From contig NZ_AMRL01000013.1 in NCBI RefSeq assembly GCF_000299935.1, forward strand, positions 1-64,000: DNA of 64,000 nucleotides, in the 5' to 3' direction. Below, in pieces: positions 1 to 64,000 of the stretch (its first letter is position 1; the number at the start of each line of letters is the position of its first letter). This stretch comes from Oceanibaculum indicum P24 (GTDB lineage Bacteria; Pseudomonadota; Alphaproteobacteria; Oceanibaculales; Oceanibaculaceae). Under the pieces are notes generated by a model. The model made no database searches. It worked only from the letters and a program-made list of their open reading frames with translations, and was not told where the DNA came from. Made by a program: the position numbers and the translations under genes.

Positions 1-1
1 G

Positions 2-262
2 GATGCGCTGGCCACCTTCGAATCGGCGGTGAACACGGCGCTGGGCAATATCGGTGCGGATACCCGCAAGCTGAACTTCCAGGACGATTTCATCGGCAAG
101 ATTTCCGATGCCGTGGAAGTGGGCCTGGGGTCCATCGTCGATGCTGACCTTGCGAAGGAATCGGCGAAGTTGCAGGCCCTGCAGATCCAGCAGCAGCTGG
201 CTTCGCAGTCGCTCAGCATCGCCAACCAGCGGCCGTCGATCCTGCTCAGCCTGTTCCAGTAA
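2..262 (+). CDS. Flagellin, C-terminal fragment (gene runs off the window start)
   Basis: The open frame enters from the window edge and encodes the last 86 residues of a flagellin. The D0 C-terminal helix signature is visible (VDADLAKESAKLQAL followed by QSLSIANQRPSILLSLF), nearly the same as the end of the complete flagellin at 2520-3344. These residues form the coiled coil that packs into the filament core and are also the type III export and chaperone region. An intrinsic terminator follows 25 bases after the stop. It is a paralogue, not a copy, of the second flagellin. The N-terminal part lies outside the window. Confidence 0.93.
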   Translation, partial: DALATFESAVNTALGNIGADTRKLNFQDDFIGKISDAVEVGLGSIVDADLAKESAKLQALQIQQQLASQSLSIANQRPSILLSLFQ

Positions 263-286
263 CGCCAGTTCTGGTAAGGTAAAGGC

Positions 287-313
287 CGGGATCGGACGAT
301 CCCGTGCTTTTTT
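287..313 (+). terminator. Intrinsic terminator after the first flagellin
   Basis: Arms CGGGATC (287-293) and GATCCCG (298-304) form a hairpin with a four-base loop, followed by a T-rich tract ending in six T. It would end the flagellin transcript before flbT. Confidence 0.75.
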
Positions 314-349
314 CAAGTGGCGCAAGCGGCCAAACCCGAGGATGTGGAC

Positions 350-790
350 ATGGCACTGAAAATCAATGTCAAGCCTGGCGAAAAAATCGTCATCAATGGC
401 GCGGTCATCACCATGGGTGAGGGTGCGAGCTACATCGTGCTGCAGAACCAGGCGACCTTCCTGCGCGAGAAGGACATCATGCAACCGGAGGAAGCGAATA
501 CGCCGGTCCGGCGAATTTACTTCTCCTTAATGCTTATGTACTTAGATCAGGAAAATTACCAAAGCTACTACAACGAGTATATGGATCGGATGATCGAACT
601 GCTGCGCACGACAACGCTGCCGCAGGTTCGCGATACGCTGATGGTGATTTTCCGGGATGTTCAGGAAAAGCGATTCTTCCAGGCCATGAAAGCCTGCAAG
701 GCACTGATGAAGTTCGAGGAAGAGCTGTTGAAATCCTTCGGCGGCGAGGTCGAACCATCGGACCTGGAAATGGCTGTAAAGCCGACGTGA
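350..790 (+). CDS. flbT: Flagellin post-transcriptional regulator FlbT, copy 1
   Basis: FlbT in alphaproteobacteria binds the 5' region of flagellin mRNA and lowers its translation until the hook is complete. This 146-residue protein has the family pattern: an N-terminal beta segment (KINVKPGEKIVINGAVI), then a helical core with RRIYFSLMLMYLD and YMDRMIELL. The ATG at 350 is chosen because GAGGA lies at a good distance upstream; an in-frame GTG at 317 would only add an untypical leader. The gene is followed at once by flaF copy 1. A patch at about 520-560 uses A/T-rich codons, including two TTA leucine codons (527-529 and 542-544), unlike the GC-rich surroundings. A second flbT lies at 1435. 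Confidence 0.92.
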   Translation: MALKINVKPGEKIVINGAVITMGEGASYIVLQNQATFLREKDIMQPEEANTPVRRIYFSLMLMYLDQENYQSYYNEYMDRMIELLRTTTLPQVRDTLMVIFRDVQEKRFFQAMKACKALMKFEEELLKSFGGEVEPSDLEMAVKPT

Positions 791-804
791 GAAAGGTGAA
801 TACT

Positions 805-1347
805 ATGGTAGGGAATTACGGCGCTTATCAGCGCGCGAACTCCGTGACGGAAAATCCGCGCGCCCTCGAATATCGTCTGCTCGGCATGGTGACGGCGGCA
901 ATGATCGAGGCGGAAAAGAAGCCCGATGCTGCGCGCTTTCCGGCACGGGTCGATGCGGCCTACTGGAACAAGCAGATCTGGGATCATCTGATGGTCGATC
1001 TGACCCATGATGAGAACAAGCTGCCGAAGGAGCTGAGGGTCTCCCTGGTCAATATCGGCGTCTGGGTGAACAAGGAAGTCCGCAGCGTCATGGACCGCAA
1101 GACGGATTGCAGCACGCTGATCGAGATCAACCAGATCATCATGCAGGGCCTGAAGCCGCCGGCGACGGGCGTCGATGATGAAAAGGGCGCGACAGCGTCT
1201 TCCATGCCGGCTCCGACATCCTCCTCGGCAAGCCCGCAGCAGATGCCGGAAGAGGCGCTGGCAGCGGCCGTTCCCGCCAATACGCCGATCCGCGGCTATG
1301 GCACCAGCCAGGGCGGCAAGGCCTACGGGATGTCTATCCGCTCCTAG
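805..1347 (+). CDS. flaF: Flagellar biosynthesis regulator FlaF, copy 1
   Basis: FlaF works with FlbT and is needed for flagellin synthesis or export. The family core is clear: NYGAYQRAN at the start, ALEYRLLGMVTAAM, YWNKQIWDHLMVDL and LIEINQIIMQGL. The ATG at 805 is preceded by AAAGGTGA, while the GTG at 787 overlaps the flbT stop. The protein has 180 residues, about 60 more than copy 2; the extra length is a low-complexity Pro/Ala/Ser/Gln tail after residue about 118, of unknown role. It forms a two-gene unit with flbT copy 1. Confidence 0.92.
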   Translation: MVGNYGAYQRANSVTENPRALEYRLLGMVTAAMIEAEKKPDAARFPARVDAAYWNKQIWDHLMVDLTHDENKLPKELRVSLVNIGVWVNKEVRSVMDRKTDCSTLIEINQIIMQGLKPPATGVDDEKGATASSMPAPTSSSASPQQMPEEALAAAVPANTPIRGYGTSQGGKAYGMSIRS

Positions 1348-1434
1348 ACGATGCCCCCGCGCTGGCTGTAAGCTGGTATGCAATACCGGCTGGCCAGTGC
1401 GGGAGAATCGCCGGGGCAGAGAAGGGGGCGTCGC

Positions 1435-1866
1435 GTGACCGATGAATTCAAGACCGTGCCCTTGCGGCCGGGACAGAAGCTGGTCGTGAACGGCGTGGTG
1501 GTCCGCATGGGCCCGGATGGCCAGAGCCTTGAGCTGGACCTGAAGACCCCGGTCCTCACCGAAGACGAACTGATGAACGAGGACGAGGCGACAACCCCGG
1601 CCAAGCGCATCTATTTCCTGTTGCTGGTGATGTATCTTGATGCGTCGAGTTTTGACGCAACCTACCTGCCGTTTATGGACCGGATGATCGAACTGCTGCA
1701 GGCGACGACCATCAAGGAAGTCCGCGAGAATCTGCGCATCATCATGCAGTGCGTCGATAGCGGGCGGCTCCATGAGGCGCTGCAGGCCTGCCGGGCGCTG
1801 GTGCTGTTCGAGAAGGAGGTCCTGTCGCTCGCCGAGTCGTCTTCCGGGGCTGCCAGGGCGGGGTAA
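1435..1866 (+). CDS. flbT: Flagellin post-transcriptional regulator FlbT, copy 2
   Basis: A second FlbT of 143 residues that shares with copy 1 the core RIYFLLLVMYLD, FMDRMIELLQATT and the C-terminal ACRALVLFEKEVL helix, but differs strongly elsewhere, so the duplication is old or one copy was acquired. The start is a GTG at 1435 with AGAAGGGGG just upstream; the frame is open further upstream but that part does not match the family. It is separated from flaF copy 2 by only three bases. Codon use is GC-rich like its neighbours, unlike the patch in copy 1. Confidence 0.9.
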   Translation: MTDEFKTVPLRPGQKLVVNGVVVRMGPDGQSLELDLKTPVLTEDELMNEDEATTPAKRIYFLLLVMYLDASSFDATYLPFMDRMIELLQATTIKEVRENLRIIMQCVDSGRLHEALQACRALVLFEKEVLSLAESSSGAARAG

Positions 1867-1869
1867 TCC

Positions 1870-2214
1870 ATGTACGGCTACAGTGCCTATCAGAAAGCCG
1901 CCAGAACCACGATCAGCCCGCGCAGCGCCGAGCACCGGCTGCTGGGAGAGGTGACCGCAGCCTTGATTGCGGCCGACCAGAACCCGGATGCGAAGCAGCA
2001 GATGGTTGACGCCCTGCTGTGGAACAAGAAGGTCTGGGACAATCTCATCATCGAGTTGAAGGCCGACGATAACCAGCTGCCGGCCGATCTTCGGGCCTCC
2101 ATGGTGAAGGTTGGCGTCTGGGTGCTGCGCGAGACCTATCGCGTTATGGATGGCGACAGCGACATCAAATCCCTGATTGAAATCAATACCATCATCATGG
2201 AAGGGCTGCGCTAG
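1870..2214 (+). CDS. flaF: Flagellar biosynthesis regulator FlaF, copy 2
   Basis: A 114-residue FlaF of standard length with MYGYSAYQKAAR, AEHRLLGEVTAAL, WNKKVWDNLIIEL and a closing LIEINTIIMEGLR. It lacks the low-complexity tail of copy 1. It starts three bases after flbT copy 2 and is followed by a terminator, so flbT2-flaF2 is a separate two-gene unit lying just upstream of the second flagellin. By family knowledge it would set flagellin production; whether each flbT-flaF pair serves its neighbouring flagellin is inference. Confidence 0.92.
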   Translation: MYGYSAYQKAARTTISPRSAEHRLLGEVTAALIAADQNPDAKQQMVDALLWNKKVWDNLIIELKADDNQLPADLRASMVKVGVWVLRETYRVMDGDSDIKSLIEINTIIMEGLR

Positions 2215-2247
2215 AGCGCCTGCCCATACGTGAATGACAAGCCGTTG

Positions 2248-2286
2248 ATGCCCGTCCTTGAAAAAGGGGCGGGCATTGTTGTTTCG
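2248..2286 (+). terminator. Intrinsic terminator after flaF copy 2
   Basis: Arms ATGCCCGTCC (2248-2257) and GGGGCGGGCAT end at 2276, pairing over ten bases with one G-T wobble around an A-rich loop, then a T-rich stretch. Confidence 0.65.
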
Positions 2287-2358
2287 GACTGCTTTCGACA
2301 GTCTGCGCCGCCCGTCTGCGCGCCCGGCACATTCTCCCCCTGGGGTACCCTGATGGGG

Positions 2359-2373
2359 CGGCAAGAATTGCCG
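2359..2373. promoter_or_regulatory. FlbD-type enhancer (ftr-like) palindrome for the flagellin promoter
   Basis: The 15-base palindrome CGGCAAGAATTGCCG has the form CGGCAA-N3-TTGCCG. It lies about 85 bases upstream of a sigma-54 promoter, the usual distance for an enhancer-binding protein. Three more sites of this form occur in the window, each near a sigma-54 promoter. In Caulobacter the regulator FlbD binds palindromic ftr sites of this general type; that FlbD binds here is inference. Confidence 0.75.
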
Positions 2374-2457
2374 GGAGCGTGCGGCATGCTTCCTCGCCGT
2401 TGCCTGTTTTCAATAAATTATTATTCAAAAACATATAGTTATGTTAATTCGCCGAAC

Positions 2458-2473
2458 TGGCATCGCGTTTGCT
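2458..2473 (+). promoter_or_regulatory. Sigma-54 promoter of the second flagellin
   Basis: TGGCAT-CGCGT-TTGCT matches the -24/-12 consensus (TGGCAC-N5-TTGCW) with GG-N10-GC spacing. Transcription would start near 2485, leaving a leader of about 35 bases before the flagellin ATG at 2520. The upstream stretch 2400-2450 is AT-rich, which may aid DNA bending. Confidence 0.85.
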
Positions 2474-2519
2474 CTCTCCCTAGCCAAAGAGAACATGGCA
2501 TCGGTTTGGGAGTTCAGAC

Positions 2520-3344
2520 ATGCCGGTCAATTCGATCAACACCAACACCTCGGCTCTGGTCGCCCTGCAGGCGCTCAACGCGACGAACCGGGAGCTGGAT
2601 ACCGTCCAGGACCGCATTTCCACCGGCCTTAAGGTCACGGGTGCTGTCGATGACGCTTCCAGCTTTTCCATCGCGCAGGGCATCCGCAGCGACCTGAAGT
2701 CCTATTCGGCGGTGTCGCAGGGCATTTCCAACGCCAAGGGCCTGCTGACGGTGACCCTGGCCGGCGTCACGACGATCTCGGACCTGCTGGGCGACATCAA
2801 GAAGAAGGTGATCGAGGGCATGAACCCGGCGAACACCTCCGAACAGCAGGCGATTCTGGCGGCCGACTATGTGGAGCTGATCGCTCAGATCGAGCGGCTG
2901 ATCGAGAATTCCACCTATAACAGCCGCAACCTGCTGGTCAGCGGTGCCACCGACGTGAATGTCATCAGCAATATCGACGGCGCCACCATTCCGGTGCGCG
3001 CGAACGACCTGGCGGCCGGCCAGGACGACCTGGCGACCAACACCAACCTCGACTCTGTTGCCAATGCGACGTCGGCGCTGGACGCCATCAACACCTATAT
3101 CGGCACGGTCAACACGGTGCTGGGCAATCTTGGCGCCGACAGCCGAACAATCAGCTTTCAGGACCAGTTCATCAGCGTGCTGGACGATGCGACGACGACT
3201 GGCCTGGGCGACATCGTCGATGCCGACCTCGCCAAGGAATCGGCGCGGCTGCAGGCCATCCAGGTGAAGCAACAGCTCGGCACCCAGACTCTCAGCATCG
3301 CCAACCAGCGTCCGCAGGTGATCCTGCAGCTGTTCGGCGGCTGA
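2520..3344 (+). CDS. Flagellin
   Basis: Filament subunit of 274 residues, short for flagellins, in line with alphaproteobacterial forms that lack long D2/D3 domains. The N-terminal D0/D1 helices are clear (SINTNTSALVALQALNATN; VQDRISTGLKV), as is the C-terminal D1/D0 end with IVDADLAKESARLQAIQ and LSIANQRPQVILQLF. GGGAG sits seven bases before the ATG. It has its own sigma-54 promoter and enhancer upstream and flgK downstream. It is a paralogue of the partial flagellin at the window start, so the organism has at least two filament proteins. Confidence 0.96.
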   Translation: MPVNSINTNTSALVALQALNATNRELDTVQDRISTGLKVTGAVDDASSFSIAQGIRSDLKSYSAVSQGISNAKGLLTVTLAGVTTISDLLGDIKKKVIEGMNPANTSEQQAILAADYVELIAQIERLIENSTYNSRNLLVSGATDVNVISNIDGATIPVRANDLAAGQDDLATNTNLDSVANATSALDAINTYIGTVNTVLGNLGADSRTISFQDQFISVLDDATTTGLGDIVDADLAKESARLQAIQVKQQLGTQTLSIANQRPQVILQLFGG

Positions 3345-3353
3345 TGAGGGATG

Positions 3354-3369
3354 TGGCCCGTTTCTTGCT
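3354..3369 (+). promoter_or_regulatory. Sigma-54 promoter of flgK-flgL
   Basis: TGGCCC-GTTTC-TTGCT has the GG-N10-GC spacing and a near-perfect -12 element. It begins ten bases after the flagellin stop and about 60 bases before the flgK start. No CGGCAA-N3-TTGCCG palindrome is visible within a few hundred bases; the nearest is the flagellin enhancer about 1 kb upstream. Confidence 0.78.
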
Positions 3370-3429
3370 TGGATGTCTTTGCGGTAGTTCCTGCCCGGTT
3401 TTGACCGGGGACATTAGGAGAAGTCAGCG

Positions 3430-4935
3430 ATGAGCCTCGATATCGCCCTGCAAAATTCCCTCAGCGGTCTGCGCGTTGCGCAGGGCGGGCTGGATATCGT
3501 CGCGCGCAACGTCACCAATGCGAATACCGAAGGCTATACCCGCAAGAGCGCGCAGCAGCTCCCCACCGTCATCCGTGGCGAAGGGGCGGGCGCCTATCTG
3601 GCGGAAATCCGCCGCACTGTGGATGCCGGGCTGCGCCGCGAACTGGAAACCGCGATCTCCAACGAGGCGCGGCTGACCGTTGTGGACAAGGCGCTGGCGG
3701 AGCTGGAGCTGTCCTTCGGCAAGCCGTCCGAGAATGATTCCATCGCCGGCCGGCTGAACCTGCTGCGCAACAGCTTCGAGCAGCTGTACGCTAACCCGGA
3801 AAATCTGACCACACAGCAGAAGGTACTGGGCGAGGCGCAGAACTTCATCGACACGATGAGCGACCTGTCGCAGCAGATCCAGGATCAGCGCGCCCGGGCC
3901 GATGCCGAGATCGCGACCGCCGTTGCCGATACCAATGCGGCGCTGGCCAACATCAAGTCGCTGAACGACGAGATCGCGCGCCGCCAGGCGCAGGGCAAGA
4001 GCACGGCCGACCTGGAAGATCTGCGCGACATGGAGTTGCAGACGGTCGCGGAGAATATCGGCATCCGTTATTTCGAGCAGAGCGACGGCAAGATGGTCAT
4101 CATGACCGAAAGCAGCCGCTATCTGGTCGAGTATGAGGATTTCGCGCTGGAATTCTCCACCACGGCGAATTTCGATCCGTCCTCGCGCTATCCCGCCAAT
4201 GTCGGCGGCCTCACGCTGAACGGCGTCGATATCACGGCGGAGACCACCAGCGGCAAGATCGGTGGCCTGCTGGAGATGCGCGACAGCCGGCTGGTGCAGG
4301 CGCAGGGCCAGCTCGACGAGCTGGCTGCGACCATGGCAGAGGCGTTCCAGGGCACCGGCACGCCACCGCCGGCGGCACCGCCCTACGATAACCGGGTCGA
4401 GCTGTTCATGGACAATGGCGCGACCTTCGTGCGCGGCGCCGACGACGTGAATGTGGTCGGCTTCTCACAGCGCATGACGATCAACCAGGACATCGTGGAC
4501 GAGCCCTGGCGCCTGCGCGAAGGCTCCGACCCGGCGACGGTGGTGGCGGAAAGCCTGAACACCGGTGACACGGCCGTCCTGCAGTCGATCCTGACCATGT
4601 TCGAGACGCCGCGCGCCTTCACCACGACCGAGCCCGGCCTTGCGGGGCCGGGCGCCGGCCTGAACCTGGATGTCGGCACCGGCGTGACGCTGCAGAGCTA
4701 TTCCGCCGGTATCGTTGCCTTTCAGGGCCAGACCCGGGCCAGCGTGCAGGCGCAGCTGAACTTCGAATCGGGGTTGAAGCTGTCGCTCGACCAGCGGCTG
4801 AAGAATGAGAGCGGGGTCAATATCGACGAGGAAATCTCGACGCTGATCCAGCTGCAGACATCCTATGCCGCCTCGGCGCGGGTGATCTCCACCATTACCG
4901 AGGCGTTTGACCAGCTGATCAACATCCGGCGCTGA
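3430..4935 (+). CDS. flgK: Flagellar hook-associated protein 1 (FlgK)
   Basis: FlgK forms the first junction zone between hook and filament. The 501-residue protein shows the rod/hook family N-terminus (ALQNSLSGLRVAQGGLDIVARNVTNANTEGYTRK, residues about 6-40) and the C-terminal helix ISTLIQLQTSYAASARVISTI followed by FDQLINIRR. TTAGGAG precedes the ATG. The central variable domain is short. It is transcribed with flgL, 44 bases downstream, from the sigma-54 promoter at 3354. Confidence 0.95.
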   Translation: MSLDIALQNSLSGLRVAQGGLDIVARNVTNANTEGYTRKSAQQLPTVIRGEGAGAYLAEIRRTVDAGLRRELETAISNEARLTVVDKALAELELSFGKPSENDSIAGRLNLLRNSFEQLYANPENLTTQQKVLGEAQNFIDTMSDLSQQIQDQRARADAEIATAVADTNAALANIKSLNDEIARRQAQGKSTADLEDLRDMELQTVAENIGIRYFEQSDGKMVIMTESSRYLVEYEDFALEFSTTANFDPSSRYPANVGGLTLNGVDITAETTSGKIGGLLEMRDSRLVQAQGQLDELAATMAEAFQGTGTPPPAAPPYDNRVELFMDNGATFVRGADDVNVVGFSQRMTINQDIVDEPWRLREGSDPATVVAESLNTGDTAVLQSILTMFETPRAFTTTEPGLAGPGAGLNLDVGTGVTLQSYSAGIVAFQGQTRASVQAQLNFESGLKLSLDQRLKNESGVNIDEEISTLIQLQTSYAASARVISTITEAFDQLINIRR

Positions 4936-4979
4936 CGCCGGATGGGCTGAATGAGACGGACTGAAAGAGGAAGAGAGCC

Positions 4980-6014
4980 ATGAGGATCGCCAACCTCGCC
5001 CAGACCCTGCTGATCCGCAACCAGACGCTGGAAACCCAGGCGCGGCTGCAGACCGTCGAGCAGCAGATCGCCAGCGGCTACAAGTCCCAGGTCTTCAGCG
5101 GCCTTGGCGGCGAAGCCAAGAAGCTGCTGGATTTCGACCAGGCGAAGAGCAGCCTGTCCACCTATGTGGACAGCATCGTGGCGGCCGAACGGCGCGCCAA
5201 GGTGATGGATGCGGCGATGCTGCAGGTCAGCGACATCGCCAAGGATCTGCGCGCCGACAATATCGCCACCTTCCCCTATATGAACGATACGTCGGTTCGG
5301 CAGAATGTGCTGACCCGCGCGGAAGAGGCCATCGGCACCACGATCAGCGCGCTGAACACGCAGTTCGAGGGGCGCTTCCTGTTCTCCGGTTACGAGCTCG
5401 CGACCAAGCCGGTTGACGATACCGCGGCGGATATCATTGCCGATGCCGAGGCGGTGCTGGTCGCCAACGGTTTCCCGGTCGGCACCCAGCCGATCACGCC
5501 TGCCGATATCGAGGCGGCGGTGGACGAATATCTCGGCATCGCGCCAGCCGGCGCTGCCACCTATTACCAGTCCGGCTCCAGCGACCAGGTGGCAGTGCGG
5601 ATCGACGCCAACCAGGAACTGACCTATGGCGTGACCGCCGATGACGATGCCTTCCGCACTGTGCTGAAGGGCTATCTGATGACGTCGCTCTCGGTGTCGC
5701 GCTACGACGATCTGGAGGGCACGGCGCAGGGCAGCTTCGATACGGCCTACGAAAATGCGCGCGGCTTCATCGAGCAGGGCGACGACGCGGTAAATGGCGC
5801 GGTCGGCCAGCTGGGCATCCAGCGCCAGAAGATGGAGACCACCCGTCTGGGCCATGATTCGACCATCGATATCCTGACCCAGAGCATTTCCGAGATCCAG
5901 GATGCCGACGTCTATGAGGCGATCACCGAGCTGCAGCGCCTGCAGGTGCAGCTTCAGGGCTCCTACCAGGTGACGGCGCAGCTCGCCAATCTCAGCCTGG
6001 TGAACTTCATCTAA
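4980..6014 (+). CDS. flgL: Flagellar hook-associated protein 3 (FlgL)
   Basis: FlgL is the second hook-filament junction protein. At 344 residues it is of typical size, with flagellin-like N-terminal (LAQTLLIRNQTLETQARLQ, then QIASGYKSQVFSGLG) and C-terminal helices (ISEIQDADVYEAITELQRLQ, ending in AQLANLSLVNFI). AGGAAGAGA lies just before the ATG. It directly follows flgK and is followed by a strong hairpin terminator. Confidence 0.94.
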   Translation: MRIANLAQTLLIRNQTLETQARLQTVEQQIASGYKSQVFSGLGGEAKKLLDFDQAKSSLSTYVDSIVAAERRAKVMDAAMLQVSDIAKDLRADNIATFPYMNDTSVRQNVLTRAEEAIGTTISALNTQFEGRFLFSGYELATKPVDDTAADIIADAEAVLVANGFPVGTQPITPADIEAAVDEYLGIAPAGAATYYQSGSSDQVAVRIDANQELTYGVTADDDAFRTVLKGYLMTSLSVSRYDDLEGTAQGSFDTAYENARGFIEQGDDAVNGAVGQLGIQRQKMETTRLGHDSTIDILTQSISEIQDADVYEAITELQRLQVQLQGSYQVTAQLANLSLVNFI

Positions 6015-6051
6015 GGCCTTTTTCGGCTTTATCGCTATCTGCGCCTTTACG

Positions 6052-6088
6052 CATCGTCCGCTTCGATTTATCGGGCGGACGATGTTTG
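6052..6088 (+). terminator. Intrinsic terminator after flgL
   Basis: Arms CATCGTCCGC (6052-6061) and GCGGACGATG (6075-6084) pair perfectly over ten bases and are followed by TTTGATTT. It closes the flgK-flgL unit. Confidence 0.75.
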
Positions 6089-6130
6089 ATTTAGGAAAGG
6101 TGCGCGCAGGCGGTGAAGTCCCCTCATTCG

Positions 6131-6230
6131 CCATTCCCGCACTTGTTGCGGGAATCCAGGGTTCAGCCTGCTCAGGCGGACATCCAGCAAGCGGAAGCCT
6201 GGACCCCCGGTACAAGACCGGGGGTGACGG
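6131..6230. repeat. REP-like intergenic repeat with two hairpins, copy 1
   Basis: Two perfect nine-base-pair hairpins with five-base loops lie at 6133-6155 (loop CTTGT) and 6203-6225 (loop ACAAG). A second copy of the same layout is at 63771-63870. The two loops are complementary to each other in both copies although their sequence differs. Such units are common between genes in alphaproteobacteria; no coding potential is seen. Confidence 0.8.
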
Positions 6231-6262
6231 TCAGGGTTTTGTCCCCCGTCAGAGCTTGCTAT

Positions 6263-6291
6263 AGCGCCGCCTCCTCAGTGGGGGCGGCGCT
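6263..6291. repeat. Inverted repeat upstream of the FlaG-like gene
   Basis: AGCGCCGCC (6263-6271) and GGCGGCGCT (6283-6291) pair perfectly around an 11-base loop. No T tract follows on the plus strand, so it is a weak terminator candidate. The rest of 6292-6371 shows no clear promoter apart from an AT-rich stretch near 6318-6330. Confidence 0.5.
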
Positions 6292-6371
6292 GCCTGTTGT
6301 GATCTGCGCTCATTCGCTTATATATAAAAAGCGTCCTTTAACAGGAAGCGACGAGAGCAGGAGAGACAGGC

Positions 6372-6941
6372 GTGATCAGCGGCATTGGATCAGGCGAGGC
6401 TTTCGGCGCCGGCACCCAGCCGGTGGCCCGGAACAATGCTGAGCCGCTTCGCACCAATACCGCCCGTATTCCTGCCAATGGAGGCCCGTCAGAGGAACCG
6501 CTCTCCCGGCCGCGTCCCCCGGGGCCGACCGAGGTGGACGGTCCCCAGGTCTGGGGCAATGGCTATCTCAGCCCGGTCTATCGCTTCGACGACAGTACCA
6601 GCACCCTGTTCTTCGAGCAGCGCGCCTTCGTCTCCGGCGACACCACCCGCCAGGTGCCGCTCGAAAGCGCGGTGAAGCTCTACAGCCTGTTCGAGCAGGT
6701 GCGCCAGAGCACCCTGCCGGGGCAGTCCGGCGAGCCTGAGACAGCAGGCCAGGGCGATCCGGCCCCAGTGCCGACAGCATCTGGTCGGGAGACACCTGAG
6801 GCTACGGCCACGGGTCAGACGGAAGCCGCCACTGCAACGGGTGGCACCCCGCAGCCCGCCCCGGCGGAAACGGCACCGATAAGGCAGCCATCCAGCGCTA
6901 CAGCAGGGCCTGTGGGCCAGTTGCTCGACATCGAGGCCTGA
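6372..6941 (+). CDS. FlaG-like flagellar protein of unknown function
   Basis: A 189-residue protein starting at GTG 6372, with AGGAG at the right distance upstream. The only ordered-looking part is residues about 60-105, YRFDDSTSTLFFEQRA and GDTTRQVPLESAVKLY. By eye this resembles the FlaG domain, in which a beta hairpin ends in a motif like TGEVIRQIPSEE. Both flanks are Pro/Thr/Ala-rich and probably disordered. It lies among flagellar genes as a single unit between flgL and the convergent flgN. FlaG proteins influence filament length in some bacteria; the assignment here is a pattern match and not certain. Confidence 0.55.
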   Translation: MISGIGSGEAFGAGTQPVARNNAEPLRTNTARIPANGGPSEEPLSRPRPPGPTEVDGPQVWGNGYLSPVYRFDDSTSTLFFEQRAFVSGDTTRQVPLESAVKLYSLFEQVRQSTLPGQSGEPETAGQGDPAPVPTASGRETPEATATGQTEAATATGGTPQPAPAETAPIRQPSSATAGPVGQLLDIEA

Positions 6942-6976
6942 GCGCGGTCGGACTTTTTCAGCAATCCAAACGATAA

Positions 6977-7007
6977 CGGCCCGGTCCGCGTTCTGCGGTC
7001 CGGGCCG
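6977..7007. terminator. Hairpin between the convergent FlaG-like and flgN genes
   Basis: Arms at 6977-6989 and 6995-7007 pair over 13 bases with one T-T mismatch around a TTCTG-type loop. There is no long T tract on either side, but its position between convergent genes fits a shared terminator. Confidence 0.55.
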
Positions 7008-7054
7008 TGTCTCCTGCCCCTGCTGGCTAACGAGAGGGGCGGGAAGGGCGTGTG

Positions 7055-7540
7055 TCAGATCTCGCGGTTGACGGCGATCGACACCTTGTCGTGCTTGGGC
7101 GTGCTGACGCCGTAGCTGAAATTGCCGGTGGCGGTATAGCCGCCGGTTTCCGCGCGCCTGGTCTGCACGGCGTCCTTGATGACCTTGAAGACGCGCTCGC
7201 CGGCTTCAACGGCGCTGGCGAGTGCCATCATGTTGCGACTGACCAGCGCCTGCAGTGCGTCCATCTTCTCGCGCAGCAGGCTGCGCTGCTCCTCCGGCGC
7301 CTGGTTCACCGGCGCGGGGTTCTGCTGCAGGGCGGTCTGCAGCTTCACATAATCGTTCGACGCCATGGTCTTTTCCGTCTGCAGCGTCGCGATCTCCTTC
7401 AGCAGCCGCTTTTCCAGCAGCTGGGTCTCGCGGCTGAGCACCTCGATCAGACGGTCGATGACCTCGACGAAGCGGTTCAGGTTGACCGGCGGGGGCGGTG
7501 CCTCCTGAGCCAGCGTCATGGCGGTGAATGCGGCGTTCAT
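7055..7540 (-). CDS. flgN: FlgN-like flagellar export chaperone
   Basis: FlgN-type chaperones hold FlgK and FlgL before export. This 161-residue protein is mainly helical with the family pattern of long amphipathic helices (LNRFVEVIDRLIEVLSRETQLLEKR, then EEQRSLLREKMDALQALVSRNMMALASAVEAGERV is the core; about residues 20-120). The C-terminal part (TATGNFSYG..) is polar. It overlaps the flgJ stop by four bases and is the last gene of flgI-flgJ-flgN. The symbol rests on fold-like pattern and position, so confidence is moderate. Confidence 0.7.
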   Translation of the reverse strand: MNAAFTAMTLAQEAPPPPVNLNRFVEVIDRLIEVLSRETQLLEKRLLKEIATLQTEKTMASNDYVKLQTALQQNPAPVNQAPEEQRSLLREKMDALQALVSRNMMALASAVEAGERVFKVIKDAVQTRRAETGGYTATGNFSYGVSTPKHDKVSIAVNREI

Positions 7541-7869
7541 TTGCCTGTCTCCTGTAGTCTCAGCATTTCGGCCTGCACATTGTCGGCGATGCCGAACCCG
7601 CCGCGCCTGGAGATTTCCTTGCCCATCTCGGTGACGAGCAGGGAGCGCCAGATGCCTTCGGACGGGCCGCCGCCGAAGGGGCCGTCGGTCGGCAGCGATT
7701 CGAACATCGGTTTCAGCATTTCCGAGATGAAGACGGCCTCGAATTCCTCCGCCGCCTTGCGGGCCTTGTCGGCGGTCATGCCGGGGCCGGTCGGGATGGT
7801 CGGGCGCCCGCTGGTCGCCTGGCTGGTGGCCAGCGACAGGTCGATCGGGCTGGAGGACGCGGTGCTCAT
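7537..7869 (-). CDS. flgJ: Rod-binding protein FlgJ, N-terminal domain only
   Basis: FlgJ caps the growing rod in the periplasm. This 110-residue protein has only the rod-capping domain: AAEEFEAVFISEMLKPMFES, then GPFGGGPSEGIWRSLLVTEMGKEISRRGGFGIAD. It lacks the C-terminal peptidoglycan-hydrolase domain found in gammaproteobacterial FlgJ, as is usual in alphaproteobacteria, where a separate lytic enzyme makes the hole. It overlaps both flgI upstream and flgN downstream by a few bases, indicating translational coupling. Confidence 0.9.
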   Translation of the reverse strand: MSTASSSPIDLSLATSQATSGRPTIPTGPGMTADKARKAAEEFEAVFISEMLKPMFESLPTDGPFGGGPSEGIWRSLLVTEMGKEISRRGGFGIADNVQAEMLRLQETGK

Positions 7870-9014
7870 CAGATCACCTCGATTTCGGCCTGCAGCGCGC
7901 CGGACGCCTTGATCGCCTGCAGGATGGAGATCATGTCGCGCGGACCGACACCCAGCGCGTTCAGCCCATCGACCAGCTCCTGCAGCGTGACGCCGGAGGG
8001 CATGACGGTCAGCCGGCGGTCGGCCTGCTCGTCCACCTCGATCTGGGTGCGCGGCACGACCACGGTCTGGCCGCCATCGCTGAACGGGTTGGGCTGCGAG
8101 ACCTGCGGCGTCTCGGTGATGCGGATCGTCAGGTTGCCCTGGGCGATGGCGACGGTGCTGATGCGCACATTCTCGCCCATCACGATGACGCCCGACTTCT
8201 CGTCGATCACCACCTTGGCGATATAGTCCGGCGAGACGCGCAGCTGTTCGATATCGGTGATCAGGCCAACCGCGTTGTTGGCGTATTGCTGCGGCAGCGC
8301 CATGCGCACGGTCGCCGGGTCCAGCGGCTGCGCGATCGGCTGGCCGAGGAAGGCGTTGATCGCCTGGGCCACGCGCCGCGAGGTGGTGAAATCCGGGTTG
8401 CGCAGGGAGATCTTCACCGACTCCATCTCGGTCATCTTGAAGTCGATCTCGCGCTCCACGATGGCGCCATTGGCGATCCGGCCTGCGGTCGGCACGCCAC
8501 GGGTGATGGAGGCGGCGGCGCCCTGCGCGGAGAAGCCGGAGGCGGCCACCGGGCCCTGCGCCACGGCATAGACCTCGCCATCGGCGGCGATCAGCGGCGT
8601 GACCAGCAGCGTACCGCCCAGCAGGTTGGAGGCATCGCCGATGGTGGAGATGTTCACGTCGATGCGGGTGCCCTGGCGGGCGAAGGGCGGCAGCGTGGCC
8701 GTGACCATCACGGCGGCGATATTATCCACTTCCAGCCCGTTATCGCGGGCATTCACGCCCAGGCGCTCCAGCATGCCGACCAGGCTTTCGCGGGTGAAGA
8801 TCGACTTGGTCAGATCGTCGCCCGTGCCGTTCAGCCCGACCACGAGGCCGTAGCCGACCAGGATGTTGTCGCGCACGCCCTCGAAGCTGGCGATGTCCTT
8901 GATCCGCGAATTGGCGGCGGCAGGCTGCGCGGCAGCCAGCAGGAACGTGGCCACCACCAGCAGGGGGGCGGCGAGCGCCGTCGAAAACAGGGTCTTCCGG
9001 ATTGATCGCAGCAT
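7869..9014 (-). CDS. flgI: Flagellar P-ring protein FlgI
   Basis: FlgI forms the peptidoglycan bushing around the rod. The 381-residue protein has a Sec signal peptide (hydrophobic stretch at residues about 10-27, AAA-N cleavage region) and the family start of the mature part, SRIKDIASFEGVRDN and LVGYGLVVGLNGTGD. The end GPRDMISILQAIKASGALQAEIEVI is also typical. The ATG at 9014 is preceded by GAGGAAG; a longer frame up to 9182 is not flagellar sequence. A sigma-54 promoter lies at 9064-9079. Confidence 0.95.
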   Translation of the reverse strand: MLRSIRKTLFSTALAAPLLVVATFLLAAAQPAAANSRIKDIASFEGVRDNILVGYGLVVGLNGTGDDLTKSIFTRESLVGMLERLGVNARDNGLEVDNIAAVMVTATLPPFARQGTRIDVNISTIGDASNLLGGTLLVTPLIAADGEVYAVAQGPVAASGFSAQGAAASITRGVPTAGRIANGAIVEREIDFKMTEMESVKISLRNPDFTTSRRVAQAINAFLGQPIAQPLDPATVRMALPQQYANNAVGLITDIEQLRVSPDYIAKVVIDEKSGVIVMGENVRISTVAIAQGNLTIRITETPQVSQPNPFSDGGQTVVVPRTQIEVDEQADRRLTVMPSGVTLQELVDGLNALGVGPRDMISILQAIKASGALQAEIEVI

Positions 9015-9063
9015 GTCGCTTCCTCGTGCGTGCAAGCCTGGCGTAATGTCTCGCCACCTCATA

Positions 9064-9079
9064 TGCGAAAAGCGTGCCA
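9064..9079 (-). promoter_or_regulatory. Sigma-54 promoter of flgI-flgJ-flgN
   Basis: On the minus strand TGGCAC-GCTTT-TCGCA has a perfect -24 element, GG-N10-GC spacing, and one mismatch in the -12 element. Transcription would start near 9052, 38 bases before the flgI ATG. Confidence 0.75.
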
Positions 9080-9207
9080 GCGCTTGGCAGGTGGCGGGCG
9101 GCGGCAGAAGGGCCCGGAATTCCGCCGCTTCCCGCGGATCAGGTCCAGGATCGGGCCGGGCCGGGGGCATGCCGGCGGGCAAGGCGTTCCGGGTCGCGGA
9201 CCCCAGG

Positions 9208-9222
9208 CGGAAAAAATTGCCG
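9208..9222. promoter_or_regulatory. FlbD-type enhancer palindrome between flgI and fliX
   Basis: CGGAAAAAATTGCCG differs from the form CGGCAA-N3-TTGCCG at a single position. It lies about 130 bases upstream of the flgI sigma-54 promoter and about 90 bases upstream of fliX. Confidence 0.6.
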
Positions 9223-9273
9223 ATCCCGCCGATATGCCTTGCGGTACCAGTGTAATTTGTTGATCCGCCGGCT

Positions 9274-9287
9274 TATATGGCCATATA
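9274..9287. promoter_or_regulatory. 14-base palindrome just upstream of fliX
   Basis: TATATGGCCATATA is a perfect palindrome centred 32 bases before the fliX ATG. It could be an operator, or part of an AT-rich promoter region. No known regulator is assigned. Confidence 0.4.
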
Positions 9288-9311
9288 TAGAGGCATTGGG
9301 ACGGAGAGAAA

Positions 9312-9719
9312 ATGAAAGTCGGTTCAACAGGCCCCATTCGGTCCGACGCCGCCCGCCGGTCTGACAAGGCCAAGGGCCGTGGCGCCGAGTTCGCGCGTCA
9401 TCTGAGCGCGACGGAGGAGTCCGGCTCCGCCCAGCCCGTCTCCGGTGTGTCTGGCGTCGATTCCCTGCTGGCCGTCCAGCAGGTGGACGAGCGGCCCGAG
9501 CGCCGCGCGCGCCAGCATGGCGAGGATATGCTGAGCCGGCTGGACGAGATCCGCCACGGCCTGCTGCTGGGTGGAATCCCGCTCGCCCGCCTGGAACAGC
9601 TTTCCGACATGGTGAAGCGGCAGCGCGAGCGCGATCTCGATCCGCGTCTTGCCGGAATCCTGGACGACATCGAGCTGCGGGTGCGCGTCGAGCTGGCCAA
9701 ACTGGGCCGCGACAGCTAG
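9312..9719 (+). CDS. fliX: Flagellar assembly regulator FliX
   Basis: In Caulobacter FliX couples assembly of early flagellar structures to the activity of FlbD, the sigma-54 activator. This 135-residue protein carries the family's C-terminal half: LDEIRHGLLLGGIPLARLEQL, MVKRQRE, and a final DPRLAGILDDIELRVRVELAKLG. The N-terminal part is basic and poorly conserved. GGAGAGAAA precedes the ATG at 9312. It is a single gene, divergent from flgI and sharing its control region. FlbD itself is not in the window. Confidence 0.92.
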   Translation: MKVGSTGPIRSDAARRSDKAKGRGAEFARHLSATEESGSAQPVSGVSGVDSLLAVQQVDERPERRARQHGEDMLSRLDEIRHGLLLGGIPLARLEQLSDMVKRQRERDLDPRLAGILDDIELRVRVELAKLGRDS

Positions 9720-9798
9720 CGTTCCTATATTATTAAATACTGAAATTCATTACTTTATTTCGATTTTTCGCCGGCTTTCCATTTAATAAAACTTACTC

Positions 9799-9827
9799 TT
9801 GTTCAGGGGCAGTGCGATCCCTATACT
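9799..9827 (+). promoter_or_regulatory. Sigma-70-type promoter of dksA
   Basis: TTGTTC (9799-9804), 17-base spacer, TATACT (9822-9827). Predicted start about 9834, giving a leader of about 30 bases. The upstream region 9725-9795 is strongly AT-rich and could act as an UP element. Confidence 0.6.
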
Positions 9828-9864
9828 CCGCGCGCTTTCGGTTCTGCGTAGCGTGGAGTGGAGT

Positions 9865-10287
9865 ATGTCAGCATCGCCTTTGCTGCCCCCCGACTACCGG
9901 CCGTCCGAGGACGAGCCGTTCATGAATCCGATGCAGCGGGAGTATTTCCGCCAGAAGCTGTTGCGATGGCGACAGGAGATTCTGGTGGAAGCGGGGCAGA
10001 CCCTCGACCATCTCAGCCAGGAAAATCTGCAGCAGCCGGACATGGCTGACCGCGCCTCGCTGGAGACCGAGCATGCCATCGAGCTGCGTACCCGGGATCG
10101 CGAGCGCAAGCTGCTCGCCAAGATCGATGCCGCGCTGGAGCGGATCGACGATGACAGCTACGGCTATTGCGAGGAGACGGGCGAGCCGATCAGCCTGCGC
10201 CGGCTGGAGGCACGACCCATCGCCACGCTGAGCCTTGAGGCGCAGGAGCGGCACGAGCGGATGGAACGCACCCACCGCGACGACTGA
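9865..10287 (+). CDS. dksA: DksA-type RNA polymerase-binding regulator with degenerate zinc finger
   Basis: DksA enters the RNA polymerase secondary channel and, with ppGpp, retunes promoters in starvation. The 140-residue protein has the coiled-coil with the tip motif DMADRA (D59 and D62, matching the DxxDxA tip needed for function) and the C-terminal globular part YGYCEETGEPISLRRL. Of the four zinc-binding cysteines only C102 remains; the positions normally held by the second and later cysteines are other residues. Cysteine-poor DksA is known in alphaproteobacteria. The ATG at 9865 follows GGAGTGGAG; an open frame upstream is not conserved-looking. Confidence 0.9.
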   Translation: MSASPLLPPDYRPSEDEPFMNPMQREYFRQKLLRWRQEILVEAGQTLDHLSQENLQQPDMADRASLETEHAIELRTRDRERKLLAKIDAALERIDDDSYGYCEETGEPISLRRLEARPIATLSLEAQERHERMERTHRDD

Positions 10288-10312
10288 TCCCGCCCCCGGA
10301 TCGGACAATTAC

Positions 10313-10340
10313 AAAGGCCGCATCGCAAGGTGCGGCCTTT
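10313..10340 (+). terminator. Terminator after dksA
   Basis: AAAGGCCGCA (10313-10322) and TGCGGCCTTT (10331-10340) form a perfect ten-base-pair hairpin, ending in T and followed by GCTTTGC. It can also work on the minus strand. Confidence 0.78.
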
Positions 10341-10361
10341 GCTTTGCTTGCCCGAAAATAA

Positions 10362-10398
10362 AAAGACCGCCTGGCCCCGGTTTCGGGAGGCGGTCTTT
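10362..10398. terminator. Second, bidirectional terminator between dksA and flgH
   Basis: AAAGACCGCCT (10362-10372) and AGGCGGTCTTT (10388-10398) pair perfectly over 11 bases; A runs on one side and T on the other serve both strands. The remaining 10399-10537 has scattered CTTCTGCC-like words but no gene, and lies just after the flgH stop. Confidence 0.78.
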
Positions 10399-10537
10399 CG
10401 GTTCAGCCTTCTGCCGGCCGTCGCTTGCCCTTTAGATACTTGCCTTCCGGCGGGGCGGGCCAGAACCTTCTGCCCTGGGCATTCTGCTTCCGCTTGCCGC
10501 CTGTCCGGCCTTCTGCCGGCAAAATCTGCTGCCGTCT

Positions 10538-11314
10538 TTAGAACGGCATGATGATGTCCATCACCTGCTGGCCGTAGCGCGGCTGCTGCACATCGGTGAT
10601 GTGGCCGCGGCCGCCATAGGCGATGCGCGCCTCGGCCAGACGGTCATAATCGATGGTGTTGGTCGAGCTGATATCCTCCGGCCGGATGATGCCGCCGACG
10701 ATCAGTTCGCGGACCTCGAAATTCACCCGCACTTCCTGCTTGCCATAGACCACCATATTGCCGTTCGGCAGCTTCTGGGCGACCACGGCGGCGACCCGCA
10801 GATTGATCGCCTCCCGGCGGTTGATGGTGCCGGTGCCGGTGCTGCTGCTGCCGCTTTCCAGGCCCAGCAGATTGCCGGGGTTCACGGCGTCGGGCAGCAC
10901 CTTGCCGAGTTCGGCTTCCAGGCCGAACAGGCCGGTCAGCCCAGCATCCTCGCTGTTGGCGCGGGTGCGCGCGGTGGTGTTCGAGAGCTGCGCGTTATCA
11001 GCGATCTCGATGATGACGGTGATCAGGTCGCCGACCTGGGATGCGCGCTGATCCTTGAAGAAGGCCCGCGAACCCATGCTCCACAGCGAATTCGCCTGGC
11101 GCACCTGCGGCCGCATCTCCGGCATCGGCATGCTGACCGGGGTGTAGTTGCTGGAGTGGGTCGGGTTGTCGATGCCGCTGAGGCCCGGCGCCTTGCCGAC
11201 CTGGCTCAGCCGCTCGCCGGCGCCGCAGGCCGACAGGCTGAGCGCGGCAAGAGCGGTGCAGGCGAGCAGGAGTGCGCGGCTGCGCTTCGGGCTGTGGGGT
11301 TTCGTGGTGGTCAT
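10538..11314 (-). CDS. flgH: Flagellar L-ring protein FlgH
   Basis: FlgH forms the outer-membrane ring. The 258-residue protein begins with a lipoprotein signal ending in LSLSAC (lipidated Cys30). Typical motifs follow: SLWSMGSRAFFKDQRASQVGDLITVII, TGTGTINRREAINLRVAAVV, and GGIIRPEDISSTNTIDY. It is the last gene of flgF-flgG-flgA-flgH, 77 bases after flgA. The order is standard for alphaproteobacteria. Confidence 0.96.
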   Translation of the reverse strand: MTTTKPHSPKRSRALLLACTALAALSLSACGAGERLSQVGKAPGLSGIDNPTHSSNYTPVSMPMPEMRPQVRQANSLWSMGSRAFFKDQRASQVGDLITVIIEIADNAQLSNTTARTRANSEDAGLTGLFGLEAELGKVLPDAVNPGNLLGLESGSSSTGTGTINRREAINLRVAAVVAQKLPNGNMVVYGKQEVRVNFEVRELIVGGIIRPEDISSTNTIDYDRLAEARIAYGGRGHITDVQQPRYGQQVMDIIMPF

Positions 11315-11391
11315 GGCAACTATCCTTCTTCAGGCAAGCTAGGGGCAGTCAAAGGGGCGGTAAGGGCGGCCGCCCGTTACTTTTCGTCTGT

Positions 11392-12456
11392 TCAGTTCAG
11401 GGCCACCTGGCCGCGGGTGACGACCTCGACGAGGTTCGGCCCGACGACCTTGCCCTGGATGATCTTCTTCGAGCCGGTATTGGTGACCTGGATCAGGTCG
11501 CCCTCGGCGCCGTTCTGCATGGCGATGCCGGTGGCGGTCAGCCGCATGTTGGCGGTGGTGGCCACGATGGTGACGCGGTCGCCGCGCGTGGTCAGCAGGT
11601 TCGGCTTCAGGTCGGTGCTGCGCAGCGGGCGGTTCGCGGCCAGCGGGCGGCGGGTGACCGTGCCGATGATGTCTTCTGGCTGGGCGACGATATTGCCGGC
11701 CAGGCTGGCCTGCCGCACCTTCTTCCAGGCGACGTCGCTCTGCTGGATTACCGCACCCGGCAGCACGGCGCGGGCCAGCACCGGCACATCGATCAGCGTA
11801 TAGACGCGGCCCGTGACCTGCACGCTCTGCGCCTCGGGATCGTTCGCCGGGGCGGTGATGGTGGCCTGGAAGCGCTGCGAGCGCTTGTCGTAGCTCAGCT
11901 GCTCGACCCGCATGGTCATCGGCCGGTCGGTCGCGATATGCAGCTGGACGCTGCGGTTGAACAGATCGACGTCGATCTCCTCGAACCGGTCCTGGGTGAT
12001 CAGCGCATCGCGGATCTCGCGCTCGATCTCCTCCGCCGGCACGACCACGCTGGCGCGTTCGATGGCGACCTTGTCCAGCGGGCTGTTCGGCCGCCAGTCG
12101 AGGCCATGCTGCTGCGCCAGGGCATAGAGATGGCTGGCGGTGTAGATACGGCGCTCGCCGGGCTGGGGCGCATGATCGATGATGCTGTTCCGATCGTCGG
12201 AGATGCCGGCGAACAGGTGGCCGAGGCGTACCTCGCGCCCCTGCACCATCGTGACGTTCTGCAGCGCCACCGGCAGCAGGGCGGCAGCCGGCGCCAGCAC
12301 ACGGTCGCGCGTCTGGTATTGCTGCGCCGATGCGGGCAGCGTGGCCAGACCCAGCAGGGGAGCCACAAGCATGGGGGCCAGGACGGCGAGACCCAGGCCG
12401 CGCATCCGAAGCTGCCCAGAAGTGTTCCGGGGGGCGGTCTTATGGTTGGCTCGCAT
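11392..12456 (-). CDS. flgA: Flagellar P-ring assembly chaperone FlgA
   Basis: FlgA helps P-ring formation in the periplasm. The 354-residue protein has a basic N-terminus and signal peptide to about residue 44 (PASAQQ), then an extended region and the C-terminal SAF domain: DVPVLARAVLPGAVIQQSDV, RRPLAANRPLRSTDL, and VVTRGQVALN at the end. At 354 residues it is longer than enteric FlgA (about 220), as is common in this class. It lies between flgG (55 bases away) and flgH. Confidence 0.93.
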   Translation of the reverse strand: MRANHKTAPRNTSGQLRMRGLGLAVLAPMLVAPLLGLATLPASAQQYQTRDRVLAPAAALLPVALQNVTMVQGREVRLGHLFAGISDDRNSIIDHAPQPGERRIYTASHLYALAQQHGLDWRPNSPLDKVAIERASVVVPAEEIEREIRDALITQDRFEEIDVDLFNRSVQLHIATDRPMTMRVEQLSYDKRSQRFQATITAPANDPEAQSVQVTGRVYTLIDVPVLARAVLPGAVIQQSDVAWKKVRQASLAGNIVAQPEDIIGTVTRRPLAANRPLRSTDLKPNLLTTRGDRVTIVATTANMRLTATGIAMQNGAEGDLIQVTNTGSKKIIQGKVVGPNLVEVVTRGQVALN

Positions 12457-12511
12457 GATGTCTGCTCCTTCTTCCGCGTGTGTCGCTTAGCCGCTCGCGC
12501 CTGATCCGGGA

Positions 12512-13297
12512 TCAGCGCAGGCGGGTGACGGTCTGCATCATCTGGTCGGTGGCTTCGATGACCTTGGAGTTCATCTCGTAGGCGCGCTGCGCGGTGATCA
12601 GCGAGGTGATCTCGGTCACCGGGTTCACGTTCGAGGTCTCAAGGTACCCCTGCAGCAGCGTGCCATAGCCCGGCTCGCCCGGATTGCCGGCGATTTCCGC
12701 GCCGGAGGCCGGGGATTCGACCAGCAAATTGTTACCGATGGCCTCAAGGCCGGCCATGTTCGGGAACACCGCCAGATCGATCCGGCCGAGATTCTGCAGT
12801 TCGACCTGGTTGTCCAGCTTCGCCAGAACCTCGCCGCTGGCATTGATGGTAACCGACACGGCGTTCTGCGGCACGGCGATGGCCGGCTGCACCAGGAAGC
12901 CGTCGGCGGTGACGAGCTGGCCTTCCGGGTTCAGCTGGAAGGAACCGTCGCGGGTATAGCCGATCTCGCCATTCGGCAGTTCGATGCGGAACAGCCCTTC
13001 GCCCTGGATGGCGACGTCGAGCTGGTTGTCGGTCAGCATCAGGTTGCCCTGCTCGTTGATCCGGTAGGTGGCCGCAGCACGGACACCGACACCGATCTGC
13101 AGGCCGGAGGGCACGACATTGCCTTCCTGCGCGGACTGGGCGCCGACCCGGCGCAGATCCTGGTAGAGCAGGTCCTGGAATTCCGGCCGCATGCGCTTGA
13201 AGCCGACCGTGCTCATGTTGGCGATGTTGTTGGAGATGACCTCCACATTGATCTGCTGCGCCTGCATGCCGGTGGCGGCAATATTAAGGGATCGCAT
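12512..13297 (-). CDS. flgG: Flagellar distal rod protein FlgG
   Basis: FlgG builds the distal rod. The 261-residue protein matches the family over its full length: MRSLNIAATGMQAQQ, VISNNIANMSTVGFKR, and the C-terminal EITSLITAQRAYEMNSKVIE. Downstream flgA and upstream flgF are on the same strand with short gaps. Length and ends are standard. Confidence 0.96.
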   Translation of the reverse strand: MRSLNIAATGMQAQQINVEVISNNIANMSTVGFKRMRPEFQDLLYQDLRRVGAQSAQEGNVVPSGLQIGVGVRAAATYRINEQGNLMLTDNQLDVAIQGEGLFRIELPNGEIGYTRDGSFQLNPEGQLVTADGFLVQPAIAVPQNAVSVTINASGEVLAKLDNQVELQNLGRIDLAVFPNMAGLEAIGNNLLVESPASGAEIAGNPGEPGYGTLLQGYLETSNVNPVTEITSLITAQRAYEMNSKVIEATDQMMQTVTRLR

Positions 13298-13348
13298 GAT
13301 TTCTACTCCGTATCTGGCTTATGGCCGTTAAGTGCGTGCGGTCAGGTC

Positions 13349-14080
13349 TTAGGCGCCGTTATTCGGCTTGCCGAGCCGGCGGATACCATCGCGCATCCGG
13401 TCATGCTCCTGCTGGATGAGGTTGGAGGTGCGTTCATAGCTGCGGTGAATGTCGATCATCCGCGTGATCTCGCCGACCGCATTCACGTTGGAGCTTTCCA
13501 GCGCGCCCTGCACGACCCGCGAATTCTGCGGCTCAATCGGCTCCTCCAGGGAGACGAACAGGTTGGTGCCGGCGCGCTGCAGCGTCTGCGGGTTGTCGAA
13601 GCCGACGATCTGGATCTGGCTGATCTCGACACCGTCCTGGGTGCGGATGAAGCCGAACTCATCGACCAGCAGCGGCCCCTGATCCATCGGGATCGAGACC
13701 GGGTTGTTGTTGCTGTCGAGCACCGCATAGCCCTCGGTGGTGACAAGCTCGCCATTCTCGTTCGGCTTGAAGCTGCCGGTGCGCGTATAGCGCGGGCCCG
13801 CCGGCGTCTCGACGACGAAGAAGCCATCGCCAGTCACCGTCAGGTCATAATCGTTCGCAGTGGTCTGCAGCGCGCCTTCTGACATGTCGAAGGCAATCGC
13901 CTTGTCGATCACATAGGACAGCTTCTCACCGAAGCGGGGCTGCTCCAGATATTCGGCGAACAGCACGCGCTGCCCCTTGAAGCCGGCCGTGTTCACGTTG
14001 GCGATATTGTTCGCGATCGTGGACATCTCGCGCTGCAATGCGCTCTGACGTGACAAGGCGATGAACGAAGTGGCTTCCAT
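13349..14080 (-). CDS. flgF: Flagellar proximal rod protein FlgF
   Basis: FlgF is one of the proximal rod proteins. The 243-residue protein has the rod-family ends SALQREMSTIANNIANVNTAG and EITRMIDIHRSYERTSNLIQ. The ATG at 14080 gives the standard N-terminus (MEATSFIALSRQ) and is preceded by GAGAGACACG; the frame continues upstream to 14254 but that part contains the promoter and is not rod-like. First gene of the flgFGAH unit, driven by the sigma-54 promoter at 14148-14163. Confidence 0.94.
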   Translation of the reverse strand: MEATSFIALSRQSALQREMSTIANNIANVNTAGFKGQRVLFAEYLEQPRFGEKLSYVIDKAIAFDMSEGALQTTANDYDLTVTGDGFFVVETPAGPRYTRTGSFKPNENGELVTTEGYAVLDSNNNPVSIPMDQGPLLVDEFGFIRTQDGVEISQIQIVGFDNPQTLQRAGTNLFVSLEEPIEPQNSRVVQGALESSNVNAVGEITRMIDIHRSYERTSNLIQQEHDRMRDGIRRLGKPNNGA

Positions 14081-14147
14081 GATCGTGTCTCTCCTGCCTG
14101 GTTCGATGGCCGGTAACGGTCCGGCACCTCGGGCTCGCCAAACCAGA

Positions 14148-14163
14148 TGCAGGAGGTGTGCCA
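14148..14163 (-). promoter_or_regulatory. Sigma-54 promoter of flgF-flgG-flgA-flgH
   Basis: On the minus strand TGGCAC-ACCTC-CTGCA has GG-N10-GC spacing with one mismatch to consensus. Transcription would begin near 14137, about 55 bases before the flgF ATG. Confidence 0.78.
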
Positions 14164-14248
14164 AAACGAAAACGCCAGGAAATCCGCCACTTTTCTGGAG
14201 AGAATCCGGTTCTGGGGACGGCGTGGGCATGTTGCGGCAGGCTTTGCC

Positions 14249-14263
14249 CGGCAAATCTTGCCA
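14249..14263. promoter_or_regulatory. FlbD-type enhancer palindrome between flgF and fliL
   Basis: CGGCAAATCTTGCC is identical over 14 bases to the site upstream of flgB (25904). It lies about 90 bases upstream of the flgF promoter and about 235 bases upstream of the divergent fliL promoter, so one site may serve both. The rest of the 527-base gap 14081-14607 holds the two promoters and no gene that I can support. Confidence 0.75.
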
Positions 14264-14495
14264 AGCCGTATCGCACAGCGTGGCAGGGGGAGGGGTACTC
14301 TTTGCCGGGCGCTGCCGCCGCGGCGGTGTGGGACCACAAGATCACGCGGTCGGCATTTAAAAAACGACAAGGTATGGGGTTACGCGGCAGCCAATCCTTT
14401 CAACACAGACGTGATTCCGCTAAACTGCAAAAAGCGTTATGTATGAAGCCATGCCGGATCGCCGGACACGATGCGGCCCGGCGTATGGCCAGGGA

Positions 14496-14511
14496 AGGCA
14501 CGATTTTTGCT
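14496..14511 (+). promoter_or_regulatory. Sigma-54 promoter of fliL-fliM
   Basis: AGGCAC-GATTT-TTGCT has GG-N10-GC spacing and a perfect -12 element; only the first T of the -24 element is missing. Predicted start about 14523, 85 bases before fliL. Confidence 0.75.
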
Positions 14512-14607
14512 CCATCGGTTTTCAGGCGTCCAATCCGGGCGTCGCACCCAAGGCGCAGGCCGCCCGCTCCGGGCGGCTCCGCAAGAGTGACGGACAGGTA
14601 GAAGAAG

Positions 14608-15126
14608 ATGGCGGCTGACGCGGTCGGCGAGGATTTTGAAGAAGGCGGTGAAGGCCCGCCGAAGAAAAAGTTCAGCGGTAAGAAGCTGATCCTTTTCATC
14701 GTGCTGCCGCTGCTGCTGCTGATCGGCGCGGCCGTCGGCGTCTATTTCTCCGGCCTGCTCGGCTCCGACCCGGCGCCGGTGGATACCGCCCAGGAGGCAC
14801 CGCCGCCGCCGCCGCCGGCGCAGGCCGTGTTCTTCGATCTGCCGGAAATCATCGTGAATCTGAACAGCACCGGCCGGCGCTCCACTTTCCTGAAGATGAA
14901 CATCAGCCTGGAGCTGCAGAACCCGTCCGATATCGCCCGGATCAACGAGGTGATGCCGCGCATCATCGATAATTTCCAGGTCTATCTGCGTGAATTGCGG
15001 ATCGAGGATCTTCAGGGTTCCGCCGGCATGTACCGCCTGCGCGAGGAGCTGCTGCGGCGGGTGAATCTGGCGGTGCGGCCGGCGCGCGTGCGTGACGTGC
15101 TGTTCCGCGAGATGCTGGTGCAGTAG
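14608..15126 (+). CDS. fliL: Flagellar basal body-associated protein FliL
   Basis: FliL is a single-pass inner membrane protein that surrounds the stator and supports torque. The 172-residue protein has a charged cytoplasmic N-terminus, one membrane helix (residues about 31-50), a proline-rich linker (PPPPPP), and a periplasmic domain ending in VRDVLFREMLVQ, the family's usual C-terminal form. AGGTAGAAGA precedes the ATG. fliM follows 32 bases later. Confidence 0.94.
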   Translation: MAADAVGEDFEEGGEGPPKKKFSGKKLILFIVLPLLLLIGAAVGVYFSGLLGSDPAPVDTAQEAPPPPPPAQAVFFDLPEIIVNLNSTGRRSTFLKMNISLELQNPSDIARINEVMPRIIDNFQVYLRELRIEDLQGSAGMYRLREELLRRVNLAVRPARVRDVLFREMLVQ

Positions 15127-15158
15127 CGGATGCGGCGCCGGGACAAGACGGAGGCAAG

Positions 15159-16214
15159 ATGAGCAACGACCAGGATGCCCTGGCTGACGAATGGGCCGCC
15201 GCGGGCGAGGACGACGAGGATATGGCCGCCGCCATGGGCGGCGATGAGGATGAGGCTACAGCCCGTGTCCTGAACCAGGCGGAGATCGATTCGCTTCTCG
15301 GCTTCGACGAGGATGGCGACGGCTCGGGCGACAATTCCGGCATCCACGCCATCGTCAATTCGGCGCTGGTGTCCTATGAACGCCTGCCGATGCTGGAGGT
15401 GGTCTATGATCGCCTTGTCCGCATGATGTCCACCAGCTTGCGCAATTTCACCTCGGACAATGTCGAGGTCTCGCTCGACAACATCAACTCGATCCGCTTC
15501 GGCGATTATCTGAACTCGATCCCGCTGCCCGCCATGCTGGGCGTGTTCAAGGCCGACGAATGGGACAATTTCGGCCTGCTGGTGGTCGATTCGGCGATGA
15601 TCTATTCCATCGTCGACGTGCTGCTGGGCGGCCGGCGCGGCACGGCGGCGATGCGTATCGAGGGCCGGCCTTACACCACCATCGAGCGCAATCTGGTCGA
15701 GCGGCTGATCAACGTCGTGCTGTCCGACCTGTCGGCGGCCTTCGACCCGCTGTCGCCGGTGACCTTCCGCTTCGAGCGTCTGGAGACCAACCCGCGCTTT
15801 GCCACCATTGCCCGCCCGGCCAACGCCGCCATCGTCGCGCGCCTGCGCATCGATATGGAGGATCGCGGCGGACGGCTGGAGCTGCTGCTGCCCTACGCGA
15901 CGCTGGAGCCGGTACGTGAGCTGCTGCTGCAGATGTTCATGGGCGAGAAGTTCGGCCGTGACTCGATCTGGGAAGGCCATCTGGCGACCGAGCTGTGGCA
16001 CACCGATGTCGAGCTGGAAGCGGTGCTGGACGAAGTGCCGGTGCCGCTGGGCGACGTGCTGAACTGGAAGGTCGGCAGCCGCATGTTGCTGAACACCGAG
16101 GCGGATTCGACCATCGATCTGCGCTGCGGCAACGTCACCCTGTTCGGCGGCCGCATGGGCCGCAAGGGAACCGATATCGCCATTCGCATCGAGAAGCGTC
16201 ATCGCAAGATGTAG
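15159..16214 (+). CDS. fliM: Flagellar motor switch protein FliM
   Basis: FliM binds phospho-CheY and transmits the switch signal to the C ring. The 351-residue protein has an acidic N-terminal extension (residues 1-37), then the CheY-binding motif NQAEIDSLLG at about 39-48, a CheC-like middle domain, and a C-terminal SpoA domain (VPLGDVLNWKVGSRMLL, FGGRMGRKGTDIAIRIE). GGAGGCAAG precedes the ATG. FliG and FliN are not in the window. Confidence 0.95.
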   Translation: MSNDQDALADEWAAAGEDDEDMAAAMGGDEDEATARVLNQAEIDSLLGFDEDGDGSGDNSGIHAIVNSALVSYERLPMLEVVYDRLVRMMSTSLRNFTSDNVEVSLDNINSIRFGDYLNSIPLPAMLGVFKADEWDNFGLLVVDSAMIYSIVDVLLGGRRGTAAMRIEGRPYTTIERNLVERLINVVLSDLSAAFDPLSPVTFRFERLETNPRFATIARPANAAIVARLRIDMEDRGGRLELLLPYATLEPVRELLLQMFMGEKFGRDSIWEGHLATELWHTDVELEAVLDEVPVPLGDVLNWKVGSRMLLNTEADSTIDLRCGNVTLFGGRMGRKGTDIAIRIEKRHRKM

Positions 16215-16262
16215 CATGGAGCCGCCGGCACGCCGCCGGCCGCCACGGGAAGGGATGGGCGC

Positions 16263-16784
16263 ATGATGGGCCTGGAAATGTCGCTGCTGCTGGAAACGCT
16301 GGTGGCTGCCTTGCTGGTCGCCACCATCGTCTATGCCGCCATCCTGAACCGCAAGCTGGGCCGGCTGCGCGCCGACCGGGCGGAGCTGGAGGCGCAGATC
16401 GCCCGATTCGTGGAGTGCACGCATCGCGCCGAAGCCAGCATCAAGCATCTGAAGGCGGTTTCCGAAGAGGCCGGCCGGTCGCTGCAGCAGCCCATCGACA
16501 GGGCTATGGCCGTGCGCGATGAGCTGGTGTTCATGATCGAGCGTGGCGACACGCTGTCGGAGAAGCTGTCGGGCCGGATCTCGGCGGCGCGCGAGCCGCG
16601 CGCGGAAGAGACGCCTGCTGCCATGCCCAGGCGACCGCGCCCGGCCGCGCCAGTTCAGGCTGCGCCCGGACAGGAGCGGGGCCAGGACAGGATGGTGGGA
16701 CCGGCGCCCGAGGAGGACGAGGATATGGCCGGCCGTTCCAAGGCGGAGCGCGACCTGCTGCGTGCTCTCCGCGAGGCCCGCTAG
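16263..16784 (+). CDS. DUF6468 family membrane protein, flagellar locus
   Basis: A 173-residue protein with one N-terminal membrane helix (residues about 7-27), a charged helical middle (LGRLRADRAELEAQIARFV, then CTHRAEASIKHLKAVSEEAG), and a Pro/Arg-rich C-terminal tail. It matches what I know of the DUF6468 family, found almost only next to fliM and motE-like genes in alphaproteobacteria. Its role is unknown. GGGAAGGGATGG precedes the ATG. It is within the fliL operon, 48 bases after fliM. Confidence 0.7.
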   Translation: MMGLEMSLLLETLVAALLVATIVYAAILNRKLGRLRADRAELEAQIARFVECTHRAEASIKHLKAVSEEAGRSLQQPIDRAMAVRDELVFMIERGDTLSEKLSGRISAAREPRAEETPAAMPRRPRPAAPVQAAPGQERGQDRMVGPAPEEDEDMAGRSKAERDLLRALREAR

Positions 16785-16847
16785 CAACAACTGCTGAGAT
16801 ATGAAGGGGCGCGTGGCGCCCGCCTGAAAGAACCGAGTGGAATAGTG

Positions 16848-17579
16848 ATGCTGTCGATCCCACGCCTGTTGCCGGTTACGATTCTGGCCGCCCTGCTGCT
16901 GCTGACCGTGAAGCTGGGCGGTATCTGGGACGGTGTCTCCCGCCTGCAGGCCGGGATCGGCACTGCGCCGGTGCGTGCCCAGCAGGCCCAGCAGCCGGCG
17001 CCCGCAAACCAGCAACCGGCGAACCAGCAGCAACCGGCCAATCAGCAGCCCGCAGGTCAGCCTTCCACAAATCAGCAGAACGGGGCCAACCAGGGTGGTA
17101 CGGGCCAGGGTGGGGCTTCGTCGGGCGGCACCGCCGTCGATCCGATCCTGTTCAGCCGGTCGGAAATCGAGCTGCTGCAGGAATTGTCGCGCCGCCGCGA
17201 TGAGCTGGACCAGCGCGAGCAGACGCTGGTGCAGAAGGAGGGGCTGCTGGCAGCCGCCGAGCAGCGTATCGACAAGAAAATTGCCGAGCTGGATGCGATC
17301 CGCTCCGACATCGAGGGGCTGATCAAGAAATATAACGAACAGGAAGAGGCGGAGGTGCAGCGCCTCGTGAAGATCTACGAGGCGATGAAACCCAAGGATG
17401 CGGCCCGCATCTTCGACCAGCTGGACATGAACATCCTCCTCCAGGTCGTGGAGCGCATGGCCGAACGCCGCGTCGCGCCGATCCTCGCCGATATGAGCCC
17501 GAAACGGGCCAATGAGCTGACTGCGGAAATTGCATCGCGTCGCCAGATGCCTGATCTTGGCGCGCAACCGACCCAGTAG
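16848..17579 (+). CDS. MotE-family flagellar protein (MgtE N-terminal-like domain)
   Basis: MotE-type proteins are periplasmic chaperones of the stator/motor. This 243-residue protein has a signal-anchor (residues about 5-22), a Gln/Asn/Pro-rich repetitive stretch (residues about 43-90), a long coiled coil (SRRRDELDQREQTLVQKEG and on), and a C-terminal helical domain with MKPKDAARIFDQLD and MSPKRANELTAEIA, the MgtE-N/MotE signature. An in-frame GTG directly precedes the ATG. It is the last gene of the fliL operon. Confidence 0.8.
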   Translation: MLSIPRLLPVTILAALLLLTVKLGGIWDGVSRLQAGIGTAPVRAQQAQQPAPANQQPANQQQPANQQPAGQPSTNQQNGANQGGTGQGGASSGGTAVDPILFSRSEIELLQELSRRRDELDQREQTLVQKEGLLAAAEQRIDKKIAELDAIRSDIEGLIKKYNEQEEAEVQRLVKIYEAMKPKDAARIFDQLDMNILLQVVERMAERRVAPILADMSPKRANELTAEIASRRQMPDLGAQPTQ

Positions 17580-17646
17580 CGGTAACAGTGGCGGAATTAC
17601 AGCGGAACCGGCGCCGCCTGGCGCTTAAAAAAAGATCGTGATCGTT

Positions 17647-17661
17647 TTAACTCTTGTTTAA
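17647..17661. promoter_or_regulatory. CtrA box upstream of cheY
   Basis: TTAACTCTTGTTTAA is an exact match to the full CtrA recognition form TTAA-N7-TTAA, followed directly by another TTAA. It lies about 70 bases before the cheY-like gene at 17732. CtrA activates motility and chemotaxis genes in many alphaproteobacteria; the CckA-like kinase that feeds this pathway is at 29568. Confidence 0.75.
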
Positions 17662-17731
17662 TTAACGGCGACTAGAGTGACCCCCGTCGCCCGTTAACCA
17701 CACAAACCTACGCTTTAAACCGAGGTGATGA

Positions 17732-18118
17732 ATGAGCGTCGATATGAACATGGATATCCTCATCGTCGATGATTATCGCACGATGCTCCGGATCATCCGC
17801 AATCTGCTGAAACAGATCGGCTTCGATAATGTCGATGAAGCCACCGATGGCAGCATGGCGCTCAAGAAAATGCGCGAGAAGAGCTATGGGCTCGTCATTT
17901 CCGACTGGAACATGGAGCCGATGACCGGCCTGCAGCTCCTGAAGGAAGTGCGCGCGGACGCCAAGCTGAAACATACGCCCTTCATCATGGTGACGGCGGA
18001 AAGCAAGACCGAGAACGTGATCGCCGCCAAGCAGGCCGGCGTGAACAATTACATTGTGAAGCCGTTCAACGCCGCCACGCTGAAGATGAAGCTGACGGCT
18101 GTCATCGGGAACTTCTGA
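17732..18118 (+). CDS. cheY: CheY-type single-domain response regulator
   Basis: A 128-residue receiver domain that, by family, binds FliM when phosphorylated. Key residues are all present: acidic pair D13/D14, phospho-acceptor D58 (ISDWNMEPMTG), T88 and K110 (IVKPFN). AGGTGATGA precedes the ATG. It is adjacent to cheZ, and both are preceded by a CtrA box. The wording VISDWNMEPM is typical of CheY proteins paired with CheZ. Confidence 0.9.
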   Translation: MSVDMNMDILIVDDYRTMLRIIRNLLKQIGFDNVDEATDGSMALKKMREKSYGLVISDWNMEPMTGLQLLKEVRADAKLKHTPFIMVTAESKTENVIAAKQAGVNNYIVKPFNAATLKMKLTAVIGNF

Positions 18119-18132
18119 CAGAGGGTTCTGCC

Positions 18133-18810
18133 ATGGCCGTTCCGTCGAAATTTTCGGCAAAGCAGCCTGCCGGCGAGGCCGCTGCCGATTCGTCCGCCGG
18201 TCCGGCCGTGACCACGGAAGAGGTGGTCTCCGTTGTCGAGCAGATGCTGTCCAACCTGCGCGGCGACCTGTCGCCGGGTGCCATGCAGCTCTATGGCGAG
18301 CTGGAGGATCTGGCGCGCTTCATCCGTGATGCCCGCAAGGACCTGGCGGAAATCCGCCCGGAAGACATCCGCGACCATCATATCCCGAGTGCCACCGACG
18401 AGCTGGATGCGGTGATCGGCGCCACCGAGGAGGCGACGGGCCGTATTCTGGATGCCTGCGAGGTGTTCTCCGAAGTCTCCGGCAAGCTGTCGGAAGAGGA
18501 TTCGGAGCGCACCATGAATGCGGTCACCGAAATCTACGAGGCCTGCAACTTCCAGGACATTACCGGCCAGCGCATTACCAAGGTGGTCGGCACGCTGAAG
18601 CATATCGAGGACAAGATCGAACAGCTCCTCCAGGCTTTCGGCGCGGGGGTCAATAACGCGAAGGACGGCGCTGCCAAGAAGCCGCCGGCCGCGGAAAAGC
18701 CCAAGGGCAAGGATGGCCGGCCGGATGCCGATCTGCTGAATGGCCCGCAATTGCCCGGCAATGCGAATTCGCAGGAAGATATCGACGCAATTCTCGCGAG
18801 TTTCGACTAG
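18133..18810 (+). CDS. cheZ: Protein phosphatase CheZ
   Basis: CheZ removes phosphate from CheY-P. The 225-residue helical protein has the active-site region ACNFQDITGQRITKVV (Q141 to Q146; one Gln acts in hydrolysis) and a C-terminal DIDAILASFD peptide like the tethering helix that binds CheY. A disordered Lys/Pro-rich linker joins them. It begins 14 bases after cheY. Confidence 0.9.
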   Translation: MAVPSKFSAKQPAGEAAADSSAGPAVTTEEVVSVVEQMLSNLRGDLSPGAMQLYGELEDLARFIRDARKDLAEIRPEDIRDHHIPSATDELDAVIGATEEATGRILDACEVFSEVSGKLSEEDSERTMNAVTEIYEACNFQDITGQRITKVVGTLKHIEDKIEQLLQAFGAGVNNAKDGAAKKPPAAEKPKGKDGRPDADLLNGPQLPGNANSQEDIDAILASFD

Positions 18811-18846
18811 ACTGTCGCCAGTTAGGTTAACGGGCGGCCGGAGTCG

Positions 18847-19545
18847 ATGCAGGGCGAAGACGGGCAGAACGAAACGAAGAATCCCGCAGCGGCCAGTGCC
18901 CAGGCTCTGTTGAGCCTGTATCTCCTCCTGCTGGCCTTCTTCATCCTGCTGCAATCCATCTCCACCTTCGAGGACCAGCGCGCCGGCGAGGTGATGGAAG
19001 GGGTAAACCGCAGTTTCCCCTCCTTCCTGAAGTCCGGCACGGTCGGCGGCGACCGCATGACCAGCGGCGGCCTTGCCGAGGGTGCCGAAGCCTCGGCCCG
19101 GCTGGGTCCGCTTTTCGAAAGCCAGTTCACCCTGTCGCCGACGGCGCGCATGACGCCGGCCGACAGCTTCCGCGCGACCGTGCCGCTGGCGGAACTGTTC
19201 GAGGGGCCGGGTGAGGGGCTGAATCCGCAAATCGCCCCCTTCCTTGATCAGCTTGCCGATATTCTGCAGCGCCCGCCTGCCGGTGCACGGATCGAGCTTG
19301 AACTGCTGATTCCCGAAAAACCGGCTGCCATCGGCGCCAGCGGAAATGCCGAGACACCAACCATGCGGCGGCTTGCCAATCTGGTGCAGGCGCTCGTTCA
19401 GGCCGGCGCGCCGGCCAGCGTGCTGTCCATCGGCTATGGGCTTGGCAACGGAAACGGCAATGGCGATGGCCAGAAGATGAGCTTCCTGTTCCATGTCCGG
19501 AGCAGCGCCAGCACTGCCGTCACCTTCGGTCCGGAGAGCCGCTGA
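18847..19545 (+). CDS. MotB-like protein lacking the membrane aspartate
   Basis: A 232-residue protein with one membrane helix at residues about 20-38 (LLSLYLLLLAFFILLQ) and a periplasmic part. The helix aligns with MotB and with the next gene, LLLAFFI in both, but the position of the proton-binding Asp is Ser23. The C-terminal part (residues about 120-232) looks like a worn OmpA-type domain without the usual peptidoglycan-binding signature. It ends with an ATGA overlap with the next gene. It may be a partner subunit of that protein. No motA is in the window. Confidence 0.6.
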   Translation: MQGEDGQNETKNPAAASAQALLSLYLLLLAFFILLQSISTFEDQRAGEVMEGVNRSFPSFLKSGTVGGDRMTSGGLAEGAEASARLGPLFESQFTLSPTARMTPADSFRATVPLAELFEGPGEGLNPQIAPFLDQLADILQRPPAGARIELELLIPEKPAAIGASGNAETPTMRRLANLVQALVQAGAPASVLSIGYGLGNGNGNGDGQKMSFLFHVRSSASTAVTFGPESR

Positions 19546-20342
19546 TGCCCTCCGATCCGCTTTTTGGCCTGAACAGCGGCCCGCATGGTGGTGCAGGCAA
19601 AAACCCCAACGCACCAGATTCACCGCCGCAGCACAGCCCGTTCCATATCCTGCCGAAGGTCGGCGGGCCGTTCTGGCTGCTGACCTTTCTCGACGTCATC
19701 AGCCTGCTGCTGGCCTTCTTCATCATGCTGTTTGCCATGTCGAACCCCAGGACAGCAGACTGGGAGGAGCTGTCGGCCACCCTGGCCGACCGGCTGGCAC
19801 CGAATGTGGAGACCGTGAAGCCGGCGCCGCCGACCGCGCTGACCATCGACGAAGACAAGACCGTACCGGGCCTGAACCTCGATTATCTGGTCTCGCTGCT
19901 GCGCGGCCATCTCGACAGCGATCCGCTGTTGGCACGAACCGTGCTTCACCGTTTTCCGGACCGGTTGATCCTCTCGATGCCGTCCGACCTGCTGTTCGCG
20001 CTGAACAGTGCCGCCCTCAACGACCAGGCCCGCCGGGCCCTGTTCGAGCTGGGCGGCCTGCTCGGCAACCTCAGCAACCGGACGGATGTGTATGGTCATA
20101 CCGATCCCGCGCCGATCCGCTCCGGTCCCTATCGCAGCAACTGGGAGCTTTCGTTGGCGCGTGCACAGTCCGTAGCGACGGCGCTGCTGGAATCGGGTTA
20201 TGATAAGCCTATGATCGTTCAAGGATTCGCCGATACGCGCTTCGTTTTTCTCGCCCGTGATATCCTCTCGCCCCGGCGTGAGGCGCTGGCGCGCCGCGTC
20301 GATATCGTGCTCTACCCGTCGCAGGCCGCGATCCTGCCATGA
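19545..20342 (+). CDS. MotB-like OmpA-domain protein
   Basis: A 265-residue protein with one membrane helix (residues about 43-63) carrying Asp50 in TFLDVISLLLAFF, the position of the ion-binding Asp of MotB. The C-terminal OmpA/MotB domain contains YGHTDPAPIRSGPYRSNWELSLARAQSV, the peptidoglycan-binding signature. The translational start overlaps the previous gene's stop, and its own stop overlaps the start of the TPR protein, so the three are likely co-translated. It could be the flagellar stator subunit, with motA elsewhere, or part of a separate ion-driven complex. Confidence 0.72.
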   Translation: MPSDPLFGLNSGPHGGAGKNPNAPDSPPQHSPFHILPKVGGPFWLLTFLDVISLLLAFFIMLFAMSNPRTADWEELSATLADRLAPNVETVKPAPPTALTIDEDKTVPGLNLDYLVSLLRGHLDSDPLLARTVLHRFPDRLILSMPSDLLFALNSAALNDQARRALFELGGLLGNLSNRTDVYGHTDPAPIRSGPYRSNWELSLARAQSVATALLESGYDKPMIVQGFADTRFVFLARDILSPRREALARRVDIVLYPSQAAILP

Positions 20343-23300
20343 GGCGCGCCGCGATCCTTTCCCTGCTTGGGGCCCTGCTGGCGGCCCTGACTGGTGCGGC
20401 GTATCTCGCGCCGCTGCCGGCGCTTGCTCAGCAAACCGGACAGCCAGCCAGCAGCCCGGCACAGACGACGGCACCGGTGCAGGTGCCGGTGCGTGGTGGC
20501 CTGCATGAAGGCTATGGAAGGCTGGTGTTCGACTGGCCCGGTAATGTGGAATACACGGCGGCAGTCGAGGATGGTTCGCTCATCATCCGGTTCGACCGGC
20601 CGCTGCGCACGGATATCTCCGGCGCGCTCGCCAATCTGCGCAGCTTCCTGGCCGGCGGATCGCTGGAACCGGACGGCCGCACCCTGTCCTTCGTGCTGGC
20701 CAATGGCGATTTTGGCTTGCGCAGCTTCAAGATCGGCACCTCGGTCGTGCTCGACCTGCTGCGCCAGGGCGGGGCAGAGACGGCAGAATCCGCGCCGCCA
20801 CCCAGCCCGCTGCCGGCCAATGCGCAGCAACCGGCACCAGCCAGTGTGCCAGCCAGTCCGGCGGCCACCGACCTCAGGGTGCGCGGCGCCGATCATGACG
20901 GCTATTCCCGTCTGGTGTTCGACTGGAATCAGCCGGTCGATTACACGGTGGACAGCCGGAACGGGCAGGCAACCCTGCGATTCGACCGGCCGGCCAGCTA
21001 CGAGATCGGCACGCTGAACAGCCGGCCGCTGCGCAATGTGCGGCGGGTGGAACCGACAGGCGGCGACGGGCGCGGTGTGACCCTGCAGATCGCCCCCGAT
21101 TCGCGGCTCAGGCATTTCCGCAGTGGCACGCGAATCGTGGTCGATGTGCTGAACCCTGCTTCCGGAGGCGCGCCGGAAACCCGACCGGCCTCCCAACAGG
21201 CAACTGCACCCACACCGACGCCCAAGCCGCCGGCCGGCGAGCGCGGCCAGCCAGCAGCGGCGCCCCAGCAGGCACCGCAGGCTCAGACTCCGGGCCAGCC
21301 TCCCTCCGCCGCAACCGCCAGCCCACAGGACCGCCCGCCCGGGGAACGCGGCCCGTCGCTGCCCGCACAGCCGGTCACGCCGGTTACCAGCCAGCAGACG
21401 GCGGATGCCCGCCCGATCCCGGGAGCAGGGCCGGCGGCGCAACCCCTGACCTCATCCCTGGCGCCGTCGCGAATCCAGGCCCCGGTACCGCTGGAGCAGC
21501 TACAGGGCGCACCGGTACCGGTGACGCTGCGCCGCGAGGGCGACATGGTGGCGCTGCGCTTCCAGTTCGAGGATTCCAACGCCGCGGCCGTGTTCCGCCG
21601 TGCCGCGCATCTGTGGATCGTGTTCGATGGTGCGCGTCGCTTCGACTTCTCGGCGGTGACGGATACCGACGCGGGCATCTTCTCTGAACTAACGCAGGTT
21701 CCGGTACCGAATGGCTCGCTGGCACGCGCGCGTCTGGTCCCCGGCGTCAATCCCCGGATCTGGCGCGACGGGCCAAGCTGGGTGATCGAGCTGCGCGCAC
21801 AGCCGCTGCGCCCCGACGTGGCGCTGGCGACCGAGGTGCAGCCGGTCAGCCCGCAGGGGCCGCGCCTGTTCATTCCCGTTACCGGCATTGGCGAGACCGT
21901 TGTCGTGCGCGACCCGGAGGTCGGTGACGAGCTGCATATCGTGCCGCTGTCGATGCTGGGGCGCGGTATCGAGGGCGACCGGCGCTTTGCCGAGTTCGAG
22001 CTGCTGGCGACGGTGCAGGGTATCGCCGTGGTGCCGCTTGCCGATGGCGTGGCGGTACGGCAATTGCCGGATGGTGTCGCAATCACCAGCGGCGACGGTC
22101 TGGTGCTGTCGCGCGACCTGCCGGAACGGTCGGAGACCTTCGGGGAAGTTGCGTCGGACAGCGATATCCGCAAGGGCAAGCCTTTCGCCATGCAGGAATG
22201 GCGCGGCAACCAGGCGCCCGGCCAGGGTTTCTATCCCAAGCGGCAGCAGTTGCAATTCGCCCTGGCCGATGCCACCAGCATCGCACGCACCAAGCCGCGC
22301 ATGGATCTCGCGCGCTTCTACTTCGCCAACGGCCTGGCGCCGGAGGCGATGGGGCTGCTCCGGATCATCGCGGAGGGCGATGCGGACTATGCGAACCTGC
22401 CCAGCTTCAAGGCGCTGCGCGGCGCTACCCTGTTCATGATGGGCCGCCACGAGGACGCGTTGAAAGACCTTTCCGACCGGGCGCTGGATGGTATCCGCGA
22501 GGTGGCGCTGTGGCGCGGCGCGGCCTTCGCGGCGCTCGGCAAGTGGAACGAGGCGGTGGAGCAGTTCGCCCGCGCCGGCGAGATTCCGGCCGACTATCCG
22601 CGTAACTACACGACGGAGATCGCGCTGCTGGCGGCCCAAGCGGCCATCCGCGTCGGCGACAACCGTGGTGCTGGCCAGTTCCTGAACGTGGTGGCGGCCG
22701 GCACGCCGACCGACAGCGAACAGGCGCGCATCAACTATCTGCGCGGGCTTGTGCTGCAGGCGGCGGGCGATACCGATGCGGCGTTCGAGCTGTGGCGTCC
22801 GCTGGCCGAGGGCGCGGACCGCTGGGCCCGGGTGCGGGCGGCACGCGCGATCATCGAGCAGGAGCTGGCGCAGGGCAAAATCTCCAACGCCGATGCGCTG
22901 CAGCGGCTGGAAAGCCTGCGCTTCGCCTGGCGCGGCGACGATCTGGAGTTCGATCTGCTGCGCCGGCTGGGCGACCTGTATCTGGCGGAGAATGATTACC
23001 GGAACGGTCTGGCGACGCTGCGCGAGGCGGCGACCCTGTTCCCGAATCATCCGGAAACGCCGACCCTGGCGCGCACCATGACCGACGCCTTCGCCAAACT
23101 CTATCTGGAAGGCGGTGCGGAGCGCATGCCGCCGCTGACAGCGCTGGCGCTGTACGATGATTTCCGGGAGCTGACGCCGCCCGGTGCGCGCGGCAACGAG
23201 ATGATCCAGCGTCTGGCTGACCGTCTGGTGACGGTCGATCTGCTGGACCGTGCCGCCAACCTGCTGGACCGTCAGGTGAAGTTCCGCCTGGAAGGGGTGG

Positions 23301-23890
23301 AGAAGGCGCGGATCGGCGCCCGGCTGGCGCTCATCCGGCTGCTTGACCGTCGGCCCGAGGCGGCGGTCGGCGCGCTGGACGAGAGTGCTGTGCCCGGCAT
23401 TCCGGTGGAGCTGGCGCGCGAGCGCAACCGGCTGCGGGCGCGGGCGCAGTTCGACCTCGGCAATCCCGAACAGGCCATCACCCTGCTGCAGCCGGACACC
23501 AGCCGCGAGGCCGACCTGCTGCGTGCCGATATCCTGTGGCGGCAGCAGGATTGGGCCGGCGCCGCCGAGGTGTTCGCCCGGCTGGCCGATCCGCTGGCCG
23601 ACAAGCGCGACCTGACGGAGCGCGAGGCGACGCTGGTGCTGAACTGGGCGATTTCCGCCTCGATGAGCGAGAACACCCCGGCGGTGGTGCTGATCCGGCA
23701 GAATTTCGCGCAGGCGATGGACGCCACCCGCTTCCGCGAGGCCTTCCGCCTGATCACCAACACGACCTCGGGCGATTTGAACGATCTGCGGACGCTGACC
23801 CAGCGGTTCCAGGAGGTCGAGCGCTTCCAGTCCTTCCTCAGCGATTACCGGGAACGGCTGAAGGCCAGCCAGCTCAGCGCCATCAACTGA
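20339..23890 (+). CDS. Very large periplasmic AMIN-like/TPR protein
   Basis: A 1183-residue exported protein (signal peptide to about residue 30, LALAQQ). Residues about 45-140 and 165-265 contain two related beta domains (YGRLVFDWPGNVEYT and YSRLVFDWNQPVDYT) and a third, weaker one at about 395-480. By eye these resemble AMIN domains, which bind peptidoglycan or secretins. A Pro/Gln-rich linker separates them. From about residue 640 to the end the protein is helical with TPR-like repeats. It overlaps the MotB-like gene by four bases. This layout recalls FimV-like or stator-associated scaffold proteins. Function unknown. Confidence 0.65.
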   Translation: MRRAAILSLLGALLAALTGAAYLAPLPALAQQTGQPASSPAQTTAPVQVPVRGGLHEGYGRLVFDWPGNVEYTAAVEDGSLIIRFDRPLRTDISGALANLRSFLAGGSLEPDGRTLSFVLANGDFGLRSFKIGTSVVLDLLRQGGAETAESAPPPSPLPANAQQPAPASVPASPAATDLRVRGADHDGYSRLVFDWNQPVDYTVDSRNGQATLRFDRPASYEIGTLNSRPLRNVRRVEPTGGDGRGVTLQIAPDSRLRHFRSGTRIVVDVLNPASGGAPETRPASQQATAPTPTPKPPAGERGQPAAAPQQAPQAQTPGQPPSAATASPQDRPPGERGPSLPAQPVTPVTSQQTADARPIPGAGPAAQPLTSSLAPSRIQAPVPLEQLQGAPVPVTLRREGDMVALRFQFEDSNAAAVFRRAAHLWIVFDGARRFDFSAVTDTDAGIFSELTQVPVPNGSLARARLVPGVNPRIWRDGPSWVIELRAQPLRPDVALATEVQPVSPQGPRLFIPVTGIGETVVVRDPEVGDELHIVPLSMLGRGIEGDRRFAEFELLATVQGIAVVPLADGVAVRQLPDGVAITSGDGLVLSRDLPERSETFGEVASDSDIRKGKPFAMQEWRGNQAPGQGFYPKRQQLQFALADATSIARTKPRMDLARFYFANGLAPEAMGLLRIIAEGDADYANLPSFKALRGATLFMMGRHEDALKDLSDRALDGIREVALWRGAAFAALGKWNEAVEQFARAGEIPADYPRNYTTEIALLAAQAAIRVGDNRGAGQFLNVVAAGTPTDSEQARINYLRGLVLQAAGDTDAAFELWRPLAEGADRWARVRAARAIIEQELAQGKISNADALQRLESLRFAWRGDDLEFDLLRRLGDLYLAENDYRNGLATLREAATLFPNHPETPTLARTMTDAFAKLYLEGGAERMPPLTALALYDDFRELTPPGARGNEMIQRLADRLVTVDLLDRAANLLDRQVKFRLEGVEKARIGARLALIRLLDRRPEAAVGALDESAVPGIPVELARERNRLRARAQFDLGNPEQAITLLQPDTSREADLLRADILWRQQDWAGAAEVFARLADPLADKRDLTEREATLVLNWAISASMSENTPAVVLIRQNFAQAMDATRFREAFRLITNTTSGDLNDLRTLTQRFQEVERFQSFLSDYRERLKASQLSAIN

Positions 23891-23897
23891 CGCGTCT

Positions 23898-24644
23898 CTA
23901 GAGCGGCCCGAAGCTCTGCACCAGGCTGCCGGCGATCATGTACCAGCCGTCCAGCAGCACGAAGAAGATCAGCTTGAAGGGCAACGAGACGATAACCGGC
24001 GGAATCATCATCATGCCCATCGACATCAGGACCGAGGCGACCACCATGTCGATGATGACGAACGGGATGTAGATCAGGAAGCCGATCTCGAAGGCGCGCC
24101 GCAGCTCGCTGATCATGAAGGCGGGGACCAGCGCGCGCAGCGGCGTGTTCTCCCCCACCTGATCCGGCGTGGCCTTGGCGATGCCGAGGAACAGGTCCAG
24201 ATCCTGCTCGCGCACATGGGTACGCATGAAGCTGTGGAACGGGGCGATCACCCGCTCCAGCGCCTCGGCCTCGTCAATCTGCTGGTCGAGCAGCGGCACC
24301 ACACCCTCGTTATAGGCGCGCTCCAGCGTCGGCTGCATGATGAAGAAGGTCAGGAACATCGCCAGGCTGATCAGCACGATGTTCGGCGGGTTCTGTTGGG
24401 TGCCGAGCGCGAAGCGCATGAAGGACAGCACCACGATAATCCGGGTGAAGGAGGTGACCATCACCAGGATGCCCGGTGCGATGGACAGCACCGTGAACAC
24501 CGCCAGCAGCTGGATGATGCGGGCGGTGGTGGAACCGTCCGGCGCGCCCAGGTCGAGATTGAAGCTCTGCGCCACCGCCATCTGTGGCAGCAGCAGTAGG
24601 GCCAGCGTCAGCAGTGCGGGCATCGCAAGCAGGCGGCGGCTCAT
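23898..24644 (-). CDS. fliP: Flagellar type III export gate protein FliP
   Basis: FliP forms the export gate with FliQ and FliR. The 248-residue protein has a signal peptide and the family motifs MVTSFTRIIVVLSFMRFALGTQ, PTLERAYNEGV, TPLRALVPAFMISELRRAFEIGF and the closing DGWYMIAGSLVQSF. It overlaps fliO by four bases. It is separated from fliQ and fliR, which lie in the divergent flgB unit. Confidence 0.96.
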   Translation of the reverse strand: MSRRLLAMPALLTLALLLLPQMAVAQSFNLDLGAPDGSTTARIIQLLAVFTVLSIAPGILVMVTSFTRIIVVLSFMRFALGTQQNPPNIVLISLAMFLTFFIMQPTLERAYNEGVVPLLDQQIDEAEALERVIAPFHSFMRTHVREQDLDLFLGIAKATPDQVGENTPLRALVPAFMISELRRAFEIGFLIYIPFVIIDMVVASVLMSMGMMMIPPVIVSLPFKLIFFVLLDGWYMIAGSLVQSFGPL

Positions 24645-25045
24645 TCGGCCGTCTCCGTGCCGGGGCGGCGGCCAAGGCGCGGTTCGCGCGGGCCAGCCGG
24701 TGCTACTGTTGCCTTGGTTGCGGGTTTTGCGGCGGGGGGCGTACGGTCCAGCACGGCATCGAAATCGGCGGTGCCGTCCGGCTCCTCCTCATCGAGGGAT
24801 TCGATCAGCAGGTCGCTTTCCGGCCCCAGCAGCACCAGATGTTCCCGTCCGTCGCGGCGCAGCAGCACCAGTCGCCGCTTGGCATCCACCGGCAGCACCT
24901 CGACCAGCCGCAACCGCCGCTCGCCGCGCGTGCGCGGCAGGGCACCACCGATCCCGAGCCGGCGCATGACCAGATAGAACAGGCCGAGCAGGGCCAGGAC
25001 GAAGACCAGCGCAAGAACGGCGTAGAGATAGCTTTCGATGTTCAT
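24641..25045 (-). CDS. fliO: Flagellar export protein FliO
   Basis: FliO stabilises FliP during gate assembly. The 134-residue protein has one N-terminal membrane helix (YLYAVLALVFVLALLGLFYLV is the core, residues about 6-26), followed by a small basic beta domain (RLRLVEVLPVDAKRRLVLL) and a disordered Pro/Ala tail. The ATG at 25045 is chosen because it starts just before the helix; the longer frame to 25102 adds an uncharacteristic leader. Confidence 0.85.
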   Translation of the reverse strand: MNIESYLYAVLALVFVLALLGLFYLVMRRLGIGGALPRTRGERRLRLVEVLPVDAKRRLVLLRRDGREHLVLLGPESDLLIESLDEEEPDGTADFDAVLDRTPPAAKPATKATVAPAGPREPRLGRRPGTETAE

Positions 25046-25067
25046 GTGCCGGCCTTTTCGGGGAAAT

Positions 25068-25391
25068 TCATCGGAAGCCTTTACCATAGGCACGCGCGGC
25101 ATGCAGCCTTTGCGCGCTGGCCGGGTCCTGCCTTGTCTCGCCGGCCTTCTGCTCCATCCCGCCGCCTAGCTTTTCCGCCAGCTTTTCCAGTGCCTTGATC
25201 GCCTGTTCCATCGCCGGCAGCAGCGTGCGGGCCTCGGCGGCGGGCAGGGCGGTCGCCCCGGCGCAGGCCGCTGCAATGGCGCTGGTCAGGCCGGCCAGCT
25301 GGACAGGCCCCCCGGCGTCGAGCGCCTGGGCAGCGGCCTCTATATCGGCCTGGATACGGGCGAGGTTTTGGCGGGCTTCGGCGAGGGTCAT
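25068..25391 (-). CDS. Small helical protein in the fliO-fliP unit
   Basis: A 107-residue, Ala-rich and mainly helical protein (ARQNLARIQADIEAAAQAL; LLPAMEQAIKALEKLAEKL). I do not recognise a family. Its start overlaps the stop of the flhB C-terminal paralogue by four bases (ATGA), and fliO follows 22 bases later, so it is almost certainly in the same transcript. Size and helical pattern would fit a small export chaperone of FliT or FlgN type, but nothing specific supports that. Confidence 0.5.
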   Translation of the reverse strand: MTLAEARQNLARIQADIEAAAQALDAGGPVQLAGLTSAIAAACAGATALPAAEARTLLPAMEQAIKALEKLAEKLGGGMEQKAGETRQDPASAQRLHAARAYGKGFR

Positions 25392-25831
25392 GAGGTCGCA
25401 GGGCTGGCGGAGGACGGGCCGGTGTGGGGCGGGTTAGTAGGGGCCGCATCCTCGGTCAGCTGGTTGTTCGCGCGGTACACATAGGACAGGATTTCCGCGA
25501 CAGCCGCGAAGGCCTCGACCGGAATTTCCTGATTGGCTTCCACCGCCATCAGCACCTGGGCGAGTTCCGGGTCGCGGCGCACCTTCACATCATGATCGAA
25601 GGCAAGGCGCAGGATCTTCTCGGCCACCGAGCCATAGCCCTGCGCCACCACCACCGGCGCCCGGTCGGCACCGCGTTCGTGATGCAGTGCGACCGCAATC
25701 TGCCGTTCGCCCTTCTTGCCACCGGACTCCGGGGGTGGCGACGGCACCTCAATTTCGTCGATGATGTCGAACAGCCGCTCGCCGAGCGAAGGCTTGTGGT
25801 GGCGCAGCTGCGGAGGCTTTTTCGGCTCCAT
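25388..25831 (-). CDS. FlhB C-terminal domain paralogue without the NPTH site
   Basis: A 147-residue soluble protein whose residues about 50-125 (QIAVALHHERGADRAPVVVAQG, then VAEKILRLAFDHDV and ILSYVYRAN) match the cytoplasmic tail of FlhB. It lacks the membrane part and the autocleavage motif NPTH, replaced by the ALHHE region. Free-standing FlhB tails of this kind (FhlB/FlhX) occur in several bacteria and can partly replace the cleaved FlhB fragment in some. The start is uncertain: ATG 25831 (GGGATA upstream) or ATG 25861. First gene of the fliO-fliP unit. Confidence 0.78.
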   Translation of the reverse strand: MEPKKPPQLRHHKPSLGERLFDIIDEIEVPSPPPESGGKKGERQIAVALHHERGADRAPVVVAQGYGSVAEKILRLAFDHDVKVRRDPELAQVLMAVEANQEIPVEAFAAVAEILSYVYRANNQLTEDAAPTNPPHTGPSSASPATS

Positions 25832-25903
25832 GCGGTATCCCGTATGAATTCTGTCCGTCATCTTAACGCATTTTCCGGGGACGGGACACTCCGTGCGGCG
25901 ATG

Positions 25904-25918
25904 CGGCAAATCTTGCCG
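25904..25918. promoter_or_regulatory. FlbD-type enhancer palindrome upstream of flgB
   Basis: CGGCAAATCTTGCCG is a full CGGCAA-N3-TTGCCG palindrome, identical over 14 bases to the site at 14249. It lies about 90 bases upstream of the flgB sigma-54 promoter. Confidence 0.78.
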
Positions 25919-26001
25919 GGGCGGCAGCGGACAGGCCGGAATCTCCTGCCGCGCCGTGCCGCCCTGTTTAAATAATTATGTGTTTTCAATGCATTGAGTT
26001 T

Positions 26002-26017
26002 CGGCACGTTGCTTGCT
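26002..26017 (+). promoter_or_regulatory. Sigma-54 promoter of the flgB operon
   Basis: CGGCAC-GTTGC-TTGCT has GG-N10-GC spacing and a perfect -12 element. Predicted start about 26029, 43 bases before flgB. Confidence 0.75.
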
Positions 26018-26071
26018 TTCATTCGGGCAAGGCAAACGGCCGATCCGGATGCGAGTTTAGGAGACGACGCG

Positions 26072-26485
26072 ATGAGCATGGGCAATCTGGCACTGTTTCA
26101 GGGCATGAAGCAGAAGATGGACTGGCTGACCCAGCGTCATACCGTGCTGGCGGAGAATATCGCCAATGCCGACACGCCGGGCTACCGGGCGCGCGATCTG
26201 AAGCCGCTGGAATTCCGCTCGCTGGTGAAGGAAACCCCGCGGGTGAACATGGCCGCCACCTCTTCCAGCCACCTGACCGGCCTGCGCCGCGAGCCGGAGT
26301 TCCGCGTCAATGAGGAACGGCCGCGCAACGCCTACGAGGTCAGCATCAACCAGAATGCCGTGTCGCTGGAAAACCAGCTGACCAACGTATCGCAGAACCA
26401 GGCCGATTTCCGCCTCGCCAGCAGCCTGTACCGGCAGAACATCACCCTGATGAAGCTGGCCATCGGCCGCCAGCCGGGCGCTTAA
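26072..26485 (+). CDS. flgB: Flagellar proximal rod protein FlgB
   Basis: FlgB is the most proximal rod protein. The 137-residue protein has the family ends LFQGMKQKMDWLTQRHTVLAENIANADTPGYRA (residues about 7-40 in part) and SLYRQNITLMKLAIG. TTAGGAGACGAC precedes ATG 26072; the frame upstream to 25994 overlaps the promoter. It opens flgB-flgC-fliE-fliQ-fliR-flhB-cckA. Confidence 0.95.
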   Translation: MSMGNLALFQGMKQKMDWLTQRHTVLAENIANADTPGYRARDLKPLEFRSLVKETPRVNMAATSSSHLTGLRREPEFRVNEERPRNAYEVSINQNAVSLENQLTNVSQNQADFRLASSLYRQNITLMKLAIGRQPGA

Positions 26486-26530
26486 GATCGGGCGCGTAAG
26501 ACCAGGTAGCGGATAGAAGGAGAGAGCAGG

Positions 26531-26947
26531 ATGTCACAGGATCTGATGCGCGCGATGACCGTCTCGACCTCGGGCATGAAGGCCCAGGGTCTGCGGCTGC
26601 GGGTGATCTCGGAAAACCTCGCGAACGCCGATTCGGTGGCGCAGGGGCCGGGGCAGGAGCCGTACCGGCGCAAGCTGGTGATGTTCCGCAACGAGCTGGA
26701 CCGGGCCGACAATCTGCACAAGGTGTCGGTCAGCCGCGTGACGAACGACCCCTCGCAGTTCCAGACCAAGTACGATCCGACGCATCCCTATGCGGATCAG
26801 GACGGCTACATCATGACTCCGAACGTCTCCTCGCTGATCGAAACCATGGATATGCGCGAGGCGCAGCGCAGCTACGAGGCCAATCTGAACGTCGTCGAGA
26901 CCTCGATGTCGATGCTGACCAGGACCATCGATCTTCTGCGCATTTGA
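26531..26947 (+). CDS. flgC: Flagellar proximal rod protein FlgC
   Basis: FlgC, 138 residues, with VSTSGMKAQGLRLRVISEN, LANADSV and the closing MREAQRSYEANLNVVETSMSM pattern of proximal rod proteins, ending in TRTIDLLRI. AGAGAGCAGG precedes the ATG. It follows flgB by 45 bases and precedes fliE by 39. Confidence 0.95.
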   Translation: MSQDLMRAMTVSTSGMKAQGLRLRVISENLANADSVAQGPGQEPYRRKLVMFRNELDRADNLHKVSVSRVTNDPSQFQTKYDPTHPYADQDGYIMTPNVSSLIETMDMREAQRSYEANLNVVETSMSMLTRTIDLLRI

Positions 26948-26986
26948 TGATAAATAGGAAGCGTTGAGCGCGAAGGAGGAAGTGCC

Positions 26987-27295
26987 ATGGTTGCCCGGAT
27001 CGGTGATGCGATCGCTGCCTATGCCAAGACCGGCCAGATCGACAGCGGTCCGTCTGGTGGCAGTGCGGTTGCGCCTGGCAAGGATTTCGCCAGCTTCCTG
27101 CGCGACAGCGTCCAGGAGGCGCACGAGGTCATGAAGGGCGGCGAGCAGATGAGCATGAAGGCCATCACCGGCAAGGCCGACCTCAATGATGTGATCGTCG
27201 CGGTGAACGATGCCGAGGTGACGCTGCAGACCGTCGTCGGCCTGCGCGACCGGATGGTCCAGGCCTATCAGGAAATCCTGCGCATGCCGATCTGA
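26987..27295 (+). CDS. fliE: Flagellar hook-basal body complex protein FliE
   Basis: FliE links the MS ring to the rod. The 102-residue protein has the family C-terminus: KAITGKADLNDVIVAVNDAE, then TLQTVVGLRDRMVQAYQEILRMPI. GAAGGAGGAAG precedes the ATG. Position and length are standard. Confidence 0.95.
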   Translation: MVARIGDAIAAYAKTGQIDSGPSGGSAVAPGKDFASFLRDSVQEAHEVMKGGEQMSMKAITGKADLNDVIVAVNDAEVTLQTVVGLRDRMVQAYQEILRMPI

Positions 27296-27327
27296 TGGCC
27301 CGGTTCCACTAGGAAAAGGGCCGCGGC

Positions 27328-27594
27328 ATGAACCCGAGTGATGTCATCGATGTTTCCCGCGAGGCGCTGCTGGCCACGCTGGTGATCAGCGCCCCGGCGA
27401 TGCTGGTCGGGTTGGTCATCGGCCTGATCATCGCGCTGTTCCAGGCGTTGACGCACATCCAGGAAATGACACTGGTCTTCGTGCCGAAGATCATCGTGGT
27501 GTTCGCCAGCCTGTTTGTCTTCATGCCCTTCATGCTAAGCACGCTGCTGGATTTCTCGGCGACGCTGGTGGACCGCATCATCGGGCTGAATTAG
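27328..27594 (+). CDS. fliQ: Flagellar export gate protein FliQ
   Basis: FliQ, 88 residues, with two membrane helices and the family motifs VISAPAMLVGLVIGLIIALFQA and LTHIQEMTLVFVPKI. It is an inner membrane subunit of the export gate together with FliP and FliR. It is followed 19 bases later by fliR. Confidence 0.95.
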   Translation: MNPSDVIDVSREALLATLVISAPAMLVGLVIGLIIALFQALTHIQEMTLVFVPKIIVVFASLFVFMPFMLSTLLDFSATLVDRIIGLN

Positions 27595-27613
27595 CGGAGG
27601 CTGCTGCCGGCCG

Positions 27614-28378
27614 ATGCCTTTCGAGCTGTTCCTTCCCGCCCAGTTCTTCGCCTTCTTCCTGGTGTTTTCGCGCGTCGGCGCGGCGCTCTCCATGATGCCC
27701 GGGCTGGGCGAGGGGCTGGTGTCCATTCGGGTCCGGCTGGCCTTCGCCATGCTGGTCAGCTTCCTGACGCTGCCGATGGTGCAGGACACGCTGCCGGCAA
27801 TGCCGCCGACCGCGCCGCAACTGACCCTGCTGGTGGCCGGCGAGGTGGTGATCGGCCTGTTCATCGGCACCCTGTCGCGCATCGCGCTGACCATCCTGGA
27901 AATGGCCGGCTTCATCATCTCCATGCAGATCGGCCTTGCCTCGGCGCAGGTCTTCAACCCCAGTCTGGGCGCGCAAGGCTCGCTGCCGGGCGCATTGCTC
28001 AGCACCATCGGCGTGCTGCTGATCCTGGCGACCAACCTGCATCACATCTTCATCCTGGGGGTGGTGGACAGCTACACGCTGTTCACGCCCGGCGCGCCGC
28101 TGCCGGTGCAGGATTTCTCCATGGCGGTGACCCGGGCGGTGTCCGACGGGTTCCGCATCGCGCTGCAGATCGGCGCGCCGCTGCTGGTGATCGGCGTGCT
28201 GTTCCAGGTCAGCGTCGGTGTGCTGTCGCGCCTCATGCCGCAGCTGCAGATTTTCTTCATCGTGCTGCCGTTCCAGCTGCTGCTGGGCGTTTTCCTGTTC
28301 TCGCTGATATTGTCGGCCTCGATGATGTGGTTCCTGCGCTACTATGAAAGCGTGGTGATGCGCATGCTGGCACTTTGA
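27614..28378 (+). CDS. fliR: Flagellar export gate protein FliR
   Basis: FliR, 254 residues with about six membrane helices. Typical regions include VFSRVGAALSMMPGLGEGL, FIISMQIGLASAQVFNP, and HHIFILGVVDSY. It acts in the inner membrane export gate. The order fliQ-fliR-flhB is the standard one. Confidence 0.95.
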   Translation: MPFELFLPAQFFAFFLVFSRVGAALSMMPGLGEGLVSIRVRLAFAMLVSFLTLPMVQDTLPAMPPTAPQLTLLVAGEVVIGLFIGTLSRIALTILEMAGFIISMQIGLASAQVFNPSLGAQGSLPGALLSTIGVLLILATNLHHIFILGVVDSYTLFTPGAPLPVQDFSMAVTRAVSDGFRIALQIGAPLLVIGVLFQVSVGVLSRLMPQLQIFFIVLPFQLLLGVFLFSLILSASMMWFLRYYESVVMRMLAL

Positions 28379-28477
28379 CTTAAGGTGCGGATAGGCAGGC
28401 ACGGCAGCGCCAGCCTGTAAGTTTCATGAAGCGGAGCTGGCCCCCTGGCGGGAACCCGGCTCCAGACGGCGGAGGCC

Positions 28478-29567
28478 ATGTCCGACGATCAGGACGAAGC
28501 GTCCAAAACAGAAGACCCGACAGACAAGAAACTGTCGGATGCCCGGGAGAAGGGCCAGGTCGCCGTCTCGCGCGAGATCGCGAGCTGGCTGGCGCTGGTC
28601 GGCGGGCTGCTGATCGTCAGCCTGTTCGCCAGCTTCATCTCCAAGCAGGTCTACACCACCATCCGACCCTTCATCGAAAAGCCGCACGAGCTGATCCTGG
28701 ATGCGGCCAGTGTCGGCAGTGTCTTCGGCTTTGCGCTGGCCGGCACCGCCATCGCCCTCGCCATTCCGTTGCTGCTGTTCATGTTTCTGGGGGCTGCCGC
28801 GAACGTGATGCAGAATGGCGTGCTGTTCGCGCCGGAGGCGATTGCGCCGAAGCTGGAGAATATCTCGCCCCTCAAGGGGCTGAAAAAGATGTTCTCTTCC
28901 AGCGGGCTGGTCGAGTTCCTGAAGGGCATCTTCAAGATCGTGCTGGTGGGCGCGCTGCTGGGCGTGATCCTGTATCCGGAGCTGTCGCGGCTGGAAGAGA
29001 TCATGCAGCTGGACCCGGTTTCCATGCTGGAGGAAATCCGCTGGATGCTGATCCTGCTGCTGGGTGGTGCCGTGGCGCTGATGGCGGTCATCGCCTTCGC
29101 CGATTTGGTCTATCAGCGCTACTCCTTCAACAAGCAGATGCGCATGACTAAGCAGGAGGTGCGCGACGAATACAAGCAGACCGAAGGCGATCCGATGATC
29201 AAGGGACGCCTGCGCAATCTGCGCATGCAGCGCGCCCGCCAGCGCATGATGGCCGCCGTGCCGCAGGCCACGGTGGTGGTCACCAACCCGACCCATTATG
29301 CGGTTGCCATCAAGTATGAGCGCGACAGCATGCAGGCGCCGATGGTGGTCGCCAAGGGCATCGACGCGGTGGCGCTGCGCATCCGCGAGATGGCGGAGGA
29401 ACACAAGGTGCCGGTTGTCGAGAATCCGCCGGTCGCCCGCATGCTGTACGCGACGGTCGAGATCGACCAGGAAATCAAGCCGGAGCAGTATCAGGCCATC
29501 GCCGAGATCATCTCCTACGTCTTCCGCCTGAATCAGGGGCGTAATCCGAACATCAACCAGGGGCGCA

Positions 29568-29590
<23 letters not shown>
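28478..29590 (+). CDS. flhB: Flagellar export switch protein FlhB
   Basis: FlhB switches export from rod/hook to filament substrates. The 370-residue protein has the N-terminal KTEDPTDKKLSDAREKGQV motif, four membrane helices, and a cytoplasmic tail with the autocleavage motif NPTH at 270-273. GGCGGAGGCC precedes the ATG. The last 23 bases overlap the start of the CckA-like kinase in another frame. A second, free FlhB tail is encoded at 25388. Confidence 0.96.
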
Positions 29591-31286
<1,696 letters not shown>

Positions 31287-31320
31287 TCCCGCCCAGGGCG
31301 ATTACCGCGCACGAAAATGA

Positions 31321-31335
31321 GAACAAATCAGGAAA
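31321..31335. promoter_or_regulatory. Possible upstream LexA half-matching site of recA
   Basis: GAAC-AAATCAG-GAAA has the spacing of the alphaproteobacterial LexA box GAAC-N7-GAAC with one mismatch in the second half. Confidence 0.3.
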
Positions 31336-31350
31336 ATCTGTTGCGATATG

Positions 31351-31365
31351 GAACATATCGTGTAC
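31351..31365. promoter_or_regulatory. Probable LexA (SOS) box of recA
   Basis: GAAC-ATATCGT-GTAC has one mismatch to GAAC-N7-GAAC, 57 bases before the recA ATG, and it overlaps a plausible promoter beginning TTGCGA at 31341. This fits SOS control of recA. Confidence 0.5.
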
Positions 31366-31421
31366 ATTAATCCCTGCGTTGCCAGCCGGCGCCGCGCTGT
31401 GAAATAACAGGGAGCATTGCC

Positions 31422-32504
<1,083 letters not shown>

Positions 32505-32793
32505 GGCTGGTTTCCGCCGCTGGACAGCGTTCCCGGCGGCCCGTATAAGCGAAGACCCGCTGGTGATCGGCGGCGCGGATGCCCTGACAGGCTCTTATGG
32601 CCTGATCGGGACAGTTCGCGCCGCTTTGCCATATGCGCCATCTGTGTGCGCTGCAGGGAAGGCCCGCATCGGCGGGACTTCACGGCGGTGCCCGATGGCA
32701 CGATATAAGGGAATTGGGCACGGGAAACGGCAGGCCGGCTTTGACGGTGCCATACCCGACGCGAAACCTGGACCAAGCTAGAAGACTGCACGC

Positions 32794-35463
<2,670 letters not shown>

Positions 35464-35465
35464 CC

Positions 35466-36338
35466 ATGGATGGTGCTAAGGCGGCAAGCGATCTGCGCTT
35501 CGACGGGACCGACGATTACGTCGCCACCGCCGACCTGACGCTGGCGGTAAACGCCGCCATCACGCTGCAGCGGCCCCTGCTGGTGAAGGGCGAGCCCGGC
35601 ACCGGCAAGACCGTGCTGGCGCATGAGGTGGCGAAGGCGCTGGGCCTCGGCCTCATCGAATGGCATGTGAAGTCCACCACCAAGGCGCAGCAGGGGCTGT
35701 ACGAATATGATGCGGTCAGCCGGCTGCGCGACAGCCAGCTCGGCGACGAGAAGGTGAAGGACATCGCCAACTACATCCGCCGCGGCAAGCTGTGGGAGGC
35801 CTTCGTCGCCGACAAGCCGACCGTGCTGCTGATCGACGAGATCGACAAGGCGGATATCGAGTTCCCGAACGACCTGCTGCTGGAACTCGACCGGATGGAG
35901 TTCTTCGTCTACGAGACCGGCGTAGTGGTGAAGGCGGCGCGGCGGCCCATCGTCATCATCACCTCGAACAATGAGAAGGAGCTGCCGGACGCCTTCCTGC
36001 GCCGCTGCTTCTTTCATTACATACGCTTTCCCGATGCCGACACGATGGCCGACATCGTCGAGGTCCATTTCCCGGGCATCAAGCAGGCGCTGCTGCGCGA
36101 GGCGCTGGCCAGCTTCTACGAGCTGCGCGACGCGCCGGGCCTGAAGAAGAAGCCCGGCACTTCTGAATTGCTGGACTGGCTGAAACTGCTGCTGGTCGAG
36201 GATATCCCGCCGGAGGCGCTGCGTGCCAAGGATGCGAAAAGCGCCATTCCGCCGCTCTATGGCGCGCTGCTGAAGAACGAGCAGGACGTGCAGCTGTTCG
36301 AGCGTCTGGCCTTCCTCGCCCGCCGCGACGGACGCTAG
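35466..36338 (+). CDS. MoxR-family AAA ATPase
   Basis: A 290-residue AAA+ ATPase with Walker A GEPGTGKT (42-49), Walker B VLLIDEIDKAD (119-129), and sensor 1 in IITSNNEKELPDAFLRRC. MoxR ATPases work with VWA-domain partners as chaperones that insert metal cofactors or remodel complexes; the adjacent gene is such a partner. Its start is two bases after alaS, so it may share that transcript. The target is not known; CoxE-type neighbours sometimes serve molybdenum or other metal enzymes, but none is next to it here. Confidence 0.88.
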   Translation: MDGAKAASDLRFDGTDDYVATADLTLAVNAAITLQRPLLVKGEPGTGKTVLAHEVAKALGLGLIEWHVKSTTKAQQGLYEYDAVSRLRDSQLGDEKVKDIANYIRRGKLWEAFVADKPTVLLIDEIDKADIEFPNDLLLELDRMEFFVYETGVVVKAARRPIVIITSNNEKELPDAFLRRCFFHYIRFPDADTMADIVEVHFPGIKQALLREALASFYELRDAPGLKKKPGTSELLDWLKLLLVEDIPPEALRAKDAKSAIPPLYGALLKNEQDVQLFERLAFLARRDGR

Positions 36339-36359
36339 GCGCAGGATCGGGGGAGGCGG

Positions 36360-37538
36360 ATGTTCGTCAGCTTCTTCCTGGAACTGCGCAAGGCCGGCGT
36401 GCCCGTATCCTTGCGCGAATATCTCAGCCTGCTGGAAGGGGTCGAGGCCGGCGTGCCCGGCTATTCGGTCGAGAATTTCTATTATTTCTCCCGCGCCGCG
36501 ATGGTGAAGGACGAACGCCATCTCGACCGTTTCGACCAGGTGTTCGGCCATGTCTTCAAGGGGCTGGAACTGCTGGACAGCGTGTTCGGCGCGGACATTC
36601 CCGAGGAATGGCTGCGCAAGCTGGCCGAACGCCACCTCAGCGAGGAGGAGAAGCGCCAGATCGAGGCACTGGGCGGCTGGGACAAGCTGATGGAGACACT
36701 CCACCAGCGGCTGGAGGAGCAGAAGAAGCGCCACCAGGGCGGCAATAAATGGATCGGCACCGCCGGCACCTCGCCCTTCGGTGCCTATGGCTACAATCCG
36801 GAAGGCGTGCGCGTCGGCCAGGACGGCAACCGCAATTTCCGCGCGGTGAAGGTGTGGGACCAGCGCGCCTACCGCAATCTCGACGACAGCGTGGAGATCG
36901 GCACCCGCAACATCAAGGTGGCGTTGCGCCGGCTGCGCCGCTTCGCCCGGCAGGGGGCGGCGACAGAGCTGGACCTTGACGGCACCATCCGTTCCACCGC
37001 GCATAATGCCGGCCTGCTCGACCTGAAGATGCGCCCGGAACGGCACAATGCGGTGAAGCTGCTGCTGTTCTTCGATGTCGGCGGATCGATGGATGGCCAT
37101 ATCCGCGTTTGCGAGGAGCTGTTCTCCGCCGCGCGGGCCGAATTCAAGCACATGGAATATTTCTACTTCCACAATTGCCCGTATGAGCGGGTGTGGAAGG
37201 ACAATAACCGGCGCGGCATCGACAAGATTCCGACCTTCGAGGTGCTGCGCACCTATGCCGCCGACTACCGCGTCATCTTCGTTGGCGACGCCTCGATGAG
37301 CCCCTACGAGATTTTCCAGCCCGGCGGCTCCGTCGAGCACTGGAACGAGGAGGCCGGCGCGGTCTGGATGAAGCGGCTGCTGGACACCTATCCGCGCGCC
37401 ATCTGGCTGAACCCGGTGGCGGAGGGGCGCTGGCCCTGGTTCGAATCGATCCAGGCGATCCACCAGATGATGGAGGGCCGCATGTTCCCGCTCACCCTCG
37501 ACGGGCTCGACCGCGGCATCCGCGAGCTGACGCGCTAG
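36360..37538 (+). CDS. CoxE-like VWA-domain protein
   Basis: A 392-residue partner of the MoxR ATPase. Residues 1-150 are helical; the VWA domain begins near 230 with LLLFFDVGGSMDGH. Asp239-Val-Gly-Gly-Ser243 is the MIDAS metal site in DxGxS form, rather than DxSxS. IFVGDASMSPYEI is a second typical segment. GGGGGAGGCGG precedes the ATG. It pairs with the MoxR gene 21 bases upstream. Confidence 0.85.
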   Translation: MFVSFFLELRKAGVPVSLREYLSLLEGVEAGVPGYSVENFYYFSRAAMVKDERHLDRFDQVFGHVFKGLELLDSVFGADIPEEWLRKLAERHLSEEEKRQIEALGGWDKLMETLHQRLEEQKKRHQGGNKWIGTAGTSPFGAYGYNPEGVRVGQDGNRNFRAVKVWDQRAYRNLDDSVEIGTRNIKVALRRLRRFARQGAATELDLDGTIRSTAHNAGLLDLKMRPERHNAVKLLLFFDVGGSMDGHIRVCEELFSAARAEFKHMEYFYFHNCPYERVWKDNNRRGIDKIPTFEVLRTYAADYRVIFVGDASMSPYEIFQPGGSVEHWNEEAGAVWMKRLLDTYPRAIWLNPVAEGRWPWFESIQAIHQMMEGRMFPLTLDGLDRGIRELTR

Positions 37539-37544
37539 GGCTGG

Positions 37545-37573
37545 TTGTATAGGGCATATTGCCCTATTATCTC
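37545..37573 (+). promoter_or_regulatory. Toxin-antitoxin promoter with palindromic operator in the spacer
   Basis: A perfect inverted repeat ATAGGGCA-TAT-TGCCCTAT (37549-37567) lies between TTGTAT (37545-37550) and TATCTC (37568-37573), spaced by 17 bases. Transcription would begin at or next to the antitoxin ATG (37580), making the mRNA leaderless. The palindrome is a likely autoregulation operator. Confidence 0.6.
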
Positions 37574-37579
37574 TTCATT

Positions 37580-37753
37580 ATGACCACGCCGACGAAGAAG
37601 ACCGATCACGCGGCCAAGGCCGAGGAAACCCGGCCTGATGTGGTGCGTCGTTCTGGCGACGGGGAAGGCTACGAGCCCCGGGACAGCCTTAAGAAGGCAG
37701 CCGATTGGGCGTTCAAGCGCTATGAGCGCACCTTCAAGGCATTGGCGAAGTGA
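37580..37753 (+). CDS. Small putative antitoxin next to a Doc-type toxin
   Basis: A 57-residue polar protein (MTTPTKKTDHAAKAEE.. to KRYERTFKALAK) just upstream of the doc remnant, whose GTG start overlaps its stop (GTGA). It has no Phd/YefM DNA-binding fold that I can see, only a C-terminal amphipathic helix that could cover a Fic/Doc active site. The upstream open frame to 37559 overlaps the promoter. No Shine-Dalgarno is visible, which fits a leaderless message. Antitoxin role is inferred from position, size and operator. Confidence 0.6.
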   Translation: MTTPTKKTDHAAKAEETRPDVVRRSGDGEGYEPRDSLKKAADWAFKRYERTFKALAK

Positions 37754-38147
37754 TCGAGCCGCTCTGGCTCACTGTCCCTGACGTCCTGTATCTTCACGAA
37801 CGCTCGATCGAATTGTTCGGCGGTTCGTACGGAACACGCGAAGAGGGCTTGCTGGAGTCTGCCGTGATGCGGCCGCAACAGCTTTGGTCTTACACCGAAC
37901 CGCCGCCTAGCCTTTCTGATCTGGCGGCAAGCATTGGCTTCGGCCTGGCCCGTAATCATCCGTTATCGATGGAAACAAGAGAACCGCTTATGCGGCTGTT
38001 CTCTCGTTTCTGTATGAAAACGGCGCCTATCTTGATGTGAGTGAACTTGAGGCGGAGCGGGTGATGGTGAATGTGGCGAGCGGCCTGATGCCCGAAGCCC
38101 TTTTCGCTTCCTGGATCAGCGCGAATAGTCTCGCGACCGACGACTGA
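37750..38147 (+). pseudogene. doc: Doc (death-on-curing) Fic-family toxin, frameshifted
   Basis: The first part (37750-37962) encodes LTVPDVLYLHERSIELFGGSYG and DLAASIGFGLARNHP, a Doc protein up to the start of the Fic motif. One base is missing at about 37963-37964. In the next frame from 37965 the protein goes on with IDGNKRTAYAAVLSFLYENG to a stop at 38147, so the intact motif would be HPFIDGNKRTA. Doc toxins phosphorylate EF-Tu. The lesion is exactly at the catalytic loop. The reading is 398 bases, one short of 133 codons. A sequencing error remains possible. Confidence 0.85.
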
Positions 38148-38185
38148 TCCCGCCTTGGCACGGGGGTTGCTTATACCCTGGTGCC

Positions 38186-39022
38186 ATGAAGAAAACGATC
38201 CTGACCCTCATCCTCCTTGCCGGTGCCGCGCTGCTGCCGCAGCGCGCCGAGGCGCTTGGCACGACGGCCGGCACGCTGCCTGACCTGTGCGGGGCGGCGA
38301 TTGCCCGGACCGAGGAAGCGCGTGGCATTCCGCGCAATTTCCTGCGTGCCGTGGGGCTTGCCGAGTCCGGCCGCTGGGACAGCAAGGCCGGGCAGGGCGT
38401 ACCCTGGCCCTGGACCGTGACGGCGGAGGGGGAGGGCAATTATTACCCCACCAAGGCGGCAGCGATTGCCGCCGTGCGCCGCTTGCAGGCCCGCGGGATC
38501 AAATCCATCGATGTCGGCTGCATGCAGGTGAACCTGTACTGGCATGGCAGCGCCTTTTCCGGCCTGGCGGACGCCTTCGAGCCGGAGGTCAATGTCGCCT
38601 ATGCCGCCGACTTCCTGTCTCGGCTGAAGGAGGAACGGCGCAGCTGGCAGAATGCGGTCGGCTACTATCATTCCGCCACGCCGGAATTCAACCAGCGCTA
38701 CCGCGCCAAGGTGCTGCGGCTGTGGCAGGGCGTGCGCGACCAGGACTTTGCCGGCGTGGAGGAGGAAGTGCGCTTCTCCGAGACCGCCCGCTCGGCGGCG
38801 CGGCGGCAGCTGCCGACCATGATGCCGGCCTGGGCGAAGAGCGGCGGTGCGGCGGAAACCGCGGCCGCCGTCCCGGCCTCGGCGCGTATCGCTGCCGGTG
38901 CGCGGCAGCAGGTGGCGCAGCGCGAGACGCCGTCCGCCGGCGGCCTCAACGCCTACCGCAAACGCGCGGTGCCGACGCCGGAGACTTTCCAGGCGGTTCC
39001 GGAAAGCCTGGTAACCCGTTAA
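38186..39022 (+). CDS. Periplasmic lytic transglycosylase (SLT domain)
   Basis: A 278-residue exported protein (signal peptide to about residue 23) with an SLT-like catalytic domain: IPRNFLRAVGLAESGRWD (Glu in AESG is the expected catalytic acid), DVGCMQVNLYWHG, and NVAYAADFLSRL. The C-terminal third is Ala-rich without a domain. Since FlgJ here lacks its hydrolase domain, an enzyme like this could open the wall for the rod, but it is not in a flagellar operon. It is followed by a strong terminator. Confidence 0.82.
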   Translation: MKKTILTLILLAGAALLPQRAEALGTTAGTLPDLCGAAIARTEEARGIPRNFLRAVGLAESGRWDSKAGQGVPWPWTVTAEGEGNYYPTKAAAIAAVRRLQARGIKSIDVGCMQVNLYWHGSAFSGLADAFEPEVNVAYAADFLSRLKEERRSWQNAVGYYHSATPEFNQRYRAKVLRLWQGVRDQDFAGVEEEVRFSETARSAARRQLPTMMPAWAKSGGAAETAAAVPASARIAAGARQQVAQRETPSAGGLNAYRKRAVPTPETFQAVPESLVTR

Positions 39023-39034
39023 CAGAACAAAGAA

Positions 39035-39068
39035 AAGGGCGCCGGATGATCGGCGCCCTTGCTCTTTT
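39035..39068. terminator. Bidirectional terminator between the transglycosylase and icd
   Basis: AAGGGCGCCG (39035-39044) and CGGCGCCCTT (39051-39060) pair perfectly, with A on one side and GCTCTTTT on the other, between convergent genes. Confidence 0.8.
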
Positions 39069-39085
39069 CGCTAAAGGGATGGAGG

Positions 39086-40300
39086 TCAGCCCATCGCCTT
39101 CTGCAGGTTCTTGTCCAGCGCGTCGAGGAACTGGTTGGTGGTCATCCAGGGCTGGTCCGGGCTAATCAGGATGGCAAGGTCCTTGGTCATCTGGCCGGCC
39201 TCGACGGTCTGGATACAGACCTTCTCCAGCGTCTCGGCGAACTTCGCCACTTCCGGCGTCTCGTCCATCTTGGCGCGGAAGGAAAGGCCGCGCGTCCAGG
39301 CGAAGATCGAGGCGATCGGGTTGGTCGAGGTCTCCTTGCCCTGCTGATGCTGGCGGTAATGGCGCGTCACCGTGCCGTGCGCGGCCTCCGCCTCGACGGT
39401 CTTGCCGTCGGCGGTCATCAGCACCGAGGTCATCAGGCCCAGCGAGCCGAAGCCCTGCGCCACCGTGTCGGACTGCACGTCGCCGTCATAGTTCTTGCAG
39501 GCCCAGACATAGCCGCCGGACCACTTCATGGCGCAGGCCACCATGTCGTCGATCAGGCGATGCTCGTAGGTCAGGCCCTTGGCCTTGAACTTGGAGGCAA
39601 AATCGGCGTCGAACACTTCCTGGAACAGGTCCTTGAAGCGGCCGTCATAGGCCTTCAGGATCGTGTTCTTGGTGGACATATAGACTGGCCAGCCAAGGTC
39701 CAGGCCGTAATTGAAGCAGGCGCGGGCGAAGTCGCGGATCGAATCGTCCAGATTGTACATGCCCATGGCCACGCCGCTCGACGGGAAGTCATAGATGTCG
39801 AACTGCTGCGCCGGGCCGCCATCGGCCGGCTGGAAGGTCATGGTCAGCTTGCCGGGCCCGGGCACCTTGAAGTCGGTGGCGCGGTACTGGTCGCCGAAGG
39901 CATGGCGGCCGATGACGATGGGCTGGGTCCAGCCCGGCACCAGGCGCGGCACGTTCTGGCAGATGATCGGCTGGCGGAACACGGTGCCGCCCAGAATGTT
40001 GCGGATCGTGCCGTTCGGCGACTTCCACATCTTCTTCAGGCCGAATTCCTTCACCCGGTCCTCGTCCGGGGTGATGGTGGCGCACTTCACGCCCACGCCG
40101 TACTTCTTGATCGCATTGGCGGAATCGATGGTGATCTGGTCGTCGGTCTTGTCGCGGGCCTCGATGCCGAGGTCGTAATACTTCAGATCGACGTCGAGAT
40201 AGGGCAGGATCAGCTTGTCCTTGATCATCTGCCAGATGATGCGGGTCATCTCGTCGCCGTCCAGCTCGACGATCGGATTCTTAACCTTAATCTTCGCCAT
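39086..40300 (-). CDS. icd: NADP-dependent isocitrate dehydrogenase
   Basis: Converts isocitrate to 2-oxoglutarate in the TCA cycle. The 404-residue protein is of the eukaryote-like homodimeric type common in alphaproteobacteria: [54 protein letters not shown]-type region (here [11 protein letters not shown]), and [19 protein letters not shown] precedes ATG 40300. Confidence 0.97.
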
Positions 40301-40406
40301 GCGTTTTCTCCTCTTGCCGGCGCGTCGGGGCCGGCGCACCTTTATTTGCCGCGGCGAACAATATCAGGCCGTCCGCACGGCGCAATAGCCGGTTACGGAT
40401 GGCAGG

Positions 40407-40991
40407 TCACTGCCATTTCACTTCCGGGCCGGGGATCGGTTCCGGTGCCTCCGCCAGGGCGGCGAAGGCGGCATCGATGTCGGGCACGAAGCGCAGCAGG
40501 GCGCGGTGCTGTTCGCTCACGAAACCTTCCGCGATCATGTGGTCCATCATGGCCCGCAGCGGCGCCCAGTAACCCTTGGCATCGATGATGATGATCGGCT
40601 TGGAATGCAGTTTCAGCTGCCGCCAGGTGGCAATCTCGAAGGTCTCGTCCAGCGTGCCGAGGCCACCCGGCAGCACGATGAAGCCGTCTGACCGCTCGGC
40701 CATGATCATCTTGCGCTCGTGCATCGTCTCCACGACGATCAGTTCGGTCGCCCCGCCATGGCCGACCTCCAGGCGCATCAGGTGGCGCGGGATGATGCCG
40801 GTGACCTTGCCGCCGGCGGACAGCGCGGCATCGGCGGCCTCGCCCATCAGCCCGACCTTGCCGCCGCCATAGACCAGTTCGATGCCGGCTTTCGCCATGC
40901 GTTCGCCGACGGCGCGGGCAAGCTGCTTGTAGTCGGGATCGACGCGGCCGGAGGAGCCGCAATAGACACAGAGGGATTTGATGTTTTCCAT
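40407..40991 (-). CDS. LOG family protein (cytokinin riboside monophosphate phosphoribohydrolase type)
   Basis: A 194-residue Rossmann protein with VYCGSSGRVDPDY, LVYGGGKVGLMG, MHERKMIM and PGGLGTLDETFE, the LOG motif PGGxGTxxE. Proteins of this family release the base from nucleoside 5'-monophosphates; the bacterial role is poorly known. ATG 40991 starts the standard N-terminus; the frame up to 41048 is extra. Single gene. Confidence 0.92.
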   Translation of the reverse strand: MENIKSLCVYCGSSGRVDPDYKQLARAVGERMAKAGIELVYGGGKVGLMGEAADAALSAGGKVTGIIPRHLMRLEVGHGGATELIVVETMHERKMIMAERSDGFIVLPGGLGTLDETFEIATWRQLKLHSKPIIIIDAKGYWAPLRAMMDHMIAEGFVSEQHRALLRFVPDIDAAFAALAEAPEPIPGPEVKWQ

Positions 40992-41203
40992 GCGCGGCGA
41001 TATCGCATTGCCGTGCTGCCCGGTCAACCGTGCAGTGGTGACGATCACAAATGCGTGTGTGGTACCGTCGCCCGCGCGTTCCGGCTGCGCTGAGGCTTTA
41101 CCCTGTTTGCGAAACCGGACATGCTTTCAGCGCGGCGGCGTGGGTCGCCGTTTTTCATGTGCTAGCCAGTCGGATTCGGCCGAATCGGGAGAGGACCAGA
41201 CAG

Positions 41204-41701
41204 ATGAGCAAAGCCCATTTCAGCAAAGCCCTGCGTGTCGCCGTCACCAGTTTCTGCGCGGCCGGCGTGCTCGCCGGCAGCGTGTTTGTGGGCGCGGCGG
41301 TTGCCGCTGACCGCAAGCCTGAGGATGCCCTGAAGTACCGCAAGGGCGTGCTGACCGGCCTTGCCTGGCATTTTGGCCCGGTGGTCGCCATGGCCAAGGG
41401 CGAGGCGCCGTTCGACCAGAAGCAGCTTTCCGAGCGCGCGGCAGCCATGGCGGCGCTGTCCAACATGCTGGGCGAAGGCTTCATCCAGGGCACGGCGCAG
41501 GGTCAGATCGACGGCAGCCGGACGCTGCCGGTGGCCTTTACCGACAGCGCCGACTTCCAGAAGAAGCTGGAGGCGCTGCAGACCGCCACCGCCGCGCTGG
41601 CCTCGGCCTCCGGCTCGGTGGCGCAGGGCGATCTCGGCAAGCATGTCGCCGCCATCGGCGGATCCTGCAAGGCCTGCCACGACACCTATCGGGCAAAATA
41701 G
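41204..41701 (+). CDS. Cytochrome c' family protein
   Basis: A 165-residue periplasmic protein with a signal peptide (residues 1-34, VAAADRKP) and a C-terminal haem-binding motif CKACH (C155, C158, H159) followed by DTYR, the layout of cytochrome c'. These proteins bind NO and may protect against nitrosative stress. GGGAGAGGA precedes the ATG. The convergent neighbour is a di-haem cytochrome b, and the two often occur together. Confidence 0.9.
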   Translation: MSKAHFSKALRVAVTSFCAAGVLAGSVFVGAAVAADRKPEDALKYRKGVLTGLAWHFGPVVAMAKGEAPFDQKQLSERAAAMAALSNMLGEGFIQGTAQGQIDGSRTLPVAFTDSADFQKKLEALQTATAALASASGSVAQGDLGKHVAAIGGSCKACHDTYRAK

Positions 41702-41705
41702 CGCC

Positions 41706-42419
41706 TCAGCGGAGCAGGGGTGGCAGTATTTCCACGGTGAAATAGACCGCCCCTGCGGAGATTACGGCGAACAGGCCGGCAAGCCACAGGCTCGCCGGCC
41801 TTTCCATGCCCCCCACATCCATGCCAAGGCCGGGAGGCAGGTCCCTGTGGCCGGTCACCATCGCGGTGACCAGGTTTTCGCGCTTGTACAGCCGGTAATA
41901 GGCAATCGCCGCCAGGTGCAGCACGACCAGCGCGATCAGGAACCAGACCGCGATGGCGTGGGTGCGGTTGGCGATGCTGTCCACCGCGCCGGAGAACAGC
42001 CCGTTCAGCGGACCTTCGGTCAGGATGTCGTCGGAGGCGAACAGGCCGCTGCCGGCCTGTGCCAGTGCCGCCAGCAACAAGGCGATAACCGACAGCGCGC
42101 CCAGCGGGTTATGGGTGTCGGTCGGGTGGGCCTTCGGCGCTGTCAGCGTGCGCAGATAGGCCAGCACCGCCGCCGGTCCGCGCAGGAAGCTGGCAAACCG
42201 CGCGGTGCGGCTGCCGAACAGGCCCCACAGGATGCGGAAGATCACCAGCGCCAGCACCGCGTAGCCGAAGCGCATGTGCCAGGTCTTGTCGAAGCCGCCG
42301 AATTCCCCGGTCCAGTAAGCGCCGACGATGGCGCCGGCCAGCAGCCAGTGGAACAGCCGCGTCGGGATATCCCAGACGAGGGCATGGCGATAGGCGGCGG
42401 GCGGGGCAGAATCGGTCAT
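41706..42419 (-). CDS. Cytochrome b561 family protein
   Basis: A 237-residue membrane protein with about four or five helices. Histidines likely to hold two haems are in RLFHWLL, TWHMRFGY, NRTHAIAVW and VVLHLAAI. It probably passes quinone electrons to the neighbouring cytochrome c'. It lies four bases from the convergent cytochrome c' gene. Confidence 0.88.
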   Translation of the reverse strand: MTDSAPPAAYRHALVWDIPTRLFHWLLAGAIVGAYWTGEFGGFDKTWHMRFGYAVLALVIFRILWGLFGSRTARFASFLRGPAAVLAYLRTLTAPKAHPTDTHNPLGALSVIALLLAALAQAGSGLFASDDILTEGPLNGLFSGAVDSIANRTHAIAVWFLIALVVLHLAAIAYYRLYKRENLVTAMVTGHRDLPPGLGMDVGGMERPASLWLAGLFAVISAGAVYFTVEILPPLLR

Positions 42420-42734
42420 GGGCGGGGCTCGTCAAAGGGGTAGGTCAAAACCAAGATGGCTGGCCTGCGCCGGACCTGCAAGGCCAGCCGCTGCATGCAC
42501 CTGCAATTGCACTCCGGACTATCCCGATATAGGGTTTGCGCTACGGCATAAAGCGGTCCGGATAACCGGCCGATTTTGGGGGCGTGCGCAATGAATCCTT
42601 CCGACATGACGGTTTTCTGACAATGCTGCGACGTCCTTTCATCATCGGCGTGATCGGCGCCATCGTGGTGCTGGTCGCGCTGGCCCTGAATTTCCTGGTG
42701 ACGTCGGAAGATGCGCCGCAGCAGGCCGCGCCCG

Positions 42735-42809
42735 CCACCTTGCCATCCGGCGCCAGCCGGTCCACGCGGAGCCTATAAGTACCGGCCGCCACCTCGCCCT
42801 CGGGCTGCA
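42735..42809. repeat. 75-bp inverted copy of the LysM gene's own sequence
   Basis: Every base of 42735-42809 equals the reverse complement of 43552-43626. Read on the minus strand it encodes the same peptide (QPEGEVAAGTYRLRVD and on) that the gene encodes on the plus strand 0.8 kb downstream. Flanking bases do not match. Confidence 0.95.
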
Positions 42810-43551
42810 CGCACGGCGCCGTCCACCGCCGCGACACCCTCCACGGCCCCGCAGAACCCCGCCGTGCCGGACCAGACGCCGGCGCCGCGTGCGCCCAGCT
42901 TCGATGTGGTGCGGGTGAACCCGAAGGGCGATACGGTGATCGCCGGGCGCGCTACGCCGAATTCCAAGGTGATCGTGAAGGATGGCGACCGGGTGATCGG
43001 CGAGATCCAGGCCGATCAGCGTGGCGAATGGGTGCTGCTGCCGAAGGAGCCGCTGCCGCCGGGCAACCGGCAGTTGACGCTGGAGTCGGAACTGCCCGAC
43101 GGCAGCCGCCTGCAGTCGCAGGATGTGGTGGTGCTGGCGGTGCCGGAACCGCAGAAGGATATCGCCGGTCAGCCGAGCGCCGCGCCGCAGACTCCGCTGG
43201 CCATGGTCGTGCCGCGTGAGGGCAGTGGCCCGTCCACGGTGCTGCAGGCCCCCGCCGCGCCGCAGCAGCCGGCGCAGCAGCCGACGGCTCCAGCGACGGC
43301 AGCCCAACCGGTGGCCCAGCCAGCGGATCAGGCCAAGCCGGCCGCTCCGGCGCCGACAGGCCCCTCCGTCGTCAGCCTGCCGGAAAACGGCAAGAAGACC
43401 GATATGCCGGTCAGCGTCGATGTGGTGGATTACGATGCCAAGGGGGCCGTGATCCTGAGCGGCCGGACCGAACCGAACGGGCAGGTGCGGGTCTATCTCG
43501 ACGACAAGCCGCTGGGCGACGCACGGGCGGACGACAAGGGCAACTGGCGCC

Positions 43552-43626
43552 TGCAGCCCGAGGGCGAGGTGGCGGCCGGTACTTATAGGCTCCGCGTGGA
43601 CCGGCTGGCGCCGGATGGCAAGGTGG
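43552..43626. repeat. Source copy of the 75-bp inverted repeat
   Basis: Lies in frame in the LysM protein gene as part of its second beta domain; its reverse complement is inserted at 42735-42809. Confidence 0.95.
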
Positions 43627-43856
43627 TGGCGCGGGTGGAACTGCCCTTCGCCCGATCGGAGCCGCTGTCGGGCCTCCTGGAAGGCCGGGTGGTGGTCATC
43701 CAGCCGGGCAACAATCTGTGGCGCATCGCCCGGCGCACCTATGGCGATGGCATGGCCTTCACGCTGATCTATGGCGCCAACCGCGACCAGATCCGCGATC
43801 CCGACCTGATCTATCCGGGCCAGGTCTTCGTGCTGCCGCAGGTGAATTAGAGAACT

Positions 43857-44336
43857 TTACGCATCCTTGTCGGACGTGTCCGGCAGGGAGAGGGTGGACA
43901 TCTGCCCGATATGATCGCGCAACCGGGCCAGGAACAGGGCCACCGTGGCGATCAGCAGGCTGGGCGTGGGCGGGCCTTCCAGCGGCAGTTCGACATCCAG
44001 ACGGATGCGCTGGCGCGGATCGACCAGCAGCCGGGTCTCTTCCTTGACGCCGATGGCCCGCAGCGCCTCCAGGATGGCGCGGCGGCGCGCGACGGATTCG
44101 CTGCTGTAGGGCAGGATGCCGATCAGCGCGCGCATCGACAGGCGGGCCTCGCCCTCGCGGTCGTTCAGCTGCGCAATATAGGTCACCCCGTCGCAATCGA
44201 AGGCGAACTGGAAGGGGCGGGCATTATGCGGCGCCCCGTCGCCGCTGTTGGCAACCTTCACGAAAGTCCGCAGGTCGAACTCGTCGGGAACGTGATTGAG
44301 TACGGCACGGAAGGGGCTAGCGGCGTCCATCAGCAT
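43857..44336 (-). CDS. Conserved-looking protein of unknown function
   Basis: A 159-residue protein, mixed alpha/beta by eye (DLRTFVKVANSGDG; FDCDGVTYIAQLNDREGEARLSMRALIG; RAIGVKEETRLLVDPRQRI). It has no signal peptide or membrane helix and I do not recognise the family; the pattern slightly recalls YbjN-type domains. The start is uncertain: ATG 44336 is chosen over 44330 and the upstream 44393. It is convergent with the LysM gene and divergent from psd. Confidence 0.55.
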   Translation of the reverse strand: MLMDAASPFRAVLNHVPDEFDLRTFVKVANSGDGAPHNARPFQFAFDCDGVTYIAQLNDREGEARLSMRALIGILPYSSESVARRRAILEALRAIGVKEETRLLVDPRQRIRLDVELPLEGPPTPSLLIATVALFLARLRDHIGQMSTLSLPDTSDKDA

Positions 44337-44483
44337 AAGGCTTTCGGCTCCGGGGCAGGATGCTGAAACTGTCACGCTGGAAGATAGTGTCAAGCTCCTA
44401 AGGAAGGGTTAAAACGGCGGCGATTGTTTCGGGCGCGTCGCTGTGTACTCTCCGCTTGCGAATGCCCATATGGTAGGGTCCCG

Positions 44484-45194
44484 ATGGGAAACGAGAAAGG
44501 AAACGGCGTGTTGAAATCGATTCTGGTGCCGATTGCGCGGGAAGGCTGGCCCTTCATCGGGATATTCGCGGTCGGTACGCTGATCCTGTTCGCCATCTCC
44601 GATCCGCTGGGCTGGGCAGGCGTGATTCTGACCCTGTGGTGCGTCTATTTCTTCCGGGACCCGGACCGGGTGACGCCCAGCCGCCCTGGCCTCGTCATCA
44701 GCCCGGCCGATGGCGTTGTCTGCTTCGTCGGCAAGGCACCGCCGCCGGCCGATCTGGAGCTGGGTGACGCGCCGATGCTGAAGATCGGCATCTTCATGAA
44801 TGTGTTCGACGTGCATGTGAACCGCGCCCCGGTGGACGGCAAGGTGTCGCGCCTGGCCTACCATCCCGGCAAGTTCTTCAACGCCTCGCTGGACAAGGCG
44901 AGCGAGCAGAATGAGCGGCACGGCATGGTCGTCGAGATGGCGGACGGCACCAAGGTCGGCAGCGTACAGATTGCCGGGCTGGTGGCCCGCCGCATCGTCT
45001 GCAAGACCGCCGAGGGGGCTACCCTGCGGGCCGGCGAGCGCTATGGGCTGATCCGCTTCGGCAGCCGGGTCGATGTCTATCTGCCGGCCAGCGCTGCCTC
45101 GCTGGCGGTACTGGGGCAGCGGATGATCGCCGGCGAGACGGTAATCGCCGACCTGACCTCCGCCGAACCGGATCGTCTGGGCGAGATTCGCTAG
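44484..45194 (+). CDS. psd: Phosphatidylserine decarboxylase proenzyme
   Basis: Makes phosphatidylethanolamine. The 236-residue protein is of the short (type II/archaeal-like) class, with membrane helices at residues about 20-55, then [27 protein letters not shown] and the self-cleavage site RFGS (Gly193-Ser194), where Ser becomes the pyruvoyl group. ATG 44484 is chosen by the family start; TAGGGT is upstream. Its stop overlaps the GTG of pssA. Confidence 0.95.
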
Positions 45195-46078
45195 TGGTCG
45201 GGCTGCGGCAAAAAAGCGGGTTCAGACGGCACCGCCGGGCGCCGCGCCTGAAGGGACTGTCGATCAACCGGCTGATCCCGAACATCCTGACCGTGCTGGC
45301 GCTGTGTGCCGGGCTGACGGCGATCCGCTTCGCGCTGAATGGCGAATGGCAGCAGGCGGTGATCGCGATCTTCGCCGCCGCGATCCTCGACGGGCTGGAT
45401 GGGCGCATGGCGCGCCTGCTGAAGGCGACCAGCAAGTTCGGCGCGGAGCTGGATTCGCTGTCGGATTTCATCAGCTTCGGCGTGGCGCCGGCAGTCGTCC
45501 TTTATATGTGGGGGATGAGTGGCGTTGCCGGCTTCGGCTGGGCGGTGGTGCTGTTCTTCGCCACCTGCGCCGCGCTGCGGCTGGCGCGCTTCAATACGAC
45601 GCTGGGCGACCCCGAACTGCCGGCATACGCCTACAACTACTTCTCCGGCGTGCCGGCGCCGGCCGGGGCGGGGCTGGCGTTGCTGCCGATGATCCTGTCC
45701 TTCGACCTTGGCTATGACACGGTGCTGAAGCATCCGGCGCTGGTGATCGCCTGGGTATTCTTCATCGGCCTGCTGATGGTCAGCGCCATCCCGACCTTTT
45801 CGGGCAAGAAGGCGCGTATCCCGCAGGGGCTGGTGATCCCGATGCTGATCGTGGTCGGCCTGCTGGTGGCGGCACTGGTGAACGCGCCCTGGCGCACCCT
45901 GTCGGGGCTGGGCCTGCTCTACCTGCTGTGCATCCCGTTCTCCGTGCGCTCCTACCGCCGGCTGAAGGCGGAGGCGGAGCAGATGGTCGCCCAGCATGAG
46001 GCGGATATTGCTGCGTCTGGCGATGCCGTGCCCGAGAGCGGGAACGACCAGAGCGGGGAACCCCGTCCCGGCGCATGA
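45194..46078 (+). CDS. pssA: CDP-diacylglycerol-serine O-phosphatidyltransferase
   Basis: Makes phosphatidylserine, the substrate of Psd. The 294-residue membrane protein has the CDP-alcohol motif DG-x2-AR-x8-G-x3-D-x3-D in DGLDGRMARLL to LDSLSD (66-91). The GTG start at 45194 overlaps the psd stop by one base. The C-terminal tail is polar. The next gene starts inside its last codons (ATGA). Confidence 0.95.
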   Translation: MVGLRQKSGFRRHRRAPRLKGLSINRLIPNILTVLALCAGLTAIRFALNGEWQQAVIAIFAAAILDGLDGRMARLLKATSKFGAELDSLSDFISFGVAPAVVLYMWGMSGVAGFGWAVVLFFATCAALRLARFNTTLGDPELPAYAYNYFSGVPAPAGAGLALLPMILSFDLGYDTVLKHPALVIAWVFFIGLLMVSAIPTFSGKKARIPQGLVIPMLIVVGLLVAALVNAPWRTLSGLGLLYLLCIPFSVRSYRRLKAEAEQMVAQHEADIAASGDAVPESGNDQSGEPRPGA

Positions 46079-46683
46079 TCGACGCCGCACTGCGACGGCT
46101 GGTCGATCCGGCGCTGGATGCCGCCGGGGGCTTCCTGTCGCGCCGGGGCGTTTCCGCCAATGCCGTGACGCTGGCTGGCTTCGCGGTCGGGCTGATGGCC
46201 CTGCCGGCGCTGGCGCTGCAGGCCTATGGCCTGGCGCTGGCCTGTATTCTGCTGAATCGCCTGGCTGACGGGCTGGATGGCGCCATCGCCCGGCGGCGCG
46301 GCGCGACCGATTTCGGCGGCTATCTCGACATCGTGCTGGATTTCATCTTCTACGCCGCCGTGGCTTTCGGCTTTGCGCTGGCCGATCCGGCGGCGAACGC
46401 GCTGGCCGCCTGTTTCCTGATCTTCAGCTTCATGGGCACGGGATCGAGTTTCCTGGCCTATGCCGTGATGGCGGCGAAGCGCGGCCGCACAAGCACGGCG
46501 CGCGGCCCGAAATCGCTCTATTATCTCGGCGGGCTGACGGAAGGGGCGGAGACCATCGCCCTGTTCGTCGCGATCTGCCTCTGGCCGGGCTGGTTTCCCC
46601 AGCTCGCACTCCTCTTCGGCGCGCTGTGCTGGGTCACCACCGCGACGCGCATCCTCGCCGCGCGGCGCGACTTCACCCCTTAG
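46075..46683 (+). CDS. CDP-alcohol phosphatidyltransferase family protein
   Basis: A 202-residue membrane protein with its own motif DGLDGAIARRRG to YLDIVLD (65-89) and about five helices. The start overlaps the pssA stop by four bases. The third gene of psd-pssA; its alcohol substrate (for example inositol, glycerol phosphate or archaetidyl-like) cannot be told from sequence. It converges on the RND gene, overlapping by 11 bases at the 3' end. Confidence 0.88.
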   Translation: MIDAALRRLVDPALDAAGGFLSRRGVSANAVTLAGFAVGLMALPALALQAYGLALACILLNRLADGLDGAIARRRGATDFGGYLDIVLDFIFYAAVAFGFALADPAANALAACFLIFSFMGTGSSFLAYAVMAAKRGRTSTARGPKSLYYLGGLTEGAETIALFVAICLWPGWFPQLALLFGALCWVTTATRILAARRDFTP

Positions 46684-49600
46684 TCGTGCCTTCGGCCGGA
46701 ACCGGCGGCGCCTTCTTCTCCTCACGCTTCTGCCGCCGCCGTGCCCGCCAGTCGCTGACATTGGCGCGAACCTTTAGCGCCGAGGGCGTGATGACCAGCG
46801 TCAGGATGGTGGCGAAGGCCAGCCCGAAGACGATGGCGGTGGACAGCTGCACCCACCATTGCGTCGAGGGCGCGCCGATGCTGACCTCGCGGCTGATGAA
46901 GTCGATGTTCATCTGCAGCACCATCGGCATCAGGCCCAGGATGGTGGTCAGCGTGGTCAGGAAAACCGGCCGCAGACGCTGGGCGCCGGTGCGCAGCAGT
47001 GCCTCATGCGCCGGGATGCCCTGCTTGCGCATCAGATCGTAGGTATCGATCAGGATGATGTTGTTATTCACCACGATGCCGGCCAGCGCGATCACGCCGA
47101 CGCCGCTCATGACGATGCCGAACGGCTTGTTCATCACCAGCAGGCCGATCATCACGCCGATGGTGGACAGGATCACCGCCGAGAGGATCAGGAAGGCGCT
47201 GTAGAAGCTGTTGAACTGGGTCAGCAGGATGATCGCCATGATGAACAGGGCGACGGCGAAGGCGCGCATCAGGAATTGCTGGGCCTCGGCCTGTTCCTTG
47301 TCCTCGCCCTTGAAGGTCACCTCGACGCGCGGATCGAGGCCGGCATCGGGCAGCCAGGCGCGCAGTTCCCGCACCTTGTCGTCGGCCAGCACGCCGGGCT
47401 GCACATCGGCCTTCACCGACATGATGCGCCGCCCGTCCACGCGCTTCAGCTCGCCGACCTTCTGTTCGGGATTCTCGGTGACGAAATTGCTGATCGGGAT
47501 CAGCCCCTGCTCGGTCTGGATGCGCAGCTGGCCGAACCGGTCGAGATTGCGGTATTCGGTCGGGAAGCGCACGACGATGTCGATTTCCTCGTCGCTGTCG
47601 TCGGGCCGGTATTCGGTGACCTTCAGCCCGTTGGTGACCAGCCGCACATAATTGCCGATCATGCTGAGATCGACGCCGAACTTGGCGGCCTGTGCGCGGT
47701 CGGCATCGATGGCCCACTGGATGCCGGGGATCGGGCGGCTGTCCTCGATATTGGCCAGCCCCTCCATGCTCTCGAACTTGGCGCGGATCTGCGCGGCTGC
47801 GGGTTCCAGCAGCGAGACGTCGAGGGCGCTGATCTCCAGCGCGACGGGCTTGCCGACCGGCGGCCCGGCCTCCTGCTTCTGCGGTTCGACGAGGATGCCG
47901 GGATATTTGCGCGAGCGTTCCACGATCTCGGCCAGGATATCGTTGGCCGGCGGGCGCTTGTCCCAGTCCTTGAACTCGACAGAGATGGTGGCGATGACAT
48001 CCTCGGCTTTGTCCTGGCCGCTGCGCACCTGGGTGCCGATCGAGGAATAGACCGAATCGAAGGCATCGAGCGCCAGCACTTCGCGTTCCACCAGGATGGC
48101 GAGCTGCTTCTTCTCCTCGATGGAAAGGTTGCCGCGCGCATGCACCAGGATCTGCGCCTGTTCCGGTTCCACCTCTGGGAAGAATTCCACGCCATGGCCG
48201 TGGGTGGCGTAATACCACTGCACGAAGACCAGGGTCCCGACGGCGGCCAGCACAACCTTGCCGGGATGCGTCAGCGCCTTGTCCAGCGTGCGGATATACA
48301 GGCCGGTCGGGCCCTTGACCTGCGTCAGGTCGATGGTCTCGTTGTCGTCGTCCGAGGCTTCGGCGCTCAGCGCCTTTGCCTTCTCGGGATCGAGCGAACC
48401 GCCCGGCTTGCCGATGAAGGCGCCCAGCGTCGGCACGAAGATCAGCGCCATCAGCAGCGAGGCCGACAGGGTGGCGATCAGCGTGATCGGCAGGAACTTC
48501 ATGAACTCGCCAACCACGCCTGGCCAGAACAGCAGCGGCAGGAAGGCCGCCAGCGTGGTCGCGGTGGAGGCGATGATCGGCCAGGCCATGCGCTTGGCAG
48601 CGCGGGCATAGGCGCGCTTTGGCGACTGGCCCTCGGCCATCTTGCGGTCGGCGAACTCGGTTAGCACGATGGCGCCGTCCACCAGCATGCCGACGGCGAG
48701 GATCAGGGCGAACAGCACCACGATGTTGATGGTGATGCCCATGGTGAAGATCACCAGGATGGCCAGCAGGAAGGAGCCCGGAATGGCGACGCCGACCAGC
48801 CCGGCCGAGCGCAGCCCCAGCGCGCCGACAATGACGATCATGACCAGCAGAACCGCGCTGATGACGTTGTTCTGAAGGTCCGTCAGCATGGTGCGGATAT
48901 CCTTCGAGCGGTCCTGGCTGTAGGTGACCTTCACGGCCTCCGGCCAGAACTGCTTCTGCCGCTCCGACAAGGCGCGCACCGCCTCAATGGTCTCGATGAT
49001 GTTCTCGCCGGTGCGCTTGGTGACCTGCAGCCCCACCGCCGGCTCGCCATCCAGCCGGGCGACGGATTCGCGGTCCTTGAAGGTGCGCCGCACCTCGGCT
49101 ACGTCGCGCACGCGCACCACCGCATCGCCGTCGGTCTTCAGCGGCATGTCAAGGATGTCCTCGGCACTCTCGAACAGGCCCGGCACCTTCACCGGGAATC
49201 GCCCGCTGCCGGTGTCCAGCGCGCCGGCGGCGATCAACCGGTTGGACCGGTCGATGAAGGTGAGAATATCCTCCGACCGCAGGCCATAGCTTTCCAGCTT
49301 CAGCGGGTCGATCAGGATTTCCACCAGCTCCTCGCGGTCGCCGGCGATATCGACGTTCAGTACCGAGGGGATGCCCTCGATCTCGTCGCGCAGCTCGCGG
49401 GCGAGGCGGACCAGCGTGCGTTCCGGCACCGGGCCGGACAGCGTGACCACCAGCACCGGGAACAGGCTGAAATTCACCTCGGTGATGGTCGGTTCCTCGG
49501 TCTCCTCCGGCAGCTCGGACTTGGCGATGTCCACCTTTTCGCGCACATCGTCCAGCGCCTTGTCGGCATCGAAGCCGGCATCGAACTCCAGCAGCACGAA

Positions 49601-49867
49601 GCCGCCGCCTTCGTAGGCGGTGGACCGCATCTCCTTAACGCCCTCGATGGATTTCAGCTCCTGCTCCATCGGGCGCAGCAGCAGCCGCTCGGAATCCTCC
49701 GGCGAGATGCCCTCATGCACCAGGCTGACATAGATGGTGGGGATGTTGATGTCCGGATCGGATTCCTTGGGAATGTCGATATAGGCGACGGTTCCCGCGA
49801 TCAGGATCAGCACCAGCACCGCGATGGTGGTACGGGCGCGGGCGATGGCAGCGTCGATCAGGTTCAT
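46673..49867 (-). CDS. RND efflux permease, AcrB family
   Basis: A 1064-residue inner membrane proton antiporter with 12 helices and two large periplasmic loops. Family features: LIDAAIARARTTIAVLVLILIAG near the start, and GMLVDGAIVLTEFADRK in helix 4. At this position AcrB has two Asp (VDDAIV); here the second is Gly. Substrates are unknown. Its ATG overlaps the adaptor stop (ATGA). Confidence 0.93.
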   Translation of the reverse strand: MNLIDAAIARARTTIAVLVLILIAGTVAYIDIPKESDPDINIPTIYVSLVHEGISPEDSERLLLRPMEQELKSIEGVKEMRSTAYEGGGFVLLEFDAGFDADKALDDVREKVDIAKSELPEETEEPTITEVNFSLFPVLVVTLSGPVPERTLVRLARELRDEIEGIPSVLNVDIAGDREELVEILIDPLKLESYGLRSEDILTFIDRSNRLIAAGALDTGSGRFPVKVPGLFESAEDILDMPLKTDGDAVVRVRDVAEVRRTFKDRESVARLDGEPAVGLQVTKRTGENIIETIEAVRALSERQKQFWPEAVKVTYSQDRSKDIRTMLTDLQNNVISAVLLVMIVIVGALGLRSAGLVGVAIPGSFLLAILVIFTMGITINIVVLFALILAVGMLVDGAIVLTEFADRKMAEGQSPKRAYARAAKRMAWPIIASTATTLAAFLPLLFWPGVVGEFMKFLPITLIATLSASLLMALIFVPTLGAFIGKPGGSLDPEKAKALSAEASDDDNETIDLTQVKGPTGLYIRTLDKALTHPGKVVLAAVGTLVFVQWYYATHGHGVEFFPEVEPEQAQILVHARGNLSIEEKKQLAILVEREVLALDAFDSVYSSIGTQVRSGQDKAEDVIATISVEFKDWDKRPPANDILAEIVERSRKYPGILVEPQKQEAGPPVGKPVALEISALDVSLLEPAAAQIRAKFESMEGLANIEDSRPIPGIQWAIDADRAQAAKFGVDLSMIGNYVRLVTNGLKVTEYRPDDSDEEIDIVVRFPTEYRNLDRFGQLRIQTEQGLIPISNFVTENPEQKVGELKRVDGRRIMSVKADVQPGVLADDKVRELRAWLPDAGLDPRVEVTFKGEDKEQAEAQQFLMRAFAVALFIMAIILLTQFNSFYSAFLILSAVILSTIGVMIGLLVMNKPFGIVMSGVGVIALAGIVVNNNIILIDTYDLMRKQGIPAHEALLRTGAQRLRPVFLTTLTTILGLMPMVLQMNIDFISREVSIGAPSTQWWVQLSTAIVFGLAFATILTLVITPSALKVRANVSDWRARRRQKREEKKAPPVPAEGTTKG

Positions 49868-50964
49868 TTCTTCGCCCCGCCATCGGCATAGCTGCCAGCG
49901 AAATTCTCCGACCGCACGGCTTCAACCTTCTGGCCCTCGGCAACGAATTCCTGCCCGACGACGATCAGGCGCGCGCGCTGTGGCAGGCCGGCCAGCCAGA
50001 CGCCGTCCGTCTCGCTGGCGATGATCCTGACCGGCCGGAAGGTGACGGTGTTGTCTTGGCCCACCAGCTTCACGCCCATCTGCCCGGCATCGTTCAGGGT
50101 CAGGATGGAGGGGGTGATGAAATGCGCGGGGACGGAGTCCAGCGACAGTTTCACCGCGGCGGTCAGCCCGTCGCGGATGGCGCCGTCCCGGTTATCCAGC
50201 TCGGCCTCCACGCGGAAGGTGCGGGTGGCGCTGTTGGCGACGCTGGCGATGTAGCGGATGACGCCGGTACGGGTCTCGCCGGTGGAGAAGCGCACCTCGG
50301 CCAGATCGCCCAGTTCGAGGGACAGGGCATGGGTCTCCGGCACCTCGATGACGACCAGCATCGGGTCGGTATCGACGATCTGCGCCACCTCGTCGCCGGC
50401 CTGAACATAATTGCCGATTTCGACCATGCGGTCGTTCAGCACGCCATCGAAGGGCGCGCGGATGGTCGTGTTGGTGATATCCGTCTCGATCCGGGCGAGG
50501 GCGGCGCGGGCGGCGTCCAGCTGCGCCTGCGCCTGCGCCAGATTGGTGTCGGAGCGGAAGCCCTTGCCGGCCAGCTGCTTGGAGGCGCTGAATTCGACCT
50601 CGCGCTGGCGTACCAGCGCCCGCGCCTCTGCCCGCCTTGCCTCCCGGTCGTCCAGGGCAAGGCGCGCGATCATCTCGCCGGCGGCGACGCGCTTGCCTTT
50701 TTCCACGCCGATCTCGGTGACACGGCCATCGGTCTCGACCCGCAGCTGCACGCGTCGTTCCGCCTGGGTGAAGCCGTTGATGGTCAGCTCGCGGCGGTGC
50801 GCCTGCTCCTCGGATACGATGAACTGCACGCCGGGCAGGGCTGCCTGCGCTTCCTGCTTGGGGGCTCCGGCAGGTGCTTCGGCGGCATCGCCGAACTGGC
50901 CGGAGGCAATCCAGAGCGTGGCGGCCACCGCGAACAGAATGGCGATCCAGATCGAGGACTTCAT
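49864..50964 (-). CDS. RND efflux periplasmic adaptor (HlyD family)
   Basis: A 366-residue membrane-anchored adaptor. N-terminal anchor at residues about 5-20, lipoyl-like halves (GRVTEIGVEKGKRVAAGEMI and TIRAPFDGVLNDRMVEIGNYV), an alpha-helical hairpin between, and beta barrel domains. AGGAAGACACG precedes ATG 50964; the longer frame is not part of the family. It lies upstream of and overlaps the permease. No TolC-type outer channel is present in the window. Confidence 0.92.
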   Translation of the reverse strand: MKSSIWIAILFAVAATLWIASGQFGDAAEAPAGAPKQEAQAALPGVQFIVSEEQAHRRELTINGFTQAERRVQLRVETDGRVTEIGVEKGKRVAAGEMIARLALDDREARRAEARALVRQREVEFSASKQLAGKGFRSDTNLAQAQAQLDAARAALARIETDITNTTIRAPFDGVLNDRMVEIGNYVQAGDEVAQIVDTDPMLVVIEVPETHALSLELGDLAEVRFSTGETRTGVIRYIASVANSATRTFRVEAELDNRDGAIRDGLTAAVKLSLDSVPAHFITPSILTLNDAGQMGVKLVGQDNTVTFRPVRIIASETDGVWLAGLPQRARLIVVGQEFVAEGQKVEAVRSENFAGSYADGGAKK

Positions 50965-51176
50965 CGCGTGTCTTCCTGCTTGCTGCTGGCGGTGGTTGTG
51001 GCGCGTTCGGCCAGGAACCGGTCGCGGTTGCTTAAAAATAGGTCGGGCGACGCGATAAGCATCCGCCCCTGCCGGCATCGGCGCGGACTATAGGAGTGCT
51101 TGCCGACGGCATCAATCGGGATGTCGTTACGAAATATTTCGCGGGTCATCCTTTGTCGCCAAAGGGTTTGATGTGT

Positions 51177-52025
51177 TCAGGCGGCTTTCGTTCCCGCCGC
51201 GTAACGCACATGCACCGGCAGCCGGTAATGATCGCCCTCGCGGTATTCCTGTAGCCGCCGGACGACGGCGGCCTCGACCGCCTCGCGCTCGGCGGCGCTG
51301 GCCTCCATCCACAGCTTGCCGAAGGACATGTCCAGGTTGGTGCGCCAGAAGGGCTGGTCGCCCGGCGCCTTGCGGCGCGCCTGGATCACCTGTTCCTCGA
51401 CAGCGGCAAAGCCGACCTGTTCCAGCAGCCCGACCAGGGTACCGGGCTGGCCCAGGATGAAGGGCATTTCCAGGAAGGTCTCGTCCTGCGGCCCCATCAC
51501 TTCCAGCACGGCGGCCATGTTGATCTGGAACACCGCATTGTCGGCCAGCGGCCCCCAGACCATGAAGCCGGCGCGCCCGCCGGGCTTCAGCACGCGCAGA
51601 CATTCCCGCAATGCCTTCGGCTTGTCGGGGAAGAACATCAGGCCGAAGCGACAGGTGACACGGTCAAAACCGGCATCGGGGAAGGGCAGGGATTCGGCGT
51701 CCGCAATCTCGAAGCCGATATTGCCGGTGCGGCGGTCAGCAGCGCGACGTTTTGCCCCAGCCAGCATGCCCTCGGCCAGGTCAGTCGCGGTGACATGGCC
51801 TGTCTCGCCAACCATCTCGGCGATGGTCAGCGCCGGCTCGCCAGCGCCGGAGGCCAGATCCAGCACCCGCTGGCCCTGTGCGATTCCGACCAGTTCCAGC
51901 AGCGGTTCGTTCAGGCGGCGCGCCATTTCCGCCATTTCCTCGGCGCGCTTGTTCCAGCCAATGCCGCGGTCGTTCCAGGCGGCGCGCTGCCGTTCCTTGA
52001 ACGCTTCTGTCGTATCGCGGCTCAT
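51177..52025 (-). CDS. SAM-dependent methyltransferase, UbiE/COQ5-like
   Basis: A 282-residue class I methyltransferase: motif I VLDLASGAGEPALTIA, TATDLAEGMLAGAKRRA, and motif post-I to IV AESLPFPDAGFDRVTCRFGLMFF, then RVLKPGGRAGF. The substrate is unknown. GGGAGAATGCC precedes ATG 52025. Single gene. Confidence 0.88.
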   Translation of the reverse strand: MSRDTTEAFKERQRAAWNDRGIGWNKRAEEMAEMARRLNEPLLELVGIAQGQRVLDLASGAGEPALTIAEMVGETGHVTATDLAEGMLAGAKRRAADRRTGNIGFEIADAESLPFPDAGFDRVTCRFGLMFFPDKPKALRECLRVLKPGGRAGFMVWGPLADNAVFQINMAAVLEVMGPQDETFLEMPFILGQPGTLVGLLEQVGFAAVEEQVIQARRKAPGDQPFWRTNLDMSFGKLWMEASAAEREAVEAAVVRRLQEYREGDHYRLPVHVRYAAGTKAA

Positions 52026-52219
52026 GGCATTCTCCCTGCGGATTTGGTTTTTAGTTGCAGCTCGGTCGTCAGCGGTCATCAGATGTGCGTGCGGTGCAAT
52101 AACGGCTTGTTTGCAATCAACTCGCAATCTCACTATTATGCGCGCGTTTCGCCAGCGGAAGCCTTATGCCATAGCCGTTTTCGGGCGGAAACGCATCGTC
52201 GAAAGAGCAGGATACTGGA

Positions 52220-52993
52220 ATGAACGAGACCACCCCGTCGGCTGCGGCCGCACTTCCCGGCGCCGTTCCCACAGACGCCGTGACGCCGCCGCCCGGTGCG
52301 CTCGATCAGGCGCTGGAGCTGATCCAGGCTGGTGGCCCGGTGGTGGTGATCCTGCTGGTCTTCTCGGTGGTGGCGCTCGCCATCTTCATCATGAAGATGA
52401 TCCAGTTCCAGTCGGCGCGGCTGTGGAGCCGGGGCTTCGTGGAGCCGGCCCTGACGCAGGCGCGCAATGGCCGCCTGGCGGAGGCGCTGGCGGGTCTGCG
52501 CGGCCTGCGCAGCCCGGTCGCGGAAGTCATGGCGGTGGCCATTGACGGATTCCGCCATCGCATCGCCGAGGACCGCATCCGTGAGGAAGTCGCCCGCATC
52601 GGCAGCGCCCGGCTGGAGGAGCTGCGCTCCTACCTGCGCGTCATCGAGGTGATTGCGACGCTGAGCCCGCTGCTCGGCCTGTTCGGCACGGTGCTGGGCA
52701 TGATCGACGCCTTCCGCCAGATGGAAGCCGCCGGCAGCAATGTGAACCCGGCCATCCTGTCGGGGGGCATCTGGGTGGCGCTGCTGACCACGGCCGTCGG
52801 CCTCGCGGTGGCGATTCCGGCTGTGGCCATGCTGAACTGGCTGGAGCGAACCGTCGAGCGCGCGGCGCACACGATGGACGATGCGGTGACGCGGTTGTTC
52901 ACCATGCCGCTGGTAGCTTCCAATCACGGCGCCGACCACGGGGAGCGTGAGGCCGCCGGCCTGCGCCAGCCGCATGCACAGCCTGCGGAGTAG
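52220..52993 (+). CDS. exbB: ExbB/TolQ-type ion-channel subunit
   Basis: A 257-residue MotA/TolQ/ExbB family protein with three helices: at about 38-60, 143-165 (IATLSPLLGLFGTVLGMIDAFRQM) and 178-200 (WVALLTTAVGLAVAIPAVAML). It forms the pentamer of the TonB energiser. GAGCAGGATACTGGA precedes the ATG. First gene of exbB-exbD-exbD-tonB. Confidence 0.93.
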   Translation: MNETTPSAAAALPGAVPTDAVTPPPGALDQALELIQAGGPVVVILLVFSVVALAIFIMKMIQFQSARLWSRGFVEPALTQARNGRLAEALAGLRGLRSPVAEVMAVAIDGFRHRIAEDRIREEVARIGSARLEELRSYLRVIEVIATLSPLLGLFGTVLGMIDAFRQMEAAGSNVNPAILSGGIWVALLTTAVGLAVAIPAVAMLNWLERTVERAAHTMDDAVTRLFTMPLVASNHGADHGEREAAGLRQPHAQPAE

Positions 52994-53378
52994 CCTTCCG
53001 GCGAAGCGCCGGCAGCTGATTAGCCTGACGCCGCTGATCGACGTCGTGTTCATCCTGCTGATCTTCTTCATGCTGGCCTCCAGCTTTCTGGACTGGCGGA
53101 CCATCACGCTGAACACGCCGGGGCAGGCGGTCGCAACGCCGGATATGGAAGGCGCCATGCTGGTGCGCCTGCGTGCCGACGGCTCGCTGGACCTTGCCGG
53201 CGAGGCGCTGTCGGCCGAGCAGTTGCAGACGCGGCTGCAGGCCGCCCTGGCGCGCAAGCCGGATCAGCGCGTGCTGGTGCGCCCGGAGCGCGGCGTGGCG
53301 ATGCAGCGCGCGGTGGAAGTGCTGGACATGGTGACGGCGAGCGGCATCAAGGATGTCTCGCTGGTGCGGGGGCGGTGA
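52974..53378 (+). CDS. exbD: ExbD with the conserved membrane aspartate
   Basis: A 134-residue single-pass protein with SLTPLIDVVFILLIFFMLAS (residues about 17-36) and Asp23, the ion-binding residue. The periplasmic domain ends with the usual VRPERGVAMQRAVEVLDM. ATG 52974 is a pick (a GTG at 52947 is in frame); both overlap exbB, so translation is coupled. Confidence 0.9.
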   Translation: MHSLRSSLPAKRRQLISLTPLIDVVFILLIFFMLASSFLDWRTITLNTPGQAVATPDMEGAMLVRLRADGSLDLAGEALSAEQLQTRLQAALARKPDQRVLVRPERGVAMQRAVEVLDMVTASGIKDVSLVRGR

Positions 53379-53827
53379 TGAGCGTTCTGAACCATGGCCG
53401 GAAGAGCGCTGGCGGCGGCCTGTTCGCCGCCGGCCGCCATCGCGAGCGGAATTCCGACGAGGGCATCATCCCCCTCATCAACGTGGTGTTCCTGCTGCTG
53501 ATCTTCTTCATGCTGGCCGGCAAGCTGTCGCAGATCGACCCGTTCGAGGTGACGCCGCCGGATTCCGCGTCGGAAAGCCTGCCCGATGGCTCGACGCTGA
53601 CCGTCCTGGTCGGCGCCGACGGGCGCATCGCCTTCGACGGCAAGCCGATGGAGCTGGACGCGCTGCCGGCGGCGCTGGAGGCGCATGCCAGGGACGGCGC
53701 GGTGCTGCGGCTGAAAGCCGACCAGCAGGCCGAGGCCGACCGGGTGATCGAGGTAATGGAAAGCCTGCGCGCGGCCGGCATCGAGAAACTGTCACTGCTG
53801 ACCACGAAGACGGGAACAGGCGAATGA
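53378..53827 (+). CDS. exbD: Second ExbD with Asn in place of the membrane aspartate
   Basis: A 149-residue ExbD-family protein. Its membrane helix IIPLINVVFLLLIFFMLAGK has Asn35 (codon aac) exactly where ExbD1 has Asp23. The periplasmic part VLRLKADQQAEADRVIEVMES is typical. The ATG at 53378 overlaps the ExbD1 stop, and its stop overlaps the tonB ATG. Similar Asn forms occur in other bacteria by my recollection. It would be inactive alone and may form a mixed dimer with ExbD1. Confidence 0.88.
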   Translation: MSVLNHGRKSAGGGLFAAGRHRERNSDEGIIPLINVVFLLLIFFMLAGKLSQIDPFEVTPPDSASESLPDGSTLTVLVGADGRIAFDGKPMELDALPAALEAHARDGAVLRLKADQQAEADRVIEVMESLRAAGIEKLSLLTTKTGTGE

Positions 53828-54744
53828 GACTCTCCCCGCGCGCCAAGCTGGCCGGGCTGATCGCATCGCTGGCGATCCATGGCAGCGCGCTGGCTTTCTT
53901 CGCTGATTTCAGCGAGGACAAGGGCACCGCGCAGGCGGGCCTCGGCGGCGTCGAGGTGGCGCTGGCGCCGATGGGTGGCGCGCCAGGCAGCGAGGCGCGC
54001 GCCGTCGAGTCGACCGAGACGGTGAAGCCGACCGAAGTGACAGAGGCGGTGAAGCCCATCGAAACGGCGGAGGTACCGGACGTTCCGGTAACGCCGGTCG
54101 AGCAGGCGCGTCCCGTGGAGCCGGTAAAGCCCATAGAACCGGTGAAGCCGGTGGAGCCCGTAAAGGTCAAGGAAGAGCCGGAGAAGGTGAAGATGGCGGA
54201 GGTTCCGCCGCCACCACCGCCGCCGCCGGTGAAGCCTGTCGTCAAGAAGCCGGAACCGCCGAAGCCGGTGCAGCAGCCCCAACCACAGGAAATCAAGCCG
54301 CAGCAGGTCGCCAAGGCAGAACCCGCCCCGGTGCAGGCGGAAGCCGCACCGGCACCGTCGGTTACCGGGTCCGCTGGCAAGTCGGGCGCCCAGGATTCGC
54401 AGAATGCCGGCACCACGAACAGCACTTCCGCGTCGGCGGGCGGCGGCATGCCGGGTTCCTCGGCCGATTATCTGGCGCTGGTGCAGGCCTGGCTGGAACG
54501 CCACAAGGAATATCCGCGCCGGGCGCAGTTGCGCCGCATCGAGGGCACGGCGGTGCTGCGCTTCGTCATGGACCGCGAGGGCAAGCTGGTTTCCTACCGG
54601 CTGGAACGCGGCTCCGGCCATTCCGTGCTGGACGAGGCGGTGCGGGAAATGATCGAGCGTGCCTCGCCCTTCCCACCGCTGCCGCCCGAAATCCAGCAGG
54701 CCAATCTGGAACTGGTGGTGCCAGTTTCCTTCTACCTGCGCTGA
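53824..54744 (+). CDS. tonB: TonB-family energy transducer
   Basis: A 306-residue protein: membrane anchor (LAGLIASLAIHGSALAFFA; the His is typical), a Pro/Lys/Glu repeat stretch (PVEPVKPIEPVKPVEPVK, then EPP and QP runs), and a C-terminal TonB domain (YPRRAQLRRIEGTAVLRFVMD; GSGHSVLDEAVREMI; FPPLPPEI). It couples the ExbBD motor to outer-membrane receptors. No receptor is in the window. Confidence 0.92.
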   Translation: MRLSPRAKLAGLIASLAIHGSALAFFADFSEDKGTAQAGLGGVEVALAPMGGAPGSEARAVESTETVKPTEVTEAVKPIETAEVPDVPVTPVEQARPVEPVKPIEPVKPVEPVKVKEEPEKVKMAEVPPPPPPPPVKPVVKKPEPPKPVQQPQPQEIKPQQVAKAEPAPVQAEAAPAPSVTGSAGKSGAQDSQNAGTTNSTSASAGGGMPGSSADYLALVQAWLERHKEYPRRAQLRRIEGTAVLRFVMDREGKLVSYRLERGSGHSVLDEAVREMIERASPFPPLPPEIQQANLELVVPVSFYLR

Positions 54745-54750
54745 CGTCGC

Positions 54751-56067
54751 TTACAGGCCCGGCCCCATCAGATAGTCGGGCAGCCAGGTGGCGATGCCGG
54801 GGAACAGGCACAGCAGCAGCATGCCGACCACCATGCACAGCATGAAGGGCAGGGCGCCGTACAGGATCGTCGGCAGCTTGATCTTCGGTGCGATGCCGTT
54901 GATGACATAGAGGTTCAGGCCGACCGGCGGGGTGATCAGCCCCAACTCCATATTGATGGTCAGGATGACGCCGAACCAAATCGGGTCGAAGCCGGCATTC
55001 ACGATGATCGGCAGCAGGATCGGCGTGGTCATCAGGATGACGGCGGCCGGCGGCAGGAAGCAGCCGGCGACCAGCAGCAGGATGTTCACGAAGAACAGCA
55101 GCAGCCAGCGGTTGATGTCCAGTAGCGCAATCCATTCCGCAATGGCCTGGGTGACGTACAGGCTGGACAGCATGTAGCTGAACAGCACCGAGGTGCCGAT
55201 GATCATCATGATCATCACCGATTCGCGCATGCCGTCGCGCATGATGTGCCACAGCGCGGTCGGCTGCCAGACGCGGTAGATGACGACCACCAGCAGCAGG
55301 CACAGCATGGCGCCCACGCCCGCCGCCTCGGACGGGGTGGCGAGGCCGCCATACATCGAATAGACGACGCCGGCGATGATCAGCAGGAAAGGCAGGATGC
55401 GCGGTAGCACCTCCAGCTTCTGGCGCAGCGAATAGCGCTCGCCGATCTGCGCCAGCCCCTCGCCGCGCCGCCAGCACAGGAACAGCGCCCACAGCATGAA
55501 CAGGCCGGTCAGCATTAGCCCCGGCACGACGCCGGCCAGGAACAGCCGGCCGATGGAGGTCTCGGAAGCGATGCCGTACAGGATCATCGTCACCGAGGGC
55601 GGGATCAGGATTCCCAGCGTGCCGCCCGCCGCGATGGCGCCGGTCGCCAGATCGTCGGAATAGCCGCGCTTCTGCATCTCCGGGATGCCCATGCGGCCAA
55701 TGGCGGCGCAAGTGGCGGGCGAGGAGCCGGTCATCGCGCTGAACAGGGCACAGGCGCCCAGATTGGAGATGACAAGGCTGCCCGGCACGCGGCTGAACCA
55801 GCGCGCCAGCGCCTCGTACAGGTCCGAGCCCGCCCGGCTGGAGGCGACAGCAGCCCCCATCAGCACGAACATCGGGATCGACACCAGGGTGAAGTCGTTC
55901 AGGCCGGCATAGAGCGTGTCGGCCAGGAACTCGATGGCGCGCAGCCCGTCGAAGGCGACCATGAAGCCGACGGCGACCACGCCAAGCCCAAAGGCGACCG
56001 GCATGCCGGTCCCCAGCACGACCAGCGTCACGAGGCCGATCAGCAGGCCAAGGGTAAGCTCGCTCAT
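54751..56067 (-). CDS. TRAP transporter large membrane subunit (DctM)
   Basis: A 438-residue membrane protein with the DctM pattern: VFGLGVVAVGFMVAF-type helices (here AFGLGVVAVGFMVAF), SSPATCAAIGRMGIPEM, GTLGILIPPSVTMILYG, and MELGLITPPVGLNLYVI. The ATG at 56067 overlaps the dctQ stop. It carries the solute with sodium. Last gene of a dctP-dctQ-dctM unit. Confidence 0.94.
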   Translation of the reverse strand: MSELTLGLLIGLVTLVVLGTGMPVAFGLGVVAVGFMVAFDGLRAIEFLADTLYAGLNDFTLVSIPMFVLMGAAVASSRAGSDLYEALARWFSRVPGSLVISNLGACALFSAMTGSSPATCAAIGRMGIPEMQKRGYSDDLATGAIAAGGTLGILIPPSVTMILYGIASETSIGRLFLAGVVPGLMLTGLFMLWALFLCWRRGEGLAQIGERYSLRQKLEVLPRILPFLLIIAGVVYSMYGGLATPSEAAGVGAMLCLLLVVVIYRVWQPTALWHIMRDGMRESVMIMMIIGTSVLFSYMLSSLYVTQAIAEWIALLDINRWLLLFFVNILLLVAGCFLPPAAVILMTTPILLPIIVNAGFDPIWFGVILTINMELGLITPPVGLNLYVINGIAPKIKLPTILYGALPFMLCMVVGMLLLCLFPGIATWLPDYLMGPGL

Positions 56068-56582
56068 GAATGCTGCTCCGGTTCCATGCCGAACGGCATG
56101 TCGCGTCCGGTCAGCAGGCAATAGATATCGGCGACATATTGCAGGCACAGCACGCCCATGCCGATGGGCAGGGCGGCGTAATAGATCCACAGGCGCGCCC
56201 GCCACATGGAATCGGTGGTCCAGCCGCCATCATAGGCCTCCCACCACCATTCGATACCGTTCCACAGCACCAGCAGGCAGAAGCCGAGCGCGATCACCGA
56301 GGCGACGAAGGCCAGCCGCACACGCCAGCGGTGCGAGAGATAAAGCGGCAGCAGATCGACATTCACATGCCCCTTGGTCAGCAGCACATAGGGGCTGCCC
56401 ACGAAGGTGGCGGCGACCAGGATGAAGGTGACGAACTCGCTCTGCCAGATCGCCGATTCCTGCAACACCGTGCGGACGAAGATCATCTGGCAGACGATGA
56501 TGACCGAGGCGAGGATCATCAGGACGGCGGCAATGCCGCAAATCCGCGACAGCGCCGTGACCGTTCGGACGTAGAGCTGCAT
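56064..56582 (-). CDS. TRAP transporter small membrane subunit (DctQ)
   Basis: A 172-residue protein with four helices; QSEFVTFILVAATFVGSPYVL and GHVNVDLLP are typical of DctQ, as is WIYYAALPIGMGVLCLQ. CTCTGGAG precedes ATG 56582. It bridges DctM and the binding protein. Confidence 0.9.
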   Translation of the reverse strand: MQLYVRTVTALSRICGIAAVLMILASVIIVCQMIFVRTVLQESAIWQSEFVTFILVAATFVGSPYVLLTKGHVNVDLLPLYLSHRWRVRLAFVASVIALGFCLLVLWNGIEWWWEAYDGGWTTDSMWRARLWIYYAALPIGMGVLCLQYVADIYCLLTGRDMPFGMEPEQHS

Positions 56583-56677
56583 GGTCGCTCCAGAGAGGGC
56601 GGTATGTGACGGGGTAGGGGAGAGGGTTCCGCCCGTACCGCTTATCGGCACGGGCGGACTCTCTGTGGCTGGCGGGC

Positions 56678-57679
56678 TTACTGCACCGACAGCGCCATCT
56701 CGATCAGCTTGGCGCCGGTCGGCACCTTTTCCGAGAAGGTCTTGTAGGAGGTCTTCTTCGCCACCTCGCGCCAGGCATTGGCCTGTGCGTCAGACATGGT
56801 GACGACCTTCACATTGTTCTTCGTGTAGGCCTCGACCAGCTTCTCGTCGAGCTTCTTGCTCTCCGCCGCGAAATAGTCTTCCGACTTCTTCGCCGCCTTC
56901 ATCAGCGCGTCCTGCTGGTTCTTGTTCAGTTTGTCGAAGCTGCGCTTGGACATCAGCACCGGCTCGTACATGAACCACAGCGCATTGTCGCCGGGAGCGG
57001 TCAGGCAGGAGAGCTGCTCATACAGGCGGAAGGAGACGAAGCTGCCCGCGCTGGTGTCGGTGGCATTGGCCACACCGGTCTGCAGCGCGTTATAGACCTC
57101 GTTGGACGGGATCGAGACGATGGACGCCCCGGCGCCGGCCCACATCTCGGCGAAGGTGGCACCGGCCGAGCGCGCCTTCAGGCCCGCCGCGTCCTGCGGC
57201 TCCAGGATGCACTTGTCCTTGCCGCCGAAGGCGCCGGCCAGCCAGGCATCGGCCAGCACGATGACGCCGGCATCCTCGATGATCTTCTTGATCTCACCCA
57301 TGAAGGGCGACTTGTTCAGGCGCTTGGCATGGTCATGATTCTTCACCAGGCCCGGCATCAGCGTGGCGCCGAATTCCGGATGGCGGCCGCTGGCATAATC
57401 GAGCGGGAAGGCCGTGATGTCGATCTGGCCCTTCAGCATCGCCTGCCACTGTTCCTTCGGCTTCACCAGCGAGGCGCCGGGGAACACCTTGATCTCCATG
57501 CCGACATTGGCTGCCGCGACCTCACGGGCGATGATCTGCACCATCTCGTCGCGCACATCGCCCTTGCCGCCGGGGAACTGGTGCGAGGCCTTCAGCTCGA
57601 CCGCTGCCGCATCCTGTACGGCAAGGGCCGCCATCGCCACACCGGCGAATGCGGCCAGAATGAACCGGTTACGCTTCAT
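56678..57679 (-). CDS. TRAP transporter substrate-binding protein (DctP)
   Basis: A 333-residue exported protein (signal peptide to about residue 26) of the DctP family: ASHQFPGGKGDVRDEMVQIIA, VFPGASLVKPKEQW, and EMWAGAGASIVSIPSNEVYNALQTGV, where the usual TRAP Arg near this position is not obvious. It likely binds a carboxylic acid, but the exact substrate cannot be told. First gene of the unit. Confidence 0.92.
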   Translation of the reverse strand: MKRNRFILAAFAGVAMAALAVQDAAAVELKASHQFPGGKGDVRDEMVQIIAREVAAANVGMEIKVFPGASLVKPKEQWQAMLKGQIDITAFPLDYASGRHPEFGATLMPGLVKNHDHAKRLNKSPFMGEIKKIIEDAGVIVLADAWLAGAFGGKDKCILEPQDAAGLKARSAGATFAEMWAGAGASIVSIPSNEVYNALQTGVANATDTSAGSFVSFRLYEQLSCLTAPGDNALWFMYEPVLMSKRSFDKLNKNQQDALMKAAKKSEDYFAAESKKLDEKLVEAYTKNNVKVVTMSDAQANAWREVAKKTSYKTFSEKVPTGAKLIEMALSVQ

Positions 57680-57886
57680 TGGTTTTCCTCCCTGTGAAAG
57701 CGTTTTTCATTTTTTGTAAAACCAGTATGAGACGAAAAATGTGCGCATCACAACAGTCTCTGTATTGGGCTCTGTTTGGTGGCGGGCAGGGGGCAAAATA
57801 ATACCGCCCATCGGGGCTTGCCGTGGGGCCCGTCCCGTCGCACTCTGCGAGCCGGTCGCATTGACCTAACCGAGGGGGCGAAATCC

Positions 57887-58507
57887 ATGCTGCGCATCTG
57901 GGGCCGCAACAATTCCATCAATGTCCAGAAGGTGATGTGGTGCGTCGGCGAGCTGGGGCTGACGCATGAGCGTATCGATGCGGGCCGCGAATTCGGCCTG
58001 ACCGGCGAGGACTGGTACCGCAAGATGAACCCGAACGGGCTGGTGCCGGTGATCGACGATCGCGGCTTCGTGCTCTGGGAATCCAACGCCATCGTCCGCT
58101 ATCTGGCGGAGACCTACGACCATGGTGGCCTGTGCCCCGCTGATGCGAAGAAGCGCGCGCAGGCCGGCCAGTGGATGGACTGGGCCACGACCATTCTGGG
58201 CGCGCCGATGACCACTGCTTTCTGGCAACTGATCCGCACGCCCGAGGCGGAGCGCGACATGGGCGCGGTTGAGAAGGCGGCTGAGGCGCTGGGCAAGCAT
58301 TACGCGCTGCTGAACCGGCATCTCGACAGCCGGCTCTACATGCTGGGCGAGCGGCTGACCATGGCGGACATCCCGGTCGGCGCCTTCGTGCACCGCTGGT
58401 ACGCGCTGGACGTGCCGCACCCGGAGCTGCCGTCCTTGCGTGCCTGGTATCAGCGGTTGACCGAGCGGGAGGCGTTCCGCACCCATGTCATGCTGCCGCT
58501 GACGTGA
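57887..58507 (+). CDS. Glutathione S-transferase family protein
   Basis: A 206-residue two-domain protein: N-terminal thioredoxin fold with WGRNNSINVQKVMWCVGEL, NPNGLVPVIDD and WESNAIVRYLAETY (glutathione site), then a helical domain. It may act in detoxification or in the catabolic path suggested by the neighbours. Start ATG 57887, with GAGGGGG upstream. Single gene, divergent from dctP. Confidence 0.9.
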   Translation: MLRIWGRNNSINVQKVMWCVGELGLTHERIDAGREFGLTGEDWYRKMNPNGLVPVIDDRGFVLWESNAIVRYLAETYDHGGLCPADAKKRAQAGQWMDWATTILGAPMTTAFWQLIRTPEAERDMGAVEKAAEALGKHYALLNRHLDSRLYMLGERLTMADIPVGAFVHRWYALDVPHPELPSLRAWYQRLTEREAFRTHVMLPLT

Positions 58508-58641
58508 TCCGCCTGTTCCGAACGGTATTGGAGGCCGCCCAAAAACGGCCCGAATGAGGTTTCATCATCCCTGTCGTCAAAGGTTAAGCTTAGGCCGCTA
58601 CGATGCGATACCGGACACACAAAAGAAGCGAGGCTAACATC

Positions 58642-59121
58642 ATGTCGATTTCCCCCCGGTTCCGAACCGCTTCCGGTTTCCTGTCCCGTATGGTTGTCGC
58701 CGCGTCCCTGGCTGTCGCCGGGTTGGCCGGGACCGCCCCCGCGCCGGCCAGCGCGCAGGTCAGCGCTCAGGCCTCCGGCATCTCCATCGAGCTCAACAAG
58801 CTGGAGGAGCAGCCGAATGCCTGCCGCGTCTATATGCTGTTCGAAAATCCGGGCCAGACCGAGTTCAGCGAATTCCAGCTCGACCTCGTGCTGTTCGATA
58901 CCAATGGCGTGATCGCCCGCCGCCTGTCGCTGGACGCCGCCCCCTTGCGGGCCGAGAAGACCAGCGTGAAGCTGTTCGATATCGACGGGCTGGCCTGCCC
59001 GAAGATCGGCCGCATCCTGCTGAACGACATGCTGGGCTGCGCCGATGCCTCGGGCAAGCGCAGCGACTGCCTGAAGCTGATCAAGCCTTCCAGTCGGGTC
59101 GACGCCAAGTTCGTGAAATAG
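58642..59121 (+). CDS. Exported protein of unknown function
   Basis: A 159-residue protein with a signal peptide (residues about 1-38, cleavage near ASAQ) and a beta-rich mature part (ISIELNKLEEQPNACRVYM; FQLDLVLFDTNGVIARRL). Cysteines in NACRV, LACPK, GCADAS and DCLK may form disulphides. I do not recognise the family with certainty; small periplasmic proteins of this look are common in Rhodospirillales. It is a single gene before a repeat. Confidence 0.65.
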   Translation: MSISPRFRTASGFLSRMVVAASLAVAGLAGTAPAPASAQVSAQASGISIELNKLEEQPNACRVYMLFENPGQTEFSEFQLDLVLFDTNGVIARRLSLDAAPLRAEKTSVKLFDIDGLACPKIGRILLNDMLGCADASGKRSDCLKLIKPSSRVDAKFVK

Positions 59122-59132
59122 GGGTAAGAAAA

Positions 59133-59278
59133 CCCTCTCCCCAACGCGGGAGAGGGCGGTGAGCGTAAGCGAACCGGGTGAGGGGGCGACTCTGACCGTG
59201 CAATTACCCCTCACCCAGCTGCGCCTAATTCGCTCTCGCTCATAAGGCTCCGCAACCCTCTCCCGCAAGGGGAGAGGG
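59133..59278. repeat. Intergenic palindromic repeat unit (CCCTCTCCC type)
   Basis: Two hairpins CCCTCTCCC/GGGAGAGGG (59133-59156 and 59256-59278) and a GGTGAGGGG/CCCCTCACC pair between them form a nested inverted repeat. This is a common non-coding element in high-GC Proteobacteria. No gene is seen in the interval 59122-59297. Confidence 0.75.
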
Positions 59279-59297
59279 CATTTAACAGTAGAGCCCC

Positions 59298-59636
59298 CTA
59301 CATCACCTTGCCGGGGAACGGGTGTTCCCCGGTGCGCGATTCGACCTCGATGACCCAGATGTCCGGGTCGCGCCCGACCGCGCGCTCGATATAGGCGTCA
59401 GCCTCGGCTTCCGGCACCAGCGCGCCATCGAAGGCGGCCAGCCAGCCCAGATTGCCGTCCAGATCGCGGGCCTGGCTCAGCAGCTGGCAGCCCTGTTCCA
59501 GCCGGTTCACCTTCAGCAGCACCGTCGCCCCGGCCTCCGCCCCCTTGCGCAGCACATAGGCCGGCAGGTTGCGCGCCATGCATTGGCGCAGGTGAGCCTT
59601 GACCCAGATGTCCGTGGTCAAGCGCGGTTCTTCCAT
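59298..59636 (-). CDS. DUF1491 family protein
   Basis: A 112-residue protein with the pattern I associate with DUF1491: LTTDIWVKAHLRQCMARNLPAYVLRKG, GATVLLKVNRLEQGC, then a strand-rich middle and DPDIWVIEVESRTG. Alphaproteobacteria-specific, role unknown. Single gene convergent to the repeat. Confidence 0.8.
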   Translation of the reverse strand: MEEPRLTTDIWVKAHLRQCMARNLPAYVLRKGAEAGATVLLKVNRLEQGCQLLSQARDLDGNLGWLAAFDGALVPEAEADAYIERAVGRDPDIWVIEVESRTGEHPFPGKVM

Positions 59637-59753
59637 CCTAGACTGCCTTTCAAGAATTCAGCGACCGTTCCTGCCGCCTTATCCCATGCCGGGAAGGGCG
59701 CGCCAAGGACAGCATAAGAGCCGCAGCATATCTTGAGGAAGGAAACGGACGAT

Positions 59754-60575
59754 ATGAGTGCGACCTCATTCACCGTCGATCAGCTGGCCCAGCGCATCCC
59801 GGACGGGGCCAAAATCGCCCTGCCGCCGGATTATTCCGGCTGCGCCATGGAAGTGGTGCGCGCGCTGATCCGGCGCGGTGCTAAGAATCTGCACATTGTC
59901 GGCGTGCCCTCGGTGGGGCTGCAGGGCGACATGCTGATCGGCGCCGGCTGTGTCGGCACGCTGGAGACAGCGGCGGTCACCATGGGCGAGCTGGGCATAG
60001 CACCCCGCTTCATCGCCGCCGCCAAGGCCGGCACCATCAAGCTGCGCGACGGCACCTGCCCGGCCATTCATGCCGGGTTGCAGGCGGCGGAGAAGGGCAT
60101 CCCCTACATGCCGCTGCGCGGCGTGCTGGGCAGCGATCTGGTCGCGCATCGCGACGACTGGAAGGTGGCTGAAAACCCGTTCGGCGAGAATGATCCGATC
60201 CTGCTGGTCCCGGCGATCCGCCCGGATGTGGCGCTGTTCCATGTCCGCAAGGCCGACCGCAAGGGCAATGTCTGGATCGGCGTGCGGCGCGAGCTGATGC
60301 TGATGGCGCATGCCGCGAAGGAATGCCTGGTCACCGCCGAGGAGATCGTCGAGGGCGACCTGCTGGCCGACGAGGCGACGGCGGCCGGCACCATCCCCGG
60401 CCTCTATGTCACCGCCATCGCGGAGGCGAAGGAGGGGGCCTGGCCGGTCGGCCTGGGTGGCGCCTATCCGGCCGATGCCGGGCATATCGCGGATTATTAC
60501 GAACAGGCACGCAGCGACGAGGGCTTCCGGAGCTACCTCGCGCAGCATGTGCTGACCCGTAACGCGGCGGAGTGA
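59754..60575 (+). CDS. CoA-transferase-like subunit A (glutaconate CoA-transferase family)
   Basis: A 273-residue protein of the family that includes glutaconate CoA-transferase A and IpdA: GAKIALPPDYSGCAMEVVRALI, NLHIVGVPSVGLQGDMLIG, and ALFHVRKADRKGNVWIG. These act as heterodimers with the B subunit encoded directly downstream. GAGGAAGGAAA precedes ATG 59754. Its stop overlaps an in-frame GTG of the B gene. Confidence 0.85.
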   Translation: MSATSFTVDQLAQRIPDGAKIALPPDYSGCAMEVVRALIRRGAKNLHIVGVPSVGLQGDMLIGAGCVGTLETAAVTMGELGIAPRFIAAAKAGTIKLRDGTCPAIHAGLQAAEKGIPYMPLRGVLGSDLVAHRDDWKVAENPFGENDPILLVPAIRPDVALFHVRKADRKGNVWIGVRRELMLMAHAAKECLVTAEEIVEGDLLADEATAAGTIPGLYVTAIAEAKEGAWPVGLGGAYPADAGHIADYYEQARSDEGFRSYLAQHVLTRNAAE

Positions 60576-60580
60576 CCCTG

Positions 60581-61318
60581 ATGGCCACAGATTGCAAGCC
60601 CGAGGAACTGCTGATCTCCTTCATCGCCGACAGGCTGGCGGGGCTGCGCCATGTCGCGGTCGGCAATTCCTCCCCGATTCCGGGTGCCGCCGCGCTGCTG
60701 GCGCGTGCCCGCTCCAACGGCATGCTGCGCGTCTCGCTGCTCGGCAGCCGCAAGCACACCGCCTTCACCGATGGCGGCAAGGAGCTGTTCGACTGCGCCG
60801 CCGAGGGCCGTATCGACGCCTTCTTCCTGGGCGGCGGGCAGATCGACGGCGAGGCCAACATCAACCTGGTCGGCATCGGCGACTATCCGCAGACCAAGGT
60901 GCGCTTCCCCGGCTCGTTCGGTTCCGCCTATCTGTATTTCCTGGTGCCGCAGGTGATCCTGTTCCGCGAGGAACATACCGACCGCGTGCTGGTGCCGAAG
61001 GTGGATTTCGTCAGCGCGCCGGGCACCAGCCCCGCCAATGTCTATCGGCCGGGCGGGCCGAAGATGCTGGTCACCGGGCGCTGCATCTTCGACTTCGACA
61101 AGGACCGGAAACGCTTCAGCCTGCGCAGCGTGCATCCGGGCCATACGGTCGAGGAAATCCGCGAGAATACCGGCTTCGACTATGACGAGCCGGCGAGCGT
61201 GCCGGAGACGCCGATCCCCGATGCCGAGACGCTGGCGCTGTTGCGCGGGCGCATCGGGCAGGAGATCGCCGAGACCTATCCCGCCTTCGCGTCGCGTGTC
61301 TTCGACATCGCCGCCTGA
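60581..61318 (+). CDS. CoA-transferase-like subunit B lacking a recognisable catalytic Glu motif
   Basis: A 245-residue protein with AFFLGGGQIDGEANINLVGIGDYP, the family's central motif, and GSAYLYFLVPQVIL. In CoA-transferases of this type a catalytic Glu sits in an ESG or ENG motif after the first strand-helix units; here the corresponding stretch reads VSLLGSRKHTAF with no Glu. It may therefore be a hydrolase- or lyase-like relative (IpdAB-type enzymes show this is possible) or hold a different acid. ATG 60581 has GGAG eight bases upstream. Confidence 0.78.
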   Translation: MATDCKPEELLISFIADRLAGLRHVAVGNSSPIPGAAALLARARSNGMLRVSLLGSRKHTAFTDGGKELFDCAAEGRIDAFFLGGGQIDGEANINLVGIGDYPQTKVRFPGSFGSAYLYFLVPQVILFREEHTDRVLVPKVDFVSAPGTSPANVYRPGGPKMLVTGRCIFDFDKDRKRFSLRSVHPGHTVEEIRENTGFDYDEPASVPETPIPDAETLALLRGRIGQEIAETYPAFASRVFDIAA

Positions 61319-61338
61319 TTTTCATTTTGGGAGAACGA

Positions 61339-62565
61339 ATGATGGCGGATACCGCCGCGAACCCGGCCGGCGGCGCTTTTGGCGCGCTGAACGGCCTGAA
61401 GGTGATCGACCTGACCCGCGTGCTGGGCGGCCCCTACGGCACCCAGATCCTGGGCGACCATGGCGCGGAGATCGTGAAGATCGAGCCGCCGCAGGGCGAC
61501 GAGGTGCGCGACTGGGGGCCGCCCTTCCTGGAGGGCGACGCCTCCTATTTCATCGGCGTGAACCGCAACAAGCGCTCGCTCGGCCTCGACCTCTCCAAGC
61601 CGGAGGGCCGGGAGGTGCTGCTGCGCCTGCTCGACGGTGCCGACGTGCTGATCGAGAATTACAAGCCCGGCACCATGGAGCGCTGGGGCATCGGTTATGA
61701 GGAGGTGTTGTCGAAGCGCTTCCCGAAACTGATCCATTGCCGCATCAGCGGCTTTGGCGGCGACGGCCCGCTGGGCGGCTTTCCCGGCTATGACGCGGTC
61801 ATCCAGGCGATGGCCGGCATGTTCTCGATCAACGGCACGCCGGAGGCCGGGCCGACCCGTATGGGCACGCCGCTGGTCGATCTCGGCACCGGGCTCTATT
61901 CCGCCATCGCCATCCTGATGGCGCTGTTCGAGCGCCAGCGTTCCGGCAAGGGCCAGTATATCGATATGACGCTGTATGATTCGGCGGTGGCTCTCCTGCA
62001 TCCGCAGGCGGCCAACTACTTCCTGTCGGGCAAGACCCCGGTGCTGACCGGCAGCGAGCATCCCAACATCACGCCCTACGACAAGTTCGCCACCAGCACC
62101 GGCGAGATTTTCCTCGCCATCGGCAACAACCGCGCCTTCGAGCGGTTCTGCACCGAGATCGGCCGCCCGGACCTGCCCGCCGATCCGCGCTTTACCAGCA
62201 ATGGCGAGCGCACGATCAACCGCCCGGCGCTGCGCGCGGAGCTGGAAAAGGCGATGGCGGACATGGACGGCAAGGCGCTGTGCGAGCGGCTACTGGCCGT
62301 CGGCGTGCCGGCTGGACCCGTCATGAACATCGCCGAGGTGTTTGCAGCGGAACACACCCAGCATCGCCGCATGGACGAGACGCTGGGCGCCTATCGCGGC
62401 ACCGGCATCCCGATCAAGTTCAGCCGCACGCCGGGCAGCGTGCGCCGCACCCCGCCAAAATTCGCCCAGCACAGCGATGAAATCCTGGCCGAGGCGGGCT
62501 TCTCCGCCGAGGAGGTCGCATCGCTGAAGCAGGGCGATGTGGTGGTCACCAAACGCCGGCAATAA
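61339..62565 (+). CDS. CaiB/BaiF-type (class III) CoA transferase
   Basis: A 408-residue protein with the family start GLKVIDLTRVLGGPYGTQILGDHGAEIVKIE, then RNKRSLGLDL and FGGDGPLGGFPGYD. The expected nucleophile is Asp181 in PLVDLGTG. It moves CoA between acyl groups of organic acids. GGGAGAACG precedes ATG 61339. It follows the A/B pair and precedes an enolase-superfamily gene, so these four are probably one operon. Confidence 0.92.
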   Translation: MMADTAANPAGGAFGALNGLKVIDLTRVLGGPYGTQILGDHGAEIVKIEPPQGDEVRDWGPPFLEGDASYFIGVNRNKRSLGLDLSKPEGREVLLRLLDGADVLIENYKPGTMERWGIGYEEVLSKRFPKLIHCRISGFGGDGPLGGFPGYDAVIQAMAGMFSINGTPEAGPTRMGTPLVDLGTGLYSAIAILMALFERQRSGKGQYIDMTLYDSAVALLHPQAANYFLSGKTPVLTGSEHPNITPYDKFATSTGEIFLAIGNNRAFERFCTEIGRPDLPADPRFTSNGERTINRPALRAELEKAMADMDGKALCERLLAVGVPAGPVMNIAEVFAAEHTQHRRMDETLGAYRGTGIPIKFSRTPGSVRRTPPKFAQHSDEILAEAGFSAEEVASLKQGDVVVTKRRQ

Positions 62566-62587
62566 GAAACGAACACGGAGGACCGCC

Positions 62588-63727
62588 ATGAAGATCGTCG
62601 AGCTGAAGGCCTATCCGATCTCCTTCAAGGTGCCGGAGGGGGCGAATGTCTCGCTGGGCATCGGCCGCACGGTGAAGCGCGACGCGGTGATCGTGAAGAT
62701 CGTCACCGAGGACGGCATCACCGGCTGGGGCGAGGCGCATGCCGCCCGCGCGCCGGGTGCCGTGGCGCAGCTTGCCAACACCACGCTGCGCCAGCTCGTG
62801 GTCGGGCAGGATGCCGGCGATATTGTCGGCCTGTGGAACCGCATGTACCGCATGCAGCTCGCCAGCCACGGCATGGGGGCGGGCGCCGCCATCGCGATGA
62901 GCGGCATCGACATGGCGCTGTGGGACATCAAGGGCAAGGCGGCGGGCTGGCCGCTCTACCGGCTGCTGGGCGGCTCCGCGAAGCCGATGCAAGCCTATGC
63001 CGGCGGCATCTCGCTGGGCTTCCAGGAGCCGGCAAAGCTGGTGGAGGAGGCGCAATCCTATGTCGCGCAGGGCTACAGGGCGCTGAAGCTGCGCATCGGC
63101 GACACGGTGGCGCGCGATCTGGAACGGGTGCGCGCCGTGCGCAAGGCGCTGGGCGAGGGCATCGACATCCTGACCGACGCCAACACCAACTACACGCTGG
63201 CAGATGCCCGCAACGCCTATCCGGGTCTGGACGAGTGCCGTGTCGGCTGGCTGGAGGAACCCTTCCCCTCGCCGGACGACCGTAGCTACGAGATCGCGGC
63301 GTCCTATGGCCGCACGCCGCTGGCGGCGGGCGAGAACCATTATACCCGCTTCGATTTCAACCGGCTGATCGAGCGCAAGGTGATCAATATCTTCCAGCCT
63401 GACCTGTCGAAGACCGGCGGCATCACCGAGGGGCTGCGCATCGCGCACATGGCCTCGGCCTGGAAGATTTCCAGCCATCCGCATACGTCGGTGACGGGCC
63501 TCAACATGGCGGCCTCGCTGCATTTCCTGGCCGCCATCGACAATCCCGGCTATTTCGAGGCCGATCTGTCGAAGGGCAATGTGTTCCGCGATCAGCTGTG
63601 CAGCCCGGCCTACAGCGTTTCAGCCGACGGCACGGTAACGCCGCCGGAGGCGCCCGGCCTTGGCATCGAGGTTGATGAGGCGGTGCTGGCCGCCCACCCC
63701 GTCATCGACGGGGCGGGGTATGTGTGA
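62588..63727 (+). CDS. Enolase-superfamily enzyme, mandelate racemase type
   Basis: A 379-residue protein with an N-terminal capping domain and a TIM barrel. Visible residues: Lys167 in ALKLRIGD, Asp197 in TDANTNY, Glu223 in WLEEP, Glu249 in GENHY, and His297 and His299 in SSHPHTS. The metal ligands and the Lys/His pair fit a racemase or acid-sugar dehydratase, not muconate cycloisomerase. The exact substrate is unknown. CGGAGGACC precedes ATG 62588. Last gene of the catabolic unit. Confidence 0.9.
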   Translation: MKIVELKAYPISFKVPEGANVSLGIGRTVKRDAVIVKIVTEDGITGWGEAHAARAPGAVAQLANTTLRQLVVGQDAGDIVGLWNRMYRMQLASHGMGAGAAIAMSGIDMALWDIKGKAAGWPLYRLLGGSAKPMQAYAGGISLGFQEPAKLVEEAQSYVAQGYRALKLRIGDTVARDLERVRAVRKALGEGIDILTDANTNYTLADARNAYPGLDECRVGWLEEPFPSPDDRSYEIAASYGRTPLAAGENHYTRFDFNRLIERKVINIFQPDLSKTGGITEGLRIAHMASAWKISSHPHTSVTGLNMAASLHFLAAIDNPGYFEADLSKGNVFRDQLCSPAYSVSADGTVTPPEAPGLGIEVDEAVLAAHPVIDGAGYV

Positions 63728-63770
63728 TTAAGCATCAGAAAAGATTCTGAAATTAGCATTAACGCTTAAT

Positions 63771-63870
63771 TGTCATTGCCGGGCTTGACCCGGCAATCCA
63801 GGGGCCAAGGCCTGAGACGTTACAGGCAAAGCGACGCTCCTGGACCCCCGGGTCAAGCCCGGGGGTGACA
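63771..63870. repeat. REP-like intergenic repeat with two hairpins, copy 2
   Basis: Hairpins at 63775-63797 (loop CTTGA) and 63844-63866 (loop TCAAG), each with nine-base-pair perfect stems. Same order and outer sequence as the copy at 6131-6230. The intergenic stretch from 63728 on holds no gene I can support. Confidence 0.85.
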
Positions 63871-63896
63871 TGAGAATGTACTTTCTGAAATCCACC

Positions 63897-64000
63897 CATG
63901 CTCTTCGAGACGGCGCTTCGCGCCTCCTCAGGGCGAGGGGAGTATTGGATTACCGGCGGCGCCTCCTGGTGACCTCATGCTGAGGAGGTCGCGCCCGGTT
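63897..64000. repeat. Second repeat family at the window end (partial)
   Basis: Starts CCATGCTCTTCGAGACGG and carries CCTCCTCA (63923-63930) with its inverted partner TGAGGAGG (63981-63988). The wording is like a widespread alphaproteobacterial intergenic palindrome. It runs to the window edge. Confidence 0.6.

Follow-up and report, generated by a model that had tools for sequence, protein, structure and literature searches.

A 75-nt inverted copy interrupts a conserved Ig-like and LysM domain gene in an Oceanibaculum indicum P24 contig: gap-filling artifact or template switch?

Introduction

In a contig of the alphaproteobacterium Oceanibaculum indicum P24, a gene whose product is a membrane-anchored protein carrying Ig-like and LysM domains is broken by a short segment that repeats, in inverted orientation, sequence from further downstream in the same gene. 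Does this segment record a mutation of the strain, or was it introduced when the draft genome was put together? An earlier note on this DNA attributed it to template switching during replication or to a chimera formed during amplification or assembly, and considered it very recent. We analyzed the locus within the window (the whole stretch of DNA studied, 64,000 nucleotides), in three same-genus genomes obtained by a genus search (G001 to G003, one of which, an LPXN contig, corresponds to O. pacificum), and in a sample of 2.08 Mb, or ~53% of the assembly, in which repeats were sought within 20-kb stretches.

Results and discussion

An exact inverted copy splits the gene

The segment at 42735-42809 is the reverse complement of 43552-43626 in 75 of 75 bases, exactly as the earlier note had claimed, and similarity stops sharply at either side. 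The number of such pairs expected by chance in 64 kb is ~1e-33, and a chance origin of the match is excluded. The donor lies downstream of the insert at a distance of 0.74-0.89 kb, with 742 bp between the two perfect arms. The features of the locus are summarized in Table 1.

Table 1. Features of the interrupted gene, in window coordinates.
Feature	Position	Strand	Description
5' part of the broken gene	42623..42778	+	N-terminal membrane anchor and start of the Pro/Ala linker; ends at the stop of the insert
Inserted inverted copy of 43552-43626	42735..42809	-	75 nt; in-frame TAA at 42776-42778
3' part of the same gene	42810..43850	+	remaining linker, two Ig-like domains (Big_6/Big_13), C-terminal LysM domain
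GC-rich flank adjoining the right junction	42810..42909		0.79 GC, 99.6th percentile of the genome sample
Source arm, original copy	43552..43626	+	own frame reads (RL)QPEGEVAAGTYRLRVDRLAPDGKVV; part of the second Ig-like domain; conserved in G001

The open reading frame that starts with the ATG at 42623 encodes a short membrane anchor and runs for 51 codons before it meets the TAA within the insert; the downstream frame is open from 42702 to its end at 43850. The insert adds this stop and shifts the frame, as the note had also described. Besides the insert, the gene carries no further lesion, and comparison with the nearest relative indicates purifying selection (dN 0.090, dS 0.610, dN/dS ~0.15).

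The insert is derived and probably replaced part of the linker

None of the three same-genus genomes carries the insert, and each has the gene as an unbroken frame; the downstream arm lines up collinearly with these relatives and codes for a conserved domain segment. Judged from this comparison, 43552-43626 is the original and the inverted copy upstream is derived. The proposal that the insert was gained, with the downstream arm as its template, thereby withstood the very check of close relatives that had been suggested along with it.

The description of the event as a clean 76-bp insertion fared less well. Its arithmetic is correct: the 1228 nt from 42623 to 43850 become 1152 nt, or 384 codons including the stop, once the 76 nt at 42734-42809 are removed. 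However, the frame restored in this way need not equal the ancestral one. More specifically, the linker measures 37 residues without the insert, compared with 45-47 in the three relatives, and is thus 8-10 residues shorter, so that ~24-30 bp of ancestral sequence have seemingly been lost as well. The event was probably a replacement rather than a clean insertion.

The flanks of the insert are still collinear with the relative. At the left junction, 42734 (G) and 42735-42736 (CC) align with the flank of the nearest relative, which leaves the breakpoint ambiguous by a few bases; a microhomology of ~2-5 nt is possible at this junction.

Two perfect inverted arms of this length could in principle allow homologous inversion, and one could envisage a functional, selected repeat, either a phase-variation switch that inverts the intervening 742 bp or a regulatory structure. 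The repeat is absent in all relatives (n = 3), though, and because a single coding frame contains both arms, inversion would merely scramble the gene; on these two points, we reject the phase switch. Furthermore, no adjacent recombinase gene is seen in the list of open reading frames, and we regard a selected repeat of any such kind as very improbable.

The insert lies where the assembly tends to break

Contig ends in this assembly are enriched in GC (0.686 in the terminal 100 bp vs 0.655, p ~8e-5), with 22 of 59 ends exceeding the 90th GC percentile of the background. The insert site, with its extremely GC-rich right flank, matches these places at which the assembly tends to break through GC-rich drop-out. 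Several contig ends overlap another end by only ~16-21 bases, and N is absent from every sampled contig with readable bases, which together suggest a short-word assembly of short reads in which joins within contigs would have been closed. In G000, the ends C27L/C10R, C53L/C20R, C21L/C56L, and C54L/C9R have overlaps or common starts of no more than 18-21 bases, which hints at the assembler's word size. A literature search found no publication on the method by which this genome was sequenced. Among early Illumina runs, 75 bases was a standard read length.

We consider it moderately likely that the insert is an assembly or gap-filling artifact. Coverage of the very GC-rich Pro/Ala linker would have failed when early short-read data were assembled. 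A single 75-base read from 0.8 kb further down the gene, or a chimeric fragment to the same effect, would then have been placed in the gap in the wrong orientation, at a cost of ~24-30 bases of true linker. The gene of the living strain would then probably be intact, like that of the relatives. We infer that the reads had a length of 75 bases and that a gap existed and was wrongly filled; several features point in this direction: the copy measures exactly 75 bases with sharp loss of similarity on both sides, its right flank and the contig ends are GC-rich, and the draft appears to be a short-word assembly with closed joins. In addition, all three relatives have an intact gene, and the gene evolves under purifying selection and is otherwise undamaged; both the low dN/dS and the lack of other damage would be expected if the living strain had it unbroken. 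No single one of these arguments is decisive.

Gap-closing misassembly is known from short-read drafts (PMC9575681), and the locus resembles such cases in its presumably wrong local sequence, sharp borders, GC-rich and hard-to-sequence setting, and lack of N runs. It differs in that only one case was found in 53% of the assembly. Indeed, the isolation of the insert argues against a gap-filling error: no second local inverted copy longer than 32 bp occurs in the 2.08 Mb, the next longest being 32 bp, and 82 gene-like orthologues checked against G001 yielded no convincing frame break, so that the assembly otherwise appears clean. Comparison with G001 gave 18 frame-break candidates, most of which have low GC3, and most are probably spurious long open reading frames. 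The sole high-GC3 candidate, at 51.2-53.0 kb of the window, was rejected, as it consists of two neighboring genes in opposite orientation with no lesion. A probe of the insert junction had no match in viral contigs. Also speaking against a gap-filling error, both junctions are clean with flanks collinear with the relative, and gap fillers normally need overlaps, whereas the left junction shares only the few bases given above.

A different technical origin would be a chimera formed during amplification or library preparation, since whole-genome amplification and sonication artifacts are known to yield inverted joins (PMC6218980; PMC10908179). We give this origin scarcely any weight: an insert with two junctions requires two joins, and one would expect such chimeras at other places in the genome as well, whereas the 2.08 Mb hold no further instance. 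If the insert is indeed an artifact, a conserved gene has been wrongly made a pseudogene in the draft, and the case illustrates how an inverted insert of read length can pass for template switching.

A genuine mutation would be long-range for its class

Alternatively, the insert may be a genuine recent mutation, an explanation that is possible but that we hold to be less than probable. In a two-jump, four-point template switch, synthesis during replication or repair would have taken 75 bases from the opposite strand, at a site 0.74-0.89 kb away, before resuming on its first template; in short-patch illegitimate recombination, a short single-stranded piece of the downstream region would have annealed at microhomologies and then been integrated. 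Either process would have replaced linker sequence and destroyed the frame. Several observations are consistent with a real event, namely the perfect templated copy with clean junctions and collinear flanks on both sides, its derived state relative to the three relatives, and its isolation within the assembly. Furthermore, the G001 alignment suggests a microhomology of at least 2 nt (CC, 42735-42736) at the left junction, and the GC-rich sequence could stall polymerases. Short-patch double illegitimate recombination has been described in Acinetobacter, and the locus would be similar to it in that a short ectopic segment would have replaced the target at microhomologies.

Template switches in apes have templated lengths of up to 128 nt with a median of 12 nt, and 65% of events bring a net gain in length (PMC7954356). 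The insert shares with these four-point, short-range events the inverted templated segment, the collinear flanks, and a net gain accompanied by some loss. Its 75 nt, however, are far above the median, long yet within range, and the distance to the donor is judged unusual for this class, beyond the usual local range. Template-switch mutagenesis is also established in E. coli, where opposite-strand templating at quasipalindromes likewise results in a perfect inverted repeat (PMC7202029), but those events act on an existing imperfect inverted repeat, and no close one is visible at this locus. More specifically, a scan for exact repeats at the gene loci of the relatives revealed no pre-existing inverted repeat joining the two sites and none of at least 22 bp; the only one of at least 15 bp at the G001 locus measures 16 bp and does not connect them. 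Inverted repeats within 5 kb reached at most 19 bp in 400 kb of control sequence from the nearest relative.

A real event would moreover have broken a gene under purifying selection, and the read-like exact length and the GC context suit an artifact better. In its full form, as a real and very recent two-jump switch or short-patch event with an unusually long copy, a distant donor, no detectable quasipalindrome, and an envelope protein knocked out, the reading is tentative and, in our view, somewhat less probable than not. If real, the event would belong to a type of mutation already described, with a longer range than is usual for it, and be a clean natural case of long-range inverted templating in a bacterium, seldom caught before decay. 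The origin proposed in the earlier note therefore stands insofar as the insert is derived, templated, and frame-disrupting; a biological mutation is not established, and of the two options offered in the note we place an artifact first. The insert is either very recent or an artifact.

Other repeats and insertions in the assembly

The sample holds one other long local repeat, a perfect 77-bp direct repeat in L188 (6459-6535 and 12287-12363, contig C16 of G000; copies 5.8 kb apart), which was considered as a read-length error and rejected. A tRNA-Lys gene (12315-12390) overlaps one of the copies, so the repeat is probably a pair of att sites that bounds an integrated element.

In L038 (contig C1 of G000), ~150 bp at ~667-813 are missing at the matching place in G001, and a 147-bp stretch elsewhere in G001 is 88% identical to them; this segment looks like a member of a family of short repeats interspersed in genomes of the genus. 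Two insertions relative to G001 lie in well-conserved surroundings, one of ~235 bp at ~11672-11905 of L038, with weak partial matches elsewhere in G001, and one of ~415 bp at ~4390-4807 of L034. L074 (contig C20 of G000, 1-20000) holds several inverted repeats of 21-30 bp and direct repeats of 39-40 bp within 20 kb, and is among the most repeat-rich stretches of the sample.
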